From Cognatundibacterium squillarum (lineage in GTDB: Bacteria > Pseudomonadota > Gammaproteobacteria > Burkholderiales > Burkholderiaceae_D), in NCBI RefSeq assembly GCF_014652435.1, contig NZ_BMYU01000002.1:186001-250000 (forward strand): a DNA stretch of 64,000 bases. Reading direction: 5' to 3'. This document shows positions 1 to 64,000 of this stretch, piece after piece. The translations under genes and the position numbers were made by a program. The notes beneath the pieces are model-generated. The model made no database searches. It saw only the letters and a list, made by a program, of their open reading frames with translations, and was not told the DNA's origin. Position 1 is the first letter of the stretch, and each line of letters opens with the position of its first letter.

Positions 1-329
1 CCGGCGATTTGCTGCTGACTGCTGCGGTCGGTAATGCTGGTTTTCAGTAATTCAATTAAGGGCAAGGCACTGGTGTGTTCATCACTGGTATGGATGCCGA
101 CGGAAATAATGTCCAGCGCCACAGCATAACGGTCACCCGTCGGGTTATCCCAGTGCGCCAGCGCATTGAAGCGGTTGTTAATCATCCGGAAGGTATTGCG
201 TAAATTCTCTTCACGCTGCTGCCCGCGCGCTAAATTGGCAAAATTCGTGGTGATGCGCGTGCTGTTTGCCGGCTGGTAATGTTCATCGAAAGGAATACTT
301 TTGATGCTGAATCGTAAGTCATTATTCAT
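1..329 (-). CDS. DUF1852 family protein, N-terminal part (cut by window edge)
   Basis: The reverse strand reads as an open frame from an ATG at 329 to the left edge, giving 109 residues that begin MNNDLRFSIKSIPFDEHYQP. A good GGAG ribosome binding site lies about 8 bases upstream. The text matches the DUF1852 family as I remember it, including the stretch around NFANLARGQ and the 'LAHWDNPTGDRY' segment. Members of this family usually sit directly upstream of a cobalamin-independent, MetE-like methionine synthase and are thought to act with it in methionine formation; that partner would lie outside the window on the left. The divergent MetR-like regulator at 509 fits this context. The C-terminus is missing only because the window ends. 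The molecular role of DUF1852 itself is not something I can state from sequence. Confidence 0.8.
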   Translation of the reverse strand, partial: MNNDLRFSIKSIPFDEHYQPANSTRITTNFANLARGQQREENLRNTFRMINNRFNALAHWDNPTGDRYAVALDIISVGIHTSDEHTSALPLIELLKTSITDRSSQQQIA

Positions 330-491
330 CGTGATCTCCGCTTACTGTTGGCGTGTCTGCGCCGGATTTACCGGTTTTCTGTGTTGGCGGCCAGCCGCGT
401 TCCGCATCGCTGGCAATAACTTTTCGTCACAGAATGCTGGCATCGTAAAGAGTGCAAACAATGAAGTAAAATGGTCTTTTCTCACAGTTCT

Positions 492-506
492 ATGAATTTT
501 TGTCAT
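492..506. promoter_or_regulatory. Candidate MetR/LysR-type box
   Basis: The sequence ATGAATTTTTGTCAT forms a short palindrome (ATGA, seven bases, TCAT) with T-N11-A spacing. It differs at one position from the classical MetR pattern TGAA-N5-TTCA. It lies just upstream of the ATG at 509 of the LysR-type gene, so it would suit autoregulation. AT-rich matches of this kind arise by chance, and binding is inferred. Confidence 0.4.
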
Positions 507-508
507 TT

Positions 509-1405
509 ATGCTGGAGCGCATACATTTAGCCATCCTGCTGGAGGTGGAAAAACAAGGTTCGCTGACGGCGGCAGCCGAGGTCTTGCATGTCACGCAGTC
601 GGCACTCAGTCACAGTATGAAAAGACTGGAACAGCAACTGGGCACTGCGCTCTGGCTGCGCGAAGGCCGTAGCCTGCGTCTGACACAGGCTGGCCAGTAT
701 CTGCATGCGGTGGCGCAACGCTTGTTACCGCAACTGGATCTGGCGGAAGCGCGTTTGCGTCAGTTTGCGCAGGGAGAACGGGGAACGCTGCGTATCGGGA
801 TGGAATGCCACCCTTGTTACCAGTGGCTGCTGAAAATCGTGTCCGGCTATCTGGCACAGTGGCCGCTGGTGGATGTGGATGTGAAGCAGAAATTTCAGTT
901 TGGCGGCATTGGTGCGCTGTTCGGATTTGAAATTGACTTGCTGGTGACGCCGGACCCCTTGCATAAACCCGGCCTGTTTTTTGAGCCGGTATTCGATTAT
1001 GAGCAAGTGCTGGTGGTGCATAAGGATCATCCGTGGGCCAATCAGGAAGCAGTCAGTCCGCAGCAACTGACGGAAGAAACCCTGATTACTTATCCGGTAC
1101 CGGTCGAGCGGCTGGATATTTACAACCTGTTTTTGCTGCCGGCAAAGGTCACGCCGCGCAGACACAAAACCATAGAAACCACCGACATCATGCTGCAAAT
1201 GGTGGCCAGCGGACGCGGCGTTACTGCGCTGCCAAAATGGCTGGTAACCGATTACGCCCCGCATTTGCAGCTGCGCACGCTGAGACTGGGGGCATCAGGC
1301 ATACAGAAGCACATTTATCTGGGTACCCGCGAAGCCGAGCGCGACATCGACTATCTGCAATCTTTTATTGCGATGGCCCGCAATGCAAAAAGCTATACCG
1401 CATGA
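509..1405 (+). CDS. LysR-family transcriptional regulator, MetR-like
   Basis: A 298-residue LysR-type regulator. Residues 1-60 form the winged helix-turn-helix (LTAAAEVLHVTQSALSHSMKRLEQQLG), and the rest is the effector-binding domain. The N-terminus MLERIHLAILLEVEKQGSLTAAA and the internal 'GMECHPCYQWL' and 'DLLVTPDP' segments resemble MetR, the homocysteine-responsive activator of methionine genes. The frame is also open from a TTG at 500, but the ATG at 509 matches family N-termini; neither has a strong ribosome binding site. It is transcribed away from the DUF1852 gene, the classical arrangement for a LysR regulator and its target. It converges on sbcC, with a dispersed repeat between them. 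The MetR assignment is by resemblance and context; the exact ligand is inferred. Confidence 0.85.
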   Translation: MLERIHLAILLEVEKQGSLTAAAEVLHVTQSALSHSMKRLEQQLGTALWLREGRSLRLTQAGQYLHAVAQRLLPQLDLAEARLRQFAQGERGTLRIGMECHPCYQWLLKIVSGYLAQWPLVDVDVKQKFQFGGIGALFGFEIDLLVTPDPLHKPGLFFEPVFDYEQVLVVHKDHPWANQEAVSPQQLTEETLITYPVPVERLDIYNLFLLPAKVTPRRHKTIETTDIMLQMVASGRGVTALPKWLVTDYAPHLQLRTLRLGASGIQKHIYLGTREAERDIDYLQSFIAMARNAKSYTA

Positions 1406-1476
1406 GCAGGTTACCGGCTGCTGCTGCCGCTATGCGGAGCCTGATCCGGCTTTGACGCTGCAAGAACGGTAAAACC

Positions 1477-1590
1477 CCTGAAATGCGGCATTCAGCACAG
1501 AAAAATGCCGGTTTTTCACCGATGTCCGCAGAAACAGTGGGCGAGCGGGCAGGTGTAAAAATGGCCGGATGCGGAGTCCGGCACAATTTG
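1477..1590 (+). repeat. Dispersed intergenic repeat, copy A
   Basis: This is a divergent copy of the repeat family seen at 12435, 19144, 21624, 42436, 49725 and 63581. It keeps the left part (AAATGCGG, then ATTCAGCACAG), a degenerate middle (TCCGCAGAAA), and the right part (GGATGCGGAGTCCGGCACAA). It lies between convergent genes. Confidence 0.6.
1556..1582 (-). terminator. Probable rho-independent terminator of sbcDC
   Basis: On the reverse strand the arms GCCGGA and TCCGGC enclose seven bases and are followed by CATTTTTAC. This is a plausible terminator 16 bases after the sbcC stop. It is embedded in the right end of repeat copy A. Confidence 0.5.
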
Positions 1591-1597
1591 CTCTGCT

Positions 1598-4500
1598 TCA
1601 GCCGCTGACTTTCAGCGTGGACGTACCCAGCCCGTGTCCTTTACTGACGATGATTTGCACCGGAATCCGCTCTTTCAGGCCTTCGATATGGCTGATCACA
1701 CCGATGCATTTGCCGCTGGCGTTCAGACTGTCCAGCGCATCAAGTGCAATATCCAGCGTGTCCGGGTCCAGTGTGCCGAAACCTTCATCCAGAAATAAAG
1801 AGTCAATCGAGGTCTGATGGCTGACCAGATCTGATAAACCAAGCGCCAGTGCCAGACTGACCAGAAAACTTTCACCACCGGATAAAGTGCGGGTATCGCG
1901 CGTGACATCGGCTTGCCAGGTATCGACGATTTCCAACTCCAGTTCGCCGCTGGATTTGCGCTGCAGCAGGTAGCGGCCATGCAATTTCGCCAGATGCCGG
2001 TTGGCCAGATGCATCAGATGATCCAGCGTCAGACCCTGCGCGAAACGGCGGAATTTATTGCCGTCGGCAGAACCGATCAGATCGTTCAGACGCTGCCACC
2101 AGTCAGCATTCGCAGTCTGTGCCTGAATCTGGGCCAGCAAGCCGGATTGCTGGCTGCGGCGGGCGTCATCATCCTGCAGCAAAGCCTGAATTGCACCGGC
2201 TTCGCGGCTGCATTGTTCGCGTTGTTGTTCCAGTGCGCTGAGTGCGGTTTGCAGTTCTTCCAGCGTCTGCGTACACAAAGCCTGTGCGCTGAGCGCCTGA
2301 AATTCACTGTATTTACTGTGCCCGATCGCCTGACTGTCTTTCAGCGCCTGCAGCAAATCCTGCCGTTGCTGTTCCAGCGCTGCCCGCTGATCCACAGGCA
2401 GCAAGGCGGCCAGAAATGCATGGTCATCGCTGAACGGGCTGGCAGCCAGTGCGCTTTGCCATTCGGTTTGCAGTGACGCCAGTTGCTGTTGCTGCTGCCG
2501 GTATTCCTGCTCCAGTTGCAAAACTTGCCCCTGCAATCCGGCCAGTGCTGCCTGACTGGTTTCATACGCTGTTGCCAGCGTCGCCAGTTCGCCTGCGGGA
2601 TCGTTCGTTTGTTCGGAGATCTGTCCGCCAGCATGTTCCAGCGCTGTCAGCCCTTCGCGCTCACAACGTGCCAGCCATTGTGCGGCAAGGCTTTGAGATT
2701 GCTCAGCAGTGCTAATGTGCTGCTGCAGTTGCAGCAGCAGTTGTTGCCAGCGCTGATTTTCCTGCTGCCATTGCTGCCACGCGGTTTTGCGTTGCGCCAG
2801 CCATGTCTGCGCGCTGATGCCGCTGTCGGCTGCATCGCCCATTGCTGCGTGTAATGGCCGCTTCAGTTGCGCGCATTGCTGTTCCAGCGCCTGACAGCGT
2901 ATCTGCAGCGCCTGAATTTGTTCCTGCGCGGCAGTTGCTGCCTGTTGCGCCAGTGCCAGCTGATTGTGTGCGCTCAGTCGCTGTTGCTGCAGGCTTGCCA
3001 GTGTCTGTTGCAGGTGTTGCACCTGCTTTTCTGCCTGCTCAAGTTGCTGCAAATGCAGGCGCAGATGGCTTTCCTGTTGCTGTGCCTGCTGCCAGCGTTG
3101 CTGCAAACCAGTTTCATCCCGCCAGCCGTCTTCATTCAGTTGCAGCACGGGTGCCAGCGCAGACCAGCGCTGTTGCAGGCTTTGTAGCTGTTGAGCACTT
3201 TTATGCAGTGCTTCCGTTTGCGAATTTTCCTTTTGTTCCAGCTTATCGGCGCGTGAACGCAGTAACCTGCCCTGCTCTTCACTCTCTTTTAACTCCGCGG
3301 ATTTTTCCTGCAAAGCGCGTTCCGTCGCACTGCTGTCCAGCGCCTGATAATGCGCAATGCCCGGATGTTCTTCCGCACCGCATAAAGGACAGGCTTCGCC
3401 CGGCTGCAAGGCAGCGCGGTGTGCATCCAGACTGCGGATGATTTTTTCCTGTTCGAGTAAGCGGCGCTTGTCTTCGACCTGCTCTTTCAGCAGTTTGAAT
3501 TGCTGACGTTTTTCGGTCAGTTGCGGTTGCAACTGCGCCAGTTGCTGACGGGTTTGCTGCAATTCCTGCTGCAGTTTGCTGTGATCTGCGCTGCACTGGC
3601 GTAATTGTTCCGCGATCAGCGCGCTTTGCTGCCAGTGTTGTAAATCCTGCTGACTTTGCTGCCAGATGCCGCGCAGGCTGGCGGCGTTGTGCGGCGGCGT
3701 GTGGCTGTTCTGCAATTGCTGCAGGTGTTGCTGCGCTTGTTCCGTCTGCAGACTGCACCGGGTTTCCGCATCCTGTGCCTGTTGCAGCGCCTGCGTCTGT
3801 TCAGTGATTGCTTGCTGCTGTGTCTGCCATTGCTGCTGTTGCAGCTGCAACTGGCTTTGCACGGCTTGCTGTTCCCGCGTGGTTTGCACCCATTGCGTCA
3901 GCGTGGCTTCCCAGCCGGACAATTGTTCGCCCAGCGCAGCATCATCCTGATGCTGATCGCGCCAGATGGAAAGCGCCTGATGTTGTTGCCGGGTGCGTTC
4001 CAGTGCCTTGCTGTGCTGAGCAGCGGCATCCGCTGCAAGCGCATTCGCCTGCAGCAATTGGCGCTGTGCCTGTTGCAGCATGGTGTGTTTTTGCTGTTGC
4101 AGTTGCTGCAGATGTTGCTGCGTGGCCTGGGTACGCTGCTGGCTTTCCTGCCAGCGCAGATACAACGGGCGCAATTGTTCTGCCGGTTCGCTGCGGGCCA
4201 GCTGATCGCGCAAGCCCTGTGCTGCCTCCCAGCTGGCATGCGCCTGCTGTTCAGCCTGCTGCGCCTGCTGCCAGGCCAGCGCCGCCTGTGCCTGTTGTTG
4301 CCGCCATTGCTGCCATTGACGAAATTGTTCTGTGCTTTCGTTCACAGTCGTTTGCTGTGCCGCCAGCGTTTGCAATTGCTGTTGCATCTGGCTGCGCTTT
4401 TCATCATCCAGCAACTCCATGCCATCGGCTCTGGCCTGTAATTGCTTCAGTTCCTGCTGCGCTTCCCTTGTCAATTCGTAGGTGCGCTGAGAAATCTGAC

Positions 4501-5044
4501 CGTAGATGTCGGTGCCGGTTAGTTCTTCCAGCAAGCCTGCGCGCTCGTTCGCGCTCGCGTTCAGAAATGCGGCAAATCCACCCTGTGCCAGCAGCATGGA
4601 TTTGGTGAATCGCCCGAAATCGAGGCCGGTAATGGCTTCGGTGCGGCGCAGCTTTTCTGCAATTTTACTGGTCAGGATTGTGCCCTGCCCGTCTGCCAGT
4701 TCAACTTCCGGCGCCTGTAATGCACCATTCGCTTTATTGCGTGCGCGACGCTGACTCCAGAAGGCGCGGTAGGTCTGACCTTTGACTTCGAACTCCACTT
4801 CCGCCAGACAATCTGCGGTATGCCGCGTCATGATGTCATTGCTGCTGGCGGATAAGGTCTTCAGGCGTGGTGTTTCGTGATACAGCGCCAGACAGATTGC
4901 ATCGAGCAATGTCGATTTACCGGCACCGGTCGGCCCGGTAATCGCAAATAAACCCTGATCTTTAAACGGTGTCTGGGTAAAGTCGACACGCCATTCGCCT
5001 TTCAGGGAATTCAGATTTTTTAAACGCAGGGTCAGGATTTTCAT
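1598..5044 (-). CDS. sbcC: Exonuclease subunit SbcC (Rad50-like SMC ATPase)
   Basis: A 1148-residue ATPase subunit of the SbcCD (Mre11-Rad50-like) nuclease, which opens hairpins and processes double-strand ends. Walker A (GPTGAGKST) is at residues 37-45. Long glutamine-rich coiled coils fill both arms and flank a zinc hook (CPLC, C552 and C555) near the midpoint. The ABC signature LSGGESF is around residue 1052 and Walker B ([11 protein letters not shown]) near 1082, so every functional part is present. The ATG overlaps the stop of sbcD by four bases (ATGA), indicating translational coupling. The length is slightly above the enterobacterial homologue (about 1050), explained by long Q-rich coils. 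The many long antisense frames here are side effects of that Q-rich composition. Confidence 0.97.
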
Positions 5045-6261
5045 TCAGCCGCTCCCTGCAATGCCTGCATTACAGTCTCAAAACGGCTTTGCAATTCGGT
5101 TTGTACATCCGGCTGCAGATTCAGCGGCGCCAGACGCTGGCTGAAAACATCCTGTGGCTGCAATTCTTCCAGTGTGACACGGCTTTCCGCCTGCAAACGG
5201 GCGATTGCTTCGCTGCGGTCACGGCGTATGCGCAGCACTTCTACAGCATGTCCTTCACTGATGCTTTGTACCCGCGTTTGCAGGTCACTCAGATAATCAT
5301 CTTCGCAGACTGTCACCTCCAGCCAGACCGGGCGTTCAGCGCTGCCAGCCTGTGCTGCCTGCGCAATCGCATTTTCCAGTTCTGCCAGACTGCCGCGCAC
5401 CGTCGCCATTGCCTGAAATACCGGCACTTCCAGCGGTGTTACCTGTTGTAAGCCATCTTCGTTCAGATCGACCAGCAGCATCTGTTTTTTCTGCCCGAGT
5501 TCATCGAAGCTCAGTGTCAGCGGCGATCCGCTGTAACGGATATGGTTCAGCCCGCCAACCAGTTGCGGCCGGTGAATGTGGCCAAGCGCGATGTAATCAG
5601 TAGGCGGAAATGCCGTGGTCGGAAAAGCCTGTAAAGCGCCGACATAAATTTCGCGTACCGATTCGCTGGCACTGGCCCCCACCGTTGTTAAATGTCCGGT
5701 TGCAATCACTGGCAGCAGTTGGCCGTGCTGATGACGCTGATCCTCTGCCAGCGCATACAGTTGCTGATAATGAGAAAAGATCGCTTCCTGCAGACTGAGT
5801 TGCTTCTCTTCCGCACTTTGTCCGGCCTGACTTTGCAACACATCGCGCGGACGTATAAACGGCACGGCACATAACACGGCTGCTGGTTTGCCCTGACGAT
5901 CATGCAGTGTGATGACTTGCTCGGCGGGCTGTGTACTCAGTGCCGGAATCACGGTCGCGCCGAGACGGCCAGCGAGCTGGCGGCTTTCTTCCAGCGTGGC
6001 CACAGAATCATGGTTACCAGCCAGTACAATCAAGCGGGTACCTGCATCGTGTAATTGCAGGATCAGCTGGTTATACAGTTCACGCGCATAACTGGGCGGC
6101 GCACCCGTATCAAACACATCACCGGCAATCAGCACCACATCCACCGCATGTTGCTGCACTTGCTGCAGCAACCACTGTATCAGCGCCTCATGTTCAGCCT
6201 GACGGGTTTTCCCCATAAAGTGCTGGCCCAGATGCCAGTCGGAAGTGTGTAAGAGACGCAT
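5041..6261 (-). CDS. sbcD: Exonuclease subunit SbcD (Mre11-like nuclease)
   Basis: A 406-residue metallophosphoesterase, the Mn-dependent nuclease partner of SbcC. The start at 6261 gives the family-typical N-terminus [13 protein letters not shown]. An in-frame extension to 6387 would add 42 atypical residues. Phosphoesterase motifs are visible: DWH near residue 9, GDVFD near 47, GNHD near 82, and the distal ALGHIHRPQ segment. The C-terminal part (from about residue 275) is the capping/SbcC-binding region. It is first in the operon and overlaps sbcC by four bases. Confidence 0.96.
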
Positions 6262-6602
6262 GAAGCAGAATGAGCAATCGCGAAGGATATAAAGACAGGA
6301 TTTTACCTGCTGGCGGGCTGGCTGTATTCGTTCAAATCCGTTTATCCGTTCGAGTACATTCAGAAAAACGGGATATTTTCTGACCAACCCGTCAGTAGCA
6401 ATCAGCCTGTCTTTTCTAGAGACTTTTTGCTGCAGTGATCGAGTATGGTTGCCGTTTGTAATTTCCTGGTTAATTGTTTCATATAAGTCCGTTAATTGTA
6501 TTTATGTTTTGTGATTGTTTGCTGTTCCCCTTTTAGTTTTTGATTTGTTACCTATACTCAAATCTGGCATGACAGAAATTCAATAACGACAAGGAGAACT
6601 CA
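6262..6602. other. Intergenic region between sbcD and the Cache protein gene
   Basis: This divergent 341-base spacer becomes AT-rich from about 6460. It must hold both promoters; CTATACT near 6553 could be part of a -10 element for the rightward gene. I see no small gene, repeat or structured RNA in it. Confidence 0.4.
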
Positions 6603-7052
6603 ATGAAGAAACTGATGCTCGTACTTACTGCTGCCGGATTGGTACAGGTATGCTTCGCAGATGAGCCGCGCGCCACGAAGGCGGAAGCTGAGGCGATGGT
6701 GAAGAAAGGCGTCGCGACTTTAAAATCTTCAGATAAAGAAAAGGTTTATTCGGATATCTCTGCCAAGAACGGCCCTTTTACCGTACGGGATCTGTATCTC
6801 GTTGTCTATCGTATGGATGGCACCGTACTTGCGCATGGCGCAAACACAAAAATGATCGGCAAGAATCTGATTGATCTGAAAGATATCGACGGCAAAGCCT
6901 TCGTCAAAGAGCGCGTCGATCTGGCGGCAAAAAATGCGAGTTTCTGGCAGAAGTATAAATTCGTGAATCCCGAGTCTAAAAAGATCGAACCTAAACAAAT
7001 GTATTGCGAGCGTTTGGAGGATACGATTGTCTGTGGCGGTATTTATGAATAA
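6603..7052 (+). CDS. Secreted single-Cache-domain protein
   Basis: A 149-residue protein with a cleavable-looking signal peptide (MKKLMLVLTAAGLVQVCFA, cut near residue 19). It carries a small Cache-like sensor fold: an N-terminal helix rich in Lys/Glu, then YLVVYRMDGTVLAHGANTKMIGKNLIDLKDIDGKAFV, which is the typical core of the sCache_2 type. Such stand-alone proteins sit in the periplasm, and their ligands are unknown. There is an AAGGAG ribosome binding site just before the ATG. Two cysteines near the C-terminus (YCERLEDTIVCGG) could form a disulfide. The gene stands alone; a hairpin with GGCGGGAC/GTCCCGCC arms at 7114-7146 follows it. Confidence 0.75.
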   Translation: MKKLMLVLTAAGLVQVCFADEPRATKAEAEAMVKKGVATLKSSDKEKVYSDISAKNGPFTVRDLYLVVYRMDGTVLAHGANTKMIGKNLIDLKDIDGKAFVKERVDLAAKNASFWQKYKFVNPESKKIEPKQMYCERLEDTIVCGGIYE

Positions 7053-7113
7053 TGCGTCGAATCAGCGCATAAACTGACAAACGACGCCCTTCTCCACTTT
7101 TCTTACATCACCC

Positions 7114-7146
7114 GGCGGGACGGGCTCACAATTACTCAGTCCCGCC
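7114..7146 (+). terminator. Terminator-like hairpin after the Cache gene
   Basis: Perfect eight-base arms GGCGGGAC and GTCCCGCC are separated by 17 bases. The following sequence has only scattered T residues, so it is a weak intrinsic terminator at best. Confidence 0.35.
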
Positions 7147-7325
7147 GTTGTCTGGTTGCTTTTGCACACATTGATCTGCGTTTAAACTGGCGCACGACCG
7201 CTGTGCTACAGACAAACCGAAATGTGTTTTTTTTTGCACACAACGGTAATTCTCTCATCCTTCCAACGTAGTCATCTTCACAACGTCAGCCTACAATCCG
7301 CCTATTCATTCAACGGAGAACTCAC

Positions 7326-7811
7326 GTGTCTCAATCTCATCAGCGCCGTCGTAGAGTCAGTGCGGCGTTACCTTTAATGCTGGCGGGCAGCACATTGCTG
7401 GTTGCCTGCAGTTCCGATACGTCGCCGGATTCGCAAACTGAGCGCCTTCCGGAAACGCTGCACGCCATTCGTGACGAATACACTTCCTTAGAAGACTGCC
7501 AGAAAGACTGGGGCGACAAAGCCTGCGAAACACCGGTCAGCAGCCAGATCACCGGCAGTCTGGATCAGAGTGCCAGCACAACTGCGCAGTCGCTGAATTC
7601 CGGTCATTCCACCTATGTGGGTCACGGCGGTTACTGGGGTCCTTACTACGTTGCCGGTGGGCGTGAGCGAGCGCAGGCTGATTTCGGTGTCCGTCATGCG
7701 GAGCCAAGCCGCGCAGTGGCACAGCGCAGCGGCGTCGTACGCTCCGGCTCGGTCTCCGGTGTCAGCCGTGGCGGTTTCGGCGGATCTGCACACGGTTCAG
7801 GAGGTGGTTAA
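7326..7811 (+). CDS. DUF1190 (YgiB/YjfM-like) lipoprotein
   Basis: A 161-residue protein starting at a GTG preceded by GGAG. The N-terminus is a lipoprotein signal with lipobox LVAC (Cys about residue 28), so it is probably anchored in an envelope membrane. The segment RDEYTSLEDCQKDWGDKAC is the recognisable DUF1190 core of YgiB and YjfM. The C-terminal third is Gly/Ser-rich low complexity (SRGGFGGSAHGSGGG). The stop codon overlaps the next start (TAATG), so translation is coupled to the ATP-grasp gene, as in ygiB-ygiC of enterobacteria. The family is uncharacterised in detail. A role as structural partner or substrate of the neighbouring amidoligase is inference. Confidence 0.82.
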   Translation: MSQSHQRRRRVSAALPLMLAGSTLLVACSSDTSPDSQTERLPETLHAIRDEYTSLEDCQKDWGDKACETPVSSQITGSLDQSASTTAQSLNSGHSTYVGHGGYWGPYYVAGGRERAQADFGVRHAEPSRAVAQRSGVVRSGSVSGVSRGGFGGSAHGSGGG

Positions 7812-8944
7812 TGGAACGCATACAACTGAAACCGCGCCAGGGCTGGCAGCAGCAGTTCGAGCAACTGGGCTTCACCTATCACTCCATTGATGATCTTTAC
7901 TGGGACGAACGCTACGCCTATCGTTTTACATCGGACCAGATCGATCATCTTGAAAGCGTGACAGAAGAATTGCATCAGATGGCGTTGCAGGCGGTCGGGC
8001 AGGTTGTGCGTGAAGGCAGTTATGAAAAATTCGCGATTCCGGAACCATTCTGGAAAAAGATTGAAGACAGCTGGCTGGCCGGTGAATTTTCACTGTATGG
8101 CCGCTTTGATCTGAGCTGGAACGGCAGCGGCGAACCGAAGTTACTCGAATATAACGCTGACACACCAACCGGTCTGGTGGAATCCAGCGTGGCGCAATGG
8201 TACTGGCTGCAGGATGTGTTTCCCCAGCACGATCAGTTCAACTCGCTGCATGAAAAACTGATCGCGCAGTGGCAGAAAATATCGGCCGGAAAACCGGTGC
8301 ATTTTGCCGGAATCAGCGCCAGCGAAGAAGACTGGGGAAATCTGAGCTATCTGCGCGATACCGCGATGCAGGCCGGTTTGCGTACCGTGCAGCTGGATAT
8401 GGCGGATATCGGACTGAATGCTGATACAGCGACATTCGTTGATCAGGACAATCAGCCCATTCAGCGTTTATTTAAATTGTATCCGTGGGAATGGATGTGC
8501 CGCGAAGGTTTCGGCCCTGCCCTGTTGCAGACCAAAATGCAGTGTATCGAACCCGCCTGGAAAATGCTGTTATCGAATAAAGCGATACTGCCGCTGCTGT
8601 GGGAGATGTTCCCGAATCATCCTAATCTTCTCGCCGCAAGTTTTGATCAGTGGCGCATCAGTGGCGATTATGTGAAGAAACCGCTGTATTCACGCGAAGG
8701 CGACAACATCAGCCTGTATCAGGGCAGCCAGATCCTGCGTACGGAAGGTCAGTACGGCGCGGAAGGCTATGTATATCAGCAGCTTGCCCCTTTACCGTTT
8801 TATGATGACGGCATTACACCGGCCTTTGCCTGTATCGGTTCGTGGATTGTCGGTGATCAGGCCGCCGGTATCGGCATACGTGAAGACGCAACCCTGATTA
8901 CCAAAGACACCAGCCGGTTTATTCCTCACTTTTTTACTGAATGA
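7811..8944 (+). CDS. Glutathionylspermidine synthase-like ATP-grasp ligase (YgiC/YjfC family)
   Basis: A 377-residue protein of the ATP-grasp domain found in the synthetase half of glutathionylspermidine synthase, here without the amidase domain, as in YgiC and YjfC. Visible family features are FDLSWNGSGEPKLLEYNADTPTGLVESS (substrate and Mg/ATP region, about residues 98-125), the KLYPWEWM motif near 222, VKKPLYSREGDNI around 286 and the terminal GIGIREDATLITKD. Such enzymes are predicted to form an amide or peptide bond using ATP, but the true substrate of the stand-alone family is not established. The gene overlaps the DUF1190 gene by one base and is followed 10 bases later by a DUF350 gene, the same trio seen in yjf operons. 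Confidence 0.88.
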   Translation: MERIQLKPRQGWQQQFEQLGFTYHSIDDLYWDERYAYRFTSDQIDHLESVTEELHQMALQAVGQVVREGSYEKFAIPEPFWKKIEDSWLAGEFSLYGRFDLSWNGSGEPKLLEYNADTPTGLVESSVAQWYWLQDVFPQHDQFNSLHEKLIAQWQKISAGKPVHFAGISASEEDWGNLSYLRDTAMQAGLRTVQLDMADIGLNADTATFVDQDNQPIQRLFKLYPWEWMCREGFGPALLQTKMQCIEPAWKMLLSNKAILPLLWEMFPNHPNLLAASFDQWRISGDYVKKPLYSREGDNISLYQGSQILRTEGQYGAEGYVYQQLAPLPFYDDGITPAFACIGSWIVGDQAAGIGIREDATLITKDTSRFIPHFFTE

Positions 8945-8954
8945 GACTGAAGCT

Positions 8955-9362
8955 ATGATCGCCTCTTCGTTTATCCACGGTTTTCCGCCCTTCCTGACGC
9001 ACTTTGCCGCCGCCGTGGTGCTGATATTTTTATTTATTGTGATCTACGTGCGCATCACACCTTACCGCGAAATTGCACTGATACGCGACGGTAACAGCGC
9101 TGCTGCGATCAGTTTGTCGGGGGCGCTGCTCGGATACAGCATTGCACTGGCATCCGCGATCGCCAACAGCGTTGCATTTGCCGACATGTTGCTGTGGGGC
9201 GGCATTGCGCTGGCGGTTCAGTTGCTTGCCTACCTGATTACTCGCCTGTTGTTACCGGAACTGGTCCGCGATATTCCGCAAAACCGCACCGCCAGCGGTA
9301 TTTTCCTCGCCGCACTCAGTCTGGCAATGGGTCTGATCAATGCTGCCTGTATGACGTATTAA
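8955..9362 (+). CDS. DUF350 (YjfL-like) inner-membrane protein
   Basis: A 135-residue protein with four predicted transmembrane helices (about 15-35, 50-72, 76-97 and 110-132). The repeated two-helix layout is typical of DUF350; the 'ALIRDGNSAAAISLSGALLGYSIALAS' segment is the family hallmark. It is third in the DUF1190/ATP-grasp/DUF350 operon and is followed by a clear terminator. In the published genome-context view of amidoligases (Iyer and colleagues), this combination was proposed to form a membrane-linked peptide-modification system. That function is inference here. Confidence 0.82.
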   Translation: MIASSFIHGFPPFLTHFAAAVVLIFLFIVIYVRITPYREIALIRDGNSAAAISLSGALLGYSIALASAIANSVAFADMLLWGGIALAVQLLAYLITRLLLPELVRDIPQNRTASGIFLAALSLAMGLINAACMTY

Positions 9363-9380
9363 CAAAGCTGACTCCGAAAC

Positions 9381-9410
9381 GCGGACCTCCTGACGGACGT
9401 CCGCTTTTTT
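9381..9410 (+). terminator. Rho-independent terminator of the DUF1190/ATP-grasp/DUF350 operon
   Basis: Arms GCGGAC and GTCCGC (9381-9386 and 9399-9404) are followed by six T residues, 18 bases after the DUF350 stop. Confidence 0.8.
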
Positions 9411-9510
9411 CGTCTCTGATACCCGCCAATTCGTCACTGGTCTGGTTTCGCATGAATTCTGCGTTTCAAAACGTCAGACTGCGTTCACCGATCAAACTTT
9501 AAGGAGACCA

Positions 9511-10722
9511 ATGATGTTCGCACAAATCATTCAGCGCTATCAGGCATGGGACGCTCAAACAATGGCAACCCTGTCCGCGCTCAGCGAGGGTAAATCTGTA
9601 CCGGATTCATCGGCATTTCTGGCGCGCAGTCTGAGTAAACTGAGCCGGATTGAGGTGCTGCAGCTTTACCACTTTTGTCAGAAATGGCGCGGACCATTGT
9701 TGTGGAAGCGGCTCGTGCAAATGAGCTTGCTCTTTGTGCTGCTGGGTGTGGGCTTATATATGTACAAGCAAAAAGGCAGCGTGTTGGGGGCGCTGGCAAT
9801 TGGTCAGTTGCTTGGCTGGTCAGTCTCGTTTGCGGCTTTCAGTATTTGGTTTAATTACCGGCAACTGGTTACCCGTCCGCTGAAAGTGGTTGCGATGGGT
9901 GTCGGCGGCATGACGCTCGGTATTTTGTTCGCCAAGGCCGGCTTTGCACTGGCCAAAGGCCAGCCTGTAACACAGGCACTGACTGAAAACTGGGCTGAAC
10001 TCGCACAACTCAGCCTGATTGTCGGCGGCATCTATGCGCTCCTGCTCGGTGGTATCGCTGTGGTCAGGAATCAGAGCTATGAATTGCTGAATGCTCAACT
10101 GAGTTTCGACGCGGAACGTGAACGCCATGCACGTCAGCAAACTGAAACCGAACTGCGCCTGTTACGCGCGCAGATAGAACCGCATTTTCTGTTCAATACC
10201 CTCGGTGCAGTTCAGCAATTAGCTTTACACGACGGTGCCCGCGCCGCTGAACTGACCGCGAATCTGATCACTTTCCTGCGTGCCAGCCTCAGCGAAATCC
10301 GCTCGGAACAAGTCACGCTGAAAGAAGAATGTGCGCTGATACGGGCGTATCTGCATGTGATGCAAGTCAGAATGGGAGCCCGGCTGCAATTTGAGATTGA
10401 TCTTCCCGCCGCACTGGAACCGGTAAAAATCCCTTCTATGCTGATCCTGACCCTGACCGAAAATGCGATTAAACACGGCATCGAGCCATCCGTTCACCCC
10501 GGAATGATCCGTATCCGCATCGGGCAAACCGGCCAAACCATTCAGATTATGACGGAAGACAACGGTGTCGGACTGTCTGATGTCGATAGCGGCGGTACCG
10601 GATTGCAGAATACCCGAGACCGTCTGCACTTAATGTTTGGCGATGCCGCGAAACTGGATATTTATGAACGTGCCGAAGGCGGCGTTTGCGCCAGTGTCTG
10701 CATTCCTTACACCGCTGCCTGA
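9511..10722 (+). CDS. LytS-type sensor histidine kinase
   Basis: A 403-residue membrane histidine kinase. There are four hydrophobic helices between about residues 66 and 185 with no large extracytoplasmic domain, then a short coiled linker. The His_kinase domain has the phospho-acceptor motif QIEPHFLFNTL (H225). The ATPase region shows the N box (TLTENAIKHG, N318) and a G box (EDNGVGL near 349-355, GGTGLQNTRDRL near 361). This is the LytS/AlgZ family that signals to LytTR regulators, and the next gene is exactly such a regulator. The start has AAGGAG seven bases upstream; the second codon is also ATG. The stimulus is unknown. Confidence 0.92.
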   Translation: MMFAQIIQRYQAWDAQTMATLSALSEGKSVPDSSAFLARSLSKLSRIEVLQLYHFCQKWRGPLLWKRLVQMSLLFVLLGVGLYMYKQKGSVLGALAIGQLLGWSVSFAAFSIWFNYRQLVTRPLKVVAMGVGGMTLGILFAKAGFALAKGQPVTQALTENWAELAQLSLIVGGIYALLLGGIAVVRNQSYELLNAQLSFDAERERHARQQTETELRLLRAQIEPHFLFNTLGAVQQLALHDGARAAELTANLITFLRASLSEIRSEQVTLKEECALIRAYLHVMQVRMGARLQFEIDLPAALEPVKIPSMLILTLTENAIKHGIEPSVHPGMIRIRIGQTGQTIQIMTEDNGVGLSDVDSGGTGLQNTRDRLHLMFGDAAKLDIYERAEGGVCASVCIPYTAA

Positions 10723-10760
10723 ACAATCACCGTGACTCATCACAAATACACGAGACAAAC

Positions 10761-11513
10761 ATGAAACCACAAATCCTGATTGCGGAAGATGAACCCTTAA
10801 TGCGCGAACGCTTGCAAGAATTGCTGCAGCGGGTCTGGCCGCAAGCCGCCATCGTCGCCATCGCAGAAAACGGCCCCGATGCCTGGGATGCGTTTCTGGA
10901 ACATGAACCCAGCGTCGTATTTCTCGATATCCGCATGCCGGGCATGAGCGGTCTGGAGCTGGCACGTAAAATCGGTCGTCAGGCGCACGTGGTGTTTATC
11001 ACCGCCTACGATCAGTACGCCGTTGAAGCGTTTGAAGCGGGGTCCGTTGACTATCTGCTTAAACCGGTGGAAGAACAGCGCCTTGCCATAGCGGTTGAGC
11101 GGCTGAAAGATAAACTCAGTTCTGCACCACCGGATATCCAGATGCTGTTACGCAGCCTGCAAAGCGCCGCTGCACCGGCACCAGCTGCGCCTGCGATGAA
11201 ATGGATTAAAGCCACCGTCGGCAAACAAATCCGTCTGATCAACGTCGCTGACGTACTGTTCTTTCAATCGGATACAAAATACACCCGCGTTGTGCTGGCG
11301 GACAGCGAAGCCCTGATCCGGACACCGATCAAAGAACTACTAAGCAGTCTGGACCCTGAACAATTCTGGCAGATTCACCGCTCATTTATGGTGAATGTGC
11401 ATCAGATTGCGGCAGCAGAAAGAGTGGATGCGGAGCGTATGCAGCTGATACTGAAAGACCATAGCGAGAAACTGCCGGTCAGCCGCAACTTTACCCATTT
11501 ATTCCGAGAGTAA
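10761..11513 (+). CDS. LytTR-family response regulator
   Basis: A 250-residue regulator. The receiver domain (1-115) has the acidic pair E9/D10, phospho-acceptor D56 (VVFLDIRMPG), T81 and K101. After an Ala/Pro linker, a LytTR DNA-binding domain begins around residue 147 (WIKATVGKQIRLINVADVLFFQSDTKYTRV). The ATG at 10761 gives a canonical N-terminus, whereas a longer frame from 10686 overlaps the kinase. It lies 38 bases after the kinase gene, so the two form an operon. The last 23 bases overlap the 3' end of the convergent zinc-ribbon gene. Targets are not evident in the window. Confidence 0.93.
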   Translation: MKPQILIAEDEPLMRERLQELLQRVWPQAAIVAIAENGPDAWDAFLEHEPSVVFLDIRMPGMSGLELARKIGRQAHVVFITAYDQYAVEAFEAGSVDYLLKPVEEQRLAIAVERLKDKLSSAPPDIQMLLRSLQSAAAPAPAAPAMKWIKATVGKQIRLINVADVLFFQSDTKYTRVVLADSEALIRTPIKELLSSLDPEQFWQIHRSFMVNVHQIAAAERVDAERMQLILKDHSEKLPVSRNFTHLFRE

Positions 11514-12282
11514 AAGCGCTTTTTGCGTAACGGTCTGCCTCTTGCAACAGTAAGGTCTCGTCAAGAACCGCCGCCAGATCGTAACCACCCTCGCGCAGCT
11601 CGCGCAACACCTGTTGCAGTACCGAAACGGGTAATTGCAGTGTGGCGAATGATCTGGCCAGCGCCGGATAAATATGGCGCCGCAGATAAAGATGTCGAGC
11701 CCAGCGCCGCAAACCGGTAGTCATCGCGAGTGCAGAACCTGCCATCACTGCGCCTGTCCACCAGGTCAGTGGTTCTGCATTCGCATCAATCACCGCGTAC
11801 ACTGCACCGGCAAACAGCAGACCCACACTCGCTTGCCAGCACATCGCCAGCCGCGCACGGGTACCGTTCTGATGAAGTTCCCATTTATATGACAAAGCAA
11901 CCAGCGCCGAGGAAACCAGAAAATGCCGTTCTTCTTCGGTCAGGCTGGATGGTTCAGTACGCGCCTTCCGGCTCAGTGCCAGTACGTTTGCAAAGCGCTG
12001 ATGATAGTCAGGATGCGTTTCGCGGATCAGCTGGTCCAGCGGCAATCGCTCACGGGTGAAATGCGGGTAGCTGTGTTCCTCCAGCCAGTAAGGCGTCTGA
12101 CAATGCTCACAACGCAGTTCAAAGCCGAGCAGGCGGCCATCGGTGAAATTGACATAGTTGATATGAAAAGCGGATCCCATACGGATCAGTTTGTGCGCAG
12201 TCATCTCCCTGCACACAGGACACCATTCCGCAATATACCCTCTGCCGCGCCGGGTTTGCTTATATCCCCAGACTGTCGCCAA
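11491..12282 (-). CDS. Uncharacterised zinc-ribbon membrane protein
   Basis: A 263-residue protein I cannot assign to a named family. The N-terminus carries two CxxC pairs (C21/C24 in CPVC and C58/C61 in CEHC), which look like a zinc ribbon. Two hydrophobic helices follow at about 145-166 and 172-191, with basic residues right after (RRWARHLYLRRH), then a helical C-terminal region of about 70 residues. This suggests a cytoplasmic zinc ribbon on a membrane anchor. It is convergent with the LytTR regulator and overlaps its 3' end by 23 bases, so the two transcripts would be complementary there. Upstream, on the same strand, lie a dispersed repeat and the GspF-like gene. Confidence 0.7.
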   Translation of the reverse strand: MATVWGYKQTRRGRGYIAEWCPVCREMTAHKLIRMGSAFHINYVNFTDGRLLGFELRCEHCQTPYWLEEHSYPHFTRERLPLDQLIRETHPDYHQRFANVLALSRKARTEPSSLTEEERHFLVSSALVALSYKWELHQNGTRARLAMCWQASVGLLFAGAVYAVIDANAEPLTWWTGAVMAGSALAMTTGLRRWARHLYLRRHIYPALARSFATLQLPVSVLQQVLRELREGGYDLAAVLDETLLLQEADRYAKSAFTLGING

Positions 12283-12434
12283 TTGTCGCTCCCGAAAGCT
12301 GAAACACCGGCTGTCAATGTAACCCGAAGCCCGCCAGCACGCAGTGCTTTCCTATGCAAAGCTGATATTTCTCAGAAATCCGGCAACAAAAACATCAGAT
12401 TTGTTCTGACAAACCGTCATTTTGACCAGAAATG

Positions 12435-12527
12435 CCCTGAAATGCGGTGTTCAGCACAGCGATCCGCCGGTCGTCGGCAGAAAGTCCGGGTCTCCGGAAA
12501 TGACGGATGCGGATACCTGCACAATAC
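12435..12527 (+). repeat. Dispersed intergenic repeat, copy B
   Basis: A well-conserved copy. It begins CCCTGAAATGCGGTGTTCAG, contains GTCGTCGGCAGAAAGTCCGG in the middle and ends GATGCGGATACCTGCACAAT. It lies between the zinc-ribbon gene and the GspF-like gene. Confidence 0.8.
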
Positions 12528-12547
12528 ACGATGCCGTTACTGCGTTT

Positions 12548-13528
12548 TCACCCGACTTCCGGTAAGCGCTGATGAATGCCCGGGCCAGTGGTCAGCTGGA
12601 AGAACACCCAGGCTGCCACCAGCGCATAAACGACGCGCGGCAACCAGTCGGCCAGCCTGCGCTGCGCATCGCTGAGCGCCGTCTGTTCCGCACTGGCAAC
12701 GCGCTGTAAATGCTCTGCCAGACGTCCCGCAGATTCGCCACAGTGAATCATGCCAAGGATCACATGATCACCACTGAAAAGAGAGGAAGTTCTGAGCGCG
12801 GCGGTGAAAGTCTGCCCCGCGTGTAAGGCACGTAACACCGGTGCCAGCGCCTGCTGTAACACGCCGTTGTTCACCACATTCACCGCCATCGGAAATGCTT
12901 CAAACAAAGGCACTCCCGCCTCTTCCAGCATTGCCATTGCTGACCAGAAGTCCGCGAGGCAGCGCCGGCGGTGCAGACCACCGATGACCGGTAGAGATAA
13001 GATCAGACGATCCCATACCAGTCGTTCGGGTGCCGGTTTGCTGCGGTCGAAGCGCTGCCACAACCAGCGTCCGCCCAACATCAGCGCTGCAGCACCACCG
13101 GTAACGGTCAGAATGTGGGTGAAATAGGCGGCACCCGTCAGCGTTCCGGCAAAAAGTCGCGGGATAGGCGGGATCAGCAGACTCGCGACGGCCAGCAAAG
13201 CCGGTGACATCATGCGCGACCGGATTTGCCGCCATTCCGTATCACGCCGGGTGTAATAGTCGCCGAGCTTACGAAATACCGGCGTCGGATCACCGCTGTT
13301 TTCTCCGGCTGCAATCAGCGCTGCTTCCAGCGGCGTCAGCACCCCAGCCCGCTGCCCCGCCTTCGCAATACTTTCGCCCCGCGCTACAGCCCGTTTCACC
13401 TGCGCCAGCAAAGGATCCACCCGACGCTGTATCCGCAACATTCCCCATGCTTGCGCGGGGGCGATACCCGCACCGGATAAGGTTGCAAGCTGGGTGAACA
13501 GAGTGGCGCGAAGCTGGAAAGTAAGCAT
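12548..13528 (-). CDS. GspF/PilC-like type II secretion/type IV pilus inner-membrane protein (orphan)
   Basis: A 326-residue protein with two T2SSF-type helical domains (about residues 8-105 and 190-290). The repeat signatures are 'LATLSGAGIAPAQAW...GESIAKAG...AALIAAGENSGD' and 'AMLEEAGVPLFEAF...GQTFTAAL...GMIHCGESAGRL'. Transmembrane stretches lie near 107-125, 132-150 and the C-terminus (residues 298-318). Such proteins form the inner-membrane platform of type II secretion or type IV pilus machines. At 326 residues it is shorter than typical GspF/PilC (about 400). No other secretion or pilus gene is nearby, so it may be an orphan component serving a machine encoded elsewhere. No strong ribosome binding site is visible. 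Confidence 0.85.
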   Translation of the reverse strand: MLTFQLRATLFTQLATLSGAGIAPAQAWGMLRIQRRVDPLLAQVKRAVARGESIAKAGQRAGVLTPLEAALIAAGENSGDPTPVFRKLGDYYTRRDTEWRQIRSRMMSPALLAVASLLIPPIPRLFAGTLTGAAYFTHILTVTGGAAALMLGGRWLWQRFDRSKPAPERLVWDRLILSLPVIGGLHRRRCLADFWSAMAMLEEAGVPLFEAFPMAVNVVNNGVLQQALAPVLRALHAGQTFTAALRTSSLFSGDHVILGMIHCGESAGRLAEHLQRVASAEQTALSDAQRRLADWLPRVVYALVAAWVFFQLTTGPGIHQRLPEVG

Positions 13529-13718
13529 ATCGTTAGCTATTCAATTGGCAGTTAATTTAAAAAGTGCAAAAAACAAAAATACTTTATTTCAACTATTATT
13601 CGACAATCAATATTAAATTGACATAAAATTTAACTTATATTCATTGATTTTACTGAATAAGTTACAAGTCATATCCAACTGATCATATCTTTAAACTGAC
13701 TCACTCATCACCATAACA
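13529..13718. other. AT-rich divergent promoter region
   Basis: This spacer between the GspF-like gene and the S9 peptidase gene is much richer in A and T than its surroundings. It contains a perfect TTGACA hexamer at 13618-13623, but no convincing -10 at normal spacing. No gene or repeat is visible. Confidence 0.4.
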
Positions 13719-15662
13719 ATGAAAATCAATAAGCGCCATCTGGTTCAGATCTTTTCAGCATTTGCATTTTCTCAGTTCTCTTTCGCAGCACAGGCAATCG
13801 AACAAATTCCTCTGGATGTTTTTATCAAGCCGGATACGATTTCAAAACCCTTGTTGTCTCCCGATGGTAAGCACGTCGCACTCATCCGTACTGTTAATGA
13901 CGGAGAATACCCGGTAAATCTGATCTCTGTGATCAGATTAAGCGATATGACTACGATATCTAATGTTCGCTTACCAAAATTTGAACGCCCGGGTCGCCTT
14001 GCGTGGGTCAGTGCCGACAGGCTTGCAGTAAGCAAGGCAACTGAGCGCGGACGTGGTGTCGCACCTGAATTAACCGGTGAAATTTATGCCTACGATATCG
14101 ATGGAAAACGTCAGGAGTATGTGTTTGGTTACAGAATGCGTAAAGCCTCCGTTCGTGGTTATCATCACGAAAATGATGAAGCATGGGGTTATATCAGTGG
14201 GATTCCCAGCAATAGTAACGGCGATATTTTCGTCGTAAGCAGCGGTTGGGAAAATAAAAAACAAACCCTCACACGCATCAATACATACACGACCAGCCGA
14301 AAAACTTACCATATCACGACAAATGCAGACGTAAATTATTTTTTTGATAATGATGGTGAAGCGGCATTCGCTTACACATTTGATGATAAAAAGCAGAAAT
14401 TATACGTAATGCCTTTTGATAAAAAAGACGAATGGCAAAATTACGAGGTGCCGGTAAAAATTTCAGATCTCAGTTTCATCACAAAAACCAGTGACGGTTA
14501 TTTCGCAAGGATTTCTGAAAATGGAGGTCCTTATAAAATAGTGAAAATTTCAAAGGATTTTAAAGAGTTTACGACAGTCGCCGAAGGAGACTCTGACCTA
14601 TTTGCAAATGTTGATCCGGTCACTGGTAAAGTTTATTCCTATTACAATTCAACCGGTGTACAAAAAGTCACTTTCAATGATTTTATGGTTGACGAAGCTG
14701 CGACCTATGATGCACTGATCAAACAATTCCCCGGTCAGATGGTTAAGGTCGTTTCTACCAGCAAAGATAATCAAAAATGGATGGTTTTCGTCTATAGCGA
14801 TAAAGATCCCGGCTTCTACTTTGTATTCGACAGAACAACCGGGAAATCCGGTGCATCGTTCTACGCGGACGAAAACTTCGATCCGGCTAAAATGGCCGCC
14901 AGACAGCCCATCCAGTTCACAAACCGGGATGGCGTGAAGATTGAGGGATATTTAACGACGCATCCTGCCGAGAGCGGCAAAAACCGCCCGCTGGTGGTGC
15001 TTCCGCATGGCGGACCATTTGGTGTCCGTGACAATTGGGCGTATGACTATGAAGCGCAATTACTTGCCAACCGCGGTTACGCAGTACTGCAGGTCAATTT
15101 TCGGGGATCAGGTGGGCGCGGTGAAAAGTTTATTGAATCCGGTCATAAAAACTGGGATAAGAAGCTGATTAACGATCTGGTTGACGGCATTCAATATGCG
15201 GGCAGTTTGAAAGGGATTGATAACAAACGGACCTGTGCATTCGGTGGAAGTTATGGCGCTTATGCCAGCATGATGATTGCTGTCAAAGAACCAGGTCTGC
15301 TGAAATGTGTGGCAGGCATGTCGGGAGTATACGATCTTGTTTCACTTTATGAAAACGAAAATCCCAAGAGCGCAAGCTACTTCAGTCGCACAATGGGCAG
15401 CGACAAAGAAGATCTGAAAAACGCTTCACCAATAACCCATGTGGCGAAGTTTAATATCCCGATGTTAATTGCACACGGCGGCGCAGACCATATCACGCCC
15501 CCAAAACCTGCGATTGCATTTCACGAAGCGCTGAATGCGGCCGGGAAAAAACATGAGTGGATTTACCACGCTGATGAAGTACATGGTTTTTATGATTTTA
15601 AAAACAATAAAGACTTTTATCAGCGTTTGCTGAAATTCCTCGAGGAAAATCTGAACCCGTAA
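13719..15662 (+). CDS. Secreted S9-family (prolyl oligopeptidase-like) peptidase
   Basis: A 647-residue protein with a signal peptide (first 26 residues, cut after AQA). A beta-propeller-like region (about 30-400) is followed by an alpha/beta hydrolase domain with the full serine triad: S511 in GGSYGAYAS, D590 in HGGADHITPP and H622 in DEVHGFY. The oxyanion-side motif HGGP (residues 430-433) is present. It is most like the acylaminoacyl-peptidase/dipeptidyl-peptidase branch and probably degrades peptides in the periplasm. The first two thirds of the gene are clearly more AT-rich and Lys/Asn-rich than its neighbours, suggesting acquisition by transfer. It ends at a strong bidirectional terminator shared with nadV. 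Confidence 0.9.
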   Translation: MKINKRHLVQIFSAFAFSQFSFAAQAIEQIPLDVFIKPDTISKPLLSPDGKHVALIRTVNDGEYPVNLISVIRLSDMTTISNVRLPKFERPGRLAWVSADRLAVSKATERGRGVAPELTGEIYAYDIDGKRQEYVFGYRMRKASVRGYHHENDEAWGYISGIPSNSNGDIFVVSSGWENKKQTLTRINTYTTSRKTYHITTNADVNYFFDNDGEAAFAYTFDDKKQKLYVMPFDKKDEWQNYEVPVKISDLSFITKTSDGYFARISENGGPYKIVKISKDFKEFTTVAEGDSDLFANVDPVTGKVYSYYNSTGVQKVTFNDFMVDEAATYDALIKQFPGQMVKVVSTSKDNQKWMVFVYSDKDPGFYFVFDRTTGKSGASFYADENFDPAKMAARQPIQFTNRDGVKIEGYLTTHPAESGKNRPLVVLPHGGPFGVRDNWAYDYEAQLLANRGYAVLQVNFRGSGGRGEKFIESGHKNWDKKLINDLVDGIQYAGSLKGIDNKRTCAFGGSYGAYASMMIAVKEPGLLKCVAGMSGVYDLVSLYENENPKSASYFSRTMGSDKEDLKNASPITHVAKFNIPMLIAHGGADHITPPKPAIAFHEALNAAGKKHEWIYHADEVHGFYDFKNNKDFYQRLLKFLEENLNP

Positions 15663-15700
15663 AATGTAACAAGCGGCAAAGATACAGACGTGAGATAACT

Positions 15701-15735
15701 AAAAAAGCGGAACGTTTTGACGTTCCGCTTTTTTT
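15701..15735. terminator. Bidirectional rho-independent terminator
   Basis: Perfect arms GCGGAACG and CGTTCCGC around TTTTGA are flanked by A6 on the left and T7 on the right. It serves the S9 peptidase gene and the convergent nadV gene. Confidence 0.9.
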
Positions 15736-15740
15736 CATGA

Positions 15741-17435
15741 TTACCAGTCTTTCAGAAGACATCTGTCCGCTTGCCACGACGCATGCAAACGCTCACGAAT
15801 TTCTGCAATCGTCTGGGTTTTAAGCAATTTTCCGTTACGGAATACCGGTTCCAGCGCGCCGCCTGCAAATTGTTCTTCACTCTGTTGTTCGTGCAAAACA
15901 TAATGACCGTCTTCATAGTCGACGCGAATTAAGCCACGCGCAGATTTTTTGGTGCCGTCATCGGTTGCCGGATCTTTGTAAATTTCAACTGCGGTATCAC
16001 CGACTTCAGCGTAGATCGCTTTCATGGCGAAGCCGAAGGTGTCGCGGGTGTTCATGCCGTAGACAAAGCTGCCGATACCAAACACCACATTACCGGATGC
16101 AAAGCCTTTGGCTTCCAGACGCAGCAAAATGTCGCGGGCACGTTCCAGCGTGATCGAATCGCCGTAGATCAGACCGACATGGCTGTCCAGCAAGCGATAA
16201 CCTTTGGCAGTTTTTGTGCCGCCGAAGGTATCCCACAGACATTCCACCGCGCCTTTGCGCTCTGCATCGGTAATCTGCTGACCAGTTTTCAGCGTGTACA
16301 GGCCGTCCGCATTGCGTTGCGGCACGCCGCCCCTGCTTTCAAGCTCGCTTGCATCGTATCCGGTCAGAATCCGTACCGGATCACCGGAATCCGGACGGAA
16401 CACCACTTTTGCATTTCCGAGTGCATCCGGTTTGCGCTGCATAATATCTTGACGCAATGCCGGTGCAATCACCGTCATCACATTCCAGAAATCAAAGGTA
16501 TCGCTGACCAGAGAAACCATGCCAGACGGATAATCTTCCGTCACAAAACTGCGTATGACTTCCAGTTCCGCGGCACGCCGTAAGCTATTTTCATCGGCGT
16601 GCTGATATGCGGGCTGCGTGCGTAACTGTTGCAGCGTCAGCAGAATACGTAAGGCCATCACGCTGTGTTCCGACGCAGGAATCGAACCGCCGAGCAATTC
16701 TGTATCCGCATTACCACCGTAATAATCTTCCAGATAATCCAGCGCCGGAATCGTATCTGTACCCCAGAACGATAATAAGTGCGCAGCACCGCAGCGCATT
16801 GCAGAATGCACTCCGCTCATACCGCGCATAGAAAAATCATGCCCCTGCCAGTTCACAAATTCGGTATCGGTACCGGTGCGGTCGGCAAAATGCAGTAACA
16901 GTTTTCTGAATTCAAATGCCAGTGTCGCAACGGTGGCAGGCTTCCACATCTCGCAGCTGAACAGGGTTTCGATATATGTCGCTATCCACGGAAAATCCGG
17001 ATGCGTATTCATAAAAATGACCGGCGGCACTTTGATATCCACCCGTGCACCTTCAGGAATCGAGCGGATTTCCAGCGGCAGGTAGCCCAGTGCATGCAAG
17101 GCTTCCAGTCGGCGGACCGGCACTGCACCGGCGCCTAAGGCCGTATCCATACGGCGACGGTATTTACGCACCGCCTGATCAACCGGCAAATCAAAGAATT
17201 CACGCTGAAATAAATCAATTAAGAATTCCTGTATAAAACCCTGCAAACCAAACCATACAACTTTGTGATCAAACAATTGCGGCAGTACCGGTGCATGTTT
17301 CGCGGAGCGTGGCGTGAAATTCGCAACGAGGCGCGTAGTTTGCTGCGGATACATCGCAGGGTGGCCGGTTTTATAAAAATCTGCCAGATGAAACGGTTGT
17401 AAGCCATTCAGAACGTGGTTTTCTTTGCTTTGCAT
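15741..17435 (-). CDS. nadV: Nicotinamide phosphoribosyltransferase
   Basis: A 564-residue enzyme that makes nicotinamide mononucleotide from nicotinamide and PRPP, the first step of the non-deamidating NAD salvage route. It matches the NAMPT/NadV family along its length: N-terminal DFYKTGHPAMYP, NWQGHDFSMRGM, the catalytic-histidine segment GGSIPASEHSVM (H257), the phosphate-binding VVFRPDSGDPV, and GDSITLERA with FGIGSFVYGMNTRDT. The length is slightly above the usual 460-500. AGGAG lies about 7 bases upstream. It is second in an operon with a PRPP synthetase gene that supplies its co-substrate, and is probably repressed by the divergent NrtR. Confidence 0.96.
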   Translation of the reverse strand: MQSKENHVLNGLQPFHLADFYKTGHPAMYPQQTTRLVANFTPRSAKHAPVLPQLFDHKVVWFGLQGFIQEFLIDLFQREFFDLPVDQAVRKYRRRMDTALGAGAVPVRRLEALHALGYLPLEIRSIPEGARVDIKVPPVIFMNTHPDFPWIATYIETLFSCEMWKPATVATLAFEFRKLLLHFADRTGTDTEFVNWQGHDFSMRGMSGVHSAMRCGAAHLLSFWGTDTIPALDYLEDYYGGNADTELLGGSIPASEHSVMALRILLTLQQLRTQPAYQHADENSLRRAAELEVIRSFVTEDYPSGMVSLVSDTFDFWNVMTVIAPALRQDIMQRKPDALGNAKVVFRPDSGDPVRILTGYDASELESRGGVPQRNADGLYTLKTGQQITDAERKGAVECLWDTFGGTKTAKGYRLLDSHVGLIYGDSITLERARDILLRLEAKGFASGNVVFGIGSFVYGMNTRDTFGFAMKAIYAEVGDTAVEIYKDPATDDGTKKSARGLIRVDYEDGHYVLHEQQSEEQFAGGALEPVFRNGKLLKTQTIAEIRERLHASWQADRCLLKDW

Positions 17436-17489
17436 GATTTTCTCCTGAGTACTGCACTGTCTTTGCCGGCGAAACTTTGAGCCGGATAC

Positions 17490-18308
17490 TTACACAACTT
17501 CACAACGGCTGTCATCTGTCCAGCGATGGCGGGTAAAAATGCGCTGATACTGCTGCAGTAAGGCATCCGCACCTTTGCTGAAAATACCGTGTGTCACATA
17601 CAGATACAGCGGCTGCGATATTTGCTGATGTTGCTGCGCCGCGCGGACTGCATCTGCCAGCGCAAGAAAAGTACCGCCGCCATCGCAAATATCGTCCACT
17701 ACCAGCAGCGGCAACTCCGGCAACTCACCCTGAATACGCGTTGCGGCCAGCTGGCCACTGATGGTATCGCGTGTTTTTTCCGCGCACAGCATACTGCAAC
17801 CCAGTGCTTTCGCGAGTACTGCCACCCGTTTATGCGCACCGGCATCCGGCGCCAGCAAGGCTACCGGCCCTGTTTCCGCAAGCACTTTCTGCAGCGCGGA
17901 CAGTGGCGATGCAATCACAACACGGTTCAGTAATGCAGACGTGACATCGCTGTGCGGGTCCTGGATGATGACGCGATCGTAATGCTGCGCATTGATCAGA
18001 TCACAGAACACACGGATGCTGAGCGCCTCGCCGGGATTCGCTACCCTGTCCTGCCGTGCATAGGGTACATACGGCATATGCAGGTGCAGCTTGGCATCCG
18101 GTGCAACGCGGCGTAACGCATCTGTCAGCATCAGTAACTGCATGACGTGATCCGCGTTCTGAATCAGCGCGCTGATCTCAAACTGTGTACAGACTGCGGC
18201 TTTGTCCGGCGCGGTCAGCCTGACATGCCATTCACCACCCGGAAAACGCAGAGATTGCAGCGGCAATCCCTGACAACCCTGTGCGCTGTGACCTTGAACC
18301 GATATCAT
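17490..18308 (-). CDS. Ribose-phosphate pyrophosphokinase-like protein of the NAD salvage operon
   Basis: A 272-residue PRPP synthetase homologue. Visible features are the FPGGEWHVRL N-terminal segment, the HMPYVPYARQDRV flexible-loop region (about residues 77-91), the IIQDPHS metal/ATP site, and the PRPP-binding loop VVDDICDGGGT. It lacks part of the N-terminus of housekeeping Prs (about 315 residues), as is typical of the paralogue paired with NadV. It should feed PRPP to the next enzyme. The ribosome binding site AGAGG precedes the ATG, and only 54 bases separate it from nadV. The candidate NrtR operators lie directly upstream. Confidence 0.92.
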   Translation of the reverse strand: MISVQGHSAQGCQGLPLQSLRFPGGEWHVRLTAPDKAAVCTQFEISALIQNADHVMQLLMLTDALRRVAPDAKLHLHMPYVPYARQDRVANPGEALSIRVFCDLINAQHYDRVIIQDPHSDVTSALLNRVVIASPLSALQKVLAETGPVALLAPDAGAHKRVAVLAKALGCSMLCAEKTRDTISGQLAATRIQGELPELPLLVVDDICDGGGTFLALADAVRAAQQHQQISQPLYLYVTHGIFSKGADALLQQYQRIFTRHRWTDDSRCEVV

Positions 18309-18317
18309 CGCAACCTC

Positions 18318-18375
18318 TTAGTTGAATTATTCGACGAAGTGAAGCTTAGTCGAGTTAATTGAAAAAATCAACTAA
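18318..18375. promoter_or_regulatory. Tandem candidate NrtR operators
   Basis: Two related palindromes lie between the divergent prs-nadV operon and the NrtR gene. The first (18318-18338) has arms TTAGTTGA and TCGACGAA around five bases. The second (18346-18375) has arms TTAGTCGA and TCAACTAA around 14 bases. The shared TTAGTyGA half-site and its position before the salvage operon suggest NrtR binding; the protein-DNA link is inferred. Confidence 0.6.
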
Positions 18376-18420
18376 CTAGGCGACAATCGGTCGTTTTCTG
18401 TCGTCTGATCATCTCCGCTT

Positions 18421-19119
18421 ATGAGCACGCACTACACCACACCCGCTGTCAGCGTTGACATTGTATTACTAACACTGAAAAACCAGTCGCTGCACGTCGC
18501 CCTGCATCAGCGGCAGCAGGATCCGTTTTCCGGTGCGCTGGCCTTACCCGGCGGCTACATTCATACCGAGGAAGATACGGATCTGGAAGCGACCGCGAAG
18601 CGGGTCTTACAACAAAAAACCGGCCTCACACCCCGCTATCTGGAGCAATTGCGCTGTTTCGCCGGACCGGTGCGTGATCCGCGTGGCTGGTCTGTAGCCA
18701 TTTCCTATGTCGCGCTGATACCGCTGGAAGCACTGGAGCAGTCCGGCAACGGCATCTTTCATTTCTTTGCGGTCGATGCTTTACCGGCGCTCGCATTTGA
18801 CCATGCAGCACAAATTCAGAGCGCAGTACAACGGGTGCGCAATAAATCCAGCTATTCCACCCTGCCCTGCTGGCTGTTACCGGAAGCCTTTACCCTGACC
18901 GAGCTGCAGCGCACTTATGAGCAGATTTTTGGCGAAACGCTGAGCCGCGGCACTTTCCGTTCCCGTCTGGGAATCAAAGTCAGTGATGTCGCGCCGGGTG
19001 AAGCCGCAGATGATGCACAGTTACTGATCGCTACTGATGCGATGAAAGGCGGCGCACAACGGCCAGCGCGTCTGTTTAAAGTCAATCAGCTGGGCTTATT
19101 CCGGCGTGCTTGGTGGTAA
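18421..19119 (+). CDS. nrtR: NrtR-type Nudix-related transcriptional regulator of NAD metabolism
   Basis: A 232-residue protein with an N-terminal Nudix-fold domain (about 8-145) and a C-terminal winged helix-turn-helix (about 150-230, around FTLTELQRTYEQIFGETLSRGTFRSRL). The Nudix box (from about G44 to L69) is degenerate: the REUXEE catalytic glutamates are replaced, with KRVLQQKTGL at the end. It therefore probably senses ADP-ribose-type metabolites rather than hydrolysing them, as described for NrtR. It is divergent from the PRPP synthetase/nadV operon, the standard arrangement. The start ATG at 18421 lies 112 bases from the divergent gene, with palindromic operators between. Confidence 0.93.
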   Translation: MSTHYTTPAVSVDIVLLTLKNQSLHVALHQRQQDPFSGALALPGGYIHTEEDTDLEATAKRVLQQKTGLTPRYLEQLRCFAGPVRDPRGWSVAISYVALIPLEALEQSGNGIFHFFAVDALPALAFDHAAQIQSAVQRVRNKSSYSTLPCWLLPEAFTLTELQRTYEQIFGETLSRGTFRSRLGIKVSDVAPGEAADDAQLLIATDAMKGGAQRPARLFKVNQLGLFRRAWW

Positions 19120-19143
19120 GTCGAATCAGTTCAAACGTCGCAT

Positions 19144-19236
19144 GATTGTGCAGAGTCCGTCATCAGCTCATTCGCTAAGCCCGGACTTTTTGCCGACGAC
19201 AAGGAAACCGCTGTGCAGAACACCGCATTGAGGGCT
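19144..19236 (-). repeat. Dispersed intergenic repeat, copy C (inverted)
   Basis: Read on the reverse strand it contains CAATGCGGTGTTCTGCACAG, then GTCGTCGGCAAAAAGTCCGG, and finishes GGACTCTGCACAATC. It lies between nrtR and the lipoprotein gene. The remaining spacer up to 19504 shows no gene. Confidence 0.8.
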
Positions 19237-19504
19237 GAAAAACGTTTTTTAAGCAGTCCGGCATGCATGATCTGGCAAAACGCACCCGCCGCTCAGTAGT
19301 CCCCTGAGACGCAAGCGTTGTTTTTTACTGCATTTATTCGGTTAAAAAGTAACGCACTGTTGCAATACCACTGCAATAACGTCGTTTTGCCGCATTTCCG
19401 ATAGCAGAAAACAAAGTCATTTAACAGTTCGATACACAGGCAGCTGCGCTACTTCGTTAGTCTGATTTCAGCAATGTTTGTTTAATCAGCCAACGGAGAC
19501 TCAC

Positions 19505-21550
19505 ATGAAGCACAGCAAATTACTGATCGGCACTTCCCTGCTCGCCTTACTCAGCGCCTGCGGCGGCGGTGGCAGCGGCTCGGCCAGCACGGATAACCCG
19601 ACCACGCCGCCTTCTGCCACGACCAATTCCCCGGTGGTCGTGCCGATTGTCGTCAGCGATGCTTCCTCCGAAGACTGGGCGGCGATTAATGTCAAGATTC
19701 TGTCGCTGACGCTGACTGACTCCACCGGCAAAACAACAGCCAACCTGCTGACCACGCCTTGGAGCGGCAATCTGGTTCAGCTGGACAATATCGCCAGCAG
19801 TCTGAATGCCGCGAATCTGACATCCGGCACCACCTACACCAGCGCCAGCATCGTGATCAGCGCCAATCCGGGTGATGTCGGTCTGGTCGTTGCCAGCGAT
19901 CCCGAAACCGGTTTCCCTGAAAAACCGAATACCACGATTGATCCGTCCCGTATCGTGATTCAGAATGCGACCGGTACGACCGGTAACTTAACGGTCACAG
20001 CCAACCTGAAGCTGGAAAAACCATTCACAGCACCACAGGCAACCTCCGCCACCAACCCGACGCCAACCGGCTCCAGCGGCGTGCTGAATCTGGAGTTTGA
20101 TCTCGATCATCCGGCATTTATCGTTGGTCACGTTCCGGCCGGCGGTGGTGCGAATATCTGGTCAGTTAATTTCTCCGGACCGGTGAAACACAAGCCCGTC
20201 GCAGATCTGACCCGTCTGGTGCTGAGCCACAAATATGCCAGCGTCACCAGCGTAGCGCCTTCGCTGAATTCCGTTGTGTTTGAACTGCAGACCCCGACGC
20301 TGACGAATGGCAACTGGGGTCCGGTCGATTCCGGAAAATCAATGACGGCGACACTGGATACGACCAACGGCACGCTGTTCTATGATCTGGATACCCCCGC
20401 CAATAACGCAACGATCAAAGACTTCAGCAACGCAGCCATTCTGGCAGCGCTGCAGCAGTCAGGTGAATACGTCAGGATTGCTACCCGTTACCAGCAAAAC
20501 GGCAGCTTTGTCATCACCCGCATTTATGCATCGAAATCCTTCAGCAAGGTATTCGTCAGCCCTGAAGGCCATGTAACCCATGTCGATGGTCGTAACGGCA
20601 GCAGCTTCCAGATGGATAACGCGGATGGCAGCACCACCAACATCCTGATCGATGCCAGCACCAAATTCTTCTTCCGTAATCCGAATGCGGCTTCGGATGC
20701 GACGCCGATCGGCACCGGTACCTCCTTTATCGCCGCCGGTAATTTGCTGCGTGGTTTTAAAGTGAAGGTCACACCAGCGGATGCCACTGCCAAGCCATTA
20801 CGTGCGAGCACCGTGGATATTGAATCCGCACCGATGAATGGCAGCATCAGCAGCGTGACAGCGACGGGTTTCAATCTCGGTTACCGCTTCAATACGCCGA
20901 ATGACAATTACACCTCCAAACTGAATTACATCGACAGCGCCACCGCCAACGGCAACGATCCGCTGAATCCGGCAACGGCCATTACCGGCTTTAAATTCTG
21001 GAGTTACGGCTATCCGACGCTGGTCACTTATACCAGTGGCAGCACCGATGCGATCAAACAATTTATTGCGGCAACCGGCGGCGCGAACAATGCGGCGATC
21101 AGTTTCGGCACGCCGAACACCACCTACTATGCAGCCGGATCAACCTATGCCGTCTGGGGAGATAAAGCCAATGCGAATGGCTGGTCTGCACCGTTTGCCG
21201 TGCTGATGCCAATCACGATTCCGCGCACCACGGCAGCAGGTACGCTGACAGCAGGCGCCGCCAGCAGCTATACCTTCCCGGTCACCGCGCAGGGTGGCAC
21301 GAAACCGGTAACGATCACGGTCAGTACCGCCAGCGGCAGTGCAACACTGGCTTATCAGGTCGATCGCAGTAATGATAAGGTCACCCTGAGTCCGCAAGAC
21401 CTGACCAGCGCAGCGGGTCTGGCGGCATTGCAAGCTGCCATCAAAACGGGAACACGAGTGGAAGTGTCTGGCATTCCGCAATCCGATGGCAGTCTGAAAG
21501 CCGTCAGCGTCAAGTACTACACCGGTACTCAGCAGGACAGCTCGCGCTAA
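19505..21550 (+). CDS. Large lipoprotein with DUF4382/DUF5666-like regions
   Basis: A 681-residue protein. The ATG at 19505 has GGAG upstream and gives a classic lipoprotein signal ending LLALLSACGGGG (lipobox LSAC). An upstream in-frame ATG at 19478 would spoil it. After a Thr/Ser/Pro linker, residues about 50-215 (DASSEDWAAINVKILSLTLTDSTGK) resemble DUF4382. The remainder contains repeated short beta-rich segments like DUF5666, including 'VEVSGIPQSDGSLKAVSVKYY' at the C-terminus. It is probably an outer-membrane-anchored surface or periplasmic protein of unknown role. It has almost no cysteines beyond the lipobox and is rich in Thr, Ser, Ala and Asn. Domain names are by resemblance only. 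Confidence 0.75.
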   Translation: MKHSKLLIGTSLLALLSACGGGGSGSASTDNPTTPPSATTNSPVVVPIVVSDASSEDWAAINVKILSLTLTDSTGKTTANLLTTPWSGNLVQLDNIASSLNAANLTSGTTYTSASIVISANPGDVGLVVASDPETGFPEKPNTTIDPSRIVIQNATGTTGNLTVTANLKLEKPFTAPQATSATNPTPTGSSGVLNLEFDLDHPAFIVGHVPAGGGANIWSVNFSGPVKHKPVADLTRLVLSHKYASVTSVAPSLNSVVFELQTPTLTNGNWGPVDSGKSMTATLDTTNGTLFYDLDTPANNATIKDFSNAAILAALQQSGEYVRIATRYQQNGSFVITRIYASKSFSKVFVSPEGHVTHVDGRNGSSFQMDNADGSTTNILIDASTKFFFRNPNAASDATPIGTGTSFIAAGNLLRGFKVKVTPADATAKPLRASTVDIESAPMNGSISSVTATGFNLGYRFNTPNDNYTSKLNYIDSATANGNDPLNPATAITGFKFWSYGYPTLVTYTSGSTDAIKQFIAATGGANNAAISFGTPNTTYYAAGSTYAVWGDKANANGWSAPFAVLMPITIPRTTAAGTLTAGAASSYTFPVTAQGGTKPVTITVSTASGSATLAYQVDRSNDKVTLSPQDLTSAAGLAALQAAIKTGTRVEVSGIPQSDGSLKAVSVKYYTGTQQDSSR

Positions 21551-21575
21551 TTTACTGATCCTGAGGATGCAGACC

Positions 21576-21600
21576 AAGGCCGGAGCAATCCGGCCTTTTT
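21576..21600 (+). terminator. Rho-independent terminator of the lipoprotein gene
   Basis: Arms AAGGCCGG and CCGGCCTT surround AGCAAT and are followed by TTT, 25 bases after the stop codon. Confidence 0.85.
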
Positions 21601-21623
21601 CATATCGCCACGGAAGTACACCA

Positions 21624-21712
21624 GATTATGCTGAAGTCGTCATCACACTTTTCCGGAAGACCAGACTTTCTGCCGACGACAAGGCAACAGCTATGCAAAA
21701 CTCCGCATTTGA
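21624..21712 (-). repeat. Dispersed intergenic repeat, copy D (inverted)
   Basis: Read on the reverse strand it has CAAATGCGGAGTTTTGCATAG, GTCGTCGGCAGAAAGTCTGG and GACTTCAGCATAATC. It lies between convergent genes, between two terminators. Confidence 0.75.
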
Positions 21713-21716
21713 CGCA

Positions 21717-21742
21717 AAAAAGGCCGGAAAACCGGCCTTTTT
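21717..21742. terminator. Bidirectional rho-independent terminator
   Basis: AAAAAGGCCGG and CCGGCCTTTTT surround AAAA. It terminates the leftward outer-membrane-like gene and backs up the rightward lipoprotein terminator. Confidence 0.85.
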
Positions 21743-21768
21743 GAGATGTATCGCTATGTCCGTGCTGA

Positions 21769-23247
21769 TTAACGGCTGGCAACGCCGATCGGGACGGTCA
21801 GGGTCACGTCGAAAATATTCGAGTTGAACTCACCTTTCAGCGATTTCACACGGCCAACACCCAGTTTCAGACGGGCTTTGGAATTGAAATCATAACCAGC
21901 GTAAGCCACGCCCTGCACAATCGCGCCGCCTTTCGAGCTGATACCGCCGCCACCTGCTGCGCCGGACAACACCTCTGCTGTGGCAAAGAAGCTGTTCGGA
22001 CGGATATCGGTTTTCACACCCAGACCTGCCAGACCCACCGAGAAACCGCCGGCTTTACCGTCGTAAGCACTGTGTGCCTGTGCGCTGAAATAGGTGTTTG
22101 CTGTGATGTCGCGGTCGATTTTGAAACCAACCAGTTTCACGCCTTCTTCCGTACCGGTATAGCGTTTTGCTTTCGGATAGTAAGCACCGGAGAAACCCCA
22201 TTCCATGCCGCGCACAGTACGCGCTTCGCCGCGTTCGCGGTGAGTATCCAGTTCCACACCGAGTTGCACGGTAGCGAACTTGGCTTTGAACTGACCGTCA
22301 GGGAAGCGCAGCATGCCGCCTTCCAGCGCCACGAATACGTCTTTGGTCAGTGGCGCACTAGCGTACACCGCAACCTTACCCAGGCTACCGCCGCCAACGG
22401 TCAGCTTACCGCCGCCGCCCAGACCCAGCGCCGCGCGCGCACCGACTTTCACGTCACCGAACACCGGTGTTTCTGCACCAACGGTCCCCAGCACTTCTGC
22501 GTAACCATCGGCACCGCCTTTGGCTGCCGCACCGGCTTCAATACCCCAGTACACTTGCTCAGAAATGAAACGGTCGCTGCGGAAGCCTGCGTAACCAATT
22601 TTCCCTGTGTAAGGTACGCCGCCCAGATCGGCAACACCGCTGGCTGGTTTGTACGCACCGGCAGTCACCGCGATACGGTCAAAACCCATACCGCCACGAT
22701 CATCAATGTTCAGCATTTTGCCGATAGAAGAAACCGGGCTGTAACGGAAATTCGTGTCCAGCGACATCACCAGACCGACCTGATTGCTCTTGATAAAGCC
22801 GTTCGGGAAACGCACTTGCGACACGCTGACACCGGCGGTGCCGCCGTCAAATTTGTACAGTAAATCTGCATGCGGACGCACCATCAGGCCGCCGCCCACC
22901 ATGGCAACACCACCGCCACCGCCGCCAACATACACACCCGCCTGCGCCAGCACTTTTGGCATGACTTCATAACGACCAGACAATTCCGCGCCACCGGTAA
23001 AGAAACCGCCACGTTTACCGGTCACCGCACCATATACCGCCGGGCCGAACTGAATGTTCTTGTTAATGTTGATCAGGTAATTACCACCCAGCATACCCAT
23101 GCCTTCATTGCCCGGCAGCGTAATGCGCTCTGCAGTAAAACGGATTTCAGAATCCGCTTTCTGCACATCGGCGTTGGTATTGGTGTCGTCGGCGCAAGCG
23201 TAAGCAGACGCCAGTAAGGCACTGGCCAGAAGAGAAAGTTTTTTCAT
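21769..23247 (-). CDS. Glycine-rich predicted outer-membrane beta-barrel protein
   Basis: A 492-residue protein with a signal peptide (MKKLSLLASALLASAYACA, start at 23247; the longer frame to 23334 is atypical). The mature part alternates hydrophobic and polar residues in short strands ending in aromatic or charged residues, with Gly-rich turns (YVGGGGGGVAMVGGG, ALGLGGGGKLTVGGG). It ends in a short beta segment (FDVTLTVPIGVASR). This pattern suggests an outer-membrane beta-barrel with internal strand repeats, for example the twice-seen 'RFPNGF/RFPDGQF' motif. I do not recognise a named family. It stands alone, convergent with the lipoprotein gene, and ends at a strong terminator. Function unknown. 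Confidence 0.7.
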   Translation of the reverse strand: MKKLSLLASALLASAYACADDTNTNADVQKADSEIRFTAERITLPGNEGMGMLGGNYLININKNIQFGPAVYGAVTGKRGGFFTGGAELSGRYEVMPKVLAQAGVYVGGGGGGVAMVGGGLMVRPHADLLYKFDGGTAGVSVSQVRFPNGFIKSNQVGLVMSLDTNFRYSPVSSIGKMLNIDDRGGMGFDRIAVTAGAYKPASGVADLGGVPYTGKIGYAGFRSDRFISEQVYWGIEAGAAAKGGADGYAEVLGTVGAETPVFGDVKVGARAALGLGGGGKLTVGGGSLGKVAVYASAPLTKDVFVALEGGMLRFPDGQFKAKFATVQLGVELDTHRERGEARTVRGMEWGFSGAYYPKAKRYTGTEEGVKLVGFKIDRDITANTYFSAQAHSAYDGKAGGFSVGLAGLGVKTDIRPNSFFATAEVLSGAAGGGGISSKGGAIVQGVAYAGYDFNSKARLKLGVGRVKSLKGEFNSNIFDVTLTVPIGVASR

Positions 23248-23566
23248 CGTAGTCGCGGGTAAAGCCGCAGAGCGGCGTTGAATCAAGGAAAAGAAATGCT
23301 GTTTGCAGCATGGTTCATGCTGAATTTCCGGCATTGTAACAATACCGCATGCAAGACCGGCAATTTCTTCCGCCGGAACGCGGTTTTTTGTCTCGGGAAT
23401 CTGTCAGGCCCTGCCATCAGTCTCCCGAAAATAATCATTCGACATCAGATTAGACCGGTCGTCTGCAAACTTTTTAAAACCCTGTTATGCTTCACCTGCC
23501 TGAGTGAAATCCGCATATCGCGGTCAGACAAATCTCTCCCCACTGACTTGTTTTGAAAGAAGAGCT

Positions 23567-24205
23567 ATGAGCGATCTGATTCAAAAATTGCAATGGCGTT
23601 ATGCCGCCAAAAAAATGGATCCGTCTAAAGCGGTTCCGCAAGAAAAAGTAGACCGTATTCTGGAAGCCATCCGACTGACCGCGACCTCCAGCGGCCTGCA
23701 GCAATACGAAGTACTGGTTGTGACCAACAAAGAACTGCGCGAAAAAATCAAACCGGTCGCCTGGAATCAGGGTCAGATCACGGATAGTTCCCACTTGCTG
23801 GTTTTTGCAGCATGGGATAACTACACCGAAGAACGCATCAATATGATGTTTGATCTGGTCAACGAAGAACGCGGCTTCCGCAATGAAGGCTGGGAAAACT
23901 ACCGCAATATGTTGCTGAACACTTACCCGAAACGTGATGCTGAAACCAATTATCAGCACGCTGCCCGTCAGGCATACATCGGCCTCGGTACCGCGCTGAT
24001 TGCAGCGGCTGAAGAGCAGGTTGATTCCACGCCGATGGAAGGTTTCGATCCGGATGCAGTGGACCAGATTCTGGGCCTGCGTGAAAAAGGCTTGCGCAGC
24101 GTTATTCTGTTGCCACTGGGCTACCGTGAAGCAGAAAACGACTGGCTGGTGAACCTGAAAAAAGTCCGCCGCAGCAAAGAAAACTTCATTACAGAAATCA
24201 AGTAA
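23567..24205 (+). CDS. NAD(P)H-dependent nitroreductase-family oxidoreductase
   Basis: A 212-residue flavoprotein of the nitroreductase fold. The N-terminal LQWRYAAKKMDPSKAVPQEKVDRILEAIRLTATSSGLQQYEVLVV segment (FMN phosphate contacts through the RYAxKxxD pattern), LLVFAAW and the central IGLGTALIAAAEEQVDSTPMEGFDP, typical of NfsB-like enzymes, support this. It probably reduces nitro compounds or quinones in the cytoplasm. The ATG at 23567 gives the family-like N-terminus and has AAGAAGAG upstream. The gene is alone, followed by two strong hairpins. Confidence 0.9.
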   Translation: MSDLIQKLQWRYAAKKMDPSKAVPQEKVDRILEAIRLTATSSGLQQYEVLVVTNKELREKIKPVAWNQGQITDSSHLLVFAAWDNYTEERINMMFDLVNEERGFRNEGWENYRNMLLNTYPKRDAETNYQHAARQAYIGLGTALIAAAEEQVDSTPMEGFDPDAVDQILGLREKGLRSVILLPLGYREAENDWLVNLKKVRRSKENFITEIK

Positions 24206-24218
24206 TCCCCGATTTCGG

Positions 24219-24279
24219 ACGGTGATCGCATCATGCAATCACCGTTGACAGCGCCGGACTCCCCATCCAGCCGGCGCTG
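24219..24279 (+). terminator. Two hairpins after the nitroreductase gene
   Basis: The first hairpin has arms ACGGTGAT and ATCACCGT (24219-24245), with extra pairing inside. The second has arms CAGCGCCGG and CCGGCGCTG (24249-24279). Neither is followed by a T tract, so they may stabilise the 3' end rather than terminate on their own. Confidence 0.4.
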
Positions 24280-24399
24280 ACACCCTTCACCAGCGCATTT
24301 TGCGCCCGCGCAACAGGCTTCCGCCAGACTGACCGGTGGGTATCAGCCCATACTTTCACGTGTTATATTTCTGCACACAGAAAATTTCCGTGAGACATC

Positions 24400-25473
24400 A
24401 TGAGCGGACCAACCACAGCTTTATTCCTTTCGTCTGATCCTCTCAGTATTTTGCTGAGTGCGGCACTGATACGCGCACAAGCCGCCATCGTGAATGCGCA
24501 TCTGACAGCAGAACAGTTAGCGGACAAAAACGAAGAGACCCTGCAGAACAGAATTAGCACGTTCAGCGATGAATCAACTTCTTACGAGCATCAGTTACAG
24601 CAAGCCTTACTTCAGGCGGAAAATAACTACGCTGAACTGATCGCACTGGCAAACCAGATAGGTTGTGAAGCACAAATCGGTTGCGCACGCCCAGTACGCC
24701 CCGAAACCGAAGATGCAGAGGCGCTGACCACTTATGTACAGGCACTGCAGGCACTGAATCAGCAATGTAAGCCTGTGCTGCTGGCAGAAGCGGCAAGGCG
24801 GGCCGAACAACTGCATGAAGGAACAGAAACTACGCTGGCCAGCACTGCACAGCAGCAAATCCCGCGCCGCATCGCTGAGCGCTTATTGCAGCGTATCGCA
24901 CATCTGGGCGATATTCCTGAACCTTTACAGCAACTGGCGCAGCAACTGAGTCTGGCATTGCCGGGGCCGCATGCGGACATGCTGGCAACAGAATTGCGCC
25001 TGCAGGTACAGCAATTGCTGGATGCAGAATTGCAGCGTCAGGTGCAGGAAGCGCAGGCCATCATCATCGAACAGAGTCTGAAAGATCTTGGCTATCAGGT
25101 CGAAGAAATCCGCGAAACTCTTTTTGTAGAAGGCGGTGTGGTGCATTTCCGTCGCAGTGACTGGGGTGCTTACATGGTGCGCCTGCGCATAGACCCTAAA
25201 CAGAAAACGGCGAATTTCAATGTCATCCGGGCCGTTGCCGAAGGCGAGAATGAACGTAGTGTGATGGATCACATTGCTGAAGACCGCTGGTGCAGCGAGT
25301 TCCCTGCTTTACTGAAAGCACTGGAAGCACGCGGATTATCACTGCAAGTCACGCGCCGGCTGGAAGCCGGTGAATTGCCGGTACAGCTGGTACTGGCATC
25401 GAAGCTGCCGCAGTTCCTTGAAGAAGAACAGCGTGTACAACAGCAACAACTCCGACAACGACCATTGCAATGA
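24400..25473 (+). CDS. Uncharacterised helical protein, first gene of the AAA+/radical SAM/kinase operon
   Basis: A 357-residue protein that I do not recognise. Residues about 20-230 are mostly helical, Gln/Glu/Ala/Leu-rich and likely to form coiled coils (YEHQLQQALLQAENNYAELIALANQ, QLAQQLSLALPGPHADMLATELRLQVQQLLDAELQRQVQEAQ). Residues about 230-330 look like a compact alpha/beta domain (LKDLGYQVEEIRETLFVEGGVVHFRRSDWGAYMVRLRIDP and following), and the tail is Gln-rich. No signal peptide or membrane helix is seen. The stop overlaps the ATG of the AAA+ gene (ATGA), so the two are translationally coupled and probably act in one complex. A role as adaptor or substrate receptor for the ATPase is inference. 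Confidence 0.75.
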   Translation: MSGPTTALFLSSDPLSILLSAALIRAQAAIVNAHLTAEQLADKNEETLQNRISTFSDESTSYEHQLQQALLQAENNYAELIALANQIGCEAQIGCARPVRPETEDAEALTTYVQALQALNQQCKPVLLAEAARRAEQLHEGTETTLASTAQQQIPRRIAERLLQRIAHLGDIPEPLQQLAQQLSLALPGPHADMLATELRLQVQQLLDAELQRQVQEAQAIIIEQSLKDLGYQVEEIRETLFVEGGVVHFRRSDWGAYMVRLRIDPKQKTANFNVIRAVAEGENERSVMDHIAEDRWCSEFPALLKALEARGLSLQVTRRLEAGELPVQLVLASKLPQFLEEEQRVQQQQLRQRPLQ

Positions 25474-27308
25474 CCATTTCCTCGCCGCGCTGGTTGCAGG
25501 ACTTACAACGCCTGCTGCCGATACGTTCTCAGTTTGTGCTGTCCGGTAATATTCGCGACAGCTTTATTTCACCGGTAGCTGCCGGAAATGCGCTGGTGCC
25601 ACTGACTCGCTGTCTGTGGGAATCGGTGCGCCAGCAGGGATTTCAGTTTTTACTGATTTTTGACCCTGCCGATGGCTTACGCGTCTATCCTGACGAGCCT
25701 GCCGCACGCGATCTGGCGACACGTCTGTTTGATTTAAAACTGTGCGACGGACTGCAAATGATCAGTCTGGAAAGCCTGAGCAAGCTGATGCGCAAGCTCA
25801 GCCAGGAACGTGAAGCCCGCTGCGCGCTGATCGTTGATTTCGCCTCACGTCTGGCACGCCACCATGAACAACTGACCGAAGCAGAACACCGCTTTTTTGT
25901 GGCGGCAGAAAAAATTTCGCTGCAGGCCAGTCCGCTGGTACCGCAAAACACGGTTGGCAAACCTGTGTACAACCCGGTGATCTGGCTACTGAACCGCGCG
26001 CAGGATTTACCGTCATGGTTCACGCTCGACAGCGAACGCGTGGCTTCGCTGGTAATCGCCAGACCTGATTTCGAGACCCGTCGCGCCGCCGCAGGTTTGC
26101 TGGCGCCTTTGTTCAACGGTTTCTCCAGCGCAACACCGGCTGCCCGCGAGCAGTTTTTACGCGGTTTCACCGAGGGAACCGAAGGCATGAGCCTGACGGC
26201 CCTGTCCGACATTACAGAACTGGCAGACCGGCAACAACTCGATATGTATGCGATTGACGATGCTGTTCGTTGCTACAAAGTCGGAGCACTGGATAATCCG
26301 TGGCGCAAAGACTATCTGCGCGACAAAATCCGGCAAGCGCAAGGCTTTATCGAAGAACGCGTCAAAGGCCAGAAACCTGCCGTTGTCAAAACACTGGATA
26401 TTCTGAAACGTTCTGCGATGGGACTGACCGGCGCCCATGCACGTTCCGGTGCAAACCGTCCGCGCGGTGTTTTGTTTTTTGCCGGGCCTACCGGTGTCGG
26501 TAAAACCGAGCTGGCTAAAACCCTGACGCAGCTGGTGTTTGGTGACGAACGTGCCTATCTGCGTTTTGACATGAGTGAATTCGCCGAAGAACACACCAGT
26601 GCACGCCTGCTCGGTGCACCACCGGGCTATGTTGGTTTTGATGCCGGTGGTGAACTGACTAATGCAGTACGCCAGAAGCCTTTTTCTGTGGTGTTGTTTG
26701 ACGAGATTGAAAAAGCACACCCGCGTATTCTCGATAAATTTCTGCAAATTCTGGAAGATGGCCGTCTGACCGATGGCCGCGGCGATACTGCATATTTTTC
26801 AGAAGCCATTCTGGTATTTACTTCCAACCTCGGTATATTTACCGAAGATCAGTACGGCCATCGTCAGCAAAATGTGCAACCCGGTGATCCGTATGAAATG
26901 GTGGAATCCAAAGTCCGCAATGCGATCAGCGACTATTTCAAATTCCGCCTGTCCCGTCCGGAACTGCTGAACCGCATCGGCGACAACATCGTAGTGTTTA
27001 ACTTTATTCAGGCCGAAGTCGCCACCCAGATTTTTGATGGCATGCTGCGGAATGTCGCCCGCAGGTTACATGAAGAATTGCGTCTGCAATTATCGATGCC
27101 GCAGGCAGTACGCGATGAACTTTTGTTGCGCTGCACCCGTGACCTGAGCAACGGTGGTCGCGGTATCGGTAATGCTCTGGAATCTTGTCTGATTAATCCA
27201 TTGTCGCGCGCCTTGTTTGAAACCGATCTGGAAGGCAAACAAAAGCTGATCATTACCGGCATTCAGGAACAGGATAAAGTGATTTCCCTGAGCGTGCAGG
27301 CAACATGA
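25470..27308 (+). CDS. ClpB/ClpA-like AAA+ ATPase with a degenerate first domain
   Basis: A 612-residue protein. Residues about 320-610 form a complete Clp-type AAA+ module: Walker A GPTGVGKT (339-346), substrate pore loop GYVG (387-390), Walker B VVLFDEIEKAH (D411/E412), sensor-1 FTSN (N453), and a D2-small/ClpB_D2-like C-terminus with the 'SNGGRGIGNALESC' sensor-2 arginine segment. The N-terminal half (about 15-215) resembles an AAA fold with a Walker-B-like LIVDFASRL but no Walker A. The pore loop suggests threading or remodelling of protein substrates. I do not see the IGF/L loop needed for ClpP. It overlaps both neighbours by four bases. Confidence 0.88.
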   Translation: MTISSPRWLQDLQRLLPIRSQFVLSGNIRDSFISPVAAGNALVPLTRCLWESVRQQGFQFLLIFDPADGLRVYPDEPAARDLATRLFDLKLCDGLQMISLESLSKLMRKLSQEREARCALIVDFASRLARHHEQLTEAEHRFFVAAEKISLQASPLVPQNTVGKPVYNPVIWLLNRAQDLPSWFTLDSERVASLVIARPDFETRRAAAGLLAPLFNGFSSATPAAREQFLRGFTEGTEGMSLTALSDITELADRQQLDMYAIDDAVRCYKVGALDNPWRKDYLRDKIRQAQGFIEERVKGQKPAVVKTLDILKRSAMGLTGAHARSGANRPRGVLFFAGPTGVGKTELAKTLTQLVFGDERAYLRFDMSEFAEEHTSARLLGAPPGYVGFDAGGELTNAVRQKPFSVVLFDEIEKAHPRILDKFLQILEDGRLTDGRGDTAYFSEAILVFTSNLGIFTEDQYGHRQQNVQPGDPYEMVESKVRNAISDYFKFRLSRPELLNRIGDNIVVFNFIQAEVATQIFDGMLRNVARRLHEELRLQLSMPQAVRDELLLRCTRDLSNGGRGIGNALESCLINPLSRALFETDLEGKQKLIITGIQEQDKVISLSVQAT

Positions 27309-27958
27309 AAATTGCCGTCAACAAAGCCCACTATCCGGTCACGGTACTTGGCCCGGGAAAACGTATCGGGATCTGGCTGCAGGGCTGCCGCATACAATGC
27401 AAAGGCTGCGTTTCGCAGGACACGTGGACCAGCGATGCCGGACATGAAATGACTGTCGCAAGGCTGATGAGCTGGTGCCGTGACGTGGCTAAGGATGGTG
27501 TCGAGGGCATCACGATTTCCGGCGGAGAACCTTTTGATCAGCCGGAAGCACTGAATGCCTTACTGGATGCAATTCACTTCTGGCGTGAGGAAGCCGGTAT
27601 CACGATGGATATTCTGTGCTACAGCGGCTACCCGCTGACCACTCTGCAGAGAAAATACCGTAAGCTGCTCAGTAAAATCGATGCGCTGATACCGGAACCC
27701 TATATTGATGCGCAGCCACCGGAACTGGCCTGGCGCGGTTCCGCCAATCAGCCGCTGGTAATACTGACACCACTGGCGCAACAAAAGTACGCTGCGTGGC
27801 AGGATAGCCCGTTAGAAAATCAGGAAAAACGCATACAGACTATGACCGATGGCAAACACATCTGGTACATTGGTATTCCGGCACGCGGCGATATGCAGGC
27901 GCTGGAGTCGCTGGCAGAATCGCGGGGTTTGCGTTTTGAACAGGTAAGCTGGAGATAA
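27305..27958 (+). CDS. NrdG-like radical SAM protein (4Fe-4S activase family)
   Basis: A 217-residue protein with the radical SAM cluster motif C28-x3-C32-x2-C35 (CRIQCKGC) and the SAM-binding GGEP (73-76, in ITISGGEPFDQPEA). Overall size and layout are those of the pyruvate-formate-lyase/anaerobic ribonucleotide reductase activases. No glycyl-radical enzyme (NrdD or PflB) is present; instead the gene is fused by ATGA overlap to a Clp-like ATPase gene and followed after two bases by a kinase gene. It may therefore modify a component of this operon rather than activate ribonucleotide reductase. The substrate is unknown. Confidence 0.9.
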   Translation: MKIAVNKAHYPVTVLGPGKRIGIWLQGCRIQCKGCVSQDTWTSDAGHEMTVARLMSWCRDVAKDGVEGITISGGEPFDQPEALNALLDAIHFWREEAGITMDILCYSGYPLTTLQRKYRKLLSKIDALIPEPYIDAQPPELAWRGSANQPLVILTPLAQQKYAAWQDSPLENQEKRIQTMTDGKHIWYIGIPARGDMQALESLAESRGLRFEQVSWR

Positions 27959-27960
27959 GT

Positions 27961-30348
27961 TTGACTCAGGATTACATACGCGTTTGTCCCGGCTGTTTCA
28001 CTGAAAACAGCCACGACACCCTGCGCTGCCAGTGCGGTATGCTGCTGACCGGTGTCGACCTGACAGTGCGCCCGCAAACGCCGTCGGCTGCAGCGTCCGA
28101 CCGCAGCGTACCGGACATTACCCCGGAAAAAAATCAACTGTCTGCGGATACGATTGAGTGTCCGCACGAAGACTGTGCGCAGCAAAACCCTTCTGATGCC
28201 GAGCTTTGCCTGTATTGCAACCGGCCATTGTCAGCACCTGTCAAGGAAGACGAGCGTAAGGATACCGCTATACACGGCGGTTTATGGAATCTGCCTGCCG
28301 GCCTCAGGGATAAATACACACTGATTGCACCTTTACCCGCCTCAGGCAGTGAGGCGGACTTACTGCTGTTGCGCGGCGCAGACCACCAGCGCTACGTCCT
28401 GAAGCTGTACCGCCACGGCATCAGCCTCAAAACCGAAATCGCACAGCGACTGGAAAAAGTTCCGGTAGAACACAGGGTTCATGTGCTGGAAACCGGAACA
28501 CTATCCGGCCGGCAGTATGAACTGATGGAGTATTGCGAGCTCGGCTCTCTGCGCCAGTACCTTCAGCAGGAAAAACCGGACGCGGTACAGCTGCGGGCAA
28601 TTTTGCTGGAGCTGGACAGCGCTGTCAGCAGCGTGCACCAGGCAGGTCTGCTGCACCGTGATCTGAAACCTGAAAACATCCTGATCCGTACAAAAGAGCC
28701 GCTGGATTTAATCCTGACCGATTTCGGTATCGCTTCCGCACTGGATGCAACGCAAAAACTGACAGGCACGGCCCGTACCCTGCATTACGCTGCACCGGAA
28801 ACACTGTCCGGTGTGATCAGCGCTAAAGCCGATTACTGGGCGCTGGGGATGATACTGCTAGAAGCACTGACCGGCCGGCATCCGTTCAATCAGTTTTCTG
28901 AAGCGGTGATTCTGCATCAACTGGCTACCCGTGAAATTGACCTGAACAGCGTCAGCGATAAAAGCTGGAAAAAACTCTTGCGCGGCCTGCTGCTGCGCGA
29001 TCCGGCAAAACGCTGGGCGTCAGCAGAAATACTGCGCTGGCTGGCGAATGATATTACCCTGCCCGAACCGGTTGAGACATCGGGTACAGCGGGATTCCGC
29101 GAACCGTTTCACATTGGTGCAGATATCTGCCATACCAAGGAGCAACTGGGCGTTGCACTGGCAAGAAACTGGCCTCTGGCCAGCAACGATCTGGCAAACG
29201 GCTTATTGCTGCAGTGGTTCCGGGACGTGCAGAAAGATCATAATGCCGTTCGTATCCTGCTCGATAACCGGCATGACCGACAGTTATCGGTTGATGTTCA
29301 GTTGCTGCAACTGATTTTATATTTATCGCCGGGATTACCACCGGTATGGCGCGGGGACTCGGTTGAATTGTCCGCTGTGTTGCTGAACGCAAACCGGTCA
29401 CTGAAAGGTGAAAAAGATGCAGCAAGCTGGCTGCACGCGCTGTATCACCATAAAGTGCTCGATTTGTACGGACAGCAAGGCGATGCCGCCTCTGCCGATC
29501 TGGCGCAGCGCTGGTACCGCAGCGCTGATGAATTTGTTCAGACCTGGCACAGCTTCCGCGAAAAAATTCAGAAGCGTATTCACAGTACGTCCGCTGGCTA
29601 TGTGAATGTCGATAAGCTGATGTTCAGCGACAGCATTCCGGTCGGCCCCGACTTGCCGCATACCCATGCAAAATTGCTGGCCTGTGCATACGATGCACGC
29701 TGGGCCGAACGCTTGCGTAAGCGTTTGCAAACTAGTTACGCTGGCCTCGCTGCATACTGCCCGTGGCTGCAAGAACTCGGCGATCTGAGCAGCATGTCCG
29801 CCGCCGGATTACTCGTGATGGATGCACTGATTCCCGAAGCGGAAAAGGCTGTGGAGCAGCAAAAGCAGGCTGAAGCCTGGCAAGCCCAGGAAGCGAGCAT
29901 CGGCCTTGGCGACATATCGGAGCGTTACTACGGCACCGTGCTGGCGCTGAAATCCGCTGCGAAAGCCTGGCTGTTCTTTGAAGAGGCGGATGCTAACCTG
30001 CAGCGTGAAATCGATGGGCTGTTTGGTTTGCTGACCGAAATTCGTGAAGCGCCGCATCAGTCTGCTGACTGGCTGAATCTGAAAAAGAATGCATCCAAGA
30101 CCGAACGCATCTTGCTGCGCATGTCGCCGGTTGCCAACAATATTTCCGAACGAATGACAGAAAACGCCGGATGGCTCGGACCACAGTCAATTATCGCGGG
30201 GATGCTGCTGGCGCTGGTGATTCCTATGCTGTTCAACCGTAACCTGCTGCCATTCGTGATGCTGTTCTTGTTGTGCATTGTCGTCTGGCGCCTGCTGCCA
30301 GTGTATTTGCGCATACGGCAATTACGGGAACTTGCGGCCTTGCTGTAG
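27961..30348 (+). CDS. Membrane-tailed serine/threonine protein kinase with two zinc ribbons
   Basis: A 795-residue protein starting at TTG, with GGAG six bases upstream. The N-terminus has two zinc ribbons (C9/C12/C23/C25 and C67/C72/C83/C86). A Hanks-type kinase domain spans about 118-385: ATP lysine K148 (VLKLY), catalytic loop HRDLKPEN (232-239), DFG (254-256), APE (278-280) and DYWALG. The glycine-rich loop is degenerate (ASGSEADLLL) but the catalytic residues are intact. A long helical region (400-735) follows, then two hydrophobic helices (about 743-759 and 762-780) and a basic tail. It should be anchored in the inner membrane with the kinase in the cytoplasm. It is the last gene of the four-gene operon. 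Confidence 0.92.
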   Translation: MTQDYIRVCPGCFTENSHDTLRCQCGMLLTGVDLTVRPQTPSAAASDRSVPDITPEKNQLSADTIECPHEDCAQQNPSDAELCLYCNRPLSAPVKEDERKDTAIHGGLWNLPAGLRDKYTLIAPLPASGSEADLLLLRGADHQRYVLKLYRHGISLKTEIAQRLEKVPVEHRVHVLETGTLSGRQYELMEYCELGSLRQYLQQEKPDAVQLRAILLELDSAVSSVHQAGLLHRDLKPENILIRTKEPLDLILTDFGIASALDATQKLTGTARTLHYAAPETLSGVISAKADYWALGMILLEALTGRHPFNQFSEAVILHQLATREIDLNSVSDKSWKKLLRGLLLRDPAKRWASAEILRWLANDITLPEPVETSGTAGFREPFHIGADICHTKEQLGVALARNWPLASNDLANGLLLQWFRDVQKDHNAVRILLDNRHDRQLSVDVQLLQLILYLSPGLPPVWRGDSVELSAVLLNANRSLKGEKDAASWLHALYHHKVLDLYGQQGDAASADLAQRWYRSADEFVQTWHSFREKIQKRIHSTSAGYVNVDKLMFSDSIPVGPDLPHTHAKLLACAYDARWAERLRKRLQTSYAGLAAYCPWLQELGDLSSMSAAGLLVMDALIPEAEKAVEQQKQAEAWQAQEASIGLGDISERYYGTVLALKSAAKAWLFFEEADANLQREIDGLFGLLTEIREAPHQSADWLNLKKNASKTERILLRMSPVANNISERMTENAGWLGPQSIIAGMLLALVIPMLFNRNLLPFVMLFLLCIVVWRLLPVYLRIRQLRELAALL

Positions 30349-30496
30349 GTCTGAAACCTGAAGAAAATCATCGTCCGGACAGGATAAATTTCTGTGCCGG
30401 CAGGACTACCGGCGTAAGGAATGCAACAAACTGGTCTTATGATCGTGTATCTGTCAAAAAATCCGCAGCAGAACGCGTTTTTTCACGACACAAGAC

Positions 30497-30524
30497 TTGC
30501 ACTCGCTGCAGAACTCGCTATACA
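30497..30524 (+). promoter_or_regulatory. Sigma-70-type promoter of the HU gene
   Basis: TTGCAC (30497-30502) and TATACA (30519-30524) are separated by 16 bases, about 33 bases before the HU start codon. This is a close match to the consensus and suits a highly expressed gene. Confidence 0.65.
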
Positions 30525-30556
30525 CTCAGTAAAACTGCTTTTTTCTGGAGAAAAAC

Positions 30557-30847
30557 ATGAGCAAATCCCTGTTAGTAGAAACGATTGTTGCGGAACATGG
30601 TCTGACTAAAGTAGCTGCGAATGAAATCGTGGGTACAATCCTGGATACGATTGTTGCCACCGTAAAAAAAGAAGGCAAAATCGCACTGCCAAACATCGGT
30701 ACTTTCCAGGTCGCAAAACGTCCTGCCCGTAAAGGCCGTAACCCGTCTACTGGCGAAGCGATCAAAATCCCTGCAAAGAATACTGTACGTTTTAAAGCAT
30801 CGACTGTGATCAAAGAAGCCGTTGCTAAAACCAAAGTAGCGAAGTAA
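30557..30847 (+). CDS. HU-family histone-like DNA-binding protein
   Basis: A 96-residue protein covering the whole HU/IHF fold: helical dimerisation half (1-45), then the hallmark GKIALPNIGTFQVAKRPARKGRNPSTGEAIKIPAKNTVRFKAS, whose arm contains the minor-groove-inserting proline (NPSTGE). The Lys-rich tail (VIKEAVAKTKVAK) is common in betaproteobacterial HU variants. It binds and bends DNA in the nucleoid. It has its own promoter (30497-30524), a GGAG ribosome binding site and a strong terminator, so it is probably independent of the kinase operon upstream. Codon choice looks biased toward high expression. Confidence 0.95.
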   Translation: MSKSLLVETIVAEHGLTKVAANEIVGTILDTIVATVKKEGKIALPNIGTFQVAKRPARKGRNPSTGEAIKIPAKNTVRFKASTVIKEAVAKTKVAK

Positions 30848-30858
30848 TACTTCCCTGC

Positions 30859-30887
30859 AAAAGCCCCTGAAATTCAGGGGCTTTTTT
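30859..30887 (+). terminator. Rho-independent terminator of the HU gene
   Basis: AAGCCCCTGAA and TTCAGGGGCTT form a long perfect stem followed by a T run, about 12 bases after the stop codon. Confidence 0.9.
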
Positions 30888-31000
30888 CATTCTGACGTCT
30901 GCTGTATTAAATAGCTGATTAAGCCATCTGGCTGATTGAAGAAACTGTTAGCAGGCTTCAGCATAAATACAATACAGCATATTTCCCTCTCCCCACCCGC

Positions 31001-31303
31001 GTGACATTCAAATTGCGATACTTTCTGATTCTTGTTGACTATATACGGCCTTTACCGGAAGTGGATGCAGCACTGGATGCGCATCGTGCTTTTCTGAAAT
31101 CGCATTACGATGCAGGACATTTTCTGATGTCTGGGGCAAGGACACCGCGTGATGGCGGTATCATTCTTGCGCAAGCCAGTGATCGCGATGAAGTCAGTCT
31201 CTGGCTGCACGATGATCCGTTTTGCAAAGCGGGCGTCGCAGAATATCAGATCAAAGAGTGGAATATCACGATGTCAGCACCCGGCTGGCCCGTCACCAAT
31301 TAA
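31001..31303 (+). CDS. YciI-family protein
   Basis: A 100-residue protein with the YciI fold pattern: YFLILVDYIRPLPEVDAALDAHRAFLKSHYDAGHFLMSG, including the conserved His (DAHRAFL) and the acidic end of the fold (DDPFCKAGVAEYQIKEWN). Members resemble small dehydrochlorinases, but most have no known substrate. The start is GTG at 31001; a TTG at 31013 would give a shorter MRYFLIL N-terminus closer to other family members, and neither has a strong ribosome binding site. A cupin gene follows after 13 bases and may be cotranscribed. Confidence 0.85.
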   Translation: MTFKLRYFLILVDYIRPLPEVDAALDAHRAFLKSHYDAGHFLMSGARTPRDGGIILAQASDRDEVSLWLHDDPFCKAGVAEYQIKEWNITMSAPGWPVTN

Positions 31304-31316
31304 CAAATTCAATACA

Positions 31317-31799
31317 ATGCGCAACCAAGATCAGGTACCTGTAGCAATACACAGCGCCGCCGTTCCTGCACGTACCGTCAAATCCCTGTATCCCGCACCG
31401 TTTGCAATGCAGATGGAAGGCCGGACCAAACATGTACTCGGCGATTTATTCGGATTAAAAAATTTCGGGGTAAATCTGACGCGGCTGGTGCCCGGCGGCA
31501 TCTCTGCATTGCGACATGCACACACGCGTCAGGATGAATTCATTTATGTGCTTAGCGGATGCGGTGTAATCGTTACAGACGAAGGAGAAACCAACATCTG
31601 CCCAGGCATGTGCGCTGGTTTTCCATCGGGCACGGGCAATGCGCACCAAATTCGCAATACCGGCACAACAGAACTGATTTTTCTGGAAGTTGGTGATCGC
31701 AGTGCGGGTGATGAAGTGACCTATCCTGATGATGATCTGATGGCGCAGTTTGTCAGCGGTCAGTGGCAATTCACACACAAAGATGGCTCTGCTTACTAA
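31317..31799 (+). CDS. Cupin-domain protein
   Basis: A 160-residue single-domain cupin. Motif 1 is GISALRHAHTRQDEFIYVLSGCG (about residues 60-82, with metal ligands His-x-His and Glu) and motif 2 is PGMCAGFPSGTGNAHQIRN (His near 110). Such proteins bind a metal and may bind or isomerise small sugars or act as sensors; the substrate cannot be told. The start ATG at 31317 follows the YciI gene by 13 bases; a longer frame to 31149 overlaps that gene and is unlikely. A terminator-like hairpin lies 57 bases downstream. Confidence 0.85.
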   Translation: MRNQDQVPVAIHSAAVPARTVKSLYPAPFAMQMEGRTKHVLGDLFGLKNFGVNLTRLVPGGISALRHAHTRQDEFIYVLSGCGVIVTDEGETNICPGMCAGFPSGTGNAHQIRNTGTTELIFLEVGDRSAGDEVTYPDDDLMAQFVSGQWQFTHKDGSAY

Positions 31800-31856
31800 T
31801 CGGATCTGACTTGAAATAAAACCTTTGCACACACTAAAGCGCAAGAATGCCAAATG

Positions 31857-31883
31857 TAAAACGGGTGCTGAGCACCCGTTTTA
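31857..31883. terminator. Bidirectional terminator hairpin
   Basis: TAAAACGGGTGCT and AGCACCCGTTTTA are perfect arms around one G. The A and T runs at the ends suit terminators in both directions, for the cupin gene and the convergent leftward operon. Confidence 0.75.
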
Positions 31884-31912
31884 TCGACTGTCACGCTTGT
31901 TTTCACGTAAGA

Positions 31913-33139
31913 TCAGATTTTTACGCGCAGGTTTTGTATCGCCTGCTCTCGGCGTTTACGTTCTCTGTCATTCAGTGCATTAATCACTTCCAGCGCCTTC
32001 AGGAACTCTGCACGGCGGGCATCAAACTCTGCAAGGTCTTTTTGCTGACTGAAGGTAAGCTGACCGTTTTCCAGTTTCAATTTTCCCTGGGCTGCCTGGC
32101 AAGCCAGCAGTATCCGGCGTACTGATGCGTAATAAGCGCTTTCAGCTTCTGCAAATTCCAGTGAGGTCGTCACCATACGGCTGGCCGCCGTATCGGTAAG
32201 CTTAATGCGCTGACGTCGTTCCGCCGCCGTCATCGTTTGCCCGCCATCAATCGCAAAATATGTCTCCAGTAGTTTGTCATAGTTAGTGGCACTGGCTGCG
32301 CGCATTTCTTCAATTTCTGCAATGGTGATCAGATTTTTTTCCAGCATGACAGGATCGACCAGCGCTGCCTGACTCAGGATTTCGTCAATCAGTTTACCGT
32401 TATTCAGTTTAGCGGACAGAACTCTGTCAGACTGATCCCGTTTCAAAATGAACTGGTACAGCAACTGATTTTCCGTATCTATCCTCTGGCGACCAGTACT
32501 CAGCGGCGGCTGAATTTCCGGTGCTTCAGCCAGCTTTCCATCAGCATGGGCATTCATCGCTTCCAGATACTGAAGAAAGAATTTATAACCATCGCGTATG
32601 CGCTGATTATCTTTCTCACGGAGATAAGCTGAAACTTGTCTACCAAATTCAGGAGTACCCTGTCTGAACGCATTCTCCAGACTCTTGTAAGGCAAACTGC
32701 GCTGTACATCGTTTATTGCAGCTCTGTCCTTCAGAGCCAGCTTCAGAAACTCCGTCTGCGCAGTTCCTTTCATGGCGTATTGATCAAACTTTGCTGTCAG
32801 CCTGCCTGCCGGTGTCGCCAGCTGCTCTACATATTTCTTTGAGTATTTTGCCGACCAGTATTTACCAATCGTTTCGGTAGCGATCCGGTCCAGAACTTCA
32901 TCGGTCAAAGGTGACATCAGCAAACTGATATCCAGCTTGCCTTCGGTGGCCTCAGCCTGCTGCAAATCTTTCTGTACCTGAGCGCGGAAAAACTGACGAT
33001 ATTCATTGGCATTCAGCATGGCCTGAATATCGCTTTGCGGTGCCGGATCACTGACAACATCTGCCATGACCGGATTGCCAAGCAGCGCAGTGCAAAGGGT
33101 GACGGCCAGAATTAATTTTTTCTTCATAGATGTACGCAT
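31913..33139 (-). CDS. Uncharacterised exported protein, partner of the transglutaminase-like gene
   Basis: A 408-residue protein with a signal peptide (LILAVTLCTALLGNPVMA, cut near residue 26). The mature part is almost entirely helical and charged, without cysteines in the N-terminal half and ending in a basic helix (DRERKRREQAIQNLRVKI). An internal ATG at 33127 gives the tidier start MKKKLILAV; both are possible. Only nine bases separate it from the upstream DUF3857/transglutaminase gene, so they are one operon and probably act together in the periplasm. I do not recognise the family; the repeated helical character would fit a scaffold. Confidence 0.75.
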   Translation of the reverse strand: MRTSMKKKLILAVTLCTALLGNPVMADVVSDPAPQSDIQAMLNANEYRQFFRAQVQKDLQQAEATEGKLDISLLMSPLTDEVLDRIATETIGKYWSAKYSKKYVEQLATPAGRLTAKFDQYAMKGTAQTEFLKLALKDRAAINDVQRSLPYKSLENAFRQGTPEFGRQVSAYLREKDNQRIRDGYKFFLQYLEAMNAHADGKLAEAPEIQPPLSTGRQRIDTENQLLYQFILKRDQSDRVLSAKLNNGKLIDEILSQAALVDPVMLEKNLITIAEIEEMRAASATNYDKLLETYFAIDGGQTMTAAERRQRIKLTDTAASRMVTTSLEFAEAESAYYASVRRILLACQAAQGKLKLENGQLTFSQQKDLAEFDARRAEFLKALEVINALNDRERKRREQAIQNLRVKI

Positions 33140-33148
33140 ATCAGCCTA

Positions 33149-35956
33149 TCAAAACGATTTATCAAACGACAGTAAGGGAAATATAATCTGATCCGGCAGT
33201 GATTTCTCGCGGGCTTTTTTCAGATAAACCACTGAACGGATTTTGTTATTTTTTGCGGCGTAAAACTGCCCCAGATAGAAATAAGCTTCTGCGACATCAG
33301 GGTTTATTGCTTCGCCAGCATCTGCGTGCAATGCTTGCAGCACAGCTTCATCACCGGTTTTTCCGCTTACAGTATCCAGCACCGCGCTGCGCCAGTCTTT
33401 ATTTTTGTCGGCAAACAGAATTTCCGGTAACTTACCGTTGATTCTTAACTGACACAAAAGTTGAAGAATCATGGCAGTTTTGGTCATGCCCGGCTCTTTT
33501 GCCTGCGCAATGATGTTGCGTAATGCATCTTGTGCCGACGCCCATTTTTTTTGCTGGAAACGCGAAAGCGCCAGCATCAGCCAGAGCTGATCATCATCCC
33601 CGGTCTTCGTCAGCGCTGTCAGTAAGTCTTCCGACTTTTTAAACTGACCACTGAAAAACCATGCCTTCGCCTTGTAAGACGCAACTTTGTTATCTTCCGT
33701 CGCAATTGCATCCAGCTTCGCCATCAGGCCCGCCAGTTGCGCCGTATCGCGGCTTTGCGCAATCATCAGTGCTTTTTCTGCCAGCAACAGCGGATTGTTT
33801 TCATCGTCTTTCAAGCGGTTTTCCAGCGATAATCGTTTAACGGCATTCTGATCCTGCGCCTGCTGCGCCGCGTTATCAGCCTTTTGTACAATCGCATCGC
33901 TGGCATCGGTATTACGAATTTCCAGCGTATTTTCCATGTAACGCCCAACCTGCTTCACTTCATCCAGAAAATCCGGTACCTGCATTTCCGGCACGGCATC
34001 TTTACTCAGCGACAGATGCAGTTTCGCACTGATATCGCGGTTGACGAAGTCCAGTTTCTCAGAGAACTGAAATGCCGTTGACTGAATGTTGGTTACGCCG
34101 GGTTTATAACGGCCATTAAATCCCGCCGGCAACTGCACTTTAAATTCGTAATCGATGTTAACCGGCGAGGTTGGCACCGCCAGCGGATAACGGCGACGCG
34201 GCGTTTCCGGCACCCAGAAGCGTTCACGGAAATTCGATGCGTAATACGTGATATTCCAGCCGTTATCAGTCTTCTTAAACAAATCCGGGGCCATAAAACC
34301 CAGCCTGATCGTCACGGCATTTTCTTTCTGATCATCATCCAGCTTAAAGTCCTGCAAATATTCCACTTGCGGATAACGTTTCTGAATCGCGGAAATATAG
34401 GCTTTAACCAGTTCATCGCGTGATTGCTGTGATGCGTAATAACGCAGCATTTCTGCTTCCAGTCCGGTGTAGCGCTGCTCCACCCGCAACTCTGCGGGAC
34501 GCTTCCACTCCTTCACAATCAGCGTTTCTTTACGGTTGTTGGAGGAAAAATCGCGCTCCAGACTGACTTTACTCAGTGCATCCGTATCCGGGCTGACCAC
34601 CAGAATCTGCGATCCGACGTGCGCCTGCCCCATTTTGTCGAGCTTGCCGTATTGCTGGGCGCGGGTCGCATCCAGCTGGTACAGTTTTCCGTTCACCCGC
34701 ACCTGAATGATGGCGTGATCGAACAGCGACGGGGATGGTAATAAGCGATCAAGTCCGCGCCGCTGATATGTTGCAATCAGCACTGGCTGGGTTTTTACGC
34801 CAAGACGATTCAGTATCGTGGTCAATAACAGCGCTTTGTCTTTGCAATCGCCGTAGCGCTGTTTCAGCACCGTTTCCGGCGCGGTTGGCCGGTGCGAATT
34901 TTCACCGATCGACATCGACAAATAACGAATTTCTCTCTGCACATAGGCCAGCGCGGCCTGCACTTTTTCTTCATCGCCGGGTAAGGATGACCACTCGGTA
35001 ACCAGCTTATTCAGCAGTTCACCACTGTCCTGCGCCTGAAATAACGCGTTCGCCCACACGGCCACATCGCGCCAGCTGCGATACTGGCTGAATTGCAGCC
35101 AGCGAAACTGATCATATTCAGCCGGCGTGTATTGCTCTGTGTGTACGGCGCGTAAATTCTTCGCCGAGAAATGCAGCGTTGTACGCTGGCCGTTTTTTTC
35201 TTCGCGCTGATTCAGTTCACGCGAACCCGGGCCGATGATTTTGAAGTACACCGGATCGCGCACATCGTATTGCACGCTGACATGGCGACTTAAGACCGGT
35301 ATACCGGAATCCCATGCTGCCGAGGCAGCAAATCGTCCGTTAAACACAGGGTTTTCGCCGCTGATGGTGTACAGCACTTCCAGCGAATCGCCTACCCGCA
35401 AATCATCAACGAACACCGCAGCTGTTGCCGAACCCGTCAGAATGCCGGAATGCAGATTATTTTCCTGCTGTAGCAAACGCAGATTCGCGCTCTGGGTTTT
35501 ATCCAGTACCTGATCGCCGCGCAGAATACGAATCGTATGGATCGCCAGCTTCTGATATTCAGGCATGTAGCGCAATTCCATCTGCGCCACACCGGCGAGC
35601 GAATTCGCCTGATTGACTTCAATCACACGCCGGTAAAAGCTTGCGGCTTCAGGCCCCGTCTGAAACTGGGTATCCGTCAGACGCATCACAACGGGTTGCT
35701 TATCCGTACTTTGCGGCGCAGGCGCATCCGGTTCTGTTACCCAGCCAGGGACCGCAACACCGCGCTGCAGGGTGGCAGCCAGATCAGCCTGACTCAGACG
35801 CTGCGCTGTGGCAGTTTCCTGTGCCAGTACGCTGAACTGCAGCATCCCGCTACTCAGTACACCGGCAAGCAGTAACGCACGGGCAATCGAAGAAAAACGC
35901 AAAGAAGAGGTGCAGCCGCGGGCTGCATTCGTGGAAGTAAAGCGCTGAATTGGCAT
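33149..35956 (-). CDS. DUF3857 and transglutaminase-like protein with TPR-like tail
   Basis: A 935-residue exported protein. The ATG at 35956 gives a long basic N-region followed by a signal peptide ending near VLAQE (residue 46). A DUF3857-type beta region spans about 90-250. The transglutaminase-like domain follows, with a complete Cys-His-Asp triad: C371 in YGDCKDKALLL, H414 in DHAIIQV and D429 in LDATRAQ. From about residue 690, helical repeats resemble TPRs (AEKALMIAQSRD, KAKAWFFSGQFKKSEDLLTAL, AEAYFYLGQFYAAKNN). Such proteins are thought to act on peptides or proteins in the periplasm, but no substrate is known. It is first in an operon with the helical exported protein. Confidence 0.85.
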   Translation of the reverse strand: MPIQRFTSTNAARGCTSSLRFSSIARALLLAGVLSSGMLQFSVLAQETATAQRLSQADLAATLQRGVAVPGWVTEPDAPAPQSTDKQPVVMRLTDTQFQTGPEAASFYRRVIEVNQANSLAGVAQMELRYMPEYQKLAIHTIRILRGDQVLDKTQSANLRLLQQENNLHSGILTGSATAAVFVDDLRVGDSLEVLYTISGENPVFNGRFAASAAWDSGIPVLSRHVSVQYDVRDPVYFKIIGPGSRELNQREEKNGQRTTLHFSAKNLRAVHTEQYTPAEYDQFRWLQFSQYRSWRDVAVWANALFQAQDSGELLNKLVTEWSSLPGDEEKVQAALAYVQREIRYLSMSIGENSHRPTAPETVLKQRYGDCKDKALLLTTILNRLGVKTQPVLIATYQRRGLDRLLPSPSLFDHAIIQVRVNGKLYQLDATRAQQYGKLDKMGQAHVGSQILVVSPDTDALSKVSLERDFSSNNRKETLIVKEWKRPAELRVEQRYTGLEAEMLRYYASQQSRDELVKAYISAIQKRYPQVEYLQDFKLDDDQKENAVTIRLGFMAPDLFKKTDNGWNITYYASNFRERFWVPETPRRRYPLAVPTSPVNIDYEFKVQLPAGFNGRYKPGVTNIQSTAFQFSEKLDFVNRDISAKLHLSLSKDAVPEMQVPDFLDEVKQVGRYMENTLEIRNTDASDAIVQKADNAAQQAQDQNAVKRLSLENRLKDDENNPLLLAEKALMIAQSRDTAQLAGLMAKLDAIATEDNKVASYKAKAWFFSGQFKKSEDLLTALTKTGDDDQLWLMLALSRFQQKKWASAQDALRNIIAQAKEPGMTKTAMILQLLCQLRINGKLPEILFADKNKDWRSAVLDTVSGKTGDEAVLQALHADAGEAINPDVAEAYFYLGQFYAAKNNKIRSVVYLKKAREKSLPDQIIFPLLSFDKSF

Positions 35957-36184
35957 GAGTCTTGTGCTGTACGCCTGCCGGAGCAGGCTGAGATCCGGAG
36001 CAGCCTGTTCAGCAGTACAGCAACAATTTGCCTGAAGTTGCCTGCTGCCGTCGCGGGGCTGCAAAAGCAAACGATTCTATCATTGGATATTAATTTTTCT
36101 TTTGATAAATCCCTCGGATTCTGCATAAATACGACGTTTAGCGCAGATTTACGCAGAATCCGCCAGCGCCACAAGTGCGGAATA

Positions 36185-36697
36185 TCAGGCGTGCCAGCCC
36201 TGCTCAGACAAGTTTTTTTCCATCCATACCGAGCTGATACGCTGTCCGTGTTTGATCGCATATTCGTCGAATACACCGATACGGCGAAAACCGAATTTTT
36301 CATGCAGCGCAACCGAAGCGTCATTCGGTAATGCGATTCCGACGACGGCGCGATGCAAATCCTGCCCGCGCAAAGCGTCAAACAAATGCTGATACAGTGC
36401 ACTGCCGACACCGCTGCGTGCAGCGTTCGCAGCGACATAAATGCTGGTTTCTATCGTATGGCGAAATGCCGGATGTGCGCGGTAAGCCTGACTGCTGCAG
36501 TAACCCGCAATTTCACCGTCAGCCACCGCAACATAACAGCGGTGCGGCCCCGTATTAAACTGCGTGAACCATTGCGCCATCTGGCGCAAACTCAGGTGTT
36601 GCTCATCAAAAGTTGCATATGAATGATCGATGTACCAGTTACGTAGTGCCATTAGTGCAGGTAAATCGTTTTGGTCAGCGGGGCGAATCAACATCAT
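36185..36697 (-). CDS. GNAT-family N-acetyltransferase (phosphinothricin acetyltransferase-like)
   Basis: A 170-residue acetyltransferase of the Pat/Bar-like branch of GNAT. The N-terminus MMLIRPADQNDLPALMALRNWYI is typical. The acetyl-CoA pyrophosphate loop is in IYVAANAARSGVGSALYQHLFDAL (ARSGVGSAL in place of RGxGxG), and GIALPNDASVALHEKFGFRRIGVF is the usual C-terminal core. It probably acetylates an amino group of a small amino-acid-like compound. The start is uncertain by one codon (ATG ATG at 36697 and 36694), and no clear ribosome binding site is seen. Confidence 0.88.
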   Translation of the reverse strand: MMLIRPADQNDLPALMALRNWYIDHSYATFDEQHLSLRQMAQWFTQFNTGPHRCYVAVADGEIAGYCSSQAYRAHPAFRHTIETSIYVAANAARSGVGSALYQHLFDALRGQDLHRAVVGIALPNDASVALHEKFGFRRIGVFDEYAIKHGQRISSVWMEKNLSEQGWHA

Positions 36698-36930
36698 CAG
36701 GAATGGAATAAAGGCATCAGAAACACCCGCAGTACAAAAAGCGGGCTCTATTGTGGTTGCGACCAAAAGATCGCGGCCGCCTATGATGCGCGCATTTGCT
36801 TGCATTTTGCTGACAACACAACGCTGCCTGAAACCATCCGTATCTGGTTTTATACCATCCCTCAAACGCAAAACAGCGCATGCCCCGAAGGACATACGCT
36901 GTCGCGTTGTACAAATTCAGATAAAGCGGA

Positions 36931-37674
36931 TCAGAATTCCTGCGCAGTCGGACGCAGAACGATTTCATTGATCGCGACATCCGCAGGTTGCTCAATCGCA
37001 TACGCAATTGCACGTGCCACGGAATCCGCAGGAATCGCTTGCTGGTAGAAGCCGATCACCGCCTCACGGCTGGCCTGATCGCCGGAACCGTATTTCAGTT
37101 CACTATCCACAGCACCCGGCTCGATGCTGGTGACACGTACTTTGCCGGCCATTTCCTGACGCAAACCATCTGAAATCGCACGCACGGCAAACTTGGTACC
37201 GGAATACACAGAACCACCCGGTGCGAACACTTTGATACCGGCAACGGAAGAAACATTGATCATGTGGCCACCACCCTGCTGTTCAAAGTGTGGCAATGCA
37301 GCGGCTACGCCGTACAGCACGCCTTTGATGTTAATGTCGATCATGCGATCCCATTCATCGGTACGCAGCTGGTTCATCGGTGCAATCGCCATCAGGCCGG
37401 CATTGTTGATCATCACATCGATACGGCCAAACTGATCGATCGCGGTTTGCACCAGTGCCTTAACTTCCGCTTTGCGGGTGACATCAACAGCAGCAAACAC
37501 CGCTTCGCCACCGGCGGCACGGATTTCTTCGGTAATGACTGCCAGTTTGTCGGTACGGCGCGCACCCAGTACCACTTTAGCGCCCAGTTTTGCCAGATGA
37601 CGTGCGGTACTTTCACCGATACCGCTGCTGGCACCGGTAATCACAACCACTTTGCCCTGAATACCTTGTTGCAT
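36931..37674 (-). CDS. SDR-family oxidoreductase
   Basis: A 247-residue classical short-chain dehydrogenase/reductase. It has the cofactor motif TGASSGIG (13-20), NNAG (90-93) and catalytic S143, Y157 and K161 (YSGTK). The arginines after the first strand (GARRTDK) favour NADP(H). It is close to the YdfG/clavaldehyde-dehydrogenase-like group that reduces hydroxy or keto acids; the exact substrate is unknown. AGGAG precedes the ATG at 37674. The divergent LysR gene probably controls it through the palindrome at 37774-37790. Confidence 0.92.
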   Translation of the reverse strand: MQQGIQGKVVVITGASSGIGESTARHLAKLGAKVVLGARRTDKLAVITEEIRAAGGEAVFAAVDVTRKAEVKALVQTAIDQFGRIDVMINNAGLMAIAPMNQLRTDEWDRMIDINIKGVLYGVAAALPHFEQQGGGHMINVSSVAGIKVFAPGGSVYSGTKFAVRAISDGLRQEMAGKVRVTSIEPGAVDSELKYGSGDQASREAVIGFYQQAIPADSVARAIAYAIEQPADVAINEIVLRPTAQEF

Positions 37675-37773
37675 GTTCTGCTCCTTTTGATGTTGGTATG
37701 CGGTGAGTTCCGCGATGTCAGGCATTATGGCGCGCAGCTTAAATCCAATAAATGACATAAAATTGATTTCAGT

Positions 37774-37790
37774 ATTCCGTTTTCTGGAAT
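37774..37790. promoter_or_regulatory. Candidate LysR box between SDR and LysR genes
   Basis: ATTCC and GGAAT arms around seven bases give an inverted repeat with T-N11-A spacing, in the intergenic region between divergent SDR and LysR genes. Binding is inferred from position and symmetry. Confidence 0.4.
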
Positions 37791-37897
37791 TATTGAATGA
37801 AGGCATGCGGAAATTACGAAGATGAATCTGGCGCGGCTCCCTGCCCTGCGCTCATCCGGCGTCATCCCGCATCAACCATCTGACATCAGGACAAAAC

Positions 37898-38821
37898 ATG
37901 CTGAACCGTCTGGAAATGCTGCGCATTTTTTGTGTGGCAGCAGAATGTAAGAATTTCAAAGAAGCGGCGGTGCGTCTGCACATGTCGCCGCAGGCGGTAA
38001 CACGGGCGATACAGGAACTGGAAGCCCTGTCCGGCGAAATGCTGTTTCACCGCAATACCCGCCAGACCCGCATCACCCATGTCGGCGCTGCGCTGGCGGT
38101 GCGTGCAAGGCAAAGCGTGGAAGGGGTTGATCAGTTGTTTCAGAGTTTTCAGGAGGATCAGCAAGAGCAGGTGCGCGGCACGGTGACGCTGACTGCTGCT
38201 GTCGCGCTGGGCGAGGATTACCTGATACCGGTACTGGCCGATATTCAGCAACGTTATCCGCTGTTGCAGACCGATGTGCGCTTATCAGATGCCACGGCAG
38301 ACACGGTCGACGAACAAATCGATATCGGTCTGCGGCTCGGCCATGTGCGGAATGCATCGATGATTGCACGCCGTGTTGCTCAGGCAGGCTTTGTGTTTGT
38401 CGGCACACCCGCACTGATTGCCCGCTGTGGTGCGCCGCAAACGCTGGAAGATCTGGACAAACTGCCAGTAACGGCAGTGATTGATCCGAACACCGGCCGC
38501 CCGTGGCCCTGGTTTCTGGCAGAGGGCCAGTTCTGGCATCCCCGTCAGCCAGCGATTCAGGTTACCGATACCCGCGCCGAATGCCGCGCCATGCTGCACG
38601 GCATGGGCTTTGGTCAGCTGATCGGCTTTATGGCCCACCCTTATCTGCAAAGTGGTCAGTTACAGCGCGTACTGCCGCAACTCGACCCGGCACCGTGGGA
38701 CTTGTACATCTACCGCCCGCAACGCGGCCCCGTACCGCCACGCATCCGCGTCGTCTATGACGCCTTGTGCACGGCTTTCAGCGATCCCGCCCGCTTCCCC
38801 GGCATGCCGGCCTGTATCTGA
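37898..38821 (+). CDS. LysR-family transcriptional regulator (divergent to SDR)
   Basis: A 307-residue LysR-type regulator. The helix-turn-helix lies at about 18-45 (NFKEAAVRLHMSPQAVTRAIQELEALSG), and the C-terminal two-lobed effector domain at about 90-295 is of the CrgA/YafC-like group. The start ATG at 37898 lies 223 bases from the divergent SDR gene, the likely target. In this group such pairs often respond to reactive carbonyl or quinone compounds, but nothing in the sequence proves the ligand. It is followed by a copy of the ATACCCCC element. Confidence 0.9.
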   Translation: MLNRLEMLRIFCVAAECKNFKEAAVRLHMSPQAVTRAIQELEALSGEMLFHRNTRQTRITHVGAALAVRARQSVEGVDQLFQSFQEDQQEQVRGTVTLTAAVALGEDYLIPVLADIQQRYPLLQTDVRLSDATADTVDEQIDIGLRLGHVRNASMIARRVAQAGFVFVGTPALIARCGAPQTLEDLDKLPVTAVIDPNTGRPWPWFLAEGQFWHPRQPAIQVTDTRAECRAMLHGMGFGQLIGFMAHPYLQSGQLQRVLPQLDPAPWDLYIYRPQRGPVPPRIRVVYDALCTAFSDPARFPGMPACI

Positions 38822-38898
38822 ACAGTGGCTCCGTTCTGGCTGAAAGGTGCACAGCAGGATGCCTGAACAGTACAAAACAGCCATTTTCAGGCCTCAAA

Positions 38899-38976
38899 AT
38901 ACCCCCAGGGGTATCTGAAAACGCCCTTATTTCATGCCGACGACCAGCCGGTTTTGATGAAAAACGGGGGGAGTAT
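38899..38976 (+). repeat. ATACCCCC/GGGGG element, copy 1
   Basis: A 78-base element starting with the palindrome ATACCCCCAGGGGTAT and ending in GGGGGGAGTAT, with CCAGCCGGTTTTGATGAAAA inside. It shares its ends, the CAGCCGGTTTT core and its orientation with the element at 40116. It lies 3' of both neighbouring genes. Confidence 0.65.
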
Positions 38977-39067
38977 ATGTCTTTGCGGCGCTGGAAGACC
39001 TTCGCGGCGCTCCCGCGACACGCTGTCGGTCAGCAATTTATGCCATGCTGTCATGCAGTTTTCTGCA

Positions 39068-39093
39068 TAAAAAAGCCGGCTGAATGCCGGCTT
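39068..39093 (-). terminator. Rho-independent terminator of the membrane protein gene
   Basis: On the reverse strand AAGCCGGC and GCCGGCTT surround ATTCA and are followed by TTTTATG. It lies 33 bases after the stop codon of the leftward gene. Confidence 0.8.
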
Positions 39094-39125
39094 AAACTGA
39101 CTGTGTTACAGCACAGTCCATGCGT

Positions 39126-40001
39126 TCAGTGTGCGACAGGCGCGTCCGGCTGATCTGCCTGCACCGGTGGTACCGGACCGGATGGAAAACAAGCTCCCAG
39201 AGCCACAACCATCGCCAGTCCCAGCCACGGGCCTGCACCGTAACCAAGCATAGGCACCGGAGTGATGCCGCTCAGGGAGATCAGCATCAGAGAGAAATAA
39301 TAAAGTGCGATACCGCGCAGGTGCTGGCCCGGCACACGCCAGATCGCTATCAGCATTGCTACTGCCGCGCCGGTGATGCCCAGACCAGATAACACCGAAT
39401 GGCGGAAACCAAGCGCGAATACTTCTTCCACATGCGGTACAGGTGATAATAAATCCGGTTTTGCGGCGGCAATGCCGGCGGTCAGAACCGACATCATCAC
39501 CAGTGCCGCCAGCCTGACCTTGGATAAACCCTGCTGCCAGCTGATCCAGATCGCGGCCACTGCAAACGCCAGTACCTGCGCCAGATCCGGTTGCAGCGAC
39601 AGAATAATCAGCGCACCGCCCAGCGTCAGCGCAAACTGTTTTTCTTTCTGACTCTGAAACGCCAGACCATGCTGCACGGTCAGCAAGATCAGTGGCAACA
39701 GCACAGGTGCGAGATACAAGCGTACCGGTCCCGCCATCAGCCAGCGTGCCGGTGTCTGTACATGCATCAGCAAAGGCGCAGCCAGTAAGGCGGTTGCCGC
39801 TACGGCCACAGGCAGCGCAAGACGGCTCAGTGCGGCACGCTGTCTGGCGGCAGTCAGAGCTGCCAGCACACAAATCAGTACGGCAACTCCCTGTGTCATC
39901 CATACGAGAGAACTGACTTCAGCAATTTTCAGAACGAAAGCGCTGCCAAACGCGGCATAGCCAACCGGCCGCAGTAAATCTTTGCGCGTGAACGAATGCA
40001 T
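39126..40001 (-). CDS. Uncharacterised polytopic membrane protein
   Basis: A 291-residue protein with about nine hydrophobic helices covering nearly its full length and short loops, ending in a Pro-rich hydrophilic tail (SGPVPPVQADQPDAPVAH). The ATG at 40001 has AGGA upstream; the frame remains open to 40085 but the extra residues are atypical. I recognise no family. The layout (pairs of helices, a 'LQPDLAQVLAFAVAAIWISWQQ' segment near the middle) is somewhat like FtsW/RodA/SpoVE-type proteins at that one motif, but it is too short to claim membership. It is flanked on both sides by copies of the same ATACCCCC element. Confidence 0.75.
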   Translation of the reverse strand: MHSFTRKDLLRPVGYAAFGSAFVLKIAEVSSLVWMTQGVAVLICVLAALTAARQRAALSRLALPVAVAATALLAAPLLMHVQTPARWLMAGPVRLYLAPVLLPLILLTVQHGLAFQSQKEKQFALTLGGALIILSLQPDLAQVLAFAVAAIWISWQQGLSKVRLAALVMMSVLTAGIAAAKPDLLSPVPHVEEVFALGFRHSVLSGLGITGAAVAMLIAIWRVPGQHLRGIALYYFSLMLISLSGITPVPMLGYGAGPWLGLAMVVALGACFPSGPVPPVQADQPDAPVAH

Positions 40002-40115
40002 GGGATTCCTGAAAAATATATAACGATGACAACAATACAGCATACGGCCAGTGAAATGCGGGCTACTGCACACTTCACGCAACACCAGTTTTTATCGATT
40101 TGTTGAAGGTCAATA

Positions 40116-40192
40116 ATACCCCCGTGGGTATCTGTGGGAAGCCAGATTTTATAACGGCATTCAGCCGGTTTTACTGAAAAGACGGGGGGTAT
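40116..40192 (+). repeat. ATACCCCC/GGGGG element, copy 2
   Basis: A 77-base element starting ATACCCCCGTGGGTAT and ending CGGGGGGTAT, with CAGCCGGTTTTACTGAAAA inside. It has the same orientation as the copy at 38899. It lies upstream of the membrane protein gene and of the divergent solute-binding protein gene. Confidence 0.65.
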
Positions 40193-40395
40193 GTACAAAA
40201 CGGGTTTATCCGCCCGTCCGGCACACCGGTTTCGTGACCAATCCACTTTGTCAGAAAGGCATAAAAAAAGGTCAAATGATGTAAAACATATCGGTGAACC
40301 GCAGACTTTCTTATATCCTGAACATGATTCTATGAAATCCTGTTTTTGTCGAATTTCTGCAATTAAATCTCTTTCTCAGTTCACCGGAATTCCGT

Positions 40396-41178
40396 ATGCG
40401 ACGTAACTTACTGGCGCTCATGATGTTACTGGCGTGTTTACCCGCCAGCGCTGGTTCAACTGAATTCCGGGAAAAACTGCAGTTGACGCTGACCGCACAG
40501 TACTATCCGCCCTATATCGACAGTGCAGCACCGGACGCGCCGCTGACACAAATCGTGACCAGTGCATTCAGGCTGGCAAATGTCGAAGTGACGCTGGCGG
40601 AAGTGCCGAATAACCGCGCTATCAGCGGCGTGATGCAGGGCTTGTATGAGGGCAGTTATGGCTGGGGTCATACAGCAGAACGCGCAGAAAAACTGCTGTA
40701 CTCCGCCAGGCCGATTTTTGATTTGCGGGTGGTATTTTTTCACCGTAATGGCGAAGAATTCCCGTGGGAACGGCTGAACGATTTACGCAGCAAAACTATT
40801 GGCGTCGTGCAGGGCAATTTCTATTCGCCGGAATTCAGCAGTCTGCAGGCACATGGTATTTTGAAAACCGATGTCGGCCCGAGCGACATTTCCAGTTTCC
40901 GCAAGCTGCTCAATGGCCGGATCGATCTGGTACCGGTCGATGCCGGTACCGGCCAGCGTATACTGCAAAAGCACTTTACCGCTGCAGAGCGCAACCGCAT
41001 CATTATGCAAAATAAAGCCATCGCGGTAGTGCCAGTGTACGTGGTAATCAATAAAAAACTGCCGCGCGCAGCAGAACTGATCAAACGCTTCGATGCCGGT
41101 TTTCAGCAACTCAGTGAATCGGGACAACTGACAAAAATACTGGAAGCGTCGAAAGTAAATGTGCCGGCAGGGCGTTAA
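40396..41178 (+). CDS. Periplasmic solute-binding protein, family 3 (SBP_bac_3-like)
   Basis: A 260-residue protein with a signal peptide (LLALMMLLACLPASAGS, cut near residue 20). It has the two-lobed layout of amino-acid-type binding proteins: YYPPYIDSAAPDAPLTQIVTSAFRLANVEVTLAEVP near the N-terminus, and LRSKTIGVVQGNFYSPEF and LLNGRIDLVPVDAGTG in the second lobe. No transporter permease or ATPase lies nearby, so it may serve a transporter elsewhere, or be an orphan sensor partner as is common for this family in betaproteobacteria. The ligand is unknown. Confidence 0.85.
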   Translation: MRRNLLALMMLLACLPASAGSTEFREKLQLTLTAQYYPPYIDSAAPDAPLTQIVTSAFRLANVEVTLAEVPNNRAISGVMQGLYEGSYGWGHTAERAEKLLYSARPIFDLRVVFFHRNGEEFPWERLNDLRSKTIGVVQGNFYSPEFSSLQAHGILKTDVGPSDISSFRKLLNGRIDLVPVDAGTGQRILQKHFTAAERNRIIMQNKAIAVVPVYVVINKKLPRAAELIKRFDAGFQQLSESGQLTKILEASKVNVPAGR

Positions 41179-41201
41179 ACATTAACCGCCCTGCCCGGCT
41201 C

Positions 41202-41789
41202 TTACTGTATGTGCTGAATGGCGTCCAGCGCGGCGCGGTAATCGTCATCCGGCGCTGTTTCTGAGACGGCACTCACGGAAAAAATGGCCTTAGGATGGTC
41301 TATTGCAAAACTGGCGACGCTGGCATGGCGGCGGTTTTTCAGCACAGAAAACACCTTCTCGCCCGGATTGGCCGAGGTAAATGCCACATAGCATCCGTTA
41401 ACTTTTCCCGCAGAAAAAGGCACCGGCGTCACTGTTTTCTCCAGCGATTTCGCAACATATTGCTTACCGCTTTCCGCCATTGATTCGCACAATTGCGTTT
41501 GAGAAACAGTTTTATCTTCCAGTTTGGGGAGCGGTGTGACGGCGATCACCATACCGTTTTTCACGGCACGGATTTCCCGCAAGCCAGCCATTTCCGGAAT
41601 CGGCAAGGTCGGATAGCTGTAAAAGCGCCATCCATCCGGCAACCTGATTGTCGCACCACGCCCCAGATCAAAGACTGGTCCCTGCAATTCTGTACAACCA
41701 CGCGCTGTATCGCAGGTGTATGCAGGTTCGGCAGCGGCTGCGGACAGACTGAACAAAGCAAGGAATACCGGAATGATTTTTTTCTTCAT
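41202..41789 (-). CDS. Uncharacterised exported protein
   Basis: A 195-residue protein with a signal peptide (MKKKIIPVFLALFSLSAAAAEP, cut after SAAAA). The mature part has four cysteines in two close pairs (C26/C32 in CDTARGC, and one each in QLCESMA and VNGCYVAF), suggesting disulfides in the periplasm. It looks like a small mixed alpha/beta domain with a 'IRLPDGWRFYSY' strand. No family is recognised. It is convergent with the solute-binding protein gene. Confidence 0.7.
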   Translation of the reverse strand: MKKKIIPVFLALFSLSAAAAEPAYTCDTARGCTELQGPVFDLGRGATIRLPDGWRFYSYPTLPIPEMAGLREIRAVKNGMVIAVTPLPKLEDKTVSQTQLCESMAESGKQYVAKSLEKTVTPVPFSAGKVNGCYVAFTSANPGEKVFSVLKNRRHASVASFAIDHPKAIFSVSAVSETAPDDDYRAALDAIQHIQ

Positions 41790-41974
41790 AGTGAATACCA
41801 GATAAGCAGATCTGAAACCACTACAACGAAAAGAAGTGGTCAGACTTTGCTGCACAGAAATAAAAAAATCATTTTTGCATAAATTGCAGCGCGATTCCGG
41901 TGAAATGGCAGCATAAGGCAATCTGACATGGCTAAAAACAACACAGCATCAATTGTCTGCTGAAAGCGCAGTGA

Positions 41975-42346
41975 TTATCCGGCTTCCAGATCCAGATAAT
42001 TTTCCGGCAAAAACCGTGGCGTGCAGATCGCGTAAAACAGCAGATCATCGCTGCCGGTATTGCGGATTCTCTGCCGGCATCCGGCCGGAATCAGAATCAC
42101 ATCATGCGGGCCGACAGCACGCGGCGCTTCGTCTCCGATTTCTGCCACGCCCTGCCCCGATAAAATCACATAGCGCTCTGCCGTATTGTGCAGGCTGTGC
42201 CAGCGCGTGGTGACGCCAGGTGCGACTCTGGCCAGCGCCACGGACATGGCTTCGTCCGCCGGAGAATTTGAAAGTTCGGTGATGTAGCAAAGCTCATCCG
42301 TAAAGAATTCGCTCGCTGGCTGATAAGGGAGGAAGGCGGGTTTCAT
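41975..42346 (-). CDS. Small cupin-domain protein
   Basis: A 123-residue single cupin. Motif 1 is TTRWHSLHNTAERYVILSGQGVAEIG (about residues 46-71, with His/His/Glu ligands) and motif 2 is GPHDVILIPAGCRQRIRNTG. It begins MKPAFLPYQPASEFFTDELCYITE, a pattern common among small stand-alone cupins that bind an unknown small molecule. GGAGGAAGG lies close upstream of the ATG. A dispersed repeat separates it from the divergent TonB receptor gene. Confidence 0.88.
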   Translation of the reverse strand: MKPAFLPYQPASEFFTDELCYITELSNSPADEAMSVALARVAPGVTTRWHSLHNTAERYVILSGQGVAEIGDEAPRAVGPHDVILIPAGCRQRIRNTGSDDLLFYAICTPRFLPENYLDLEAG

Positions 42347-42435
42347 TGCATATCACAGCTACTGTTTCCGGGAAGCTGCACCATACAATACCTGCGGCCA
42401 GATAGCGAATCCACAGTTTGCGGTCATTTTCAGGT

Positions 42436-42523
42436 CAAATGCGGTGTTCAGCATAGCGATCCGGCGGTCGTCGGCAGAAAGTCCGGGCCTTCAGAATTCC
42501 CTGATGCGGATAACGGCATAATC
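42436..42523 (+). repeat. Dispersed intergenic repeat, copy E
   Basis: A well-conserved copy starting CAAATGCGGTGTTCAGCATAG, with GTCGTCGGCAGAAAGTCCGG and the end CTGATGCGGATAACGGCATA. It lies between the divergent cupin and TonB receptor genes. Confidence 0.85.
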
Positions 42524-42648
42524 CTTTCAGACTTAAGCTCACTTTTTTACTGTAAAAAAAAGATAACCGGCGCTGCACAGAACTGGTAATTCGCAACTCA
42601 GCATCTACACTGCACCTAACAAAAAATATTGCGGAAACGGAGGCTGGT

Positions 42649-44928
42649 ATGGCTGCTCTGCAACAATGGCGTGCCGGCCGCAACGGCACTTTGTTACTTC
42701 TGATTGCCGGACCAGTCTTTGCACAGACAGTACCTCCGGAAACCACTGCCGCAGAAAACACCGTCGTCATTTCCGCGCAAAAGCGGGAAGAAGCCATACA
42801 ACGCAGCGCCATCAGTGTCACGGCAATCACCGCTGAACAATTGCAGAACAGCGGCGTGCAAACCGTATCGGATGTCGCGCGGCTGGTACCGGGTCTGAAC
42901 GTGGTCACTTCCGGCCCCGGACAAAATATTCTGATTATGCGCGGTATTGCATCCAGCGCCGGCAGTGCGGGCACCGTCGGTTATTACCTGGACAATACGC
43001 CGGTAGCTGCCTCCAGCAATGCCTCGCTGCTGTCGCTGCGCGGTGTATTAGATCCGGCCATGCTGGATATCCTGCGCGTCGAAGTCTTACGCGGTCCGCA
43101 GGGAAGTTTGTATGGTTCCAGTTCTATGGGCGGAACCGTACGCTATATCAGTAAAATGCCGGATCCGAACCGCTACGAATGGGATCTGCGCCAGCAATTG
43201 AGCCACACGCAGGACGGCGGCTGGAACATGCAAACCAGCGCAGCTGCGAATCTACCACTGATTGAGAATACGCTGGCAGCACGCATTGCCGTGTTTTACC
43301 GCTGGCAGGATGGCTTTATTCAGCGGGTTGGGATCAACCCGAAAAATCTGCTGGCTCTGCCCGACAACATGCAGAGTGATAAACCGAATACCGAAAAAAC
43401 CACCGGTATCAAAACCACCCTGCGCTGGTGGCTGCCGGATGGCCTGAGTATCACCGCCAGTGCCCTGCAGCAACGTACTGTGCTCGGCGCACCGTTTCAG
43501 GTAGATGCACCACCGGGCAGTATCAGCAATCTGGTACAAACCCGGCTGGTCCCTGAACCCGGCACCCAGGTTTCTGCGCTGGCCGCCATTGATATTCGTA
43601 AACAGTTTGAACAATTTGAATTATTGTCGTCCACGTCGTATTACTACCGCAGTGTGACCATTGATGAAGATGCCTCGCGGGTCATCAATGCTTTCTTCTC
43701 GCCGCCGCAAACCCGCATTTATCCGGTCGTCATGATCGGCAACTACACCAACCGCGAATTCACGCAGGAATTGCGCTTCACCAGCGACTGGAAAGGCCCG
43801 TGGCAGTTTGTCGGCGGTGCGTATTATCATCATGTAAATGCGCCGCTGGCGTCGCAAATTCCGGTCACCGATGGCTATAACACAGCGTTTGGTACCAGTT
43901 ATCAGAGTTTCTTCAAGGGTGCGCGCCTTGCCACCACCGCCGAAACCGCACTGTTCGGTGAAGCCAGCTATCAGTTCAGTCCTAACTGGAGCGCACGACT
44001 GGGCTTGCGCGCTTTCCGCATTCATCAGAGTTTTGCGCAACAGGTGGATGGCGAATTTGTCGGCGGCAAACCTTCGGGCGTCACCGGTGATGCCGCCGAT
44101 CATGGTATCAATCCCAAGCTGAATCTGAGCTGGCAGGCAACGCCGGATCAGCTCTGGTTTGTTACCGCATCAAAAGGTTACCGCGCTGGCGGGCCGAATA
44201 ATCCGGCACCGGAAGCCACCTGCGGCCAGGAAGTACGCAATTTAAATCTTAACAGCGATGCCTTAAGAAAATTTTCACCGGACAGTGTCTGGAATTATGA
44301 GATAGGCAGTAAAACCAGCTGGGATCAGCGAAGAATCACACTGAATGCCACTGCCTATCAGATGAACTGGCAGGATATTCAGCAACAAATCGTGCTGCAG
44401 TGTGGCTTTAACCTGACTGCCAACTTCGGCTCCGCCACCAGCCGCGGGCTGGAACTGGAGCTGGCGTACCGCCCTTCTCCGCAATGGCAATGGAATCTGA
44501 CACTGAATCACACCCGCGCCCGTCTGAATAACGATGTGCCCGGCACCCCGGCAAAGCGTGGCGATCGTTTACCGGATGTGCCGGAGTGGACAATGGCATT
44601 CGGTGCTGAATACCGCGGTTTCAGCCTGTGGCAACGCCCCGCTTTCATACGATTTGATCACAGCTATACCGGTTCCGCCGCATTTTTGTACGACCGCAAC
44701 AGCCCGTTTTATCAGCGCGGCAGCTATCATTTATCCCGCCTGATGCTGGGCTTACAGGAGCCGGATAAAACCACTGGCTGGAGCGCACAAATGTTTATTG
44801 ACAATCTTTTCAATAGCCGCGGCGCGACAGGATTACCGGTTGCAATTTCTGCTGATCTGCCGGACACACGTCGAATTGCGGTGCTGCGTCCGCGCACCGT
44901 GGGACTCAGCCTGCACTGGCGCTATTAG
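42649..44928 (+). CDS. TonB-dependent outer-membrane receptor
   Basis: A 759-residue receptor. A signal peptide (LLLLIAGPVFAQ, cut near residue 26) leads into a plug domain (about 40-165: ISVTAITAEQLQNSGVQTVSDVARLVPGLNVV, ILRVEVLRGPQGSLYGSSSMGGTVRYIS) and a 22-strand-type barrel ending in a terminal aromatic residue (GLSLHWRY). A TonB box is possible at NTVVISA. The style is that of the large Sphingomonad/Caulobacter-like receptor group, which takes up diverse ligands such as oligosaccharides or steroids. No Fur box is visible upstream, so iron is not indicated. GGAGG precedes the ATG. The MacAB-like exporter follows. Confidence 0.92.
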   Translation: MAALQQWRAGRNGTLLLLIAGPVFAQTVPPETTAAENTVVISAQKREEAIQRSAISVTAITAEQLQNSGVQTVSDVARLVPGLNVVTSGPGQNILIMRGIASSAGSAGTVGYYLDNTPVAASSNASLLSLRGVLDPAMLDILRVEVLRGPQGSLYGSSSMGGTVRYISKMPDPNRYEWDLRQQLSHTQDGGWNMQTSAAANLPLIENTLAARIAVFYRWQDGFIQRVGINPKNLLALPDNMQSDKPNTEKTTGIKTTLRWWLPDGLSITASALQQRTVLGAPFQVDAPPGSISNLVQTRLVPEPGTQVSALAAIDIRKQFEQFELLSSTSYYYRSVTIDEDASRVINAFFSPPQTRIYPVVMIGNYTNREFTQELRFTSDWKGPWQFVGGAYYHHVNAPLASQIPVTDGYNTAFGTSYQSFFKGARLATTAETALFGEASYQFSPNWSARLGLRAFRIHQSFAQQVDGEFVGGKPSGVTGDAADHGINPKLNLSWQATPDQLWFVTASKGYRAGGPNNPAPEATCGQEVRNLNLNSDALRKFSPDSVWNYEIGSKTSWDQRRITLNATAYQMNWQDIQQQIVLQCGFNLTANFGSATSRGLELELAYRPSPQWQWNLTLNHTRARLNNDVPGTPAKRGDRLPDVPEWTMAFGAEYRGFSLWQRPAFIRFDHSYTGSAAFLYDRNSPFYQRGSYHLSRLMLGLQEPDKTTGWSAQMFIDNLFNSRGATGLPVAISADLPDTRRIAVLRPRTVGLSLHWRY

Positions 44929-44944
44929 ATTTCTCCGCCGTATT

Positions 44945-44975
44945 CCGTATGCAGAGACTTCGCGTCTGAATACGG
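44945..44975 (+). terminator. Possible hairpin after the TonB receptor gene
   Basis: Arms CCGTAT and ATACGG, with an inner CAGA/TCTG pairing, lie 16 bases after the stop codon. No T tract follows. The rest of the 284-base spacer to 45212 shows no gene. Confidence 0.35.
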
Positions 44976-45212
44976 CCGCATCCTGACGCTATGAACCTCG
45001 CCACGGATATGTCCTGATCCTGACTTGCCCGGGATTCACATCAATCAGGCAAGACCTGTTTTCCTGAATCAGGGTTATTTCGTTGCGCTTAAGCAACCCA
45101 AGAGCGGCGCACTGACATTGCAAAATTGGAATTTAATTTCCTCTATGCTATTTTGTTGTGCCGTTTTTAATTAAAAATTGTCTTTTCCGGTACACAGTCC
45201 GCACAATACCGC

Positions 45213-45929
45213 ATGTCAACCGATAGCCAGCCCGTCATACAACTTCACCGGATTTCTAAAACCTACAGTATGGGCGGTGAGATGATCCATGCGCTTGACC
45301 AGGTGGATCTGTGCATCCAGAAGAACGAATATCTGGCCTTTGTCGGTGCTTCCGGTTCGGGCAAATCGACCATGATGAATATTCTGGGCTGCCTCGATAC
45401 CCCCAGCAGTGGGCAGTATTTTCTGAAGGGGCAGGACGTTGCGCACTTACCGGATACAGTGATGTCTGCCACCCGTAACCGGGAAATCGGCTTTATTTTT
45501 CAGAATTTCCATTTACTGCCCCGTGCCACGGCATTGCAAAATGTGATGCAGCCCCTGATTTTTCGCGGCATACCGCCGGCAGAACGTCAGCGCCGTGCGG
45601 CGCTTGCTTTAGAGCGTGTGGGTCTGGGGAACCGGCTGACACATTTGCCGAATCAGCTGTCCGGCGGACAACGGCAAAGGGTGGCAATTGCCAGAGCCTT
45701 GTGCGGTGAACCGGCGATTTTGTTAGCCGATGAACCGACCGGTAATCTGGATTCGAATACCAGTGCCGAAGTCATGAGCCTGTTTGATGCTTTGCATGCT
45801 GAAGGCCAGACCATCATCATCGTCACACATGATGCACAGATCGCAGCGCATTGCCAGCGCCAGATACGCTTATCCGACGGAAAAATCACCAGCGACAGCA
45901 AGCGGACGGATGCACCCGCTGTGGTGTAA
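45213..45929 (+). CDS. ABC transporter ATP-binding protein, MacB-like/LolD-like
   Basis: A 238-residue ATPase. It has Walker A GASGSGKST (45-53), a Q-loop FQNFHLLP, signature LSGGQRQRVAIARAL, Walker B ILLADEPTGNLD and the H-loop in VTHDAQIAAHC. It belongs to the LolD/MacB-type (type VII) ABC family that works as a mechanotransmitter rather than a classical importer. It is the first gene of a four-gene operon with a periplasmic adaptor and two FtsX-type permeases. The whole operon predicts a tripartite exporter; the outer-membrane channel would be supplied from elsewhere. Confidence 0.94.
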   Translation: MSTDSQPVIQLHRISKTYSMGGEMIHALDQVDLCIQKNEYLAFVGASGSGKSTMMNILGCLDTPSSGQYFLKGQDVAHLPDTVMSATRNREIGFIFQNFHLLPRATALQNVMQPLIFRGIPPAERQRRAALALERVGLGNRLTHLPNQLSGGQRQRVAIARALCGEPAILLADEPTGNLDSNTSAEVMSLFDALHAEGQTIIIVTHDAQIAAHCQRQIRLSDGKITSDSKRTDAPAVV

Positions 45930-46001
45930 GCACGCTGATCTGCTGCCGTATTCACCTATAAAAACCCTTCTCCTGACTGCTGCAGAACTTTTTGCCCGTC
46001 T

Positions 46002-47201
46002 ATGAACAAGAAAAAACTCCTTTCCCTGATTGCTGTCGGCCTTATCGCTGCAACAGCAGCCTTTGTGTATTACAAACGTGCCGATTCCGAAGTAATTGCT
46101 GAAGTTTCGAAGGCAGAAACCGGTGCCATTAAGAGTGCTTTTTTTACTTCCGGGATGATGACCTACAAGACGCAGGCCAAGTTGTCGCCGGAATTAATTG
46201 CGAAAGTCAGTCAGATTTATGTCAGTGAAGGTCAGGCGGTCAAAGCCGGACAATTACTGATCAAACTGGATGATGCTCCGGTCAAAGCGGAACTGGAGCA
46301 AGCACAAGTTCAGGTAATGCAAGCGGTGATCGAGTGGGAACGCACAAAGACAGAATCCGACATGCGCCAGCGTGAAGCACGCCGTCAGAAAGAATTACTG
46401 GAAGCCGGCATGGTCAGAGCGGATGCTTATGAACCTTACAGACAAACTGCAGAAGCAGCCGCCCTGCGTGCCGATTACGCCCAGAAAGCGATTCTGCTGG
46501 CAAAAGCAGTTGTCGCACAAAGACTGAAAACACTGGAAAAGACAGAAATCCGCTCGCCTATCGATGGCATTGTGATCGCTTCACCAATCAAAGTCGGTGA
46601 AACAGCGATTGCCAGCTCGGTCAATCTGGCGGGTTCCTCGCTGATGACAGTTGCTGATCCGAACAGCATCATGGTTGAAACCCAGATTGCAGAATTTGAT
46701 ATCGGACGGATACGCCTGAACCAGACAGCCAATATCACGACCCGCGCGATTCCGAATGAAGTTTTCACCGGAAAAATCAGCAGCATAGCGCGTGTTACCA
46801 GCGGCGATGGCAAAACCGGCGCCGATGCAAAGTCACTCAAAACCGTTGCAGTGCAAATTATGTTGGACCGCTCGCACCCGGAATTTATCTCCGGTATGAG
46901 CTGTGATGTGGCGCTGACCGAAGCAGTACAAAAAAACGCTGTCGTGATACCACTGACAGCCCTGCGTGTGGAAAGCGATGCCAGCGTCGTGCAGTTTGAC
47001 CAGCAAAAGCGCAGCTACTATGTCTGGCAGGTAAAAAACCGTCAGGCAGTCAAAGTGCCGCTGGAGCTGGGATATGCGGATGAATTCAGACAGGAAGTCC
47101 GTAAGGGCTTAAAAGCCGGTGATGAAATCATTACCGGCCCGGCCGCCTATCTGGAAACACTGAAAGACGGAATGCGGATTAACACTGTCAGTAAAAAATA
47201 A
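46002..47201 (+). CDS. Periplasmic adaptor subunit, MacA/HlyD-like
   Basis: A 399-residue membrane-fusion protein. There is one N-terminal helix (about 5-25, LSLIAVGLIAATAAFVYY), then a lipoyl/barrel-sandwich domain (LSPELIAKVSQIYVSEGQAVKAGQLLIKLDDAPVKAEL), a long alpha-hairpin (about 85-165) and the matching lipoyl half (EIRSPIDGIVIASPIKVGE). A beta-barrel and membrane-proximal domain follow (VMVETQIAEFDIGRIRLNQTANI; LKAGDEIITGPAAYLETLKDGMRI). It should link the two inner-membrane permeases to an outer-membrane channel. The gap to the ATPase gene is 72 bases. Confidence 0.92.
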   Translation: MNKKKLLSLIAVGLIAATAAFVYYKRADSEVIAEVSKAETGAIKSAFFTSGMMTYKTQAKLSPELIAKVSQIYVSEGQAVKAGQLLIKLDDAPVKAELEQAQVQVMQAVIEWERTKTESDMRQREARRQKELLEAGMVRADAYEPYRQTAEAAALRADYAQKAILLAKAVVAQRLKTLEKTEIRSPIDGIVIASPIKVGETAIASSVNLAGSSLMTVADPNSIMVETQIAEFDIGRIRLNQTANITTRAIPNEVFTGKISSIARVTSGDGKTGADAKSLKTVAVQIMLDRSHPEFISGMSCDVALTEAVQKNAVVIPLTALRVESDASVVQFDQQKRSYYVWQVKNRQAVKVPLELGYADEFRQEVRKGLKAGDEIITGPAAYLETLKDGMRINTVSKK

Positions 47202-47249
47202 TGCCATGTCACTGAGCTACCTTTTCTGCCTTGGTAAGGAAGGATGCTG

Positions 47250-48449
47250 ATGCGAACGATTGATTTATTCGCGTATGCACTGGCGCAAGTGCGGGCACAT
47301 CTGGGGCGCAGCTTTCTGACTGCATCGGGCATCACCGTCACCATCGCCTGCGTCGTGACCCTGTATTCCGTGATCGAATCCATGAATGCGATGGTTGATG
47401 CGCAATTGAACGCGCTTGGTAAAGAAATGATACAGGTCAGTGGCTCTTACGGAGAACCGCAATTAGGGCGGCGCGAAAACGATGCTTTGCTGACTCAGGT
47501 ACCGGAGATCCGGCATCTGACTGCCACGCAATGGATCAGCTTCCGGCTCAACACTGGTCCAGATATGCAAGCCCGGTTCGGTAGCCAGCAGGCACAGCTG
47601 GAAATTTACGCGGCAACGCCTGCCCTGGCGGAACTGATGAAGCTCACCATGTTGCAGGGGCGCTTTCTGAGCGCCAGCGACGAGCAACAGCATTTAAGAG
47701 TATGTGTCGTCAGTAGCAATGTGATCAAAGAACTGAAGCTGCCGCAGCATCCTGTCGGCACCCGCATCCGCATTGCCCGCTATGAATGCAGCATCATCGG
47801 TGTTTTTCAATCCAGAAGCGGTGTCAACCTGAGTGATATCTATGTACCGCTCAACACGGCAGAAGACAGCGGGTTGTCAAACGGCCCGTGGCATTTCCGG
47901 TTTGTGCTGGCCGATGAATCGCGTACGAATGCCGTCATCGTGAAAATCCGCAATTTGCTGCGCAGTGTGCCGCGATTGTCGCCGGAAGAAAACGATAACT
48001 TCCGAATACTGAGAGAATCCGAAATGCGCAAAACACGCGACGAAATTCTGAATTCGGTCGCACTGGGCGCCGTTCTGCTGGTGTCGATTTCGTTCCTGAT
48101 CAGCGCGGTCGGCATCATGAATGTGATGCTGGTCGCGGTCACGCAGCGCACCAGTGAAATCGGTTTGTTACGGGCGGTGGGTGCTACTGCTGCGCAAGTC
48201 CGCTGGATGTTTCTGATCGAAGCATGCGCCATTGCCTGTGTCGGCGCAGTGACCGGCGTACTGGCCGGCATCGGTATCTCCGCGCTCATCGTTGACCTGA
48301 TTTCAAAAAATCCGACTCCGCTGAGCGTACCGCTGGTACCTGTTGCCATCGCCATCGGCATCTCCATGCTGACCGGCATTCTGACCGGATTGTGGCCAGC
48401 CACCAGAGCTGCCAGACTGGATCCGATTCAGGCATTAGCAAGTGATTGA
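47250..48449 (+). CDS. FtsX/MacB-type ABC permease, first copy
   Basis: A 399-residue permease of the MacB-PCD/FtsX family. One N-terminal helix (about 18-45) precedes a large periplasmic domain (about 45-265), and three C-terminal helices lie within about 270-390 (LGAVLLVSISFLISAVGIMNVMLVAV, the VACVGAVTGVLAGIGISALIV region, and VPVAIAIGISMLTGILTGLWPA). The ending PATRAARLDPIQALASD is characteristic. ATG at 47250 is preferred because GGAAGG lies a proper distance upstream; an ATG at 47244 sits on top of it. The next permease gene follows at once. Confidence 0.92.
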   Translation: MRTIDLFAYALAQVRAHLGRSFLTASGITVTIACVVTLYSVIESMNAMVDAQLNALGKEMIQVSGSYGEPQLGRRENDALLTQVPEIRHLTATQWISFRLNTGPDMQARFGSQQAQLEIYAATPALAELMKLTMLQGRFLSASDEQQHLRVCVVSSNVIKELKLPQHPVGTRIRIARYECSIIGVFQSRSGVNLSDIYVPLNTAEDSGLSNGPWHFRFVLADESRTNAVIVKIRNLLRSVPRLSPEENDNFRILRESEMRKTRDEILNSVALGAVLLVSISFLISAVGIMNVMLVAVTQRTSEIGLLRAVGATAAQVRWMFLIEACAIACVGAVTGVLAGIGISALIVDLISKNPTPLSVPLVPVAIAIGISMLTGILTGLWPATRAARLDPIQALASD

Positions 48450-48460
48450 GATTTACTGAC

Positions 48461-49666
48461 ATGACATTCAAAGACTTGTTACTGCAGGCCATTCAGCAAA
48501 TCCGCGCCTTTCCTGTGCGCAGCTTTCTGACGATTTTCGGGATTATTATTTCTGTCACCGGCATTATTTGTGTAGCCACGGTATTGCAGGGCATGACACA
48601 GAGTATCAACCGCCTGTTATCGAACATGGGGCCGGACATTCTGCTGATCAGTACTAATTACACGAAAGGCACGGCTGGCAAGCATCCGCTGACTGCAAAG
48701 GAATGGCAGATTCTGGAAATGCAAAGCGATTTGCTGCGCGATGTGACTGCCAGCAGTGACGGCCATTTTTCGCAAATCAGTTATCAGGATATCAAGGCGA
48801 ATGTTACGGTTATGGCAGCTTCGGAGTCCCAGCCAGCCTTATATCGTCTGTTTCCGTTGCAAGGACGGTTTCTGCGTGCTTCTGATGAAGCAAGCCGTGC
48901 ACGTGTTGTAGTCATCAGCGAAGCACTGAAAAGCAAACTGGGTCTGCCGGATCAGGCTTGCGGCACTGTGATTTTGCTCGGTAGTACCGCATTTACCGTG
49001 GTGGGCATCACACCGGCAAAAATTGACGATACACCACGGGGTTTGCAAATTGCGGACGCCTATATTCCCTTCTCCGTCGCACAGCAATTCAGTCAGCGCA
49101 CACCGGCTTACAGTTTCGGTGTGCGGGTGAGAGAGCCACAGGCAATGCAAAAGGCGATGCAACGCATACGCCTGAAGCTGCACCAGGCCTTGCACACACC
49201 CGATGGTGAAGCGGAAGATTTCCGGATTGAAGGTGCTGAGCAGATCCGCGAATCGGCCGTAGAAATCCAGACCATGATTTCACGGGTGTTTTACGCGATT
49301 ATTTCCATTTCCCTGTTTGTCAGCGGGATCAGCATTATGAATATGATGCTGGTGTCCGTGAACGAACGCACGCGCGAAATCGGTTTGTTCAAGGCACTGG
49401 GCGCCAGCCAGCGGCTGATACGGATGCAGTTTTTTCTGGAAGCAGCCTTGCTGGCGATTGCCGGTGCCTGCGCGGGCAGCCTGCTTGGCTGGCTGCTCGG
49501 CAATCTGATCATCGTCTTTCTGCCGAATGCGATGCAAACGACCATTCCACTGTGGGCAGTGGTCGGTGCCGTCGGTACTTCGGTACTGATCGCACTGCTG
49601 TCTGCCATCATTCCGGCAGCCAGAGCTGCCAGACTGCCGGCCGTGATCGCGCTGACGAAAGAGTGA
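48461..49666 (+). CDS. FtsX/MacB-type ABC permease, second copy
   Basis: A 401-residue permease, paralogous to the preceding gene and of nearly equal length. It has the same layout: an N-terminal helix (RAFPVRSFLTIFGIIISVTGIICVATVLQG), a periplasmic domain, three C-terminal helices (FYAIISISLFVSGISIMNMMLVSV and two more), and the ending PAARAARLPAVIALTKE. The start is taken as ATG at 48461; a TTG at 48446 would overlap the previous stop. The two permeases should form a heterodimer with the single ATPase, unlike homodimeric MacB with a fused ATPase. The substrate is unknown. Confidence 0.92.
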   Translation: MTFKDLLLQAIQQIRAFPVRSFLTIFGIIISVTGIICVATVLQGMTQSINRLLSNMGPDILLISTNYTKGTAGKHPLTAKEWQILEMQSDLLRDVTASSDGHFSQISYQDIKANVTVMAASESQPALYRLFPLQGRFLRASDEASRARVVVISEALKSKLGLPDQACGTVILLGSTAFTVVGITPAKIDDTPRGLQIADAYIPFSVAQQFSQRTPAYSFGVRVREPQAMQKAMQRIRLKLHQALHTPDGEAEDFRIEGAEQIRESAVEIQTMISRVFYAIISISLFVSGISIMNMMLVSVNERTREIGLFKALGASQRLIRMQFFLEAALLAIAGACAGSLLGWLLGNLIIVFLPNAMQTTIPLWAVVGAVGTSVLIALLSAIIPAARAARLPAVIALTKE

Positions 49667-49724
49667 TACCTGTGTCAGCAGGCACGGGAACGACGAGCAC
49701 ATCCCGAAACTGACATTTTTTGCC

Positions 49725-49814
49725 CCAAATGCGGAGTTCAGCACAGCGATCCGGCGGTCGTCGGCAGAAAGTCCGGGCCTTCAGAATTGCCTGATGCGGA
49801 TAGCTGCATAATCA
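49725..49814 (+). repeat. Dispersed intergenic repeat, copy F
   Basis: A copy nearly identical to copy E. It has CAAATGCGGAGTTCAGCACAG, GTCGTCGGCAGAAAGTCCGG and CTGATGCGGATAGCTGCATA. It lies between the permease gene and the convergent exported-protein gene. Confidence 0.85.
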
Positions 49815-49860
49815 GGGTTCTCAGAGCGGTACTGACAGGCTGAGTCCGGGGTCAGCGGAT

Positions 49861-50331
49861 TTACTCCGCAGGTACTGCCGGTTCGGCGAACGGGTAGAAG
49901 CGGTAAACCTGAAAGTCGCGGTAGCCGGTAATGCGTGACAGGCTGTGTAAGCGCAGGCTGCGCGGGTGTATCTTGCCCCAGAAAACAACTTCACCATCAT
50001 CGAGCCGGCTGTTGAAGTTCAGGTGATTTCCACTGATATCCGTCTGACCACTGCTGACATATTGCGGTGGTTTCCCGAACTGATCGCGATGAAACCAGCG
50101 GTTGATTGCACGCCGCGCTTGCGCACCGCACTCAGAGCTGACGTTAATTACGCCACCATCCGGATAAAAACGCAGGTATTCGCAAGAGTAAGAACCTTCG
50201 CTGAGCACGGGGCGCGACACATAGAAACCCTTGGTTTGCAACATCGCTTTCGCAGCAAAAGCACCCTGGTGCAGACTGAGGCAAGGTAACAGGAGGACGA
50301 GTTTCAGAAGAAAGCGATTACGGGCAGACAT
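49861..50331 (-). CDS. Uncharacterised exported protein
   Basis: A 156-residue protein with a signal peptide (FLLKLVLLLPCLSLHQGAFAA, cut near residue 27). The mature part has two cysteines (SYSCEYLRFYPDGGVINVSSECGA), a probable disulfide, and beta-rich segments (GNHLNFNSRLDDGEVVFWGKI; YRDFQVYRFYPF). It resembles small lipocalin-like or META-like periplasmic domains in style only, and I recognise no family. The longer frame to 50547 overlaps the CheW-like gene and is unlikely. It lies downstream of the chemotaxis pair, 124 bases from the CheW-like stop. Confidence 0.65.
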   Translation of the reverse strand: MSARNRFLLKLVLLLPCLSLHQGAFAAKAMLQTKGFYVSRPVLSEGSYSCEYLRFYPDGGVINVSSECGAQARRAINRWFHRDQFGKPPQYVSSGQTDISGNHLNFNSRLDDGEVVFWGKIHPRSLRLHSLSRITGYRDFQVYRFYPFAEPAVPAE

Positions 50332-50455
50332 GATGTACCGGGTGTGATCAGAAAGATCACAATCATAAACGGGTTCCAGTGTCTTCCGGCTACCGGTTAT
50401 CAGGATGCCAAGAGAGCTTAGCTGCCGTAAAACAGTTACGGAAACGGCTGAAAAT

Positions 50456-51844
50456 TCAGGACCAGCTGACGACCGTTGCCATGGTATAGCTGCCGTTGGC
50501 GGGAATTTCCAGAATCTGTTCCTGTTCTGTCTTTCCGGGCCATGCATGGAATTTACCGCGCCCCGCCGGTACCATCATTCGCAATGCATGGATACCGTAG
50601 GCTGCGAGCTGATCGCCGCTACCGGACAAAATCGCCAGTTTCTCGATGCGACCGCTGTTGTTTTGCGGTAAAGGATACCAGTCGGCCAGCGGCACATACG
50701 GAATCCAGCGTCCGCGCCACTCTATTCCCTGCTCGGTCGGTTCCTGTGCAACCGCGATAATTTCCTGTATGCGGTCAGCGCCAATTGCAAAAACGCCGTC
50801 TGCATCAAAAATAATGTACGGCACGCGGTTCCTTCGTCCGGCCTGCTGCGTATTGGCAGAAGCCGTTCCGGCGGCGCCTTTTGCCAGTATTGCTTCGGGA
50901 TGGCGGCGGAACAGCTCAGGCAAATCCAGCAAAAATACCGGCGGGTCTTCGCCATTCAGCATGACTTCAGGGAATAACTGTGCGTCTGTGTCTTCGGCCT
51001 CAGCAGCGTCGGATTGTGCGCCGGAACTGTGCCAGTCGCTCAGGCGCAATAACTGATCTGCCAGAATGCCCAGTGTTTCACCGCTTTCCAGTCCGACAAT
51101 CGCCACATAGCCATCACGGCGGGCATTCGTACTGGCAAAGCCGGAAACCAGCGGAACCGGCAAGTCACGCCAGCGCATCACAGACCAGTGATGCAGGCTC
51201 TGTGCCTGTGCACCAAGAATTTGCTGTGCCGGAATCAGCTCGCGGACGTAATGTGCATCCAGCCATACCTGACGCTGGCCAGTAGCAAGCACCACACCTT
51301 TGCGCCGGCTTTGCTGCTGTTGCCCCACATCTACAGTCTGCCCCTGATCATCTGCGCCATCCAGCCATACCTGCAGCAAGGCCATCAGTTTGCCGGTCTC
51401 CAGCAAGGGCAGCGCTTGCGGCAAGCCATCCCACTGCACTACCTGATCAAACACTTCTTCCGGATAGTCATGATGATGAATGCGCTGCAAAGCACCGTCA
51501 GGCACAGCCTGAATGCCGTTGACGCGCGACACCAGCACGCCGATCTGACGACCACCGTCACGCAAATGCAAAACAATAGTGCCGGCTTCTGCGATTGTTG
51601 TTTCCTGTAAATCAGTATCGACTGGCAAGTCCAGCCACAAACGCAAATCCACGACCGGCAAAGATGCATCACCGGTGTTAAGCAGCCCCGCAACCGGTCC
51701 TTGTTTGCGTGGCAGTGGCATCAGTGGTGCTTGCGGTTTAATCGCACGAAACAAATGTTCCACCGCAATCGCGAACTGAAACCCGCCGATGCTGACCCAT
51801 CCGATATGAGAAACCTGTTCTTGCTGAAGCACAGCCGCTTGCAT
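50456..51844 (-). CDS. Triple CheW-like-domain protein
   Basis: A 462-residue cytoplasmic protein that reads as three CheW-type domains in a row: about 12-165 (WVSIGGFQFAIAVEHLFRAIKP, LPVVDLRLWLDL), 184-325 (KGVVLATGQRQVWLDAHYVRELIP) and 343-455 (RVPYIIFDADGVFAIGADRIQEII, IPYVPLADWYPL). CheW domains couple chemoreceptors to the CheA kinase. A three-domain version could bridge several receptors or sit in a separate array. The first domain matches the family best. It starts 14 bases after a chemoreceptor gene, so the two belong together. No cheA, cheB or cheR is in the window. Confidence 0.82.
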   Translation of the reverse strand: MQAAVLQQEQVSHIGWVSIGGFQFAIAVEHLFRAIKPQAPLMPLPRKQGPVAGLLNTGDASLPVVDLRLWLDLPVDTDLQETTIAEAGTIVLHLRDGGRQIGVLVSRVNGIQAVPDGALQRIHHHDYPEEVFDQVVQWDGLPQALPLLETGKLMALLQVWLDGADDQGQTVDVGQQQQSRRKGVVLATGQRQVWLDAHYVRELIPAQQILGAQAQSLHHWSVMRWRDLPVPLVSGFASTNARRDGYVAIVGLESGETLGILADQLLRLSDWHSSGAQSDAAEAEDTDAQLFPEVMLNGEDPPVFLLDLPELFRRHPEAILAKGAAGTASANTQQAGRRNRVPYIIFDADGVFAIGADRIQEIIAVAQEPTEQGIEWRGRWIPYVPLADWYPLPQNNSGRIEKLAILSGSGDQLAAYGIHALRMMVPAGRGKFHAWPGKTEQEQILEIPANGSYTMATVVSWS

Positions 51845-51858
51845 CGCAGTCCCCCCGC

Positions 51859-53565
51859 TCAGTGTGAAACCAGTGTTTTCAGATCTTGCAACAATCCTGA
51901 AACCTGTTCGGTCGCTGTCACCTGATCCGTGGTTGCTTCAGAAATTGCCGAAATCGAAGAGGATGTTGTCTGCACCAGATCAACAATCGTCGAGAACTGC
52001 GACTGCACGTCTTCTGATAAACGGCTGCCGTCTTTCACGCGGTCAACTGCTTCACTGATCAGTGCACTGATTTCCTGCGCCGCGACAGCGGATTTTTCTG
52101 CCAGCTTACGGACTTCATCGGCCACGACAGAAAATCCCAGGCCGTGTTCGCCGGCGCGCGCAGCCTCAATTGCTGCATTGAACGCCAGCAAATGCGTCTG
52201 ATTTGAAATATCGCTGATGGTGCGCGTAATGTTCTGAATGGAAACGGAAGAGTTCTCGATTGCAACAATGGCTTCACGGGTTTTTGCCAGCAGCACACTC
52301 CCCTCCGCAGCACCGCTCTGGGTTTTTTGCGCAAGTGAACTTGATGACTGTGAACTGGACGCAATGCTTTCAATTGATCGGGTCAGATTTTGCAAAACAC
52401 CGATCATTTCGCGGATCTTTTCGTGTATCGCCTGTTCCAGTTTTACCTGCTCGGTCACATCCACTGCAAACTTCACAATTTTATAAGCGCGTCCGTGGCG
52501 GTCTAAAATCGGGTTATACGTTGCCTGAATCCAGACTTCTGCGCCATGCTTGGCGAGTCGCTTGTAGCGGTCAGATTTGAATTTCCCTTCACCGAGATCT
52601 GCCCAGAAATTCCGGTAATCCGCGCTGTGCACATACTGTTGTTCGCAGAACATACTGTGATGTTTGCCGATCACTTCAGTCTCGGTATAGCCGAGTGAAC
52701 GCAGGAAATTGCTGTTCGCATGCAGAATGTTTCCCTGCAAATCAAATTCGATGATGGCCTGAGAGCGGTTCAGCGCATCCATCTTGCCGCGCGTTTCTGT
52801 CTGCAGTAATCGCTCCTGCGAAATGTCTGACGCAAACTTTATAATTTTGTATGGTTTGCCATCCGGACCCTTGATCGGATTATAAGTGGCCTGTATCCAG
52901 ACCTCTTTACCTTCTTTACTGACACGGCAATATTGTCCGCTCTGAAAGTCACCCATGCGTAAGCGTTCCCAGAACGCCAGATATTCCGCACCGGCGGCCT
53001 CTGCCGGATCACAAAACATACGGTGATGGCGGCCTTTAATTTCGTCGAGCTGATAACCGAAGATCTGCAGGAATTGCTCATTCGCATTAACAACATAGCC
53101 TTTCAGATCAAATTCAATCACGGCGCGGGATTTGTCGATTGCCTGACGAACCGATTGCAACTCAGATAATTGCGCATGCATCGCCGTTACATCCGTCGCT
53201 GTCACCATTACCTGAATACCGCCGGCATCTTCTTTTGCCAGCGGCGTACATTGCAACTGCAGCCAGCGCGCAGGCTCCGTCCCTACTTCAATCGACGTTG
53301 TGTATGTCTTACCCTGACGCACAAATTCGGTAAATTGCGCGGAGTCCCATGAACCGTTATCGGTTTGACTATTCAGTGCGGCAAGCGTTTGGCCGGACAG
53401 CGCAGACATATCGGTATCCAGCAAAGCGGCCAGCGCTGCGTTAACAGCAAGTATATGCGCGTCCCCATCAACCAATGCCAGTGGTACCGGGGCATTCAGC
53501 AAATGATGAAACGAAGCGGGAAAACTTTCGGCGAGATGATGTTGATCAGCGTCATGCAGACTCAT
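51859..53565 (-). CDS. Cytoplasmic multi-PAS methyl-accepting chemotaxis protein (BdlA-like)
   Basis: A 568-residue soluble receptor without transmembrane helices or a HAMP domain. Three PAS domains are seen: about 20-130, 140-252 and 262-374. The second and third are close to each other ([19 protein letters not shown] and [19 protein letters not shown]; both share a HHRMFC/HHSMFC motif and an [11 protein letters not shown] strand), indicating internal duplication. The signalling domain (about 385-568) carries the hairpin tip around 455-495 ([39 protein letters not shown]). The layout resembles BdlA and other PAS-PAS-MA energy-taxis sensors. Ligand (haem, FAD or none) is not shown by sequence. 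It is first in the operon with the triple-CheW gene. Confidence 0.93.
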
Positions 53566-53934
53566 GGAGGTTCCTTTGATATCAATACGAATTCTGTTTG
53601 TCCGGAATTACGATCCAACAGAGTAACGGACACAATCTGAAATAACTGATTAACAACAAAATGATGCCGTAGGGCAGCAGACTTGGAAGCCAGATCGCGG
53701 CAAATCAGCCGGTACCTCTGTTGCAATGCCAGCGCAGACAAATAAATGATGCATTCATATTAGCAAAGACTTTGCACTAATGTATTTGGACAATGTCAAA
53801 GATTGCTTCAGAGAAAATCCATTTTTATCAGAATCAGGAATTAGGATAAAAACAGCCCTCTTTTTCCGGCATGCCTATGTACGCACAACAGACACAATAC
53901 AGCCATTCACACTGATGGTATTGCGTTTGTTGTC
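53566..53934. other. Intergenic region between the chemoreceptor and 152-residue protein genes
   Basis: A 369-base divergent spacer, AT-rich in its middle (about 53740-53840). It must contain both promoters; I see no repeat, RNA gene or convincing small coding frame. Confidence 0.4.
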
Positions 53935-54393
53935 ATGCACATTGAGTCCAGTCTTTCCGGCTTAAAACAGGGAAATCAACCCGCGCTGCTGGCCGCCTAT
54001 ACGCAGCTGGGTGCACGTACGGAAAAGGCGCTGCAGCCGCAGAGCATACCGAAAGAAAACGGCATCGTTTTAAAGCAGGCAGATTTCACACGAATGAGCC
54101 GTCGCGAACTGGCGGACTGGGTGCAATTACAAGTCCGCAGCGGACGACTCAGTGAAGAGCAGGCGGGCAATTTTCAGTCACTGACGCAGGCATCGCCGGA
54201 TGATCAGCTCAGAGACGGTTTTTTTTCTGATACCAGTGCAGATTACCGGGTTAATTTCATCGCAATGGCCATATCGCAGGTACAACAGGCCGCTAAAAAT
54301 CAGCAAGCTGAACAATTAGAGCAACATCAGTTTGCGCTGGAAACCCTGCAGTCTGCACAAGGAGATGTGATCGGCATCCGCGCCGTAGCGTGA
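53935..54393 (+). CDS. Uncharacterised small protein near chemotaxis genes
   Basis: A 152-residue soluble, helical protein with no signal peptide or membrane helix. The middle has RMSRRELADWVQLQVRSGRLSEEQAGNFQSL, which looks like a helical hairpin, and the C-terminus is Gln/Glu-rich (QVQQAAKNQQAEQLEQHQFALETLQSAQGD) and could be coiled coil. It is divergent from the chemoreceptor gene. I recognise no family; the style is reminiscent of flagellar or chemotaxis accessory proteins, but that is only an impression. Coding status rests on its length, clean frame and position in an otherwise empty stretch. Confidence 0.6.
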   Translation: MHIESSLSGLKQGNQPALLAAYTQLGARTEKALQPQSIPKENGIVLKQADFTRMSRRELADWVQLQVRSGRLSEEQAGNFQSLTQASPDDQLRDGFFSDTSADYRVNFIAMAISQVQQAAKNQQAEQLEQHQFALETLQSAQGDVIGIRAVA

Positions 54394-54428
54394 CATATAA
54401 AACAACTTGTTTCTTAACTGGAAAGCAT

Positions 54429-55451
54429 TCAGCGCTTTGCTTTACCCACCAGCATCACACCGCCCACCACCAGCACAGTACCTGCCAGTTGTGCCAGTGA
54501 CACCGGTTCGCCCAGAAAAGCCCAGCTCAGCAGAATGGTCAGCATAGGGCCAAGCGTTGCGAACAGCACCGCGCGTTCCGCACCGATGTAACGCACAGCC
54601 GATGCCTGCCAGAATATCGGCAGCACCGTTGAAAACACTGCCATCGCGCCGCTGTAACCATACACCTGCCACGGCAATTGCAAAGCGCTGAGCGGGCGGG
54701 CAATCAGAAAGTGCAAAAACGTGGTGAAACTGGTCACGGTCAGCGCCAGTGCGGTAAAGCGGGCAGCACCGAGTTTGCGGATCACACTTTCAGAGCCAGC
54801 GCTGTAAATTGCATAAAACACCGCACAGCCAAACACCAGCCCGCTGCCTGTCAGCAATGCAATTTTGTCGGCAGTCACGGATGCGTCATGCAGAAAGCCC
54901 AGCGCAATACCGGCATACGACAACAGTAAGGCCAGCAAAATCCGCTTTTCCAGTTTCTTTCCCATGAACAGAATGCCGAGCAATACCGTGATCGACGGGT
55001 AGGTAAACAAGATCAGGCGTTCCAGACCGGCAGAGATATACGCCAGCCCCATAAAATCCAGCAGGCTGGAGCCGTAATAGCCAATCATCCCCAGAAACAA
55101 AATGCGTAACTGATCGGCCCTGCTTAACTGACGTAAAGAGGAAAACGCGCCGCGGCTCATCAACAGAAAAATCGGCAGTGCCAGTCCCATGCGCAACGTC
55201 AGCAAGGTAATCGCATCCACCTTCGCGGTTTCGTATGCAAGTTTGACGAAAACCGCTTTCATCGAGAAACCCAGCGCCGCCAGCAATGCCAGCGTGATGC
55301 CCAGTTTGTATTCACTGCGCCCTGCCCCCGGATTGCCGCGCATAAAACCTGGCAATCTGGCAATCCAACCAGCGATGAATGACATATTACGACTGGTGGT
55401 ATTTGCCGTTATACCGGCAACTGTTGTCACAACAGGATGTTCAGATTTCAT
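54429..55451 (-). CDS. EamA-family (DMT) transporter
   Basis: A 340-residue inner-membrane protein with ten predicted helices in two EamA repeats (about 48-175 and 195-335), such as LGITLALLAALGFSMKAVFVKLAY and the pair ending ERAVLFATLGPMLTILLSWAFLGEPVSLAQLAGTVLVVGGVMLVG. DMT proteins of this type usually export metabolites such as amino acids. The N-terminal 45 residues are hydrophilic and unusual. The divergent LysR-type gene likely controls it through the palindrome at 55520-55534. No strong ribosome binding site is visible. Confidence 0.9.
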   Translation of the reverse strand: MKSEHPVVTTVAGITANTTSRNMSFIAGWIARLPGFMRGNPGAGRSEYKLGITLALLAALGFSMKAVFVKLAYETAKVDAITLLTLRMGLALPIFLLMSRGAFSSLRQLSRADQLRILFLGMIGYYGSSLLDFMGLAYISAGLERLILFTYPSITVLLGILFMGKKLEKRILLALLLSYAGIALGFLHDASVTADKIALLTGSGLVFGCAVFYAIYSAGSESVIRKLGAARFTALALTVTSFTTFLHFLIARPLSALQLPWQVYGYSGAMAVFSTVLPIFWQASAVRYIGAERAVLFATLGPMLTILLSWAFLGEPVSLAQLAGTVLVVGGVMLVGKAKR

Positions 55452-55519
55452 GATCAGCTAACCCAAATTTCATGCCCGCCATCATAAAATGCGATATCAG
55501 CGATAATCAAATAGTATAA

Positions 55520-55534
55520 ATTGATGTCATCAAT
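55520..55534. promoter_or_regulatory. Candidate LysR box between DMT transporter and LysR genes
   Basis: ATTGATG and CATCAAT are perfect arms around one base, giving T-N11-A spacing. It lies 22 bases before the LysR start and 69 bases before the divergent transporter gene. Confidence 0.5.
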
Positions 55535-55555
55535 CAGATTTTTTGATAGAACTAT

Positions 55556-56503
55556 ATGGACTTCCGCCAGTTAAAAGCCCTGCTTGCGATCGCCGATACC
55601 GGCAGCATGACCAAGGCAGCCGAAATGCTGAATATCGTCCAGCCAGCGGTTTCGCGCCAGCTGAAACTACTGGAAGAAGATGTCGGCTCTGTTTTGTTTG
55701 AACGCCACAGACTGGGGATGCAATTAACCCCGGACGGCGAAATTCTCGCTGCCTATGCCCGCCGGGTTTTACAGGAACTGGAACGCGCCCGCAGCGAGAT
55801 CCGGCCCGGCCAGCATGCCTTGCAAGGCAAGGTGTCCGTTGGCTTGTTACCAAGTACTGCCGAACGACTGGCCTGCACACTGGTCAGCCGTTGCGCACAA
55901 GAATTTCCGGGGATACGTCTGCAGTTTCTGGTTGGCTATGCCGGCCATATGCAGACATGGCTGGAACAGGGAGAAACTGATCTGGCGCTGCTGTACTATC
56001 CGCACCCGTCTGCTTTACTGCATCTGACACCGGTGCTGGAGGAACAGTTATGGGTCGCGGCGCCGCCGGACAGTTGCCTGAATGCTGATCAGCCGCTGCC
56101 TCTACGCGCACTGGCCGACAAACCCCTGATACTGCCGGCAGCAACCCACGGTATCCGCAATCTTGTAGACCATCTGGCAGCGGCCAGCCAGTTATCTTTA
56201 AACATTATCGCGGAAACCAATGCGCTGGATATTCAGAAAGCACTGGTGCGCGCAGGACATGGCTGGACGATATTGCCACCCATTGCGTTTTACGAAGAAA
56301 TGCGACTGCAAACGCTGCGTGGTGCACCGCTCAGCGATGCTGGCTTGCAGCGCACACTGGGCATAGGGCAATCTGCGGTCAGAAGAACACCACCGGCTGT
56401 TGCCTGTGTGCGGCAGTTACTGATGGAATCGTTGTTTCAGCTGGCCGGAGAAGAAAACTGGGTCAGCAGTCATTGGATCGCCGAACCACATTTTCCGGAA
56501 TAA
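55556..56503 (+). CDS. LysR-family transcriptional regulator (divergent to DMT transporter)
   Basis: A 315-residue LysR-type regulator. The helix-turn-helix is at about 15-45 (TGSMTKAAEMLNIVQPAVSRQLKLLEEDVG), and the effector domain at about 88-290 resembles the nitrogen-assimilation (NAC/CynR-like) group with KVSVGLLPSTAERLACTLVSRCAQEFPGI. It is divergent from the EamA transporter gene by 104 bases, with a perfect palindrome between them, so the transporter is the likely target. The SH3 protein gene follows 18 bases after the stop and could be read through. Confidence 0.9.
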   Translation: MDFRQLKALLAIADTGSMTKAAEMLNIVQPAVSRQLKLLEEDVGSVLFERHRLGMQLTPDGEILAAYARRVLQELERARSEIRPGQHALQGKVSVGLLPSTAERLACTLVSRCAQEFPGIRLQFLVGYAGHMQTWLEQGETDLALLYYPHPSALLHLTPVLEEQLWVAAPPDSCLNADQPLPLRALADKPLILPAATHGIRNLVDHLAAASQLSLNIIAETNALDIQKALVRAGHGWTILPPIAFYEEMRLQTLRGAPLSDAGLQRTLGIGQSAVRRTPPAVACVRQLLMESLFQLAGEENWVSSHWIAEPHFPE

Positions 56504-56521
56504 TTTTCGTGTTAATTTAAT

Positions 56522-57835
56522 ATGATAAAACTGAAAACGACAGCACTGGCTGCCCTGCTCTCATCCATCACTGTCTCCGGTGCTTATGCAGCCACACCAC
56601 AAACAAGTGGTGTCGCTTACACCATCGCCCATCAGGTTAACATACGCAGCGAGGCCGGAAACAAAGGCGCGATTGTTGCGCAGTTACCGATAGGTGCAGA
56701 TGTTGAAATCGGTGAAGTGATTTCGCACGAAAACCGGCGCTGGGCCATGATATTTGTGCGGCATCCGGTGGATGCAACCGTTCCGGTTTCCGAAGGCTGG
56801 ATTGATATCAGTCTGCTCGATACCGAAAAACCGAATACTAAAAACCTGTTAGCTGCAGCAAAAAATGCAGGCAATCCACAGCTGCAACGCTTACTCGCGG
56901 AGCGCGCGCTGGCACTTGATCCGCAATCGGATGAAATCTCAGCGTATATCCAGTCGCTGATCGATGCTGATCCGGCTGGTACAAAACGTTTACAAACGAT
57001 ACTGAGTGACTTTGCAAAACGTCAGCCTGTCAGTGACGAGCCTGTGAAACGAATTTATGAATACTACAGCGGCGTATTAACATTATTTGCTGAAGTGCAG
57101 GATCAGAAAATCACGATGATTACCGGAAAGTCGCCGGTAGCGCCGGAATATTTCCGTGAAAACCGGTATTACCGCAGTTACTCAGGTAATCGCCCTACAG
57201 GTCTGGTACGTACCGAAATGCGCATTAATCAGTCTTTATTGACATTCGCACAACCCGTTCTGGCGCGCTATTTTCCGGATCCCGGCTTGCAGTTCCCTGA
57301 GGGCGTCAAGCCTGCAGAAATTCATACTCTGGTCACAAATTATCCATTGGCCAAAGAACGGCCTGTGCGCGCCATTACTGCACAGGATAAAGCAGTGTTA
57401 AAAACATTAACATTGCAATGGATACAGCAACAGCCTAAAACAGAACGCAGCAATATGCTGAAGGTACTGAGAAACGAAGCAATATCTCAGCATGAAGATG
57501 TCAGGATTAAGTGGTTTGCCGGCAATCTGAATAAAAACGGGCAGATTTTCCTGATCGGGCAGTGGGTCTTCAGCAGCCCGTCGGATGTTCATTACAACAA
57601 TGATCCGTTTTATATGTCGCTGGTAATGATTGCAGAGCAACAGACGGATGGCAGCTTTAAACTGGCACGCGGCAGCGGTAATTTATATTGCGAAGTTGAC
57701 AGCACGGTTGATCTGACGGATGACGGTACCGATGAGATATATCTGGAATGTCCGCAGATGGAAGACGCCTCAAACTACAAAATTCTGCAACGTGGCAAAA
57801 CCGGATGGGAATGGATAGCGGAAAAAAGCCGCTGA
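56522..57835 (+). CDS. Exported protein with N-terminal SH3-type domain
   Basis: A 437-residue protein with a signal peptide (LAALLSSITVSGAYA, cut near residue 23). Residues about 30-95 fit a bacterial SH3 domain (GVAYTIAHQVNIRSEAGNKGAIVAQLPIGADVEIGEVISHENRRWAMIFV; VSEGWIDISLL), which often binds cell-wall peptides. The remaining 340 residues are of unknown fold, with a helical region (about 105-200) and a C-terminal mixed domain with DGTDEIYLECPQ. It is likely periplasmic. It starts 18 bases after the LysR gene and ends at a strong terminator. Confidence 0.82.
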   Translation: MIKLKTTALAALLSSITVSGAYAATPQTSGVAYTIAHQVNIRSEAGNKGAIVAQLPIGADVEIGEVISHENRRWAMIFVRHPVDATVPVSEGWIDISLLDTEKPNTKNLLAAAKNAGNPQLQRLLAERALALDPQSDEISAYIQSLIDADPAGTKRLQTILSDFAKRQPVSDEPVKRIYEYYSGVLTLFAEVQDQKITMITGKSPVAPEYFRENRYYRSYSGNRPTGLVRTEMRINQSLLTFAQPVLARYFPDPGLQFPEGVKPAEIHTLVTNYPLAKERPVRAITAQDKAVLKTLTLQWIQQQPKTERSNMLKVLRNEAISQHEDVRIKWFAGNLNKNGQIFLIGQWVFSSPSDVHYNNDPFYMSLVMIAEQQTDGSFKLARGSGNLYCEVDSTVDLTDDGTDEIYLECPQMEDASNYKILQRGKTGWEWIAEKSR

Positions 57836-57864
57836 AAACAGCCTGAGTGCTGTCCAGTTAAACG

Positions 57865-57891
57865 AAAAGCCCGGCAAAACCGGGCTTTTTT
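57865..57891. terminator. Bidirectional rho-independent terminator
   Basis: AAAAGCCCGG and CCGGGCTTTT surround CAAAA, followed by a T run. It serves the SH3 protein gene and the convergent HTH regulator gene. Confidence 0.9.
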
Positions 57892-57919
57892 GCAAACTGT
57901 ACTGAACGTCGCGACTGAA

Positions 57920-58432
57920 TTACTCAGATACGCGTTCAAATGTCGATGTTGTTACTTTCATCGACTTGCCGGAAACCGAGCTCAGACGCTCCAGCAGTTT
58001 CTGGCCAGGCACGCGGTAACCACGGCGCAGGATAGACAGTTCAGATGCGTGGATACCAATCGCTTCTGCCAGTTCAGCATCGCGGTGGCAATCCAGCTTC
58101 TTCGCCAGTGCATCGAAGAACTTACCGACTTTTTCCAGATCGGTCAGAATTTCACGTTCCGGTTGTTGCGGACGCTGTGCTTGCATCTTTGCAACGTCAC
58201 GGCGGGTTTTCGGCAGGAAATCGGTCAGTTCTTTACCGTAGAAATCTGCCAGACGCACCAGTGTACCGATACCGATAGCACGGTTACCGATTTCATAGCT
58301 GCTGCAGTATGCCTGACGAATGCCCAGCATTTCAGCAATCTCAATCTGACTCAGATTTTTTTCTTTACGGAACTGGCGCAATTGTTCGCCAACATATTGA
58401 TTGATTTCTTCTTCAGTAAATTTAACAGCCAT
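57920..58432 (-). CDS. XRE-family regulator with two helix-turn-helix domains
   Basis: A 170-residue DNA-binding protein. The first HTH (about 14-65) is a typical Cro/C1 type: LRQFRKEKNLSQIEIAEMLGIRQAYCSSYEIGNRAIGIGTLVRLADFYG. A basic linker with QRPQQP follows, and a second HTH-like unit (about 112-160: AKKLDCHRDAELAEAIGIHASELSILRRGYRVPGQKLLERL) resembles a diverged copy. Two HTH units in one short protein suggest recognition of a long or two-part site. GAGGT precedes the ATG at 58432. It sits next to a 700-base AT-rich non-coding region that may hold its operator. Confidence 0.85.
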   Translation of the reverse strand: MAVKFTEEEINQYVGEQLRQFRKEKNLSQIEIAEMLGIRQAYCSSYEIGNRAIGIGTLVRLADFYGKELTDFLPKTRRDVAKMQAQRPQQPEREILTDLEKVGKFFDALAKKLDCHRDAELAEAIGIHASELSILRRGYRVPGQKLLERLSSVSGKSMKVTTSTFERVSE

Positions 58433-59089
58433 GATGACCTCGCTTCTCCTGAATTCCTGCACCATCGGTGCGGATTCTCAAAAAATTATCTGTAATACAT
58501 CAAAAAATAAAAAATCTTATTTATTCTTTGATGTCCAGTTACACATGCTTATTCTGGCACAAAACCTGAATCAGATTGTGAAATCATGTAACATTTCAGC
58601 GAAAACCCCTGTTAATTACGCAAATTAATGATCACAAAAACAATAAAACGTTTGTAAATCAATTTTATCTTAGTACGTAATCGCGTATTTACAACTGGTA
58701 ACTCATTGCCAGTTGAATACTAAATATACTTAAAACAGAATTTTGTTGATTTGCTGAAATATTACTGAACGCTTTAGATAAAAGCATTTACGGCAGATCG
58801 CGCCGCATTTTATAAGAAAATTGATTCAGTTTTCAAGAAAGATACATTTCTGCATCGCGCTGTTGCCGACAGCATCCGATTACCTGAATACGTATTTTTA
58901 TAAATACCATTACAACAACCGGAAGCGACTCAGCATTTCGGTTTTAGACTTACGTCACCGGGTAAATGCAACAGAAATCCGCCGGACGATGCAATTTCTG
59001 CCAATTATGCGATATTCCGGCATCATCTGAAATGACATACGAGATGTAAACATGCACAGAGAAGATGAAGTGCGGTTGATTGCAAGCGA
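58433..59089. other. Long AT-rich non-coding region upstream of the XRE regulator
   Basis: This stretch of about 650 bases is clearly AT-rich from about 58480 to 58920. The short frames in it do not look like proteins. It contains the regulator's promoter. I see no tRNA, repeat or transposon end; an undetected small RNA is possible. Confidence 0.5.
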
Positions 59090-59121
59090 TAAATAAAAAG
59101 GAGCGGCAGATCGGCCGCTCC
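59090..59121 (-). terminator. Rho-independent terminator of the iron-uptake operon
   Basis: On the reverse strand GGAGCGGC and GCCGCTCC surround CGATCT and are followed by TTTTTATTTATC, 20 bases after the PepSY gene stop. Confidence 0.9.
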
Positions 59122-59141
59122 CGGTCAGAATGCAGTTCAGA

Positions 59142-60755
59142 TTATGCTGTGCAATCAACAGACCAGACACTTGCAGCCTGCCCTTGCAAAGCACGTTTCC
59201 TCGCTTTTATCGCAATCCAGCTGAAACACAATGCTGTTAATACGGAAACCAAATCAACCGACACCGCACTGAGACTGGCATAGCCCCATAAGCCGGTTTG
59301 CGGAAACAAATACCCGAGCAGACTGGTCAGCGGAATCGCTGCGGAAATGAAGGCACAGAGCAGGCAAAGCCAGAATGCAGCACGCGCTGCGCCGAGCCGT
59401 AATGCAGTCAGTACGCAAATCAGAAAACAAAGGTAATAAACTGAAAAATACCAGGTGTTAGGTTCCGTATTCAGGGCTACCAGCCACTTCGATGCCAGCA
59501 TACAAGCACCGACACCGGCAACACTGCCAAGCGCAACACCAACCGTCAGCCCGCCCATCACCCTGACAGAAAGGCGCTGCCGTACAGCGCCCTGCTCTGC
59601 ATCGCGCGGCGGAGGCTGTTTACGTCGTTTTTCTATCCATAACAGATTACCGGTGTAAAACAGAATGGCACCGCTGATACCGGCAAGCAGATACACCCAG
59701 CGCATCAGCGTCCCGCCATAACTGGCGAAATGCAGAGAAAACAACGGGTCGACCATACTGTTCCAGACATTGCCATGTCCCGGCAGCATACGTGCATTCA
59801 CGACTGTACCGGTATAGGGATTCAGCACCAGATAACCTGCATGAGTTCCGCGCACCACATAGGCCGGATTTTCCATTGCCAGCCGCACCATCGCGCCCGG
59901 TTTTCCGAGGCGCATGTAGCGCAATTCCGTCACATCAAATTCCGGCGCAAGCTCCTTTGCCTTTGCGATTAACACGCTCATCGGCTGTAAGTTTGTCGTC
60001 TGATGCTGCACTTTCGGCGGCGGTGTGAACATGCGGTGTTCGCCGTAAATAAACTTACCAAGACTGCCATAAAAAATATCATGAAAGGCGAACACCACCA
60101 CTGTAAAACTGATAATCAAATGAAATGGCAAACTGAATACGCCCAGCAGGTTATGTGCATCCTGCCAGAAGCGCTTCAGATTTTTTCCGGGACGTAAGGC
60201 AAATAAGTCTTTCGCAATGACCGGCAAAAACAGAATCAGACCCGAAACCAGTGCCAGAAAATACATGCCACCGGCAATGCCCATGATGTAGCCGCCAGCA
60301 TATTCATCTGCCATTTCACCGGGAATACCACCGGTACGGTGCAGCAAATCAATCAGCTCTGCCAGCAGACCGGGTGGCTGCTCACGCACGACAATGTCGC
60401 CGTTATCATCCAGCGTTGCGTAGTGATGGCGCGCGCTGACATCAATTTCGTGAGCAGGCGGATGACCGGACCAGCTCAGTGGTGCGGGTGCTGCAGAGCG
60501 GGCATCCAGCGTCAGCAGCAGGTTCGGTGCGGCATCGGGATATTGTTTTAACACCTTCTCCAGCAACGTATCTGCCTGCGCCGGTGTGACAAATGGCATC
60601 CGGTCTGCTGGCGGTGTACTCCATTGTTGCAACGGCGCCTTAAACACTGTCAGTGCGCCGGCAAAAAAGCCGATAAACAATAACAGACCGGCCAGAATGC
60701 CGGTCCACGTATGAATACTGAGATAAGTTTTCAGAATATCACTGCGAATTTTCAT
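59142..60755 (-). CDS. PepSY-domain membrane protein (PiuB-like)
   Basis: A 537-residue inner-membrane protein of the PepSY_TM/PiuB type. The N-terminus MKIRSDILKTYLSIHTWTGILAGLLLFIGFFAGALTVF is the family hallmark. Further helices lie near 165-190, 215-240, 355-380 and in the C-terminal third, where four more span the final 150 residues, and a PepSY-like periplasmic domain occupies about 260-345 (FDVTELRYMRLGKPGAMVRLAMENP). Such proteins accompany siderophore receptors and are thought to reduce iron from siderophores. The start at 60755 overlaps the upstream stop by four bases. It is the last gene of the Fur-controlled operon. Confidence 0.9.
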   Translation of the reverse strand: MKIRSDILKTYLSIHTWTGILAGLLLFIGFFAGALTVFKAPLQQWSTPPADRMPFVTPAQADTLLEKVLKQYPDAAPNLLLTLDARSAAPAPLSWSGHPPAHEIDVSARHHYATLDDNGDIVVREQPPGLLAELIDLLHRTGGIPGEMADEYAGGYIMGIAGGMYFLALVSGLILFLPVIAKDLFALRPGKNLKRFWQDAHNLLGVFSLPFHLIISFTVVVFAFHDIFYGSLGKFIYGEHRMFTPPPKVQHQTTNLQPMSVLIAKAKELAPEFDVTELRYMRLGKPGAMVRLAMENPAYVVRGTHAGYLVLNPYTGTVVNARMLPGHGNVWNSMVDPLFSLHFASYGGTLMRWVYLLAGISGAILFYTGNLLWIEKRRKQPPPRDAEQGAVRQRLSVRVMGGLTVGVALGSVAGVGACMLASKWLVALNTEPNTWYFSVYYLCFLICVLTALRLGAARAAFWLCLLCAFISAAIPLTSLLGYLFPQTGLWGYASLSAVSVDLVSVLTALCFSWIAIKARKRALQGQAASVWSVDCTA

Positions 60756-61063
60756 GATGCGACTCCGCGTAATAAATGTAACCCGCTCCAGCTGACCAGA
60801 TTCAATGCCAGCAAAACGCCCCATGCGTGCCAGCCGGAACGGAAAAAGTAGACCGCGGCTAAGATCAGCAGCCATATCGGTGTGATCATCCACATTAAGA
60901 ATTGCACTCTGTCCGGTGTATCAATATGACCCGGTCCGGCCCAGGCGAAACAACCGGTCAGCGCCAGCGCCAGCCAGAAACCCGCAATCAGCCCGGCACT
61001 GGTTTTCAGAAACCAGTGTGCTTGTCGCGGCGGTTTTTGATTATTGAGAGATTTGTCATTCAT
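60752..61063 (-). CDS. Small membrane protein of the siderophore operon, DUF3649-like
   Basis: A 103-residue protein with three hydrophobic helices (about 23-45, 57-75 and 80-98). The helix layout and the FFRSGWHAWG segment resemble DUF3649 proteins, which in betaproteobacteria lie between a TonB siderophore receptor and a PepSY protein. It overlaps both neighbours by four bases, so the trio is translationally coupled. The function is unknown; a role in siderophore iron handling is inferred from context. Confidence 0.78.
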   Translation of the reverse strand: MNDKSLNNQKPPRQAHWFLKTSAGLIAGFWLALALTGCFAWAGPGHIDTPDRVQFLMWMITPIWLLILAAVYFFRSGWHAWGVLLALNLVSWSGLHLLRGVAS

Positions 61064-61329
61064 TTTTTAGTTTCCGGACGCAGCAAGCGTACAAATGGCA
61101 TCAGGGAAAAGCTGAACATGCTGATCAGCAACCAGGCGAAGATCACGGTCAGCCAGTCCCAGTCGCTTGCAGCGAACCGGAATGCTGAAAATTGCAGGAC
61201 AAAATACGTAAGCCAGCCTGCTGCCGGAGGCAAAGGCTGAGGTAGCAGGCATTGATGACGGTGGGATAAATACAGGGCACTGCAGGCCGCTATCGTCAGA
61301 ATCAGAAAAAGTATCTGCATGGAATTCAT
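61060..61329 (-). CDS. Small membrane protein of the siderophore operon, DUF3325-like
   Basis: An 89-residue protein with three helices (about 5-20, 37-55 and 60-82). It resembles DUF3325, whose members read 'ALYLSHRHQ...P...GW...FRFAASDW', and which is the usual first partner of DUF3649. The start is ATG at 61329, or ATG at 61320 nine bases later; neither has a strong ribosome binding site. It overlaps the next gene by four bases. A terminator-like hairpin lies immediately upstream, so its expression may be reduced relative to the receptor. Confidence 0.75.
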   Translation of the reverse strand: MNSMQILFLILTIAACSALYLSHRHQCLLPQPLPPAAGWLTYFVLQFSAFRFAASDWDWLTVIFAWLLISMFSFSLMPFVRLLRPETKK

Positions 61330-61332
61330 AAG

Positions 61333-61362
61333 AAAAACGGCATTCTGCGCAGAGAATGCCGT
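61333..61362 (-). terminator. Terminator-like hairpin between the TonB receptor and its downstream genes
   Basis: ACGGCATTCT and AGAATGCCGT form a perfect ten-base stem around six bases, and on the reverse strand T5 follows. It would stop a share of transcripts after the receptor gene. Confidence 0.7.
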
Positions 61363-61376
61363 ACGCTGAAGAGGAA

Positions 61377-61401
61377 CACACACCGTGGAGAACGGTGTGT
61401 A
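61377..61401 (-). other. Second hairpin downstream of the TonB receptor
   Basis: Perfect arms ACACACCGT and ACGGTGTGT surround a seven-base loop, between the receptor stop and the terminator-like hairpin. It may protect the 3' end of the receptor mRNA. Confidence 0.5.
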
Positions 61402-61413
61402 CGGATGCACTGA

Positions 61414-63399
61414 TCAGAACTGCCAGTTCATCCCTGCATAGACGCTGCGGGCAAGTTCCGTTCCCGGATAAGCCGGATTCTTTTCATCCGGACGGATATT
61501 GCCGATATTCCGGATGCCGCCACGGAATTGCAAGGCTTTGCTGTAACGGTACTGAAGGCCGGTGTCATAACGGGTGTAGCCGCCAAGCTGTTGTGTCTCG
61601 TAGATCTGGCGCCCGTTGTAGTGCGCAGCGATGCTGGCACTCAGTTCGCCATTGATTTGCCACAGCAGATTCAGATGCAGCATGTGCTCAGGCCGTCCTT
61701 CCAGTGTGCTGGTCTTTCCGGCAAAGTCGGTTCCCTGTGCAATCAGACGCGTGTAATTGCCGCGCAATTCCAGCGCAGGATGTAATTGCCATTTGCCTTC
61801 CAGTTCCAGACCACGGGTTTTCGCCTGTTCAATATTCACCCAGCGACGTTTGGCAGCTGCAGCATCGTAATACGCAATAATCATGTCCTGAATGCGATTC
61901 TGGAATGCTACCGCCGATAATTCCCACTGCTTCCCGTTCAGTACGAAACCCAGTTCACTGTTGCGACTGGTTTCTGGTTTCAGCAGCGGATTTCCGGTCA
62001 GCATACAACGTCCGCCGCAGCTGACCACGCTGTATTCCGGACTTAACTGATACGGGTCCGGCGCTTTAAACGCTTCACTGATACCGCCCTTGATCGTCAG
62101 GCCGCTAACCGGCTGCGCCACCAGATACAGTTTCGGTGAGAAATGATTACCGAATGTGCTTGCATGGTCATAACGTCCGGCCAGACTGAGTTGCCAGCCC
62201 GGTGCAATTTGCACTTCATCCTGCAAAAACAGTGCACTGTTACGGGTTGAAACCTTGCCGGTCTGCAGATAGGTTGCCGGATCTTTCACCACTTGTTCAC
62301 GCCAGTCCGCACCGGCACTGAGGTCATGGTTTTGCAAACGCTTGCTGGCAAGCAGATTGATCAGCGTGTTGCTTTCTTTTTCCAGCCTTTGCTGCGGTTT
62401 GTTATAGCGGCTGTTGAAATCATCGACACTGGCTTCTTCACGGCTGATACTCGCACTGGTATTCAGCCAGCCCCAGTCCGCCAGATGGGTAATGCCAACC
62501 ATATTGCGGGAAATTTTTTGTTCGCGGTAATCACGCGAAGTGAAATTGTAGGCCGGATAAAAACTCACATCATATAAACCATAAGGCCGTTTATCGCGGT
62601 TATGCGCCACGCTGAATTCCAGACTCTGCGTATCGCTGAGCGTCCAGCGCAGCAGGCTGTGTATATTCAGCGCCTGCTTTTCTTCCAGACCCGGTGCGCG
62701 GTTGTTGTCGGCAGCGGATGTCACATACCATGGCTGACGATCCTGCATTTCTGCGATCACGGTTAAACCGAGCTTGTCATTCAGCGCACCGCTGCCACTG
62801 AAGCCCAGACGCCATGCATCGCCCTGCTCACCTTTTGTCACCTGACGCACTTCCGCGCTGACGGTGTTCTGCCATACCGGCCCCGGTGTTTTGGTAATGA
62901 TATTCACCACACCGCCCATTGCATCCGAACCGTACAGCGCCGCCATCGGCCCGCGCACCACCTCAACGCGCTGAATACTGTTCAGCGGAAATGCGCTCAG
63001 ATCAAAATCGCCGCCACGCCACAATGCGCCGGACGAAGAAACGCGACGGCCATTCACCAGCAACAAAGTGTATTTGCCGGACAAGCCGCGAATCTGAATT
63101 TCTTCACGTCCGCTGCCATCGGTCAGATTCACTACCCCCGCTGTCTCGCGCAGTGCATCGGCCAGACTGTGGTAACTGCCACGCGCCAGATCTTCCGCTT
63201 TCAGTACGGTGATAAAGGCAGGCGCAGCCGCCTGCGATTGTGCTCGCAAACTGGCAGTCACCACCACGGTCTGCGCTGTATTGTCGCCATTAACCTGCGC
63301 GGGCGTTGAAACCTGCTCCTGCGCCATTGCCGCAGACTGACAAAGCATTGCCACAGCCAGCGCCACCGGCCGGACGGAATTTCGGGATGTTTTCATCAT
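61414..63399 (-). CDS. TonB-dependent siderophore receptor (FepA/CirA-like)
   Basis: A 661-residue outer-membrane receptor. The signal peptide ends near residue 27 (SAAMAQ). A TonB-box-like TVVVTAS follows, then a plug domain (about 55-160: LADALRETAGVVNLTDGSGREEIQIRGLSGKYTLLLVNGRRV; RVEVVRGPMAALYGSDAMGGVVNIIT), and a barrel ending in the outer-membrane signal GMNWQF. A Cys pair (SCGGRCML) in an extracellular loop is unusual. The RGPMAALYGSDAMGG text is typical of catecholate siderophore, colicin and haem receptors. It is preceded by a good Fur box and followed by iron-linked genes, so it is expected to be derepressed under iron limitation. The ligand is not determined by sequence. Confidence 0.93.
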   Translation of the reverse strand: MMKTSRNSVRPVALAVAMLCQSAAMAQEQVSTPAQVNGDNTAQTVVVTASLRAQSQAAAPAFITVLKAEDLARGSYHSLADALRETAGVVNLTDGSGREEIQIRGLSGKYTLLLVNGRRVSSSGALWRGGDFDLSAFPLNSIQRVEVVRGPMAALYGSDAMGGVVNIITKTPGPVWQNTVSAEVRQVTKGEQGDAWRLGFSGSGALNDKLGLTVIAEMQDRQPWYVTSAADNNRAPGLEEKQALNIHSLLRWTLSDTQSLEFSVAHNRDKRPYGLYDVSFYPAYNFTSRDYREQKISRNMVGITHLADWGWLNTSASISREEASVDDFNSRYNKPQQRLEKESNTLINLLASKRLQNHDLSAGADWREQVVKDPATYLQTGKVSTRNSALFLQDEVQIAPGWQLSLAGRYDHASTFGNHFSPKLYLVAQPVSGLTIKGGISEAFKAPDPYQLSPEYSVVSCGGRCMLTGNPLLKPETSRNSELGFVLNGKQWELSAVAFQNRIQDMIIAYYDAAAAKRRWVNIEQAKTRGLELEGKWQLHPALELRGNYTRLIAQGTDFAGKTSTLEGRPEHMLHLNLLWQINGELSASIAAHYNGRQIYETQQLGGYTRYDTGLQYRYSKALQFRGGIRNIGNIRPDEKNPAYPGTELARSVYAGMNWQF

Positions 63400-63431
63400 G
63401 AAAAGAAAAAATAACCATTTATCGGAATTGA

Positions 63432-63450
63432 AATGATAATGATTCGCATT
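63432..63450 (-). promoter_or_regulatory. Fur box upstream of the siderophore receptor
   Basis: AATGATAATGATTCGCATT matches the classical 19-base Fur box (GATAATGATAATCATTATC) at most positions and lies 33 bases before the receptor start. Iron-dependent repression is inferred. Confidence 0.82.
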
Positions 63451-63580
63451 ACGTTAAGCAAGAAGAATTACTTGATGCCGGACAAGACGTGAAATCAGCG
63501 ATCTTTTACGAAGATCCTTCCACATGAGGAAATTTAGACAAACCGATGCCAAACAATCGCCAAAATGCACCAATTTTGTG

Positions 63581-63690
63581 CAAAATGCGGTGTTCTGCAT
63601 AGAAAAAACAGGCTGCCGGCCGGATGACCAGAGAAAGTCCGGGCTTTCAGGGCATCGCTTTTTTGATGAATGCGGATAACTGCACAATCT
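63581..63690 (+). repeat. Dispersed intergenic repeat, copy G
   Basis: A diverged copy with CAAAATGCGGTGTTCTGCATA, then AGAAAGTCCGGGCTTTCAG and the end GAATGCGGATAACTGCACAA. It is longer than the others because of extra bases in the middle. It lies upstream of the receptor's promoter region. Confidence 0.7.
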
Positions 63691-63900
63691 GATCCATCAG
63701 ATCTGTCTGCGATCAGCGCGTACTCAGGACATACGCGGGACGTGCTGGTCGTCAGCACATCCTGCAAATTGCGACAGGAAATGAATTGTTGGCGGGATGC
63801 ATCAGGCAGCCGGAACAGCGTACGGATTAGCGGTCTGCCCCGGACGGTTTCAGCCAGTAGCGGCAGCGCAGCTACCGGCGATCTGGCTTCGCTGCAGTAA
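63691..63900. other. Unassigned stretch next to the right edge
   Basis: About 210 bases with no gene I can name. A frame on the reverse strand stays open from about 63955 to 63534 but runs into the repeat. There is a short inverted repeat GTGCTG/CAGCAC near 63740. Confidence 0.35.
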
Positions 63901-64000
63901 TCAACGGGTAGCGGATCGGATGTGCTGCAACTGAGATTTCAGCCAGACCGCACTATTCACCGGTGCAGCACCCTGACAACGCACCTGATACGCCTTGCCG
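63901..64000 (-). CDS. C-terminal end of an unidentified protein (cut by window edge)
   Basis: The reverse strand has a frame entering from the right edge and ending in TGA at 63901. Its last 32 residues read GKAYQVRCQGAAPVNSAVW and then LKSQLQHIRSATR. This looks like a normal protein C-terminus with a basic tail, but it is too short to assign. A neighbouring reverse-strand frame continues past it, so a frameshifted or longer gene is possible. Confidence 0.4.
   Translation of the reverse strand, partial: GKAYQVRCQGAAPVNSAVWLKSQLQHIRSATR

Follow-up and report, generated by a model that had tools for sequence, protein, structure and literature searches.

In a window of 64,000 nucleotides from Cognatundibacterium squillarum, four contiguous genes (A to D) encode a coiled-coil protein, an Hsp100 unfoldase, a small radical SAM protein and a membrane-linked Ser/Thr kinase, and the complete quartet recurs at 15 loci. 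We read it as a phosphorylation-controlled Hsp100/radical-SAM switch with a conflict-type output, an interpretation on which we are evenly divided.

A recurrent four-gene operon

The first-pass annotation had described four rightward genes with two ATGA overlaps and a two-base gap before the kinase, and ORF coordinates bear this out. In the ORF list of the window, four forward-strand frames span 24400-30348, with ATGA overlaps at 25470-25473 (A/B) and 27305-27308 (B/C), a spacing of 2 bases between C and D (27959-27960), and a GGAG upstream of the TTG start of D. All four look to be under constraint from their sequences, with pN/pS of 0.20-0.51 against three congeners, a rough estimate with synonymous sites near saturation. 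The features are:

24400..25473, + strand: gene A, coiled-coil protein of the unnamed 'MSGP' family, 357 aa (ORF, alignment, model)
24400..24411, + strand: N-terminal M-S-G-P motif of A (family alignment)
25036..25404, + strand: C-terminal domain of A, residues about 213-335 (invariant columns, model)
25470..27308, + strand: gene B, Hsp100 (ClpA/B/C-like) unfoldase, 612 aa (ORF, profiles, PDB matches)
25479..26309, + strand: degenerate first AAA ring (D1) of B (lacks Walker A; xG[NP]xxD at the expected place)
26484..26510, + strand: intact Walker A of B D2, GPTGVGKTE (alignment)
26625..26636, + strand: pore loop GYVG of B (alignment)
27305..27958, + strand: gene C, radical SAM protein of NrdG-like type, 217 aa, extended at the C-terminus by about 60 residues (ORF, profiles, alignment)
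27386..27409, + strand: CxxxCxxC cluster motif of C (C28, C32, C35) (alignment)
27961..30348, + strand: gene D, Ser/Thr kinase, 795 aa, TTG start (ORF, Pfam)
27985..28035, + strand: first zinc ribbon of D, C9...C25 (sequence)
28159..28218, + strand: second zinc ribbon of D, C67...C86 (sequence)
28312..29085, + strand: protein kinase domain of D, edges approximate (Pfam; Lys, HRD and DFG present)
30166..30309, + strand: hydrophobic segments of D, predicted C-terminal membrane hairpin (Kyte-Doolittle)

Recurrence in other genomes had been set beforehand as the check that could overturn the first-pass reading, and the 15 loci, in three gene orders, settle it in favour of a real unit. The A-B-C-D order is identical in 6/25 genomes of the genus (the window's own and five congeners), a patchy distribution, and is kept as well in one genome of another family of the order (seven loci within the order); because it is common to these genomes, the arrangement is more than chance adjacency. 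In Burkholderia, Caballeronia, Rhizobium, Bradyrhizobium and Sphingomonas the quartet is rearranged. Some relatives miss one part, as would be expected if the four genes were neighbors by accident or merely co-expressed, yet seven loci with the same order and 15 co-located loci with differing flanks, the congeners' operons among them, make this hardly credible.

Association of the parts was also followed from B. In the stretches examined, a non-random sample, C lay near B in 23/31 B loci; among these 23, a kinase was present in 19 and a profile-defined A in 17, while A was found in 0/8 of the B loci without C. The Gallionella locus holds A, B and C, with no kinase found in the 21.8 kb examined. 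Since eight of the 31 B loci had no C in the examined stretch, B may work without it. Proteins starting with MSG also adjoin B genes without C, which weakens the case for the tag as the substrate of C. The B search matched 589 stretches; among the 80 listed, nine loci (L018-L026) were used and 71 (L027-L097) set aside, as their matches start at or beyond residue 243 and therefore do not reach outside the part that B has in common with ClpB. In the phylum, B occurs in at least 9 of 398 genomes at E<=1e-90, full-length and below 1e-200 in at least five of those nine; three candidates per genome were scored in the phylum and class searches, so these counts are lower bounds.

Gene A, a helical protein with a conserved start

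The first protein, previously described as helical and of no known family, fits that description: nothing scored above the Pfam cut-off, no NCBIfam, PADLOC or PHROG match was listed, and its model is mostly helical with an alpha/beta part at the C-terminus. The A protein of the window shares 16-39% identity with the eight other members first aligned, and all 17 profile-defined members (17/17) start with [M/V]SGP. Many invariant columns fall in the LGYxV and WC/L/G region of the C-terminal domain, which is modeled at a pLDDT of mostly 66-85.

Gene B, an unfoldase with one intact ring

That B is a Clp-like ATPase with a GYVG pore loop was confirmed by its Pfam matches (AAA_2, 1.9e-47, and ClpB_D2-small) and by the position of the loop at residues 386-389. 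It is most like the D2 ring of ClpB (TIGR03346, 3.8e-76), and ClpB structures were matched in the PDB. D2 is intact, with Walker A and B, GYVG, sensor 1, Arg finger and sensor 2; its Walker A, GPTG[VT]GKTE, is kept in 16/16 aligned B proteins, and the pore loop reads GYVG in 15/16 and GYLG in the other one. The first half of B is, judging by its sequence, a dead AAA ring, with Walker A missing in 16/16, and B thus departs from the two active ATPase rings of Hsp100 proteins. A ClpP-type [LIV]G[FLIMV] was absent from residues 455-495 in all 16 (16/16, a motif test only). B therefore shares with ClpB, ClpA and ClpC the two-ring layout and an intact D2, but differs from them in its dead first ring, in lacking N-domain, middle domain and ClpP-type motif, and in its operon partners.

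This resemblance to ClpB D2, in both profile and PDB matches, is an argument for a stress or quality-control module in which the membrane kinase, on sensing stress of the envelope or of redox state, turns on a ClpB-like disaggregase, with C as a redox or oxygen sensor and not a modifier. It would also suit a window with no effector and with ordinary-looking flanks: by eye, the flanks of the window and of its congeners resemble ordinary genes. When 60 flanking proteins were scanned with PADLOC, 8 families were matched, each by one member, no more than in a kinase-rich control set (52 families). However, the ClpB N-domain, middle domain and active D1, which have roles in ClpB, are all missing from B, the distribution is patchy, and relatives have nuclease and helicase partners. 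We consider such a module a serious contender, although on balance unlikely.

Gene C, a radical SAM protein in a genome with no detected glycyl-radical partner

Gene C proved to be the 217-residue NrdG-like radical SAM protein proposed earlier. It matches Fer4_12 in Pfam (2.3e-30), and its cluster cysteines are invariant in 15/15 aligned sequences. CxxxCxxC, GG[ED]P and the NrdG core are common to C and NrdG, which is also its best NCBIfam match (TIGR02491, 1.3e-26). One could hence take C for a conventional activase of anaerobic ribonucleotide reductase that sits in the operon by happenstance. Yet C, at 93.4 bits, falls short of the NrdG cut-off of 126.1 bits, carries the C-terminal extension and accompanies B at most B loci, and neither NRDD (PF13597) nor Gly_radical (PF01228) found a match in the genome, which is 98.66% complete, whereas control genomes were matched; we regard this explanation as very improbable. 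A second radical SAM protein of gene C's profile was not found in the genome.

Peptides are common targets of radical SAM enzymes, and C might instead act on a peptide in a RiPP-like cassette, with B and A handling the precursor and D regulating. Simpler FtsH ternary systems, as described in one study, pair a radical SAM protein with a peptide effector that it likely modifies (PMC7159879). Here, the abutting genes leave no space for a peptide gene between the four, and C is a small NrdG-type protein, so that we judge a RiPP-like cassette improbable.

Gene A had no match in viral contigs, where 46 loci were matched by the radical SAM profile at no more than 40% identity; these matched mostly across the NrdG core, and we took them for phage-type NrdG. 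Two viral matches of the Gallionella gene B were likewise discarded, as they cover the D2 part only. Gene C had 2096 matches in phage records, and the ten listed are mostly annotated as NrdG or hypothetical. The search of plasmids with A gave no match and was too weak for divergent copies, since Caballeronia and Rhizobium plasmids do carry such copies; B and C searches matched plasmid loci, five of which were retrieved.

Gene D and relatives with other partner domains

The fourth protein had been described as a 795-residue kinase with two zinc ribbons and a membrane tail, and each element was found: a Pkinase match (1.8e-34), two C4 ribbons and, at residues 736-786 or so, a hydrophobic stretch where the 19-residue Kyte-Doolittle mean reaches 2.41. 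The tail is also present in five congeners and in G775 (1.97-2.61). Catalytic Lys, HRD and DFG are all intact in D, as in an active Ser/Thr kinase. In PADLOC, only the kinase part matches MkoA.

In a sister clade the kinase lies within a fusion protein of about 2,100 aa. All seven unbroken fusions (7/7) carry pseudokinase marks (Lys to Thr, and DFG Asp to Gly or Ser), and by these residues the sister-clade kinase is a pseudokinase. The one fusion scanned with Pfam contains Pkinase, DUF4011, an AAA_11/12 helicase and an MTES_1575 (Vsr-like) nuclease, and matches PDC-S37 (2.2e-149) and Hhe (2.5e-67) in PADLOC. Partner domains are swapped elsewhere too: a second B+C locus of the congener G747 has as its neighbors a PIN protein and a helicase with an MkoA match (1.5e-99), Gaiellasilicea relatives have FHA and PP2C partners, the G376 locus has an FHA partner, and Aristaeella has FHA together with an annotated phosphatase and kinases. 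Neither a nuclease nor any other obvious effector is encoded in the quartet, and DUF4011 was not found in the window's genome; like the ordinary-looking flanks, these points weigh against the conflict reading. The replacement of the kinase membrane tail by helicase-nuclease parts in some relatives suggests a conflict switch directed against phages or other invaders, and the conflict role gains from these relatives, as far as their sequences tell.

Comparison with known systems

No named system matching the quartet was found in searches of the open-licence PMC literature. Mokosh joins a kinase to a helicase, and Hhe was reportedly described by Gao et al. in 2020; Hhe, PDC-S37 and Mokosh are not known to include an Hsp100, a radical SAM enzyme or an MSGP protein. 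The DUF4011-SF1 helicase-Vsr nuclease combination of Hhe/PDC-S37 is absent from the four proteins and present in relatives, and the quartet has no helicase for the kinase-linked SF1 helicase and PLD nuclease of Mokosh. In the relatives, these models are matched by helicases or helicase-nucleases; the window copy has no helicase. Type VI secretion is controlled by PpkA, PppA, Fha and ClpV; kinase, phosphatase, FHA and Clp-type ATPase also occur together in the Gaiellasilicea and Aristaeella relatives, but the radical SAM and MSGP proteins are extra in the quartet relatives.

Zinc-ribbon kinases and PP2C have been described in NTP-dependent conflict systems, GAP1-N2 and others (PMC7159879). As here, effectors are swapped round a core, although that core is a GTPase or MoxR-vWA and not an Hsp100 with a radical SAM protein. 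Another study places a small hypothetical gene, a DUF4011 gene and a radical SAM gene on the right flank of the P. aeruginosa defence hotspot cDHS1, as core genes and not as a system (PMC10250203). DUF4011 and radical SAM thus occur together both in that described flank and in our sister clade. By the presumed correspondence of these flank genes to PA numbers, a Clp-type chaperone (PA2725) would lie beside them. One paper describes PA2727 as a histidine kinase and another as DNA-helicase-like, two descriptions that would fit a kinase-helicase fusion. By its published description, the core locus is probably a relative (PMC10250203).

A proposed switch

Part of the first-pass interpretation stands: the quartet recurs, its genes form one operon unit, and an unfoldase and a membrane-linked kinase are among the products. 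For the control of that unfoldase, we propose a horizontally moving four-part signaling machine. Membrane-anchored D would read or relay a trigger, and its phosphorylation activity would set the state of the motor B. Because B has one working ring, a dead first ring and no recognizable protease-docking motif, it would remodel or release a client and feed no protease. A may be that client, or an adaptor, recognized through its N-terminal Ser-Gly-Pro tag. C would modify, or put a radical on, A or B, arming or licensing that protein, and would serve no ribonucleotide reductase. The sequences themselves show the four parts, how they recur, where catalytic residues are kept or missing, and the exchange of partner domains. 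We infer who phosphorylates or modifies whom, that the tag is recognized and that the role is defensive; a defensive output is the most likely one, because helicase-nuclease proteins accompany this core in the sister systems.

A more specific version, which we offer as a tentative possibility, is a new class of bacterial immune switch: a radical enzyme of the NrdG type, free of ribonucleotide reductase, would arm the Hsp100 motor or its SGP-tagged client through a modification made by radical chemistry, and a kinase or pseudokinase would time the release of an effector by the motor, with a core version in P. aeruginosa beside the main defence hotspot. The kinase of this scheme would be active and membrane-bound, and the pseudokinase fused to a helicase-nuclease.

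If true, an unfolding motor, a radical modification and phosphorylation would be joined in one switch, and radical SAM 'activases' would have a role without a glycyl-radical partner. Linking a signaling clade to a nuclease-armed pseudokinase clade would allow a comparison of how a signaling core gains a killing output, and the P. aeruginosa relative, if confirmed, would open the system to gene knockouts in a laboratory strain.

Operon layout and gene products

The first-pass description of the four genes proved accurate in its coordinates, in both ATGA overlaps (at 25470 and 27305), in the two-base gap (27959-27960) and in the protein types that it assigned. The features are as follows.

24400-30348, rightward: four-gene operon A-B-C-D (ORF calls)
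Gene A, 357 aa: no known family above cut-off
Gene B, 612 aa: AAA_2 and ClpB D2-small domains
Gene C, 217 aa: NrdG-like radical SAM protein
Gene D, 795 aa: protein kinase

Recurrence and distribution of the quartet

The complete quartet recurs at 15 loci in three gene orders: A-B-C-D in seven (the window, five congeners and G775, from another family of the order), B-C-D-A in seven (Caballeronia, B. territorii, Rhizobium, Bradyrhizobium, Sphingomonas, G367 and G671) and C-D-B-A in G199. Among 31 B loci (24 and 7 from two locus tabulations), C was present in 23 within the stretch covered, and these 23 included a kinase in 19 cases and a profile-defined A in 17; the remaining eight had neither C nor A, three of them (L103, L123 and L124) lying on short or cut contigs. 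These counts are descriptive and not a random sample, because the loci are the best matches of several searches, some of which used profiles derived from loci already in hand. In addition, 71 loci matching only the ClpB-like second AAA ring (D2) were set aside.

Within the genus, 6 of 25 genomes carry the system, and the five copies whose flanks we compared (window, L192, L194, L195, L196) lie in four different sets of neighbours. At E<=1e-90, B matched at least 9 of 398 genomes of the phylum: two matched the D2 part only, two (G370, G528), on contigs of 8-10 kb, had no C, and the other five were full-length matches below 1e-200. In these five, C and a kinase lie within ~5 kb, intact or fragmented; two of the five are the genomes of the window and of G367, which belong to the profile or to the genome it came from. 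In a tree of 21 B proteins, the window shares a starred group with Gallionella, G199, Gaiellasilicea and, on a long, unsure branch, Streptomyces; the eight helicase-clade systems form a separate starred group. The grouping of actinobacterial with proteobacterial proteins is in keeping with horizontal transfer.

Some loci are damaged. L105 (10053-10809; G068, in the genus of G199) holds fragments of A and C but no B: the system has decayed there. In each of two genomes from different families, a single in-frame stop interrupts B near the D2 Walker B region (L102, 4266-6224; L104, 7794-9674).

Gene A carries a conserved N-terminal tag

The gene A family was discovered through its operon neighbourhood. 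The eight other members first aligned are 16-39% identical to the window protein, and despite this all 17 profile-defined members start with Met(or Val)-Ser-Gly-Pro. The structure model, weak at a mean pLDDT of 61.4, shows long helices plus an alpha/beta part at the C-terminus, for which we found no trustworthy match. Where B has no profile-defined A beside it, neighbouring proteins start with M-S-G more often than background frames do (5 of 90 against 5 of 867; p 0.0011, post hoc, the motif having already been seen), as in Aristaeella (MSGPK), G117 (MSGE) and G370 (MSGTPK). The tag seems linked to B more than to C, since G117 and G370 have M-S-G proteins and no C in the stretch covered.

Gene C lacks a detectable classical partner

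Cys28, Cys32, Cys35 and GG[ED]P are conserved across 15 aligned gene C proteins, and Gly190 is invariant in their tail of ~60 residues. Against the NrdG model gene C scored 93.4 bits (cut-off 126.1). The window's genome (98.66% complete) gave no match to NRDD or glycyl-radical families, which were detected in control genomes, nor a second protein of gene C's profile; a classical partner is not detectable there.

Gene C-like proteins also occur without B on plasmids of Calothrix (L004, 7917-8567, adjoining Hsp70, TPR and AAA ATPase genes) and Paenarthrobacter (L006, 3185-3808, adjoining an AAA ATPase and DUF2997), perhaps reflecting a wider theme of AAA and radical SAM proteins.

Kinases exchange partner domains

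Gene D combines two zinc ribbons and a hydrophobic hairpin at the C-terminus with a kinase domain whose Lys, HRD and DFG are intact; the five congeners and G775 share every one of these features. In the helicase clade, the kinase is the start of a ~2,100-aa protein. The Caballeronia fusion joins DUF4011 to an SF1 helicase and a Vsr-like nuclease (MTES_1575), and it matches the PADLOC defence models PDC-S37, Hhe and MkoA (Mokosh). The Rhizobium fusion matches these three models too. Scans covered these two, and the remaining fusions were identified from length and kinase match. One fusion (G551) is broken. All seven unbroken ones have exchanged the catalytic Lys for Thr and the DFG Asp for Gly or Ser and retain the HRD Asp; judged by these residues, their kinases are pseudokinases.

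Other loci pair the system with different domains. In G199, WD40 repeats are fused to an intact kinase; these repeats (L098, 8842-11841) match many propeller models with very high scores and look near-identical, possibly a recent repeat expansion. Ankyrin repeats adjoin B in Gallionella, and FHA with a zinc ribbon is found in Gaiellasilicea (also with PP2C), in G376 (with a kinase) and in Aristaeella, which adds kinases and a phosphatase (by annotation) and a DUF4011 protein matching PDC-S37 (7.9e-265). The congener G747 has a second, divergent B+C pair (L198, G747:C11:602000-619500, 7523-17476) beside a PIN-domain protein and a helicase with a match to MkoA (1.5e-99); a nearby gene resembles, by eye, a serine resolvase. 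The Sphingomonas and Bradyrhizobium systems (L026, 5138-8596; L021, 400-3807) have as neighbours an ATPase of the SMC/AAA_15 type and an RNase_H-helicase protein.

A candidate conflict system

We take PA2725 to be a chaperone, and PA2725 and PA2727 to be the genes at the P. aeruginosa defence hotspot cDHS1. The right flank of that hotspot carries a DUF4011 gene, a radical SAM gene and a small hypothetical gene, described as core genes and probably a relative (PMC10250203). Two papers describe PA2727 as a histidine kinase (PMC4918941) and as DNA-helicase-like (PMC3697988). Among the open-licence PMC papers covered, no title or consulted passage named a system of this make-up.

The sequences themselves show the parts of the system, the state of their catalytic residues and the exchange of partners. 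Counting against the mechanism that we propose, the window operon has no effector and ordinary-looking flanks, and B loci without C exist. In a PADLOC scan, 60 flanking proteins matched eight families with one member each, no more than a kinase-rich control set (52 families). We regard its chances as evenly balanced: the quartet would be a phosphorylation-controlled switch, in which phosphorylation, of targets that we infer, would set the state of the Hsp100 motor B, a modification by C would license A or B, the N-terminal tag of A would be the handle through which B acts on A, and the output may be biological conflict, with a putative role in defence.
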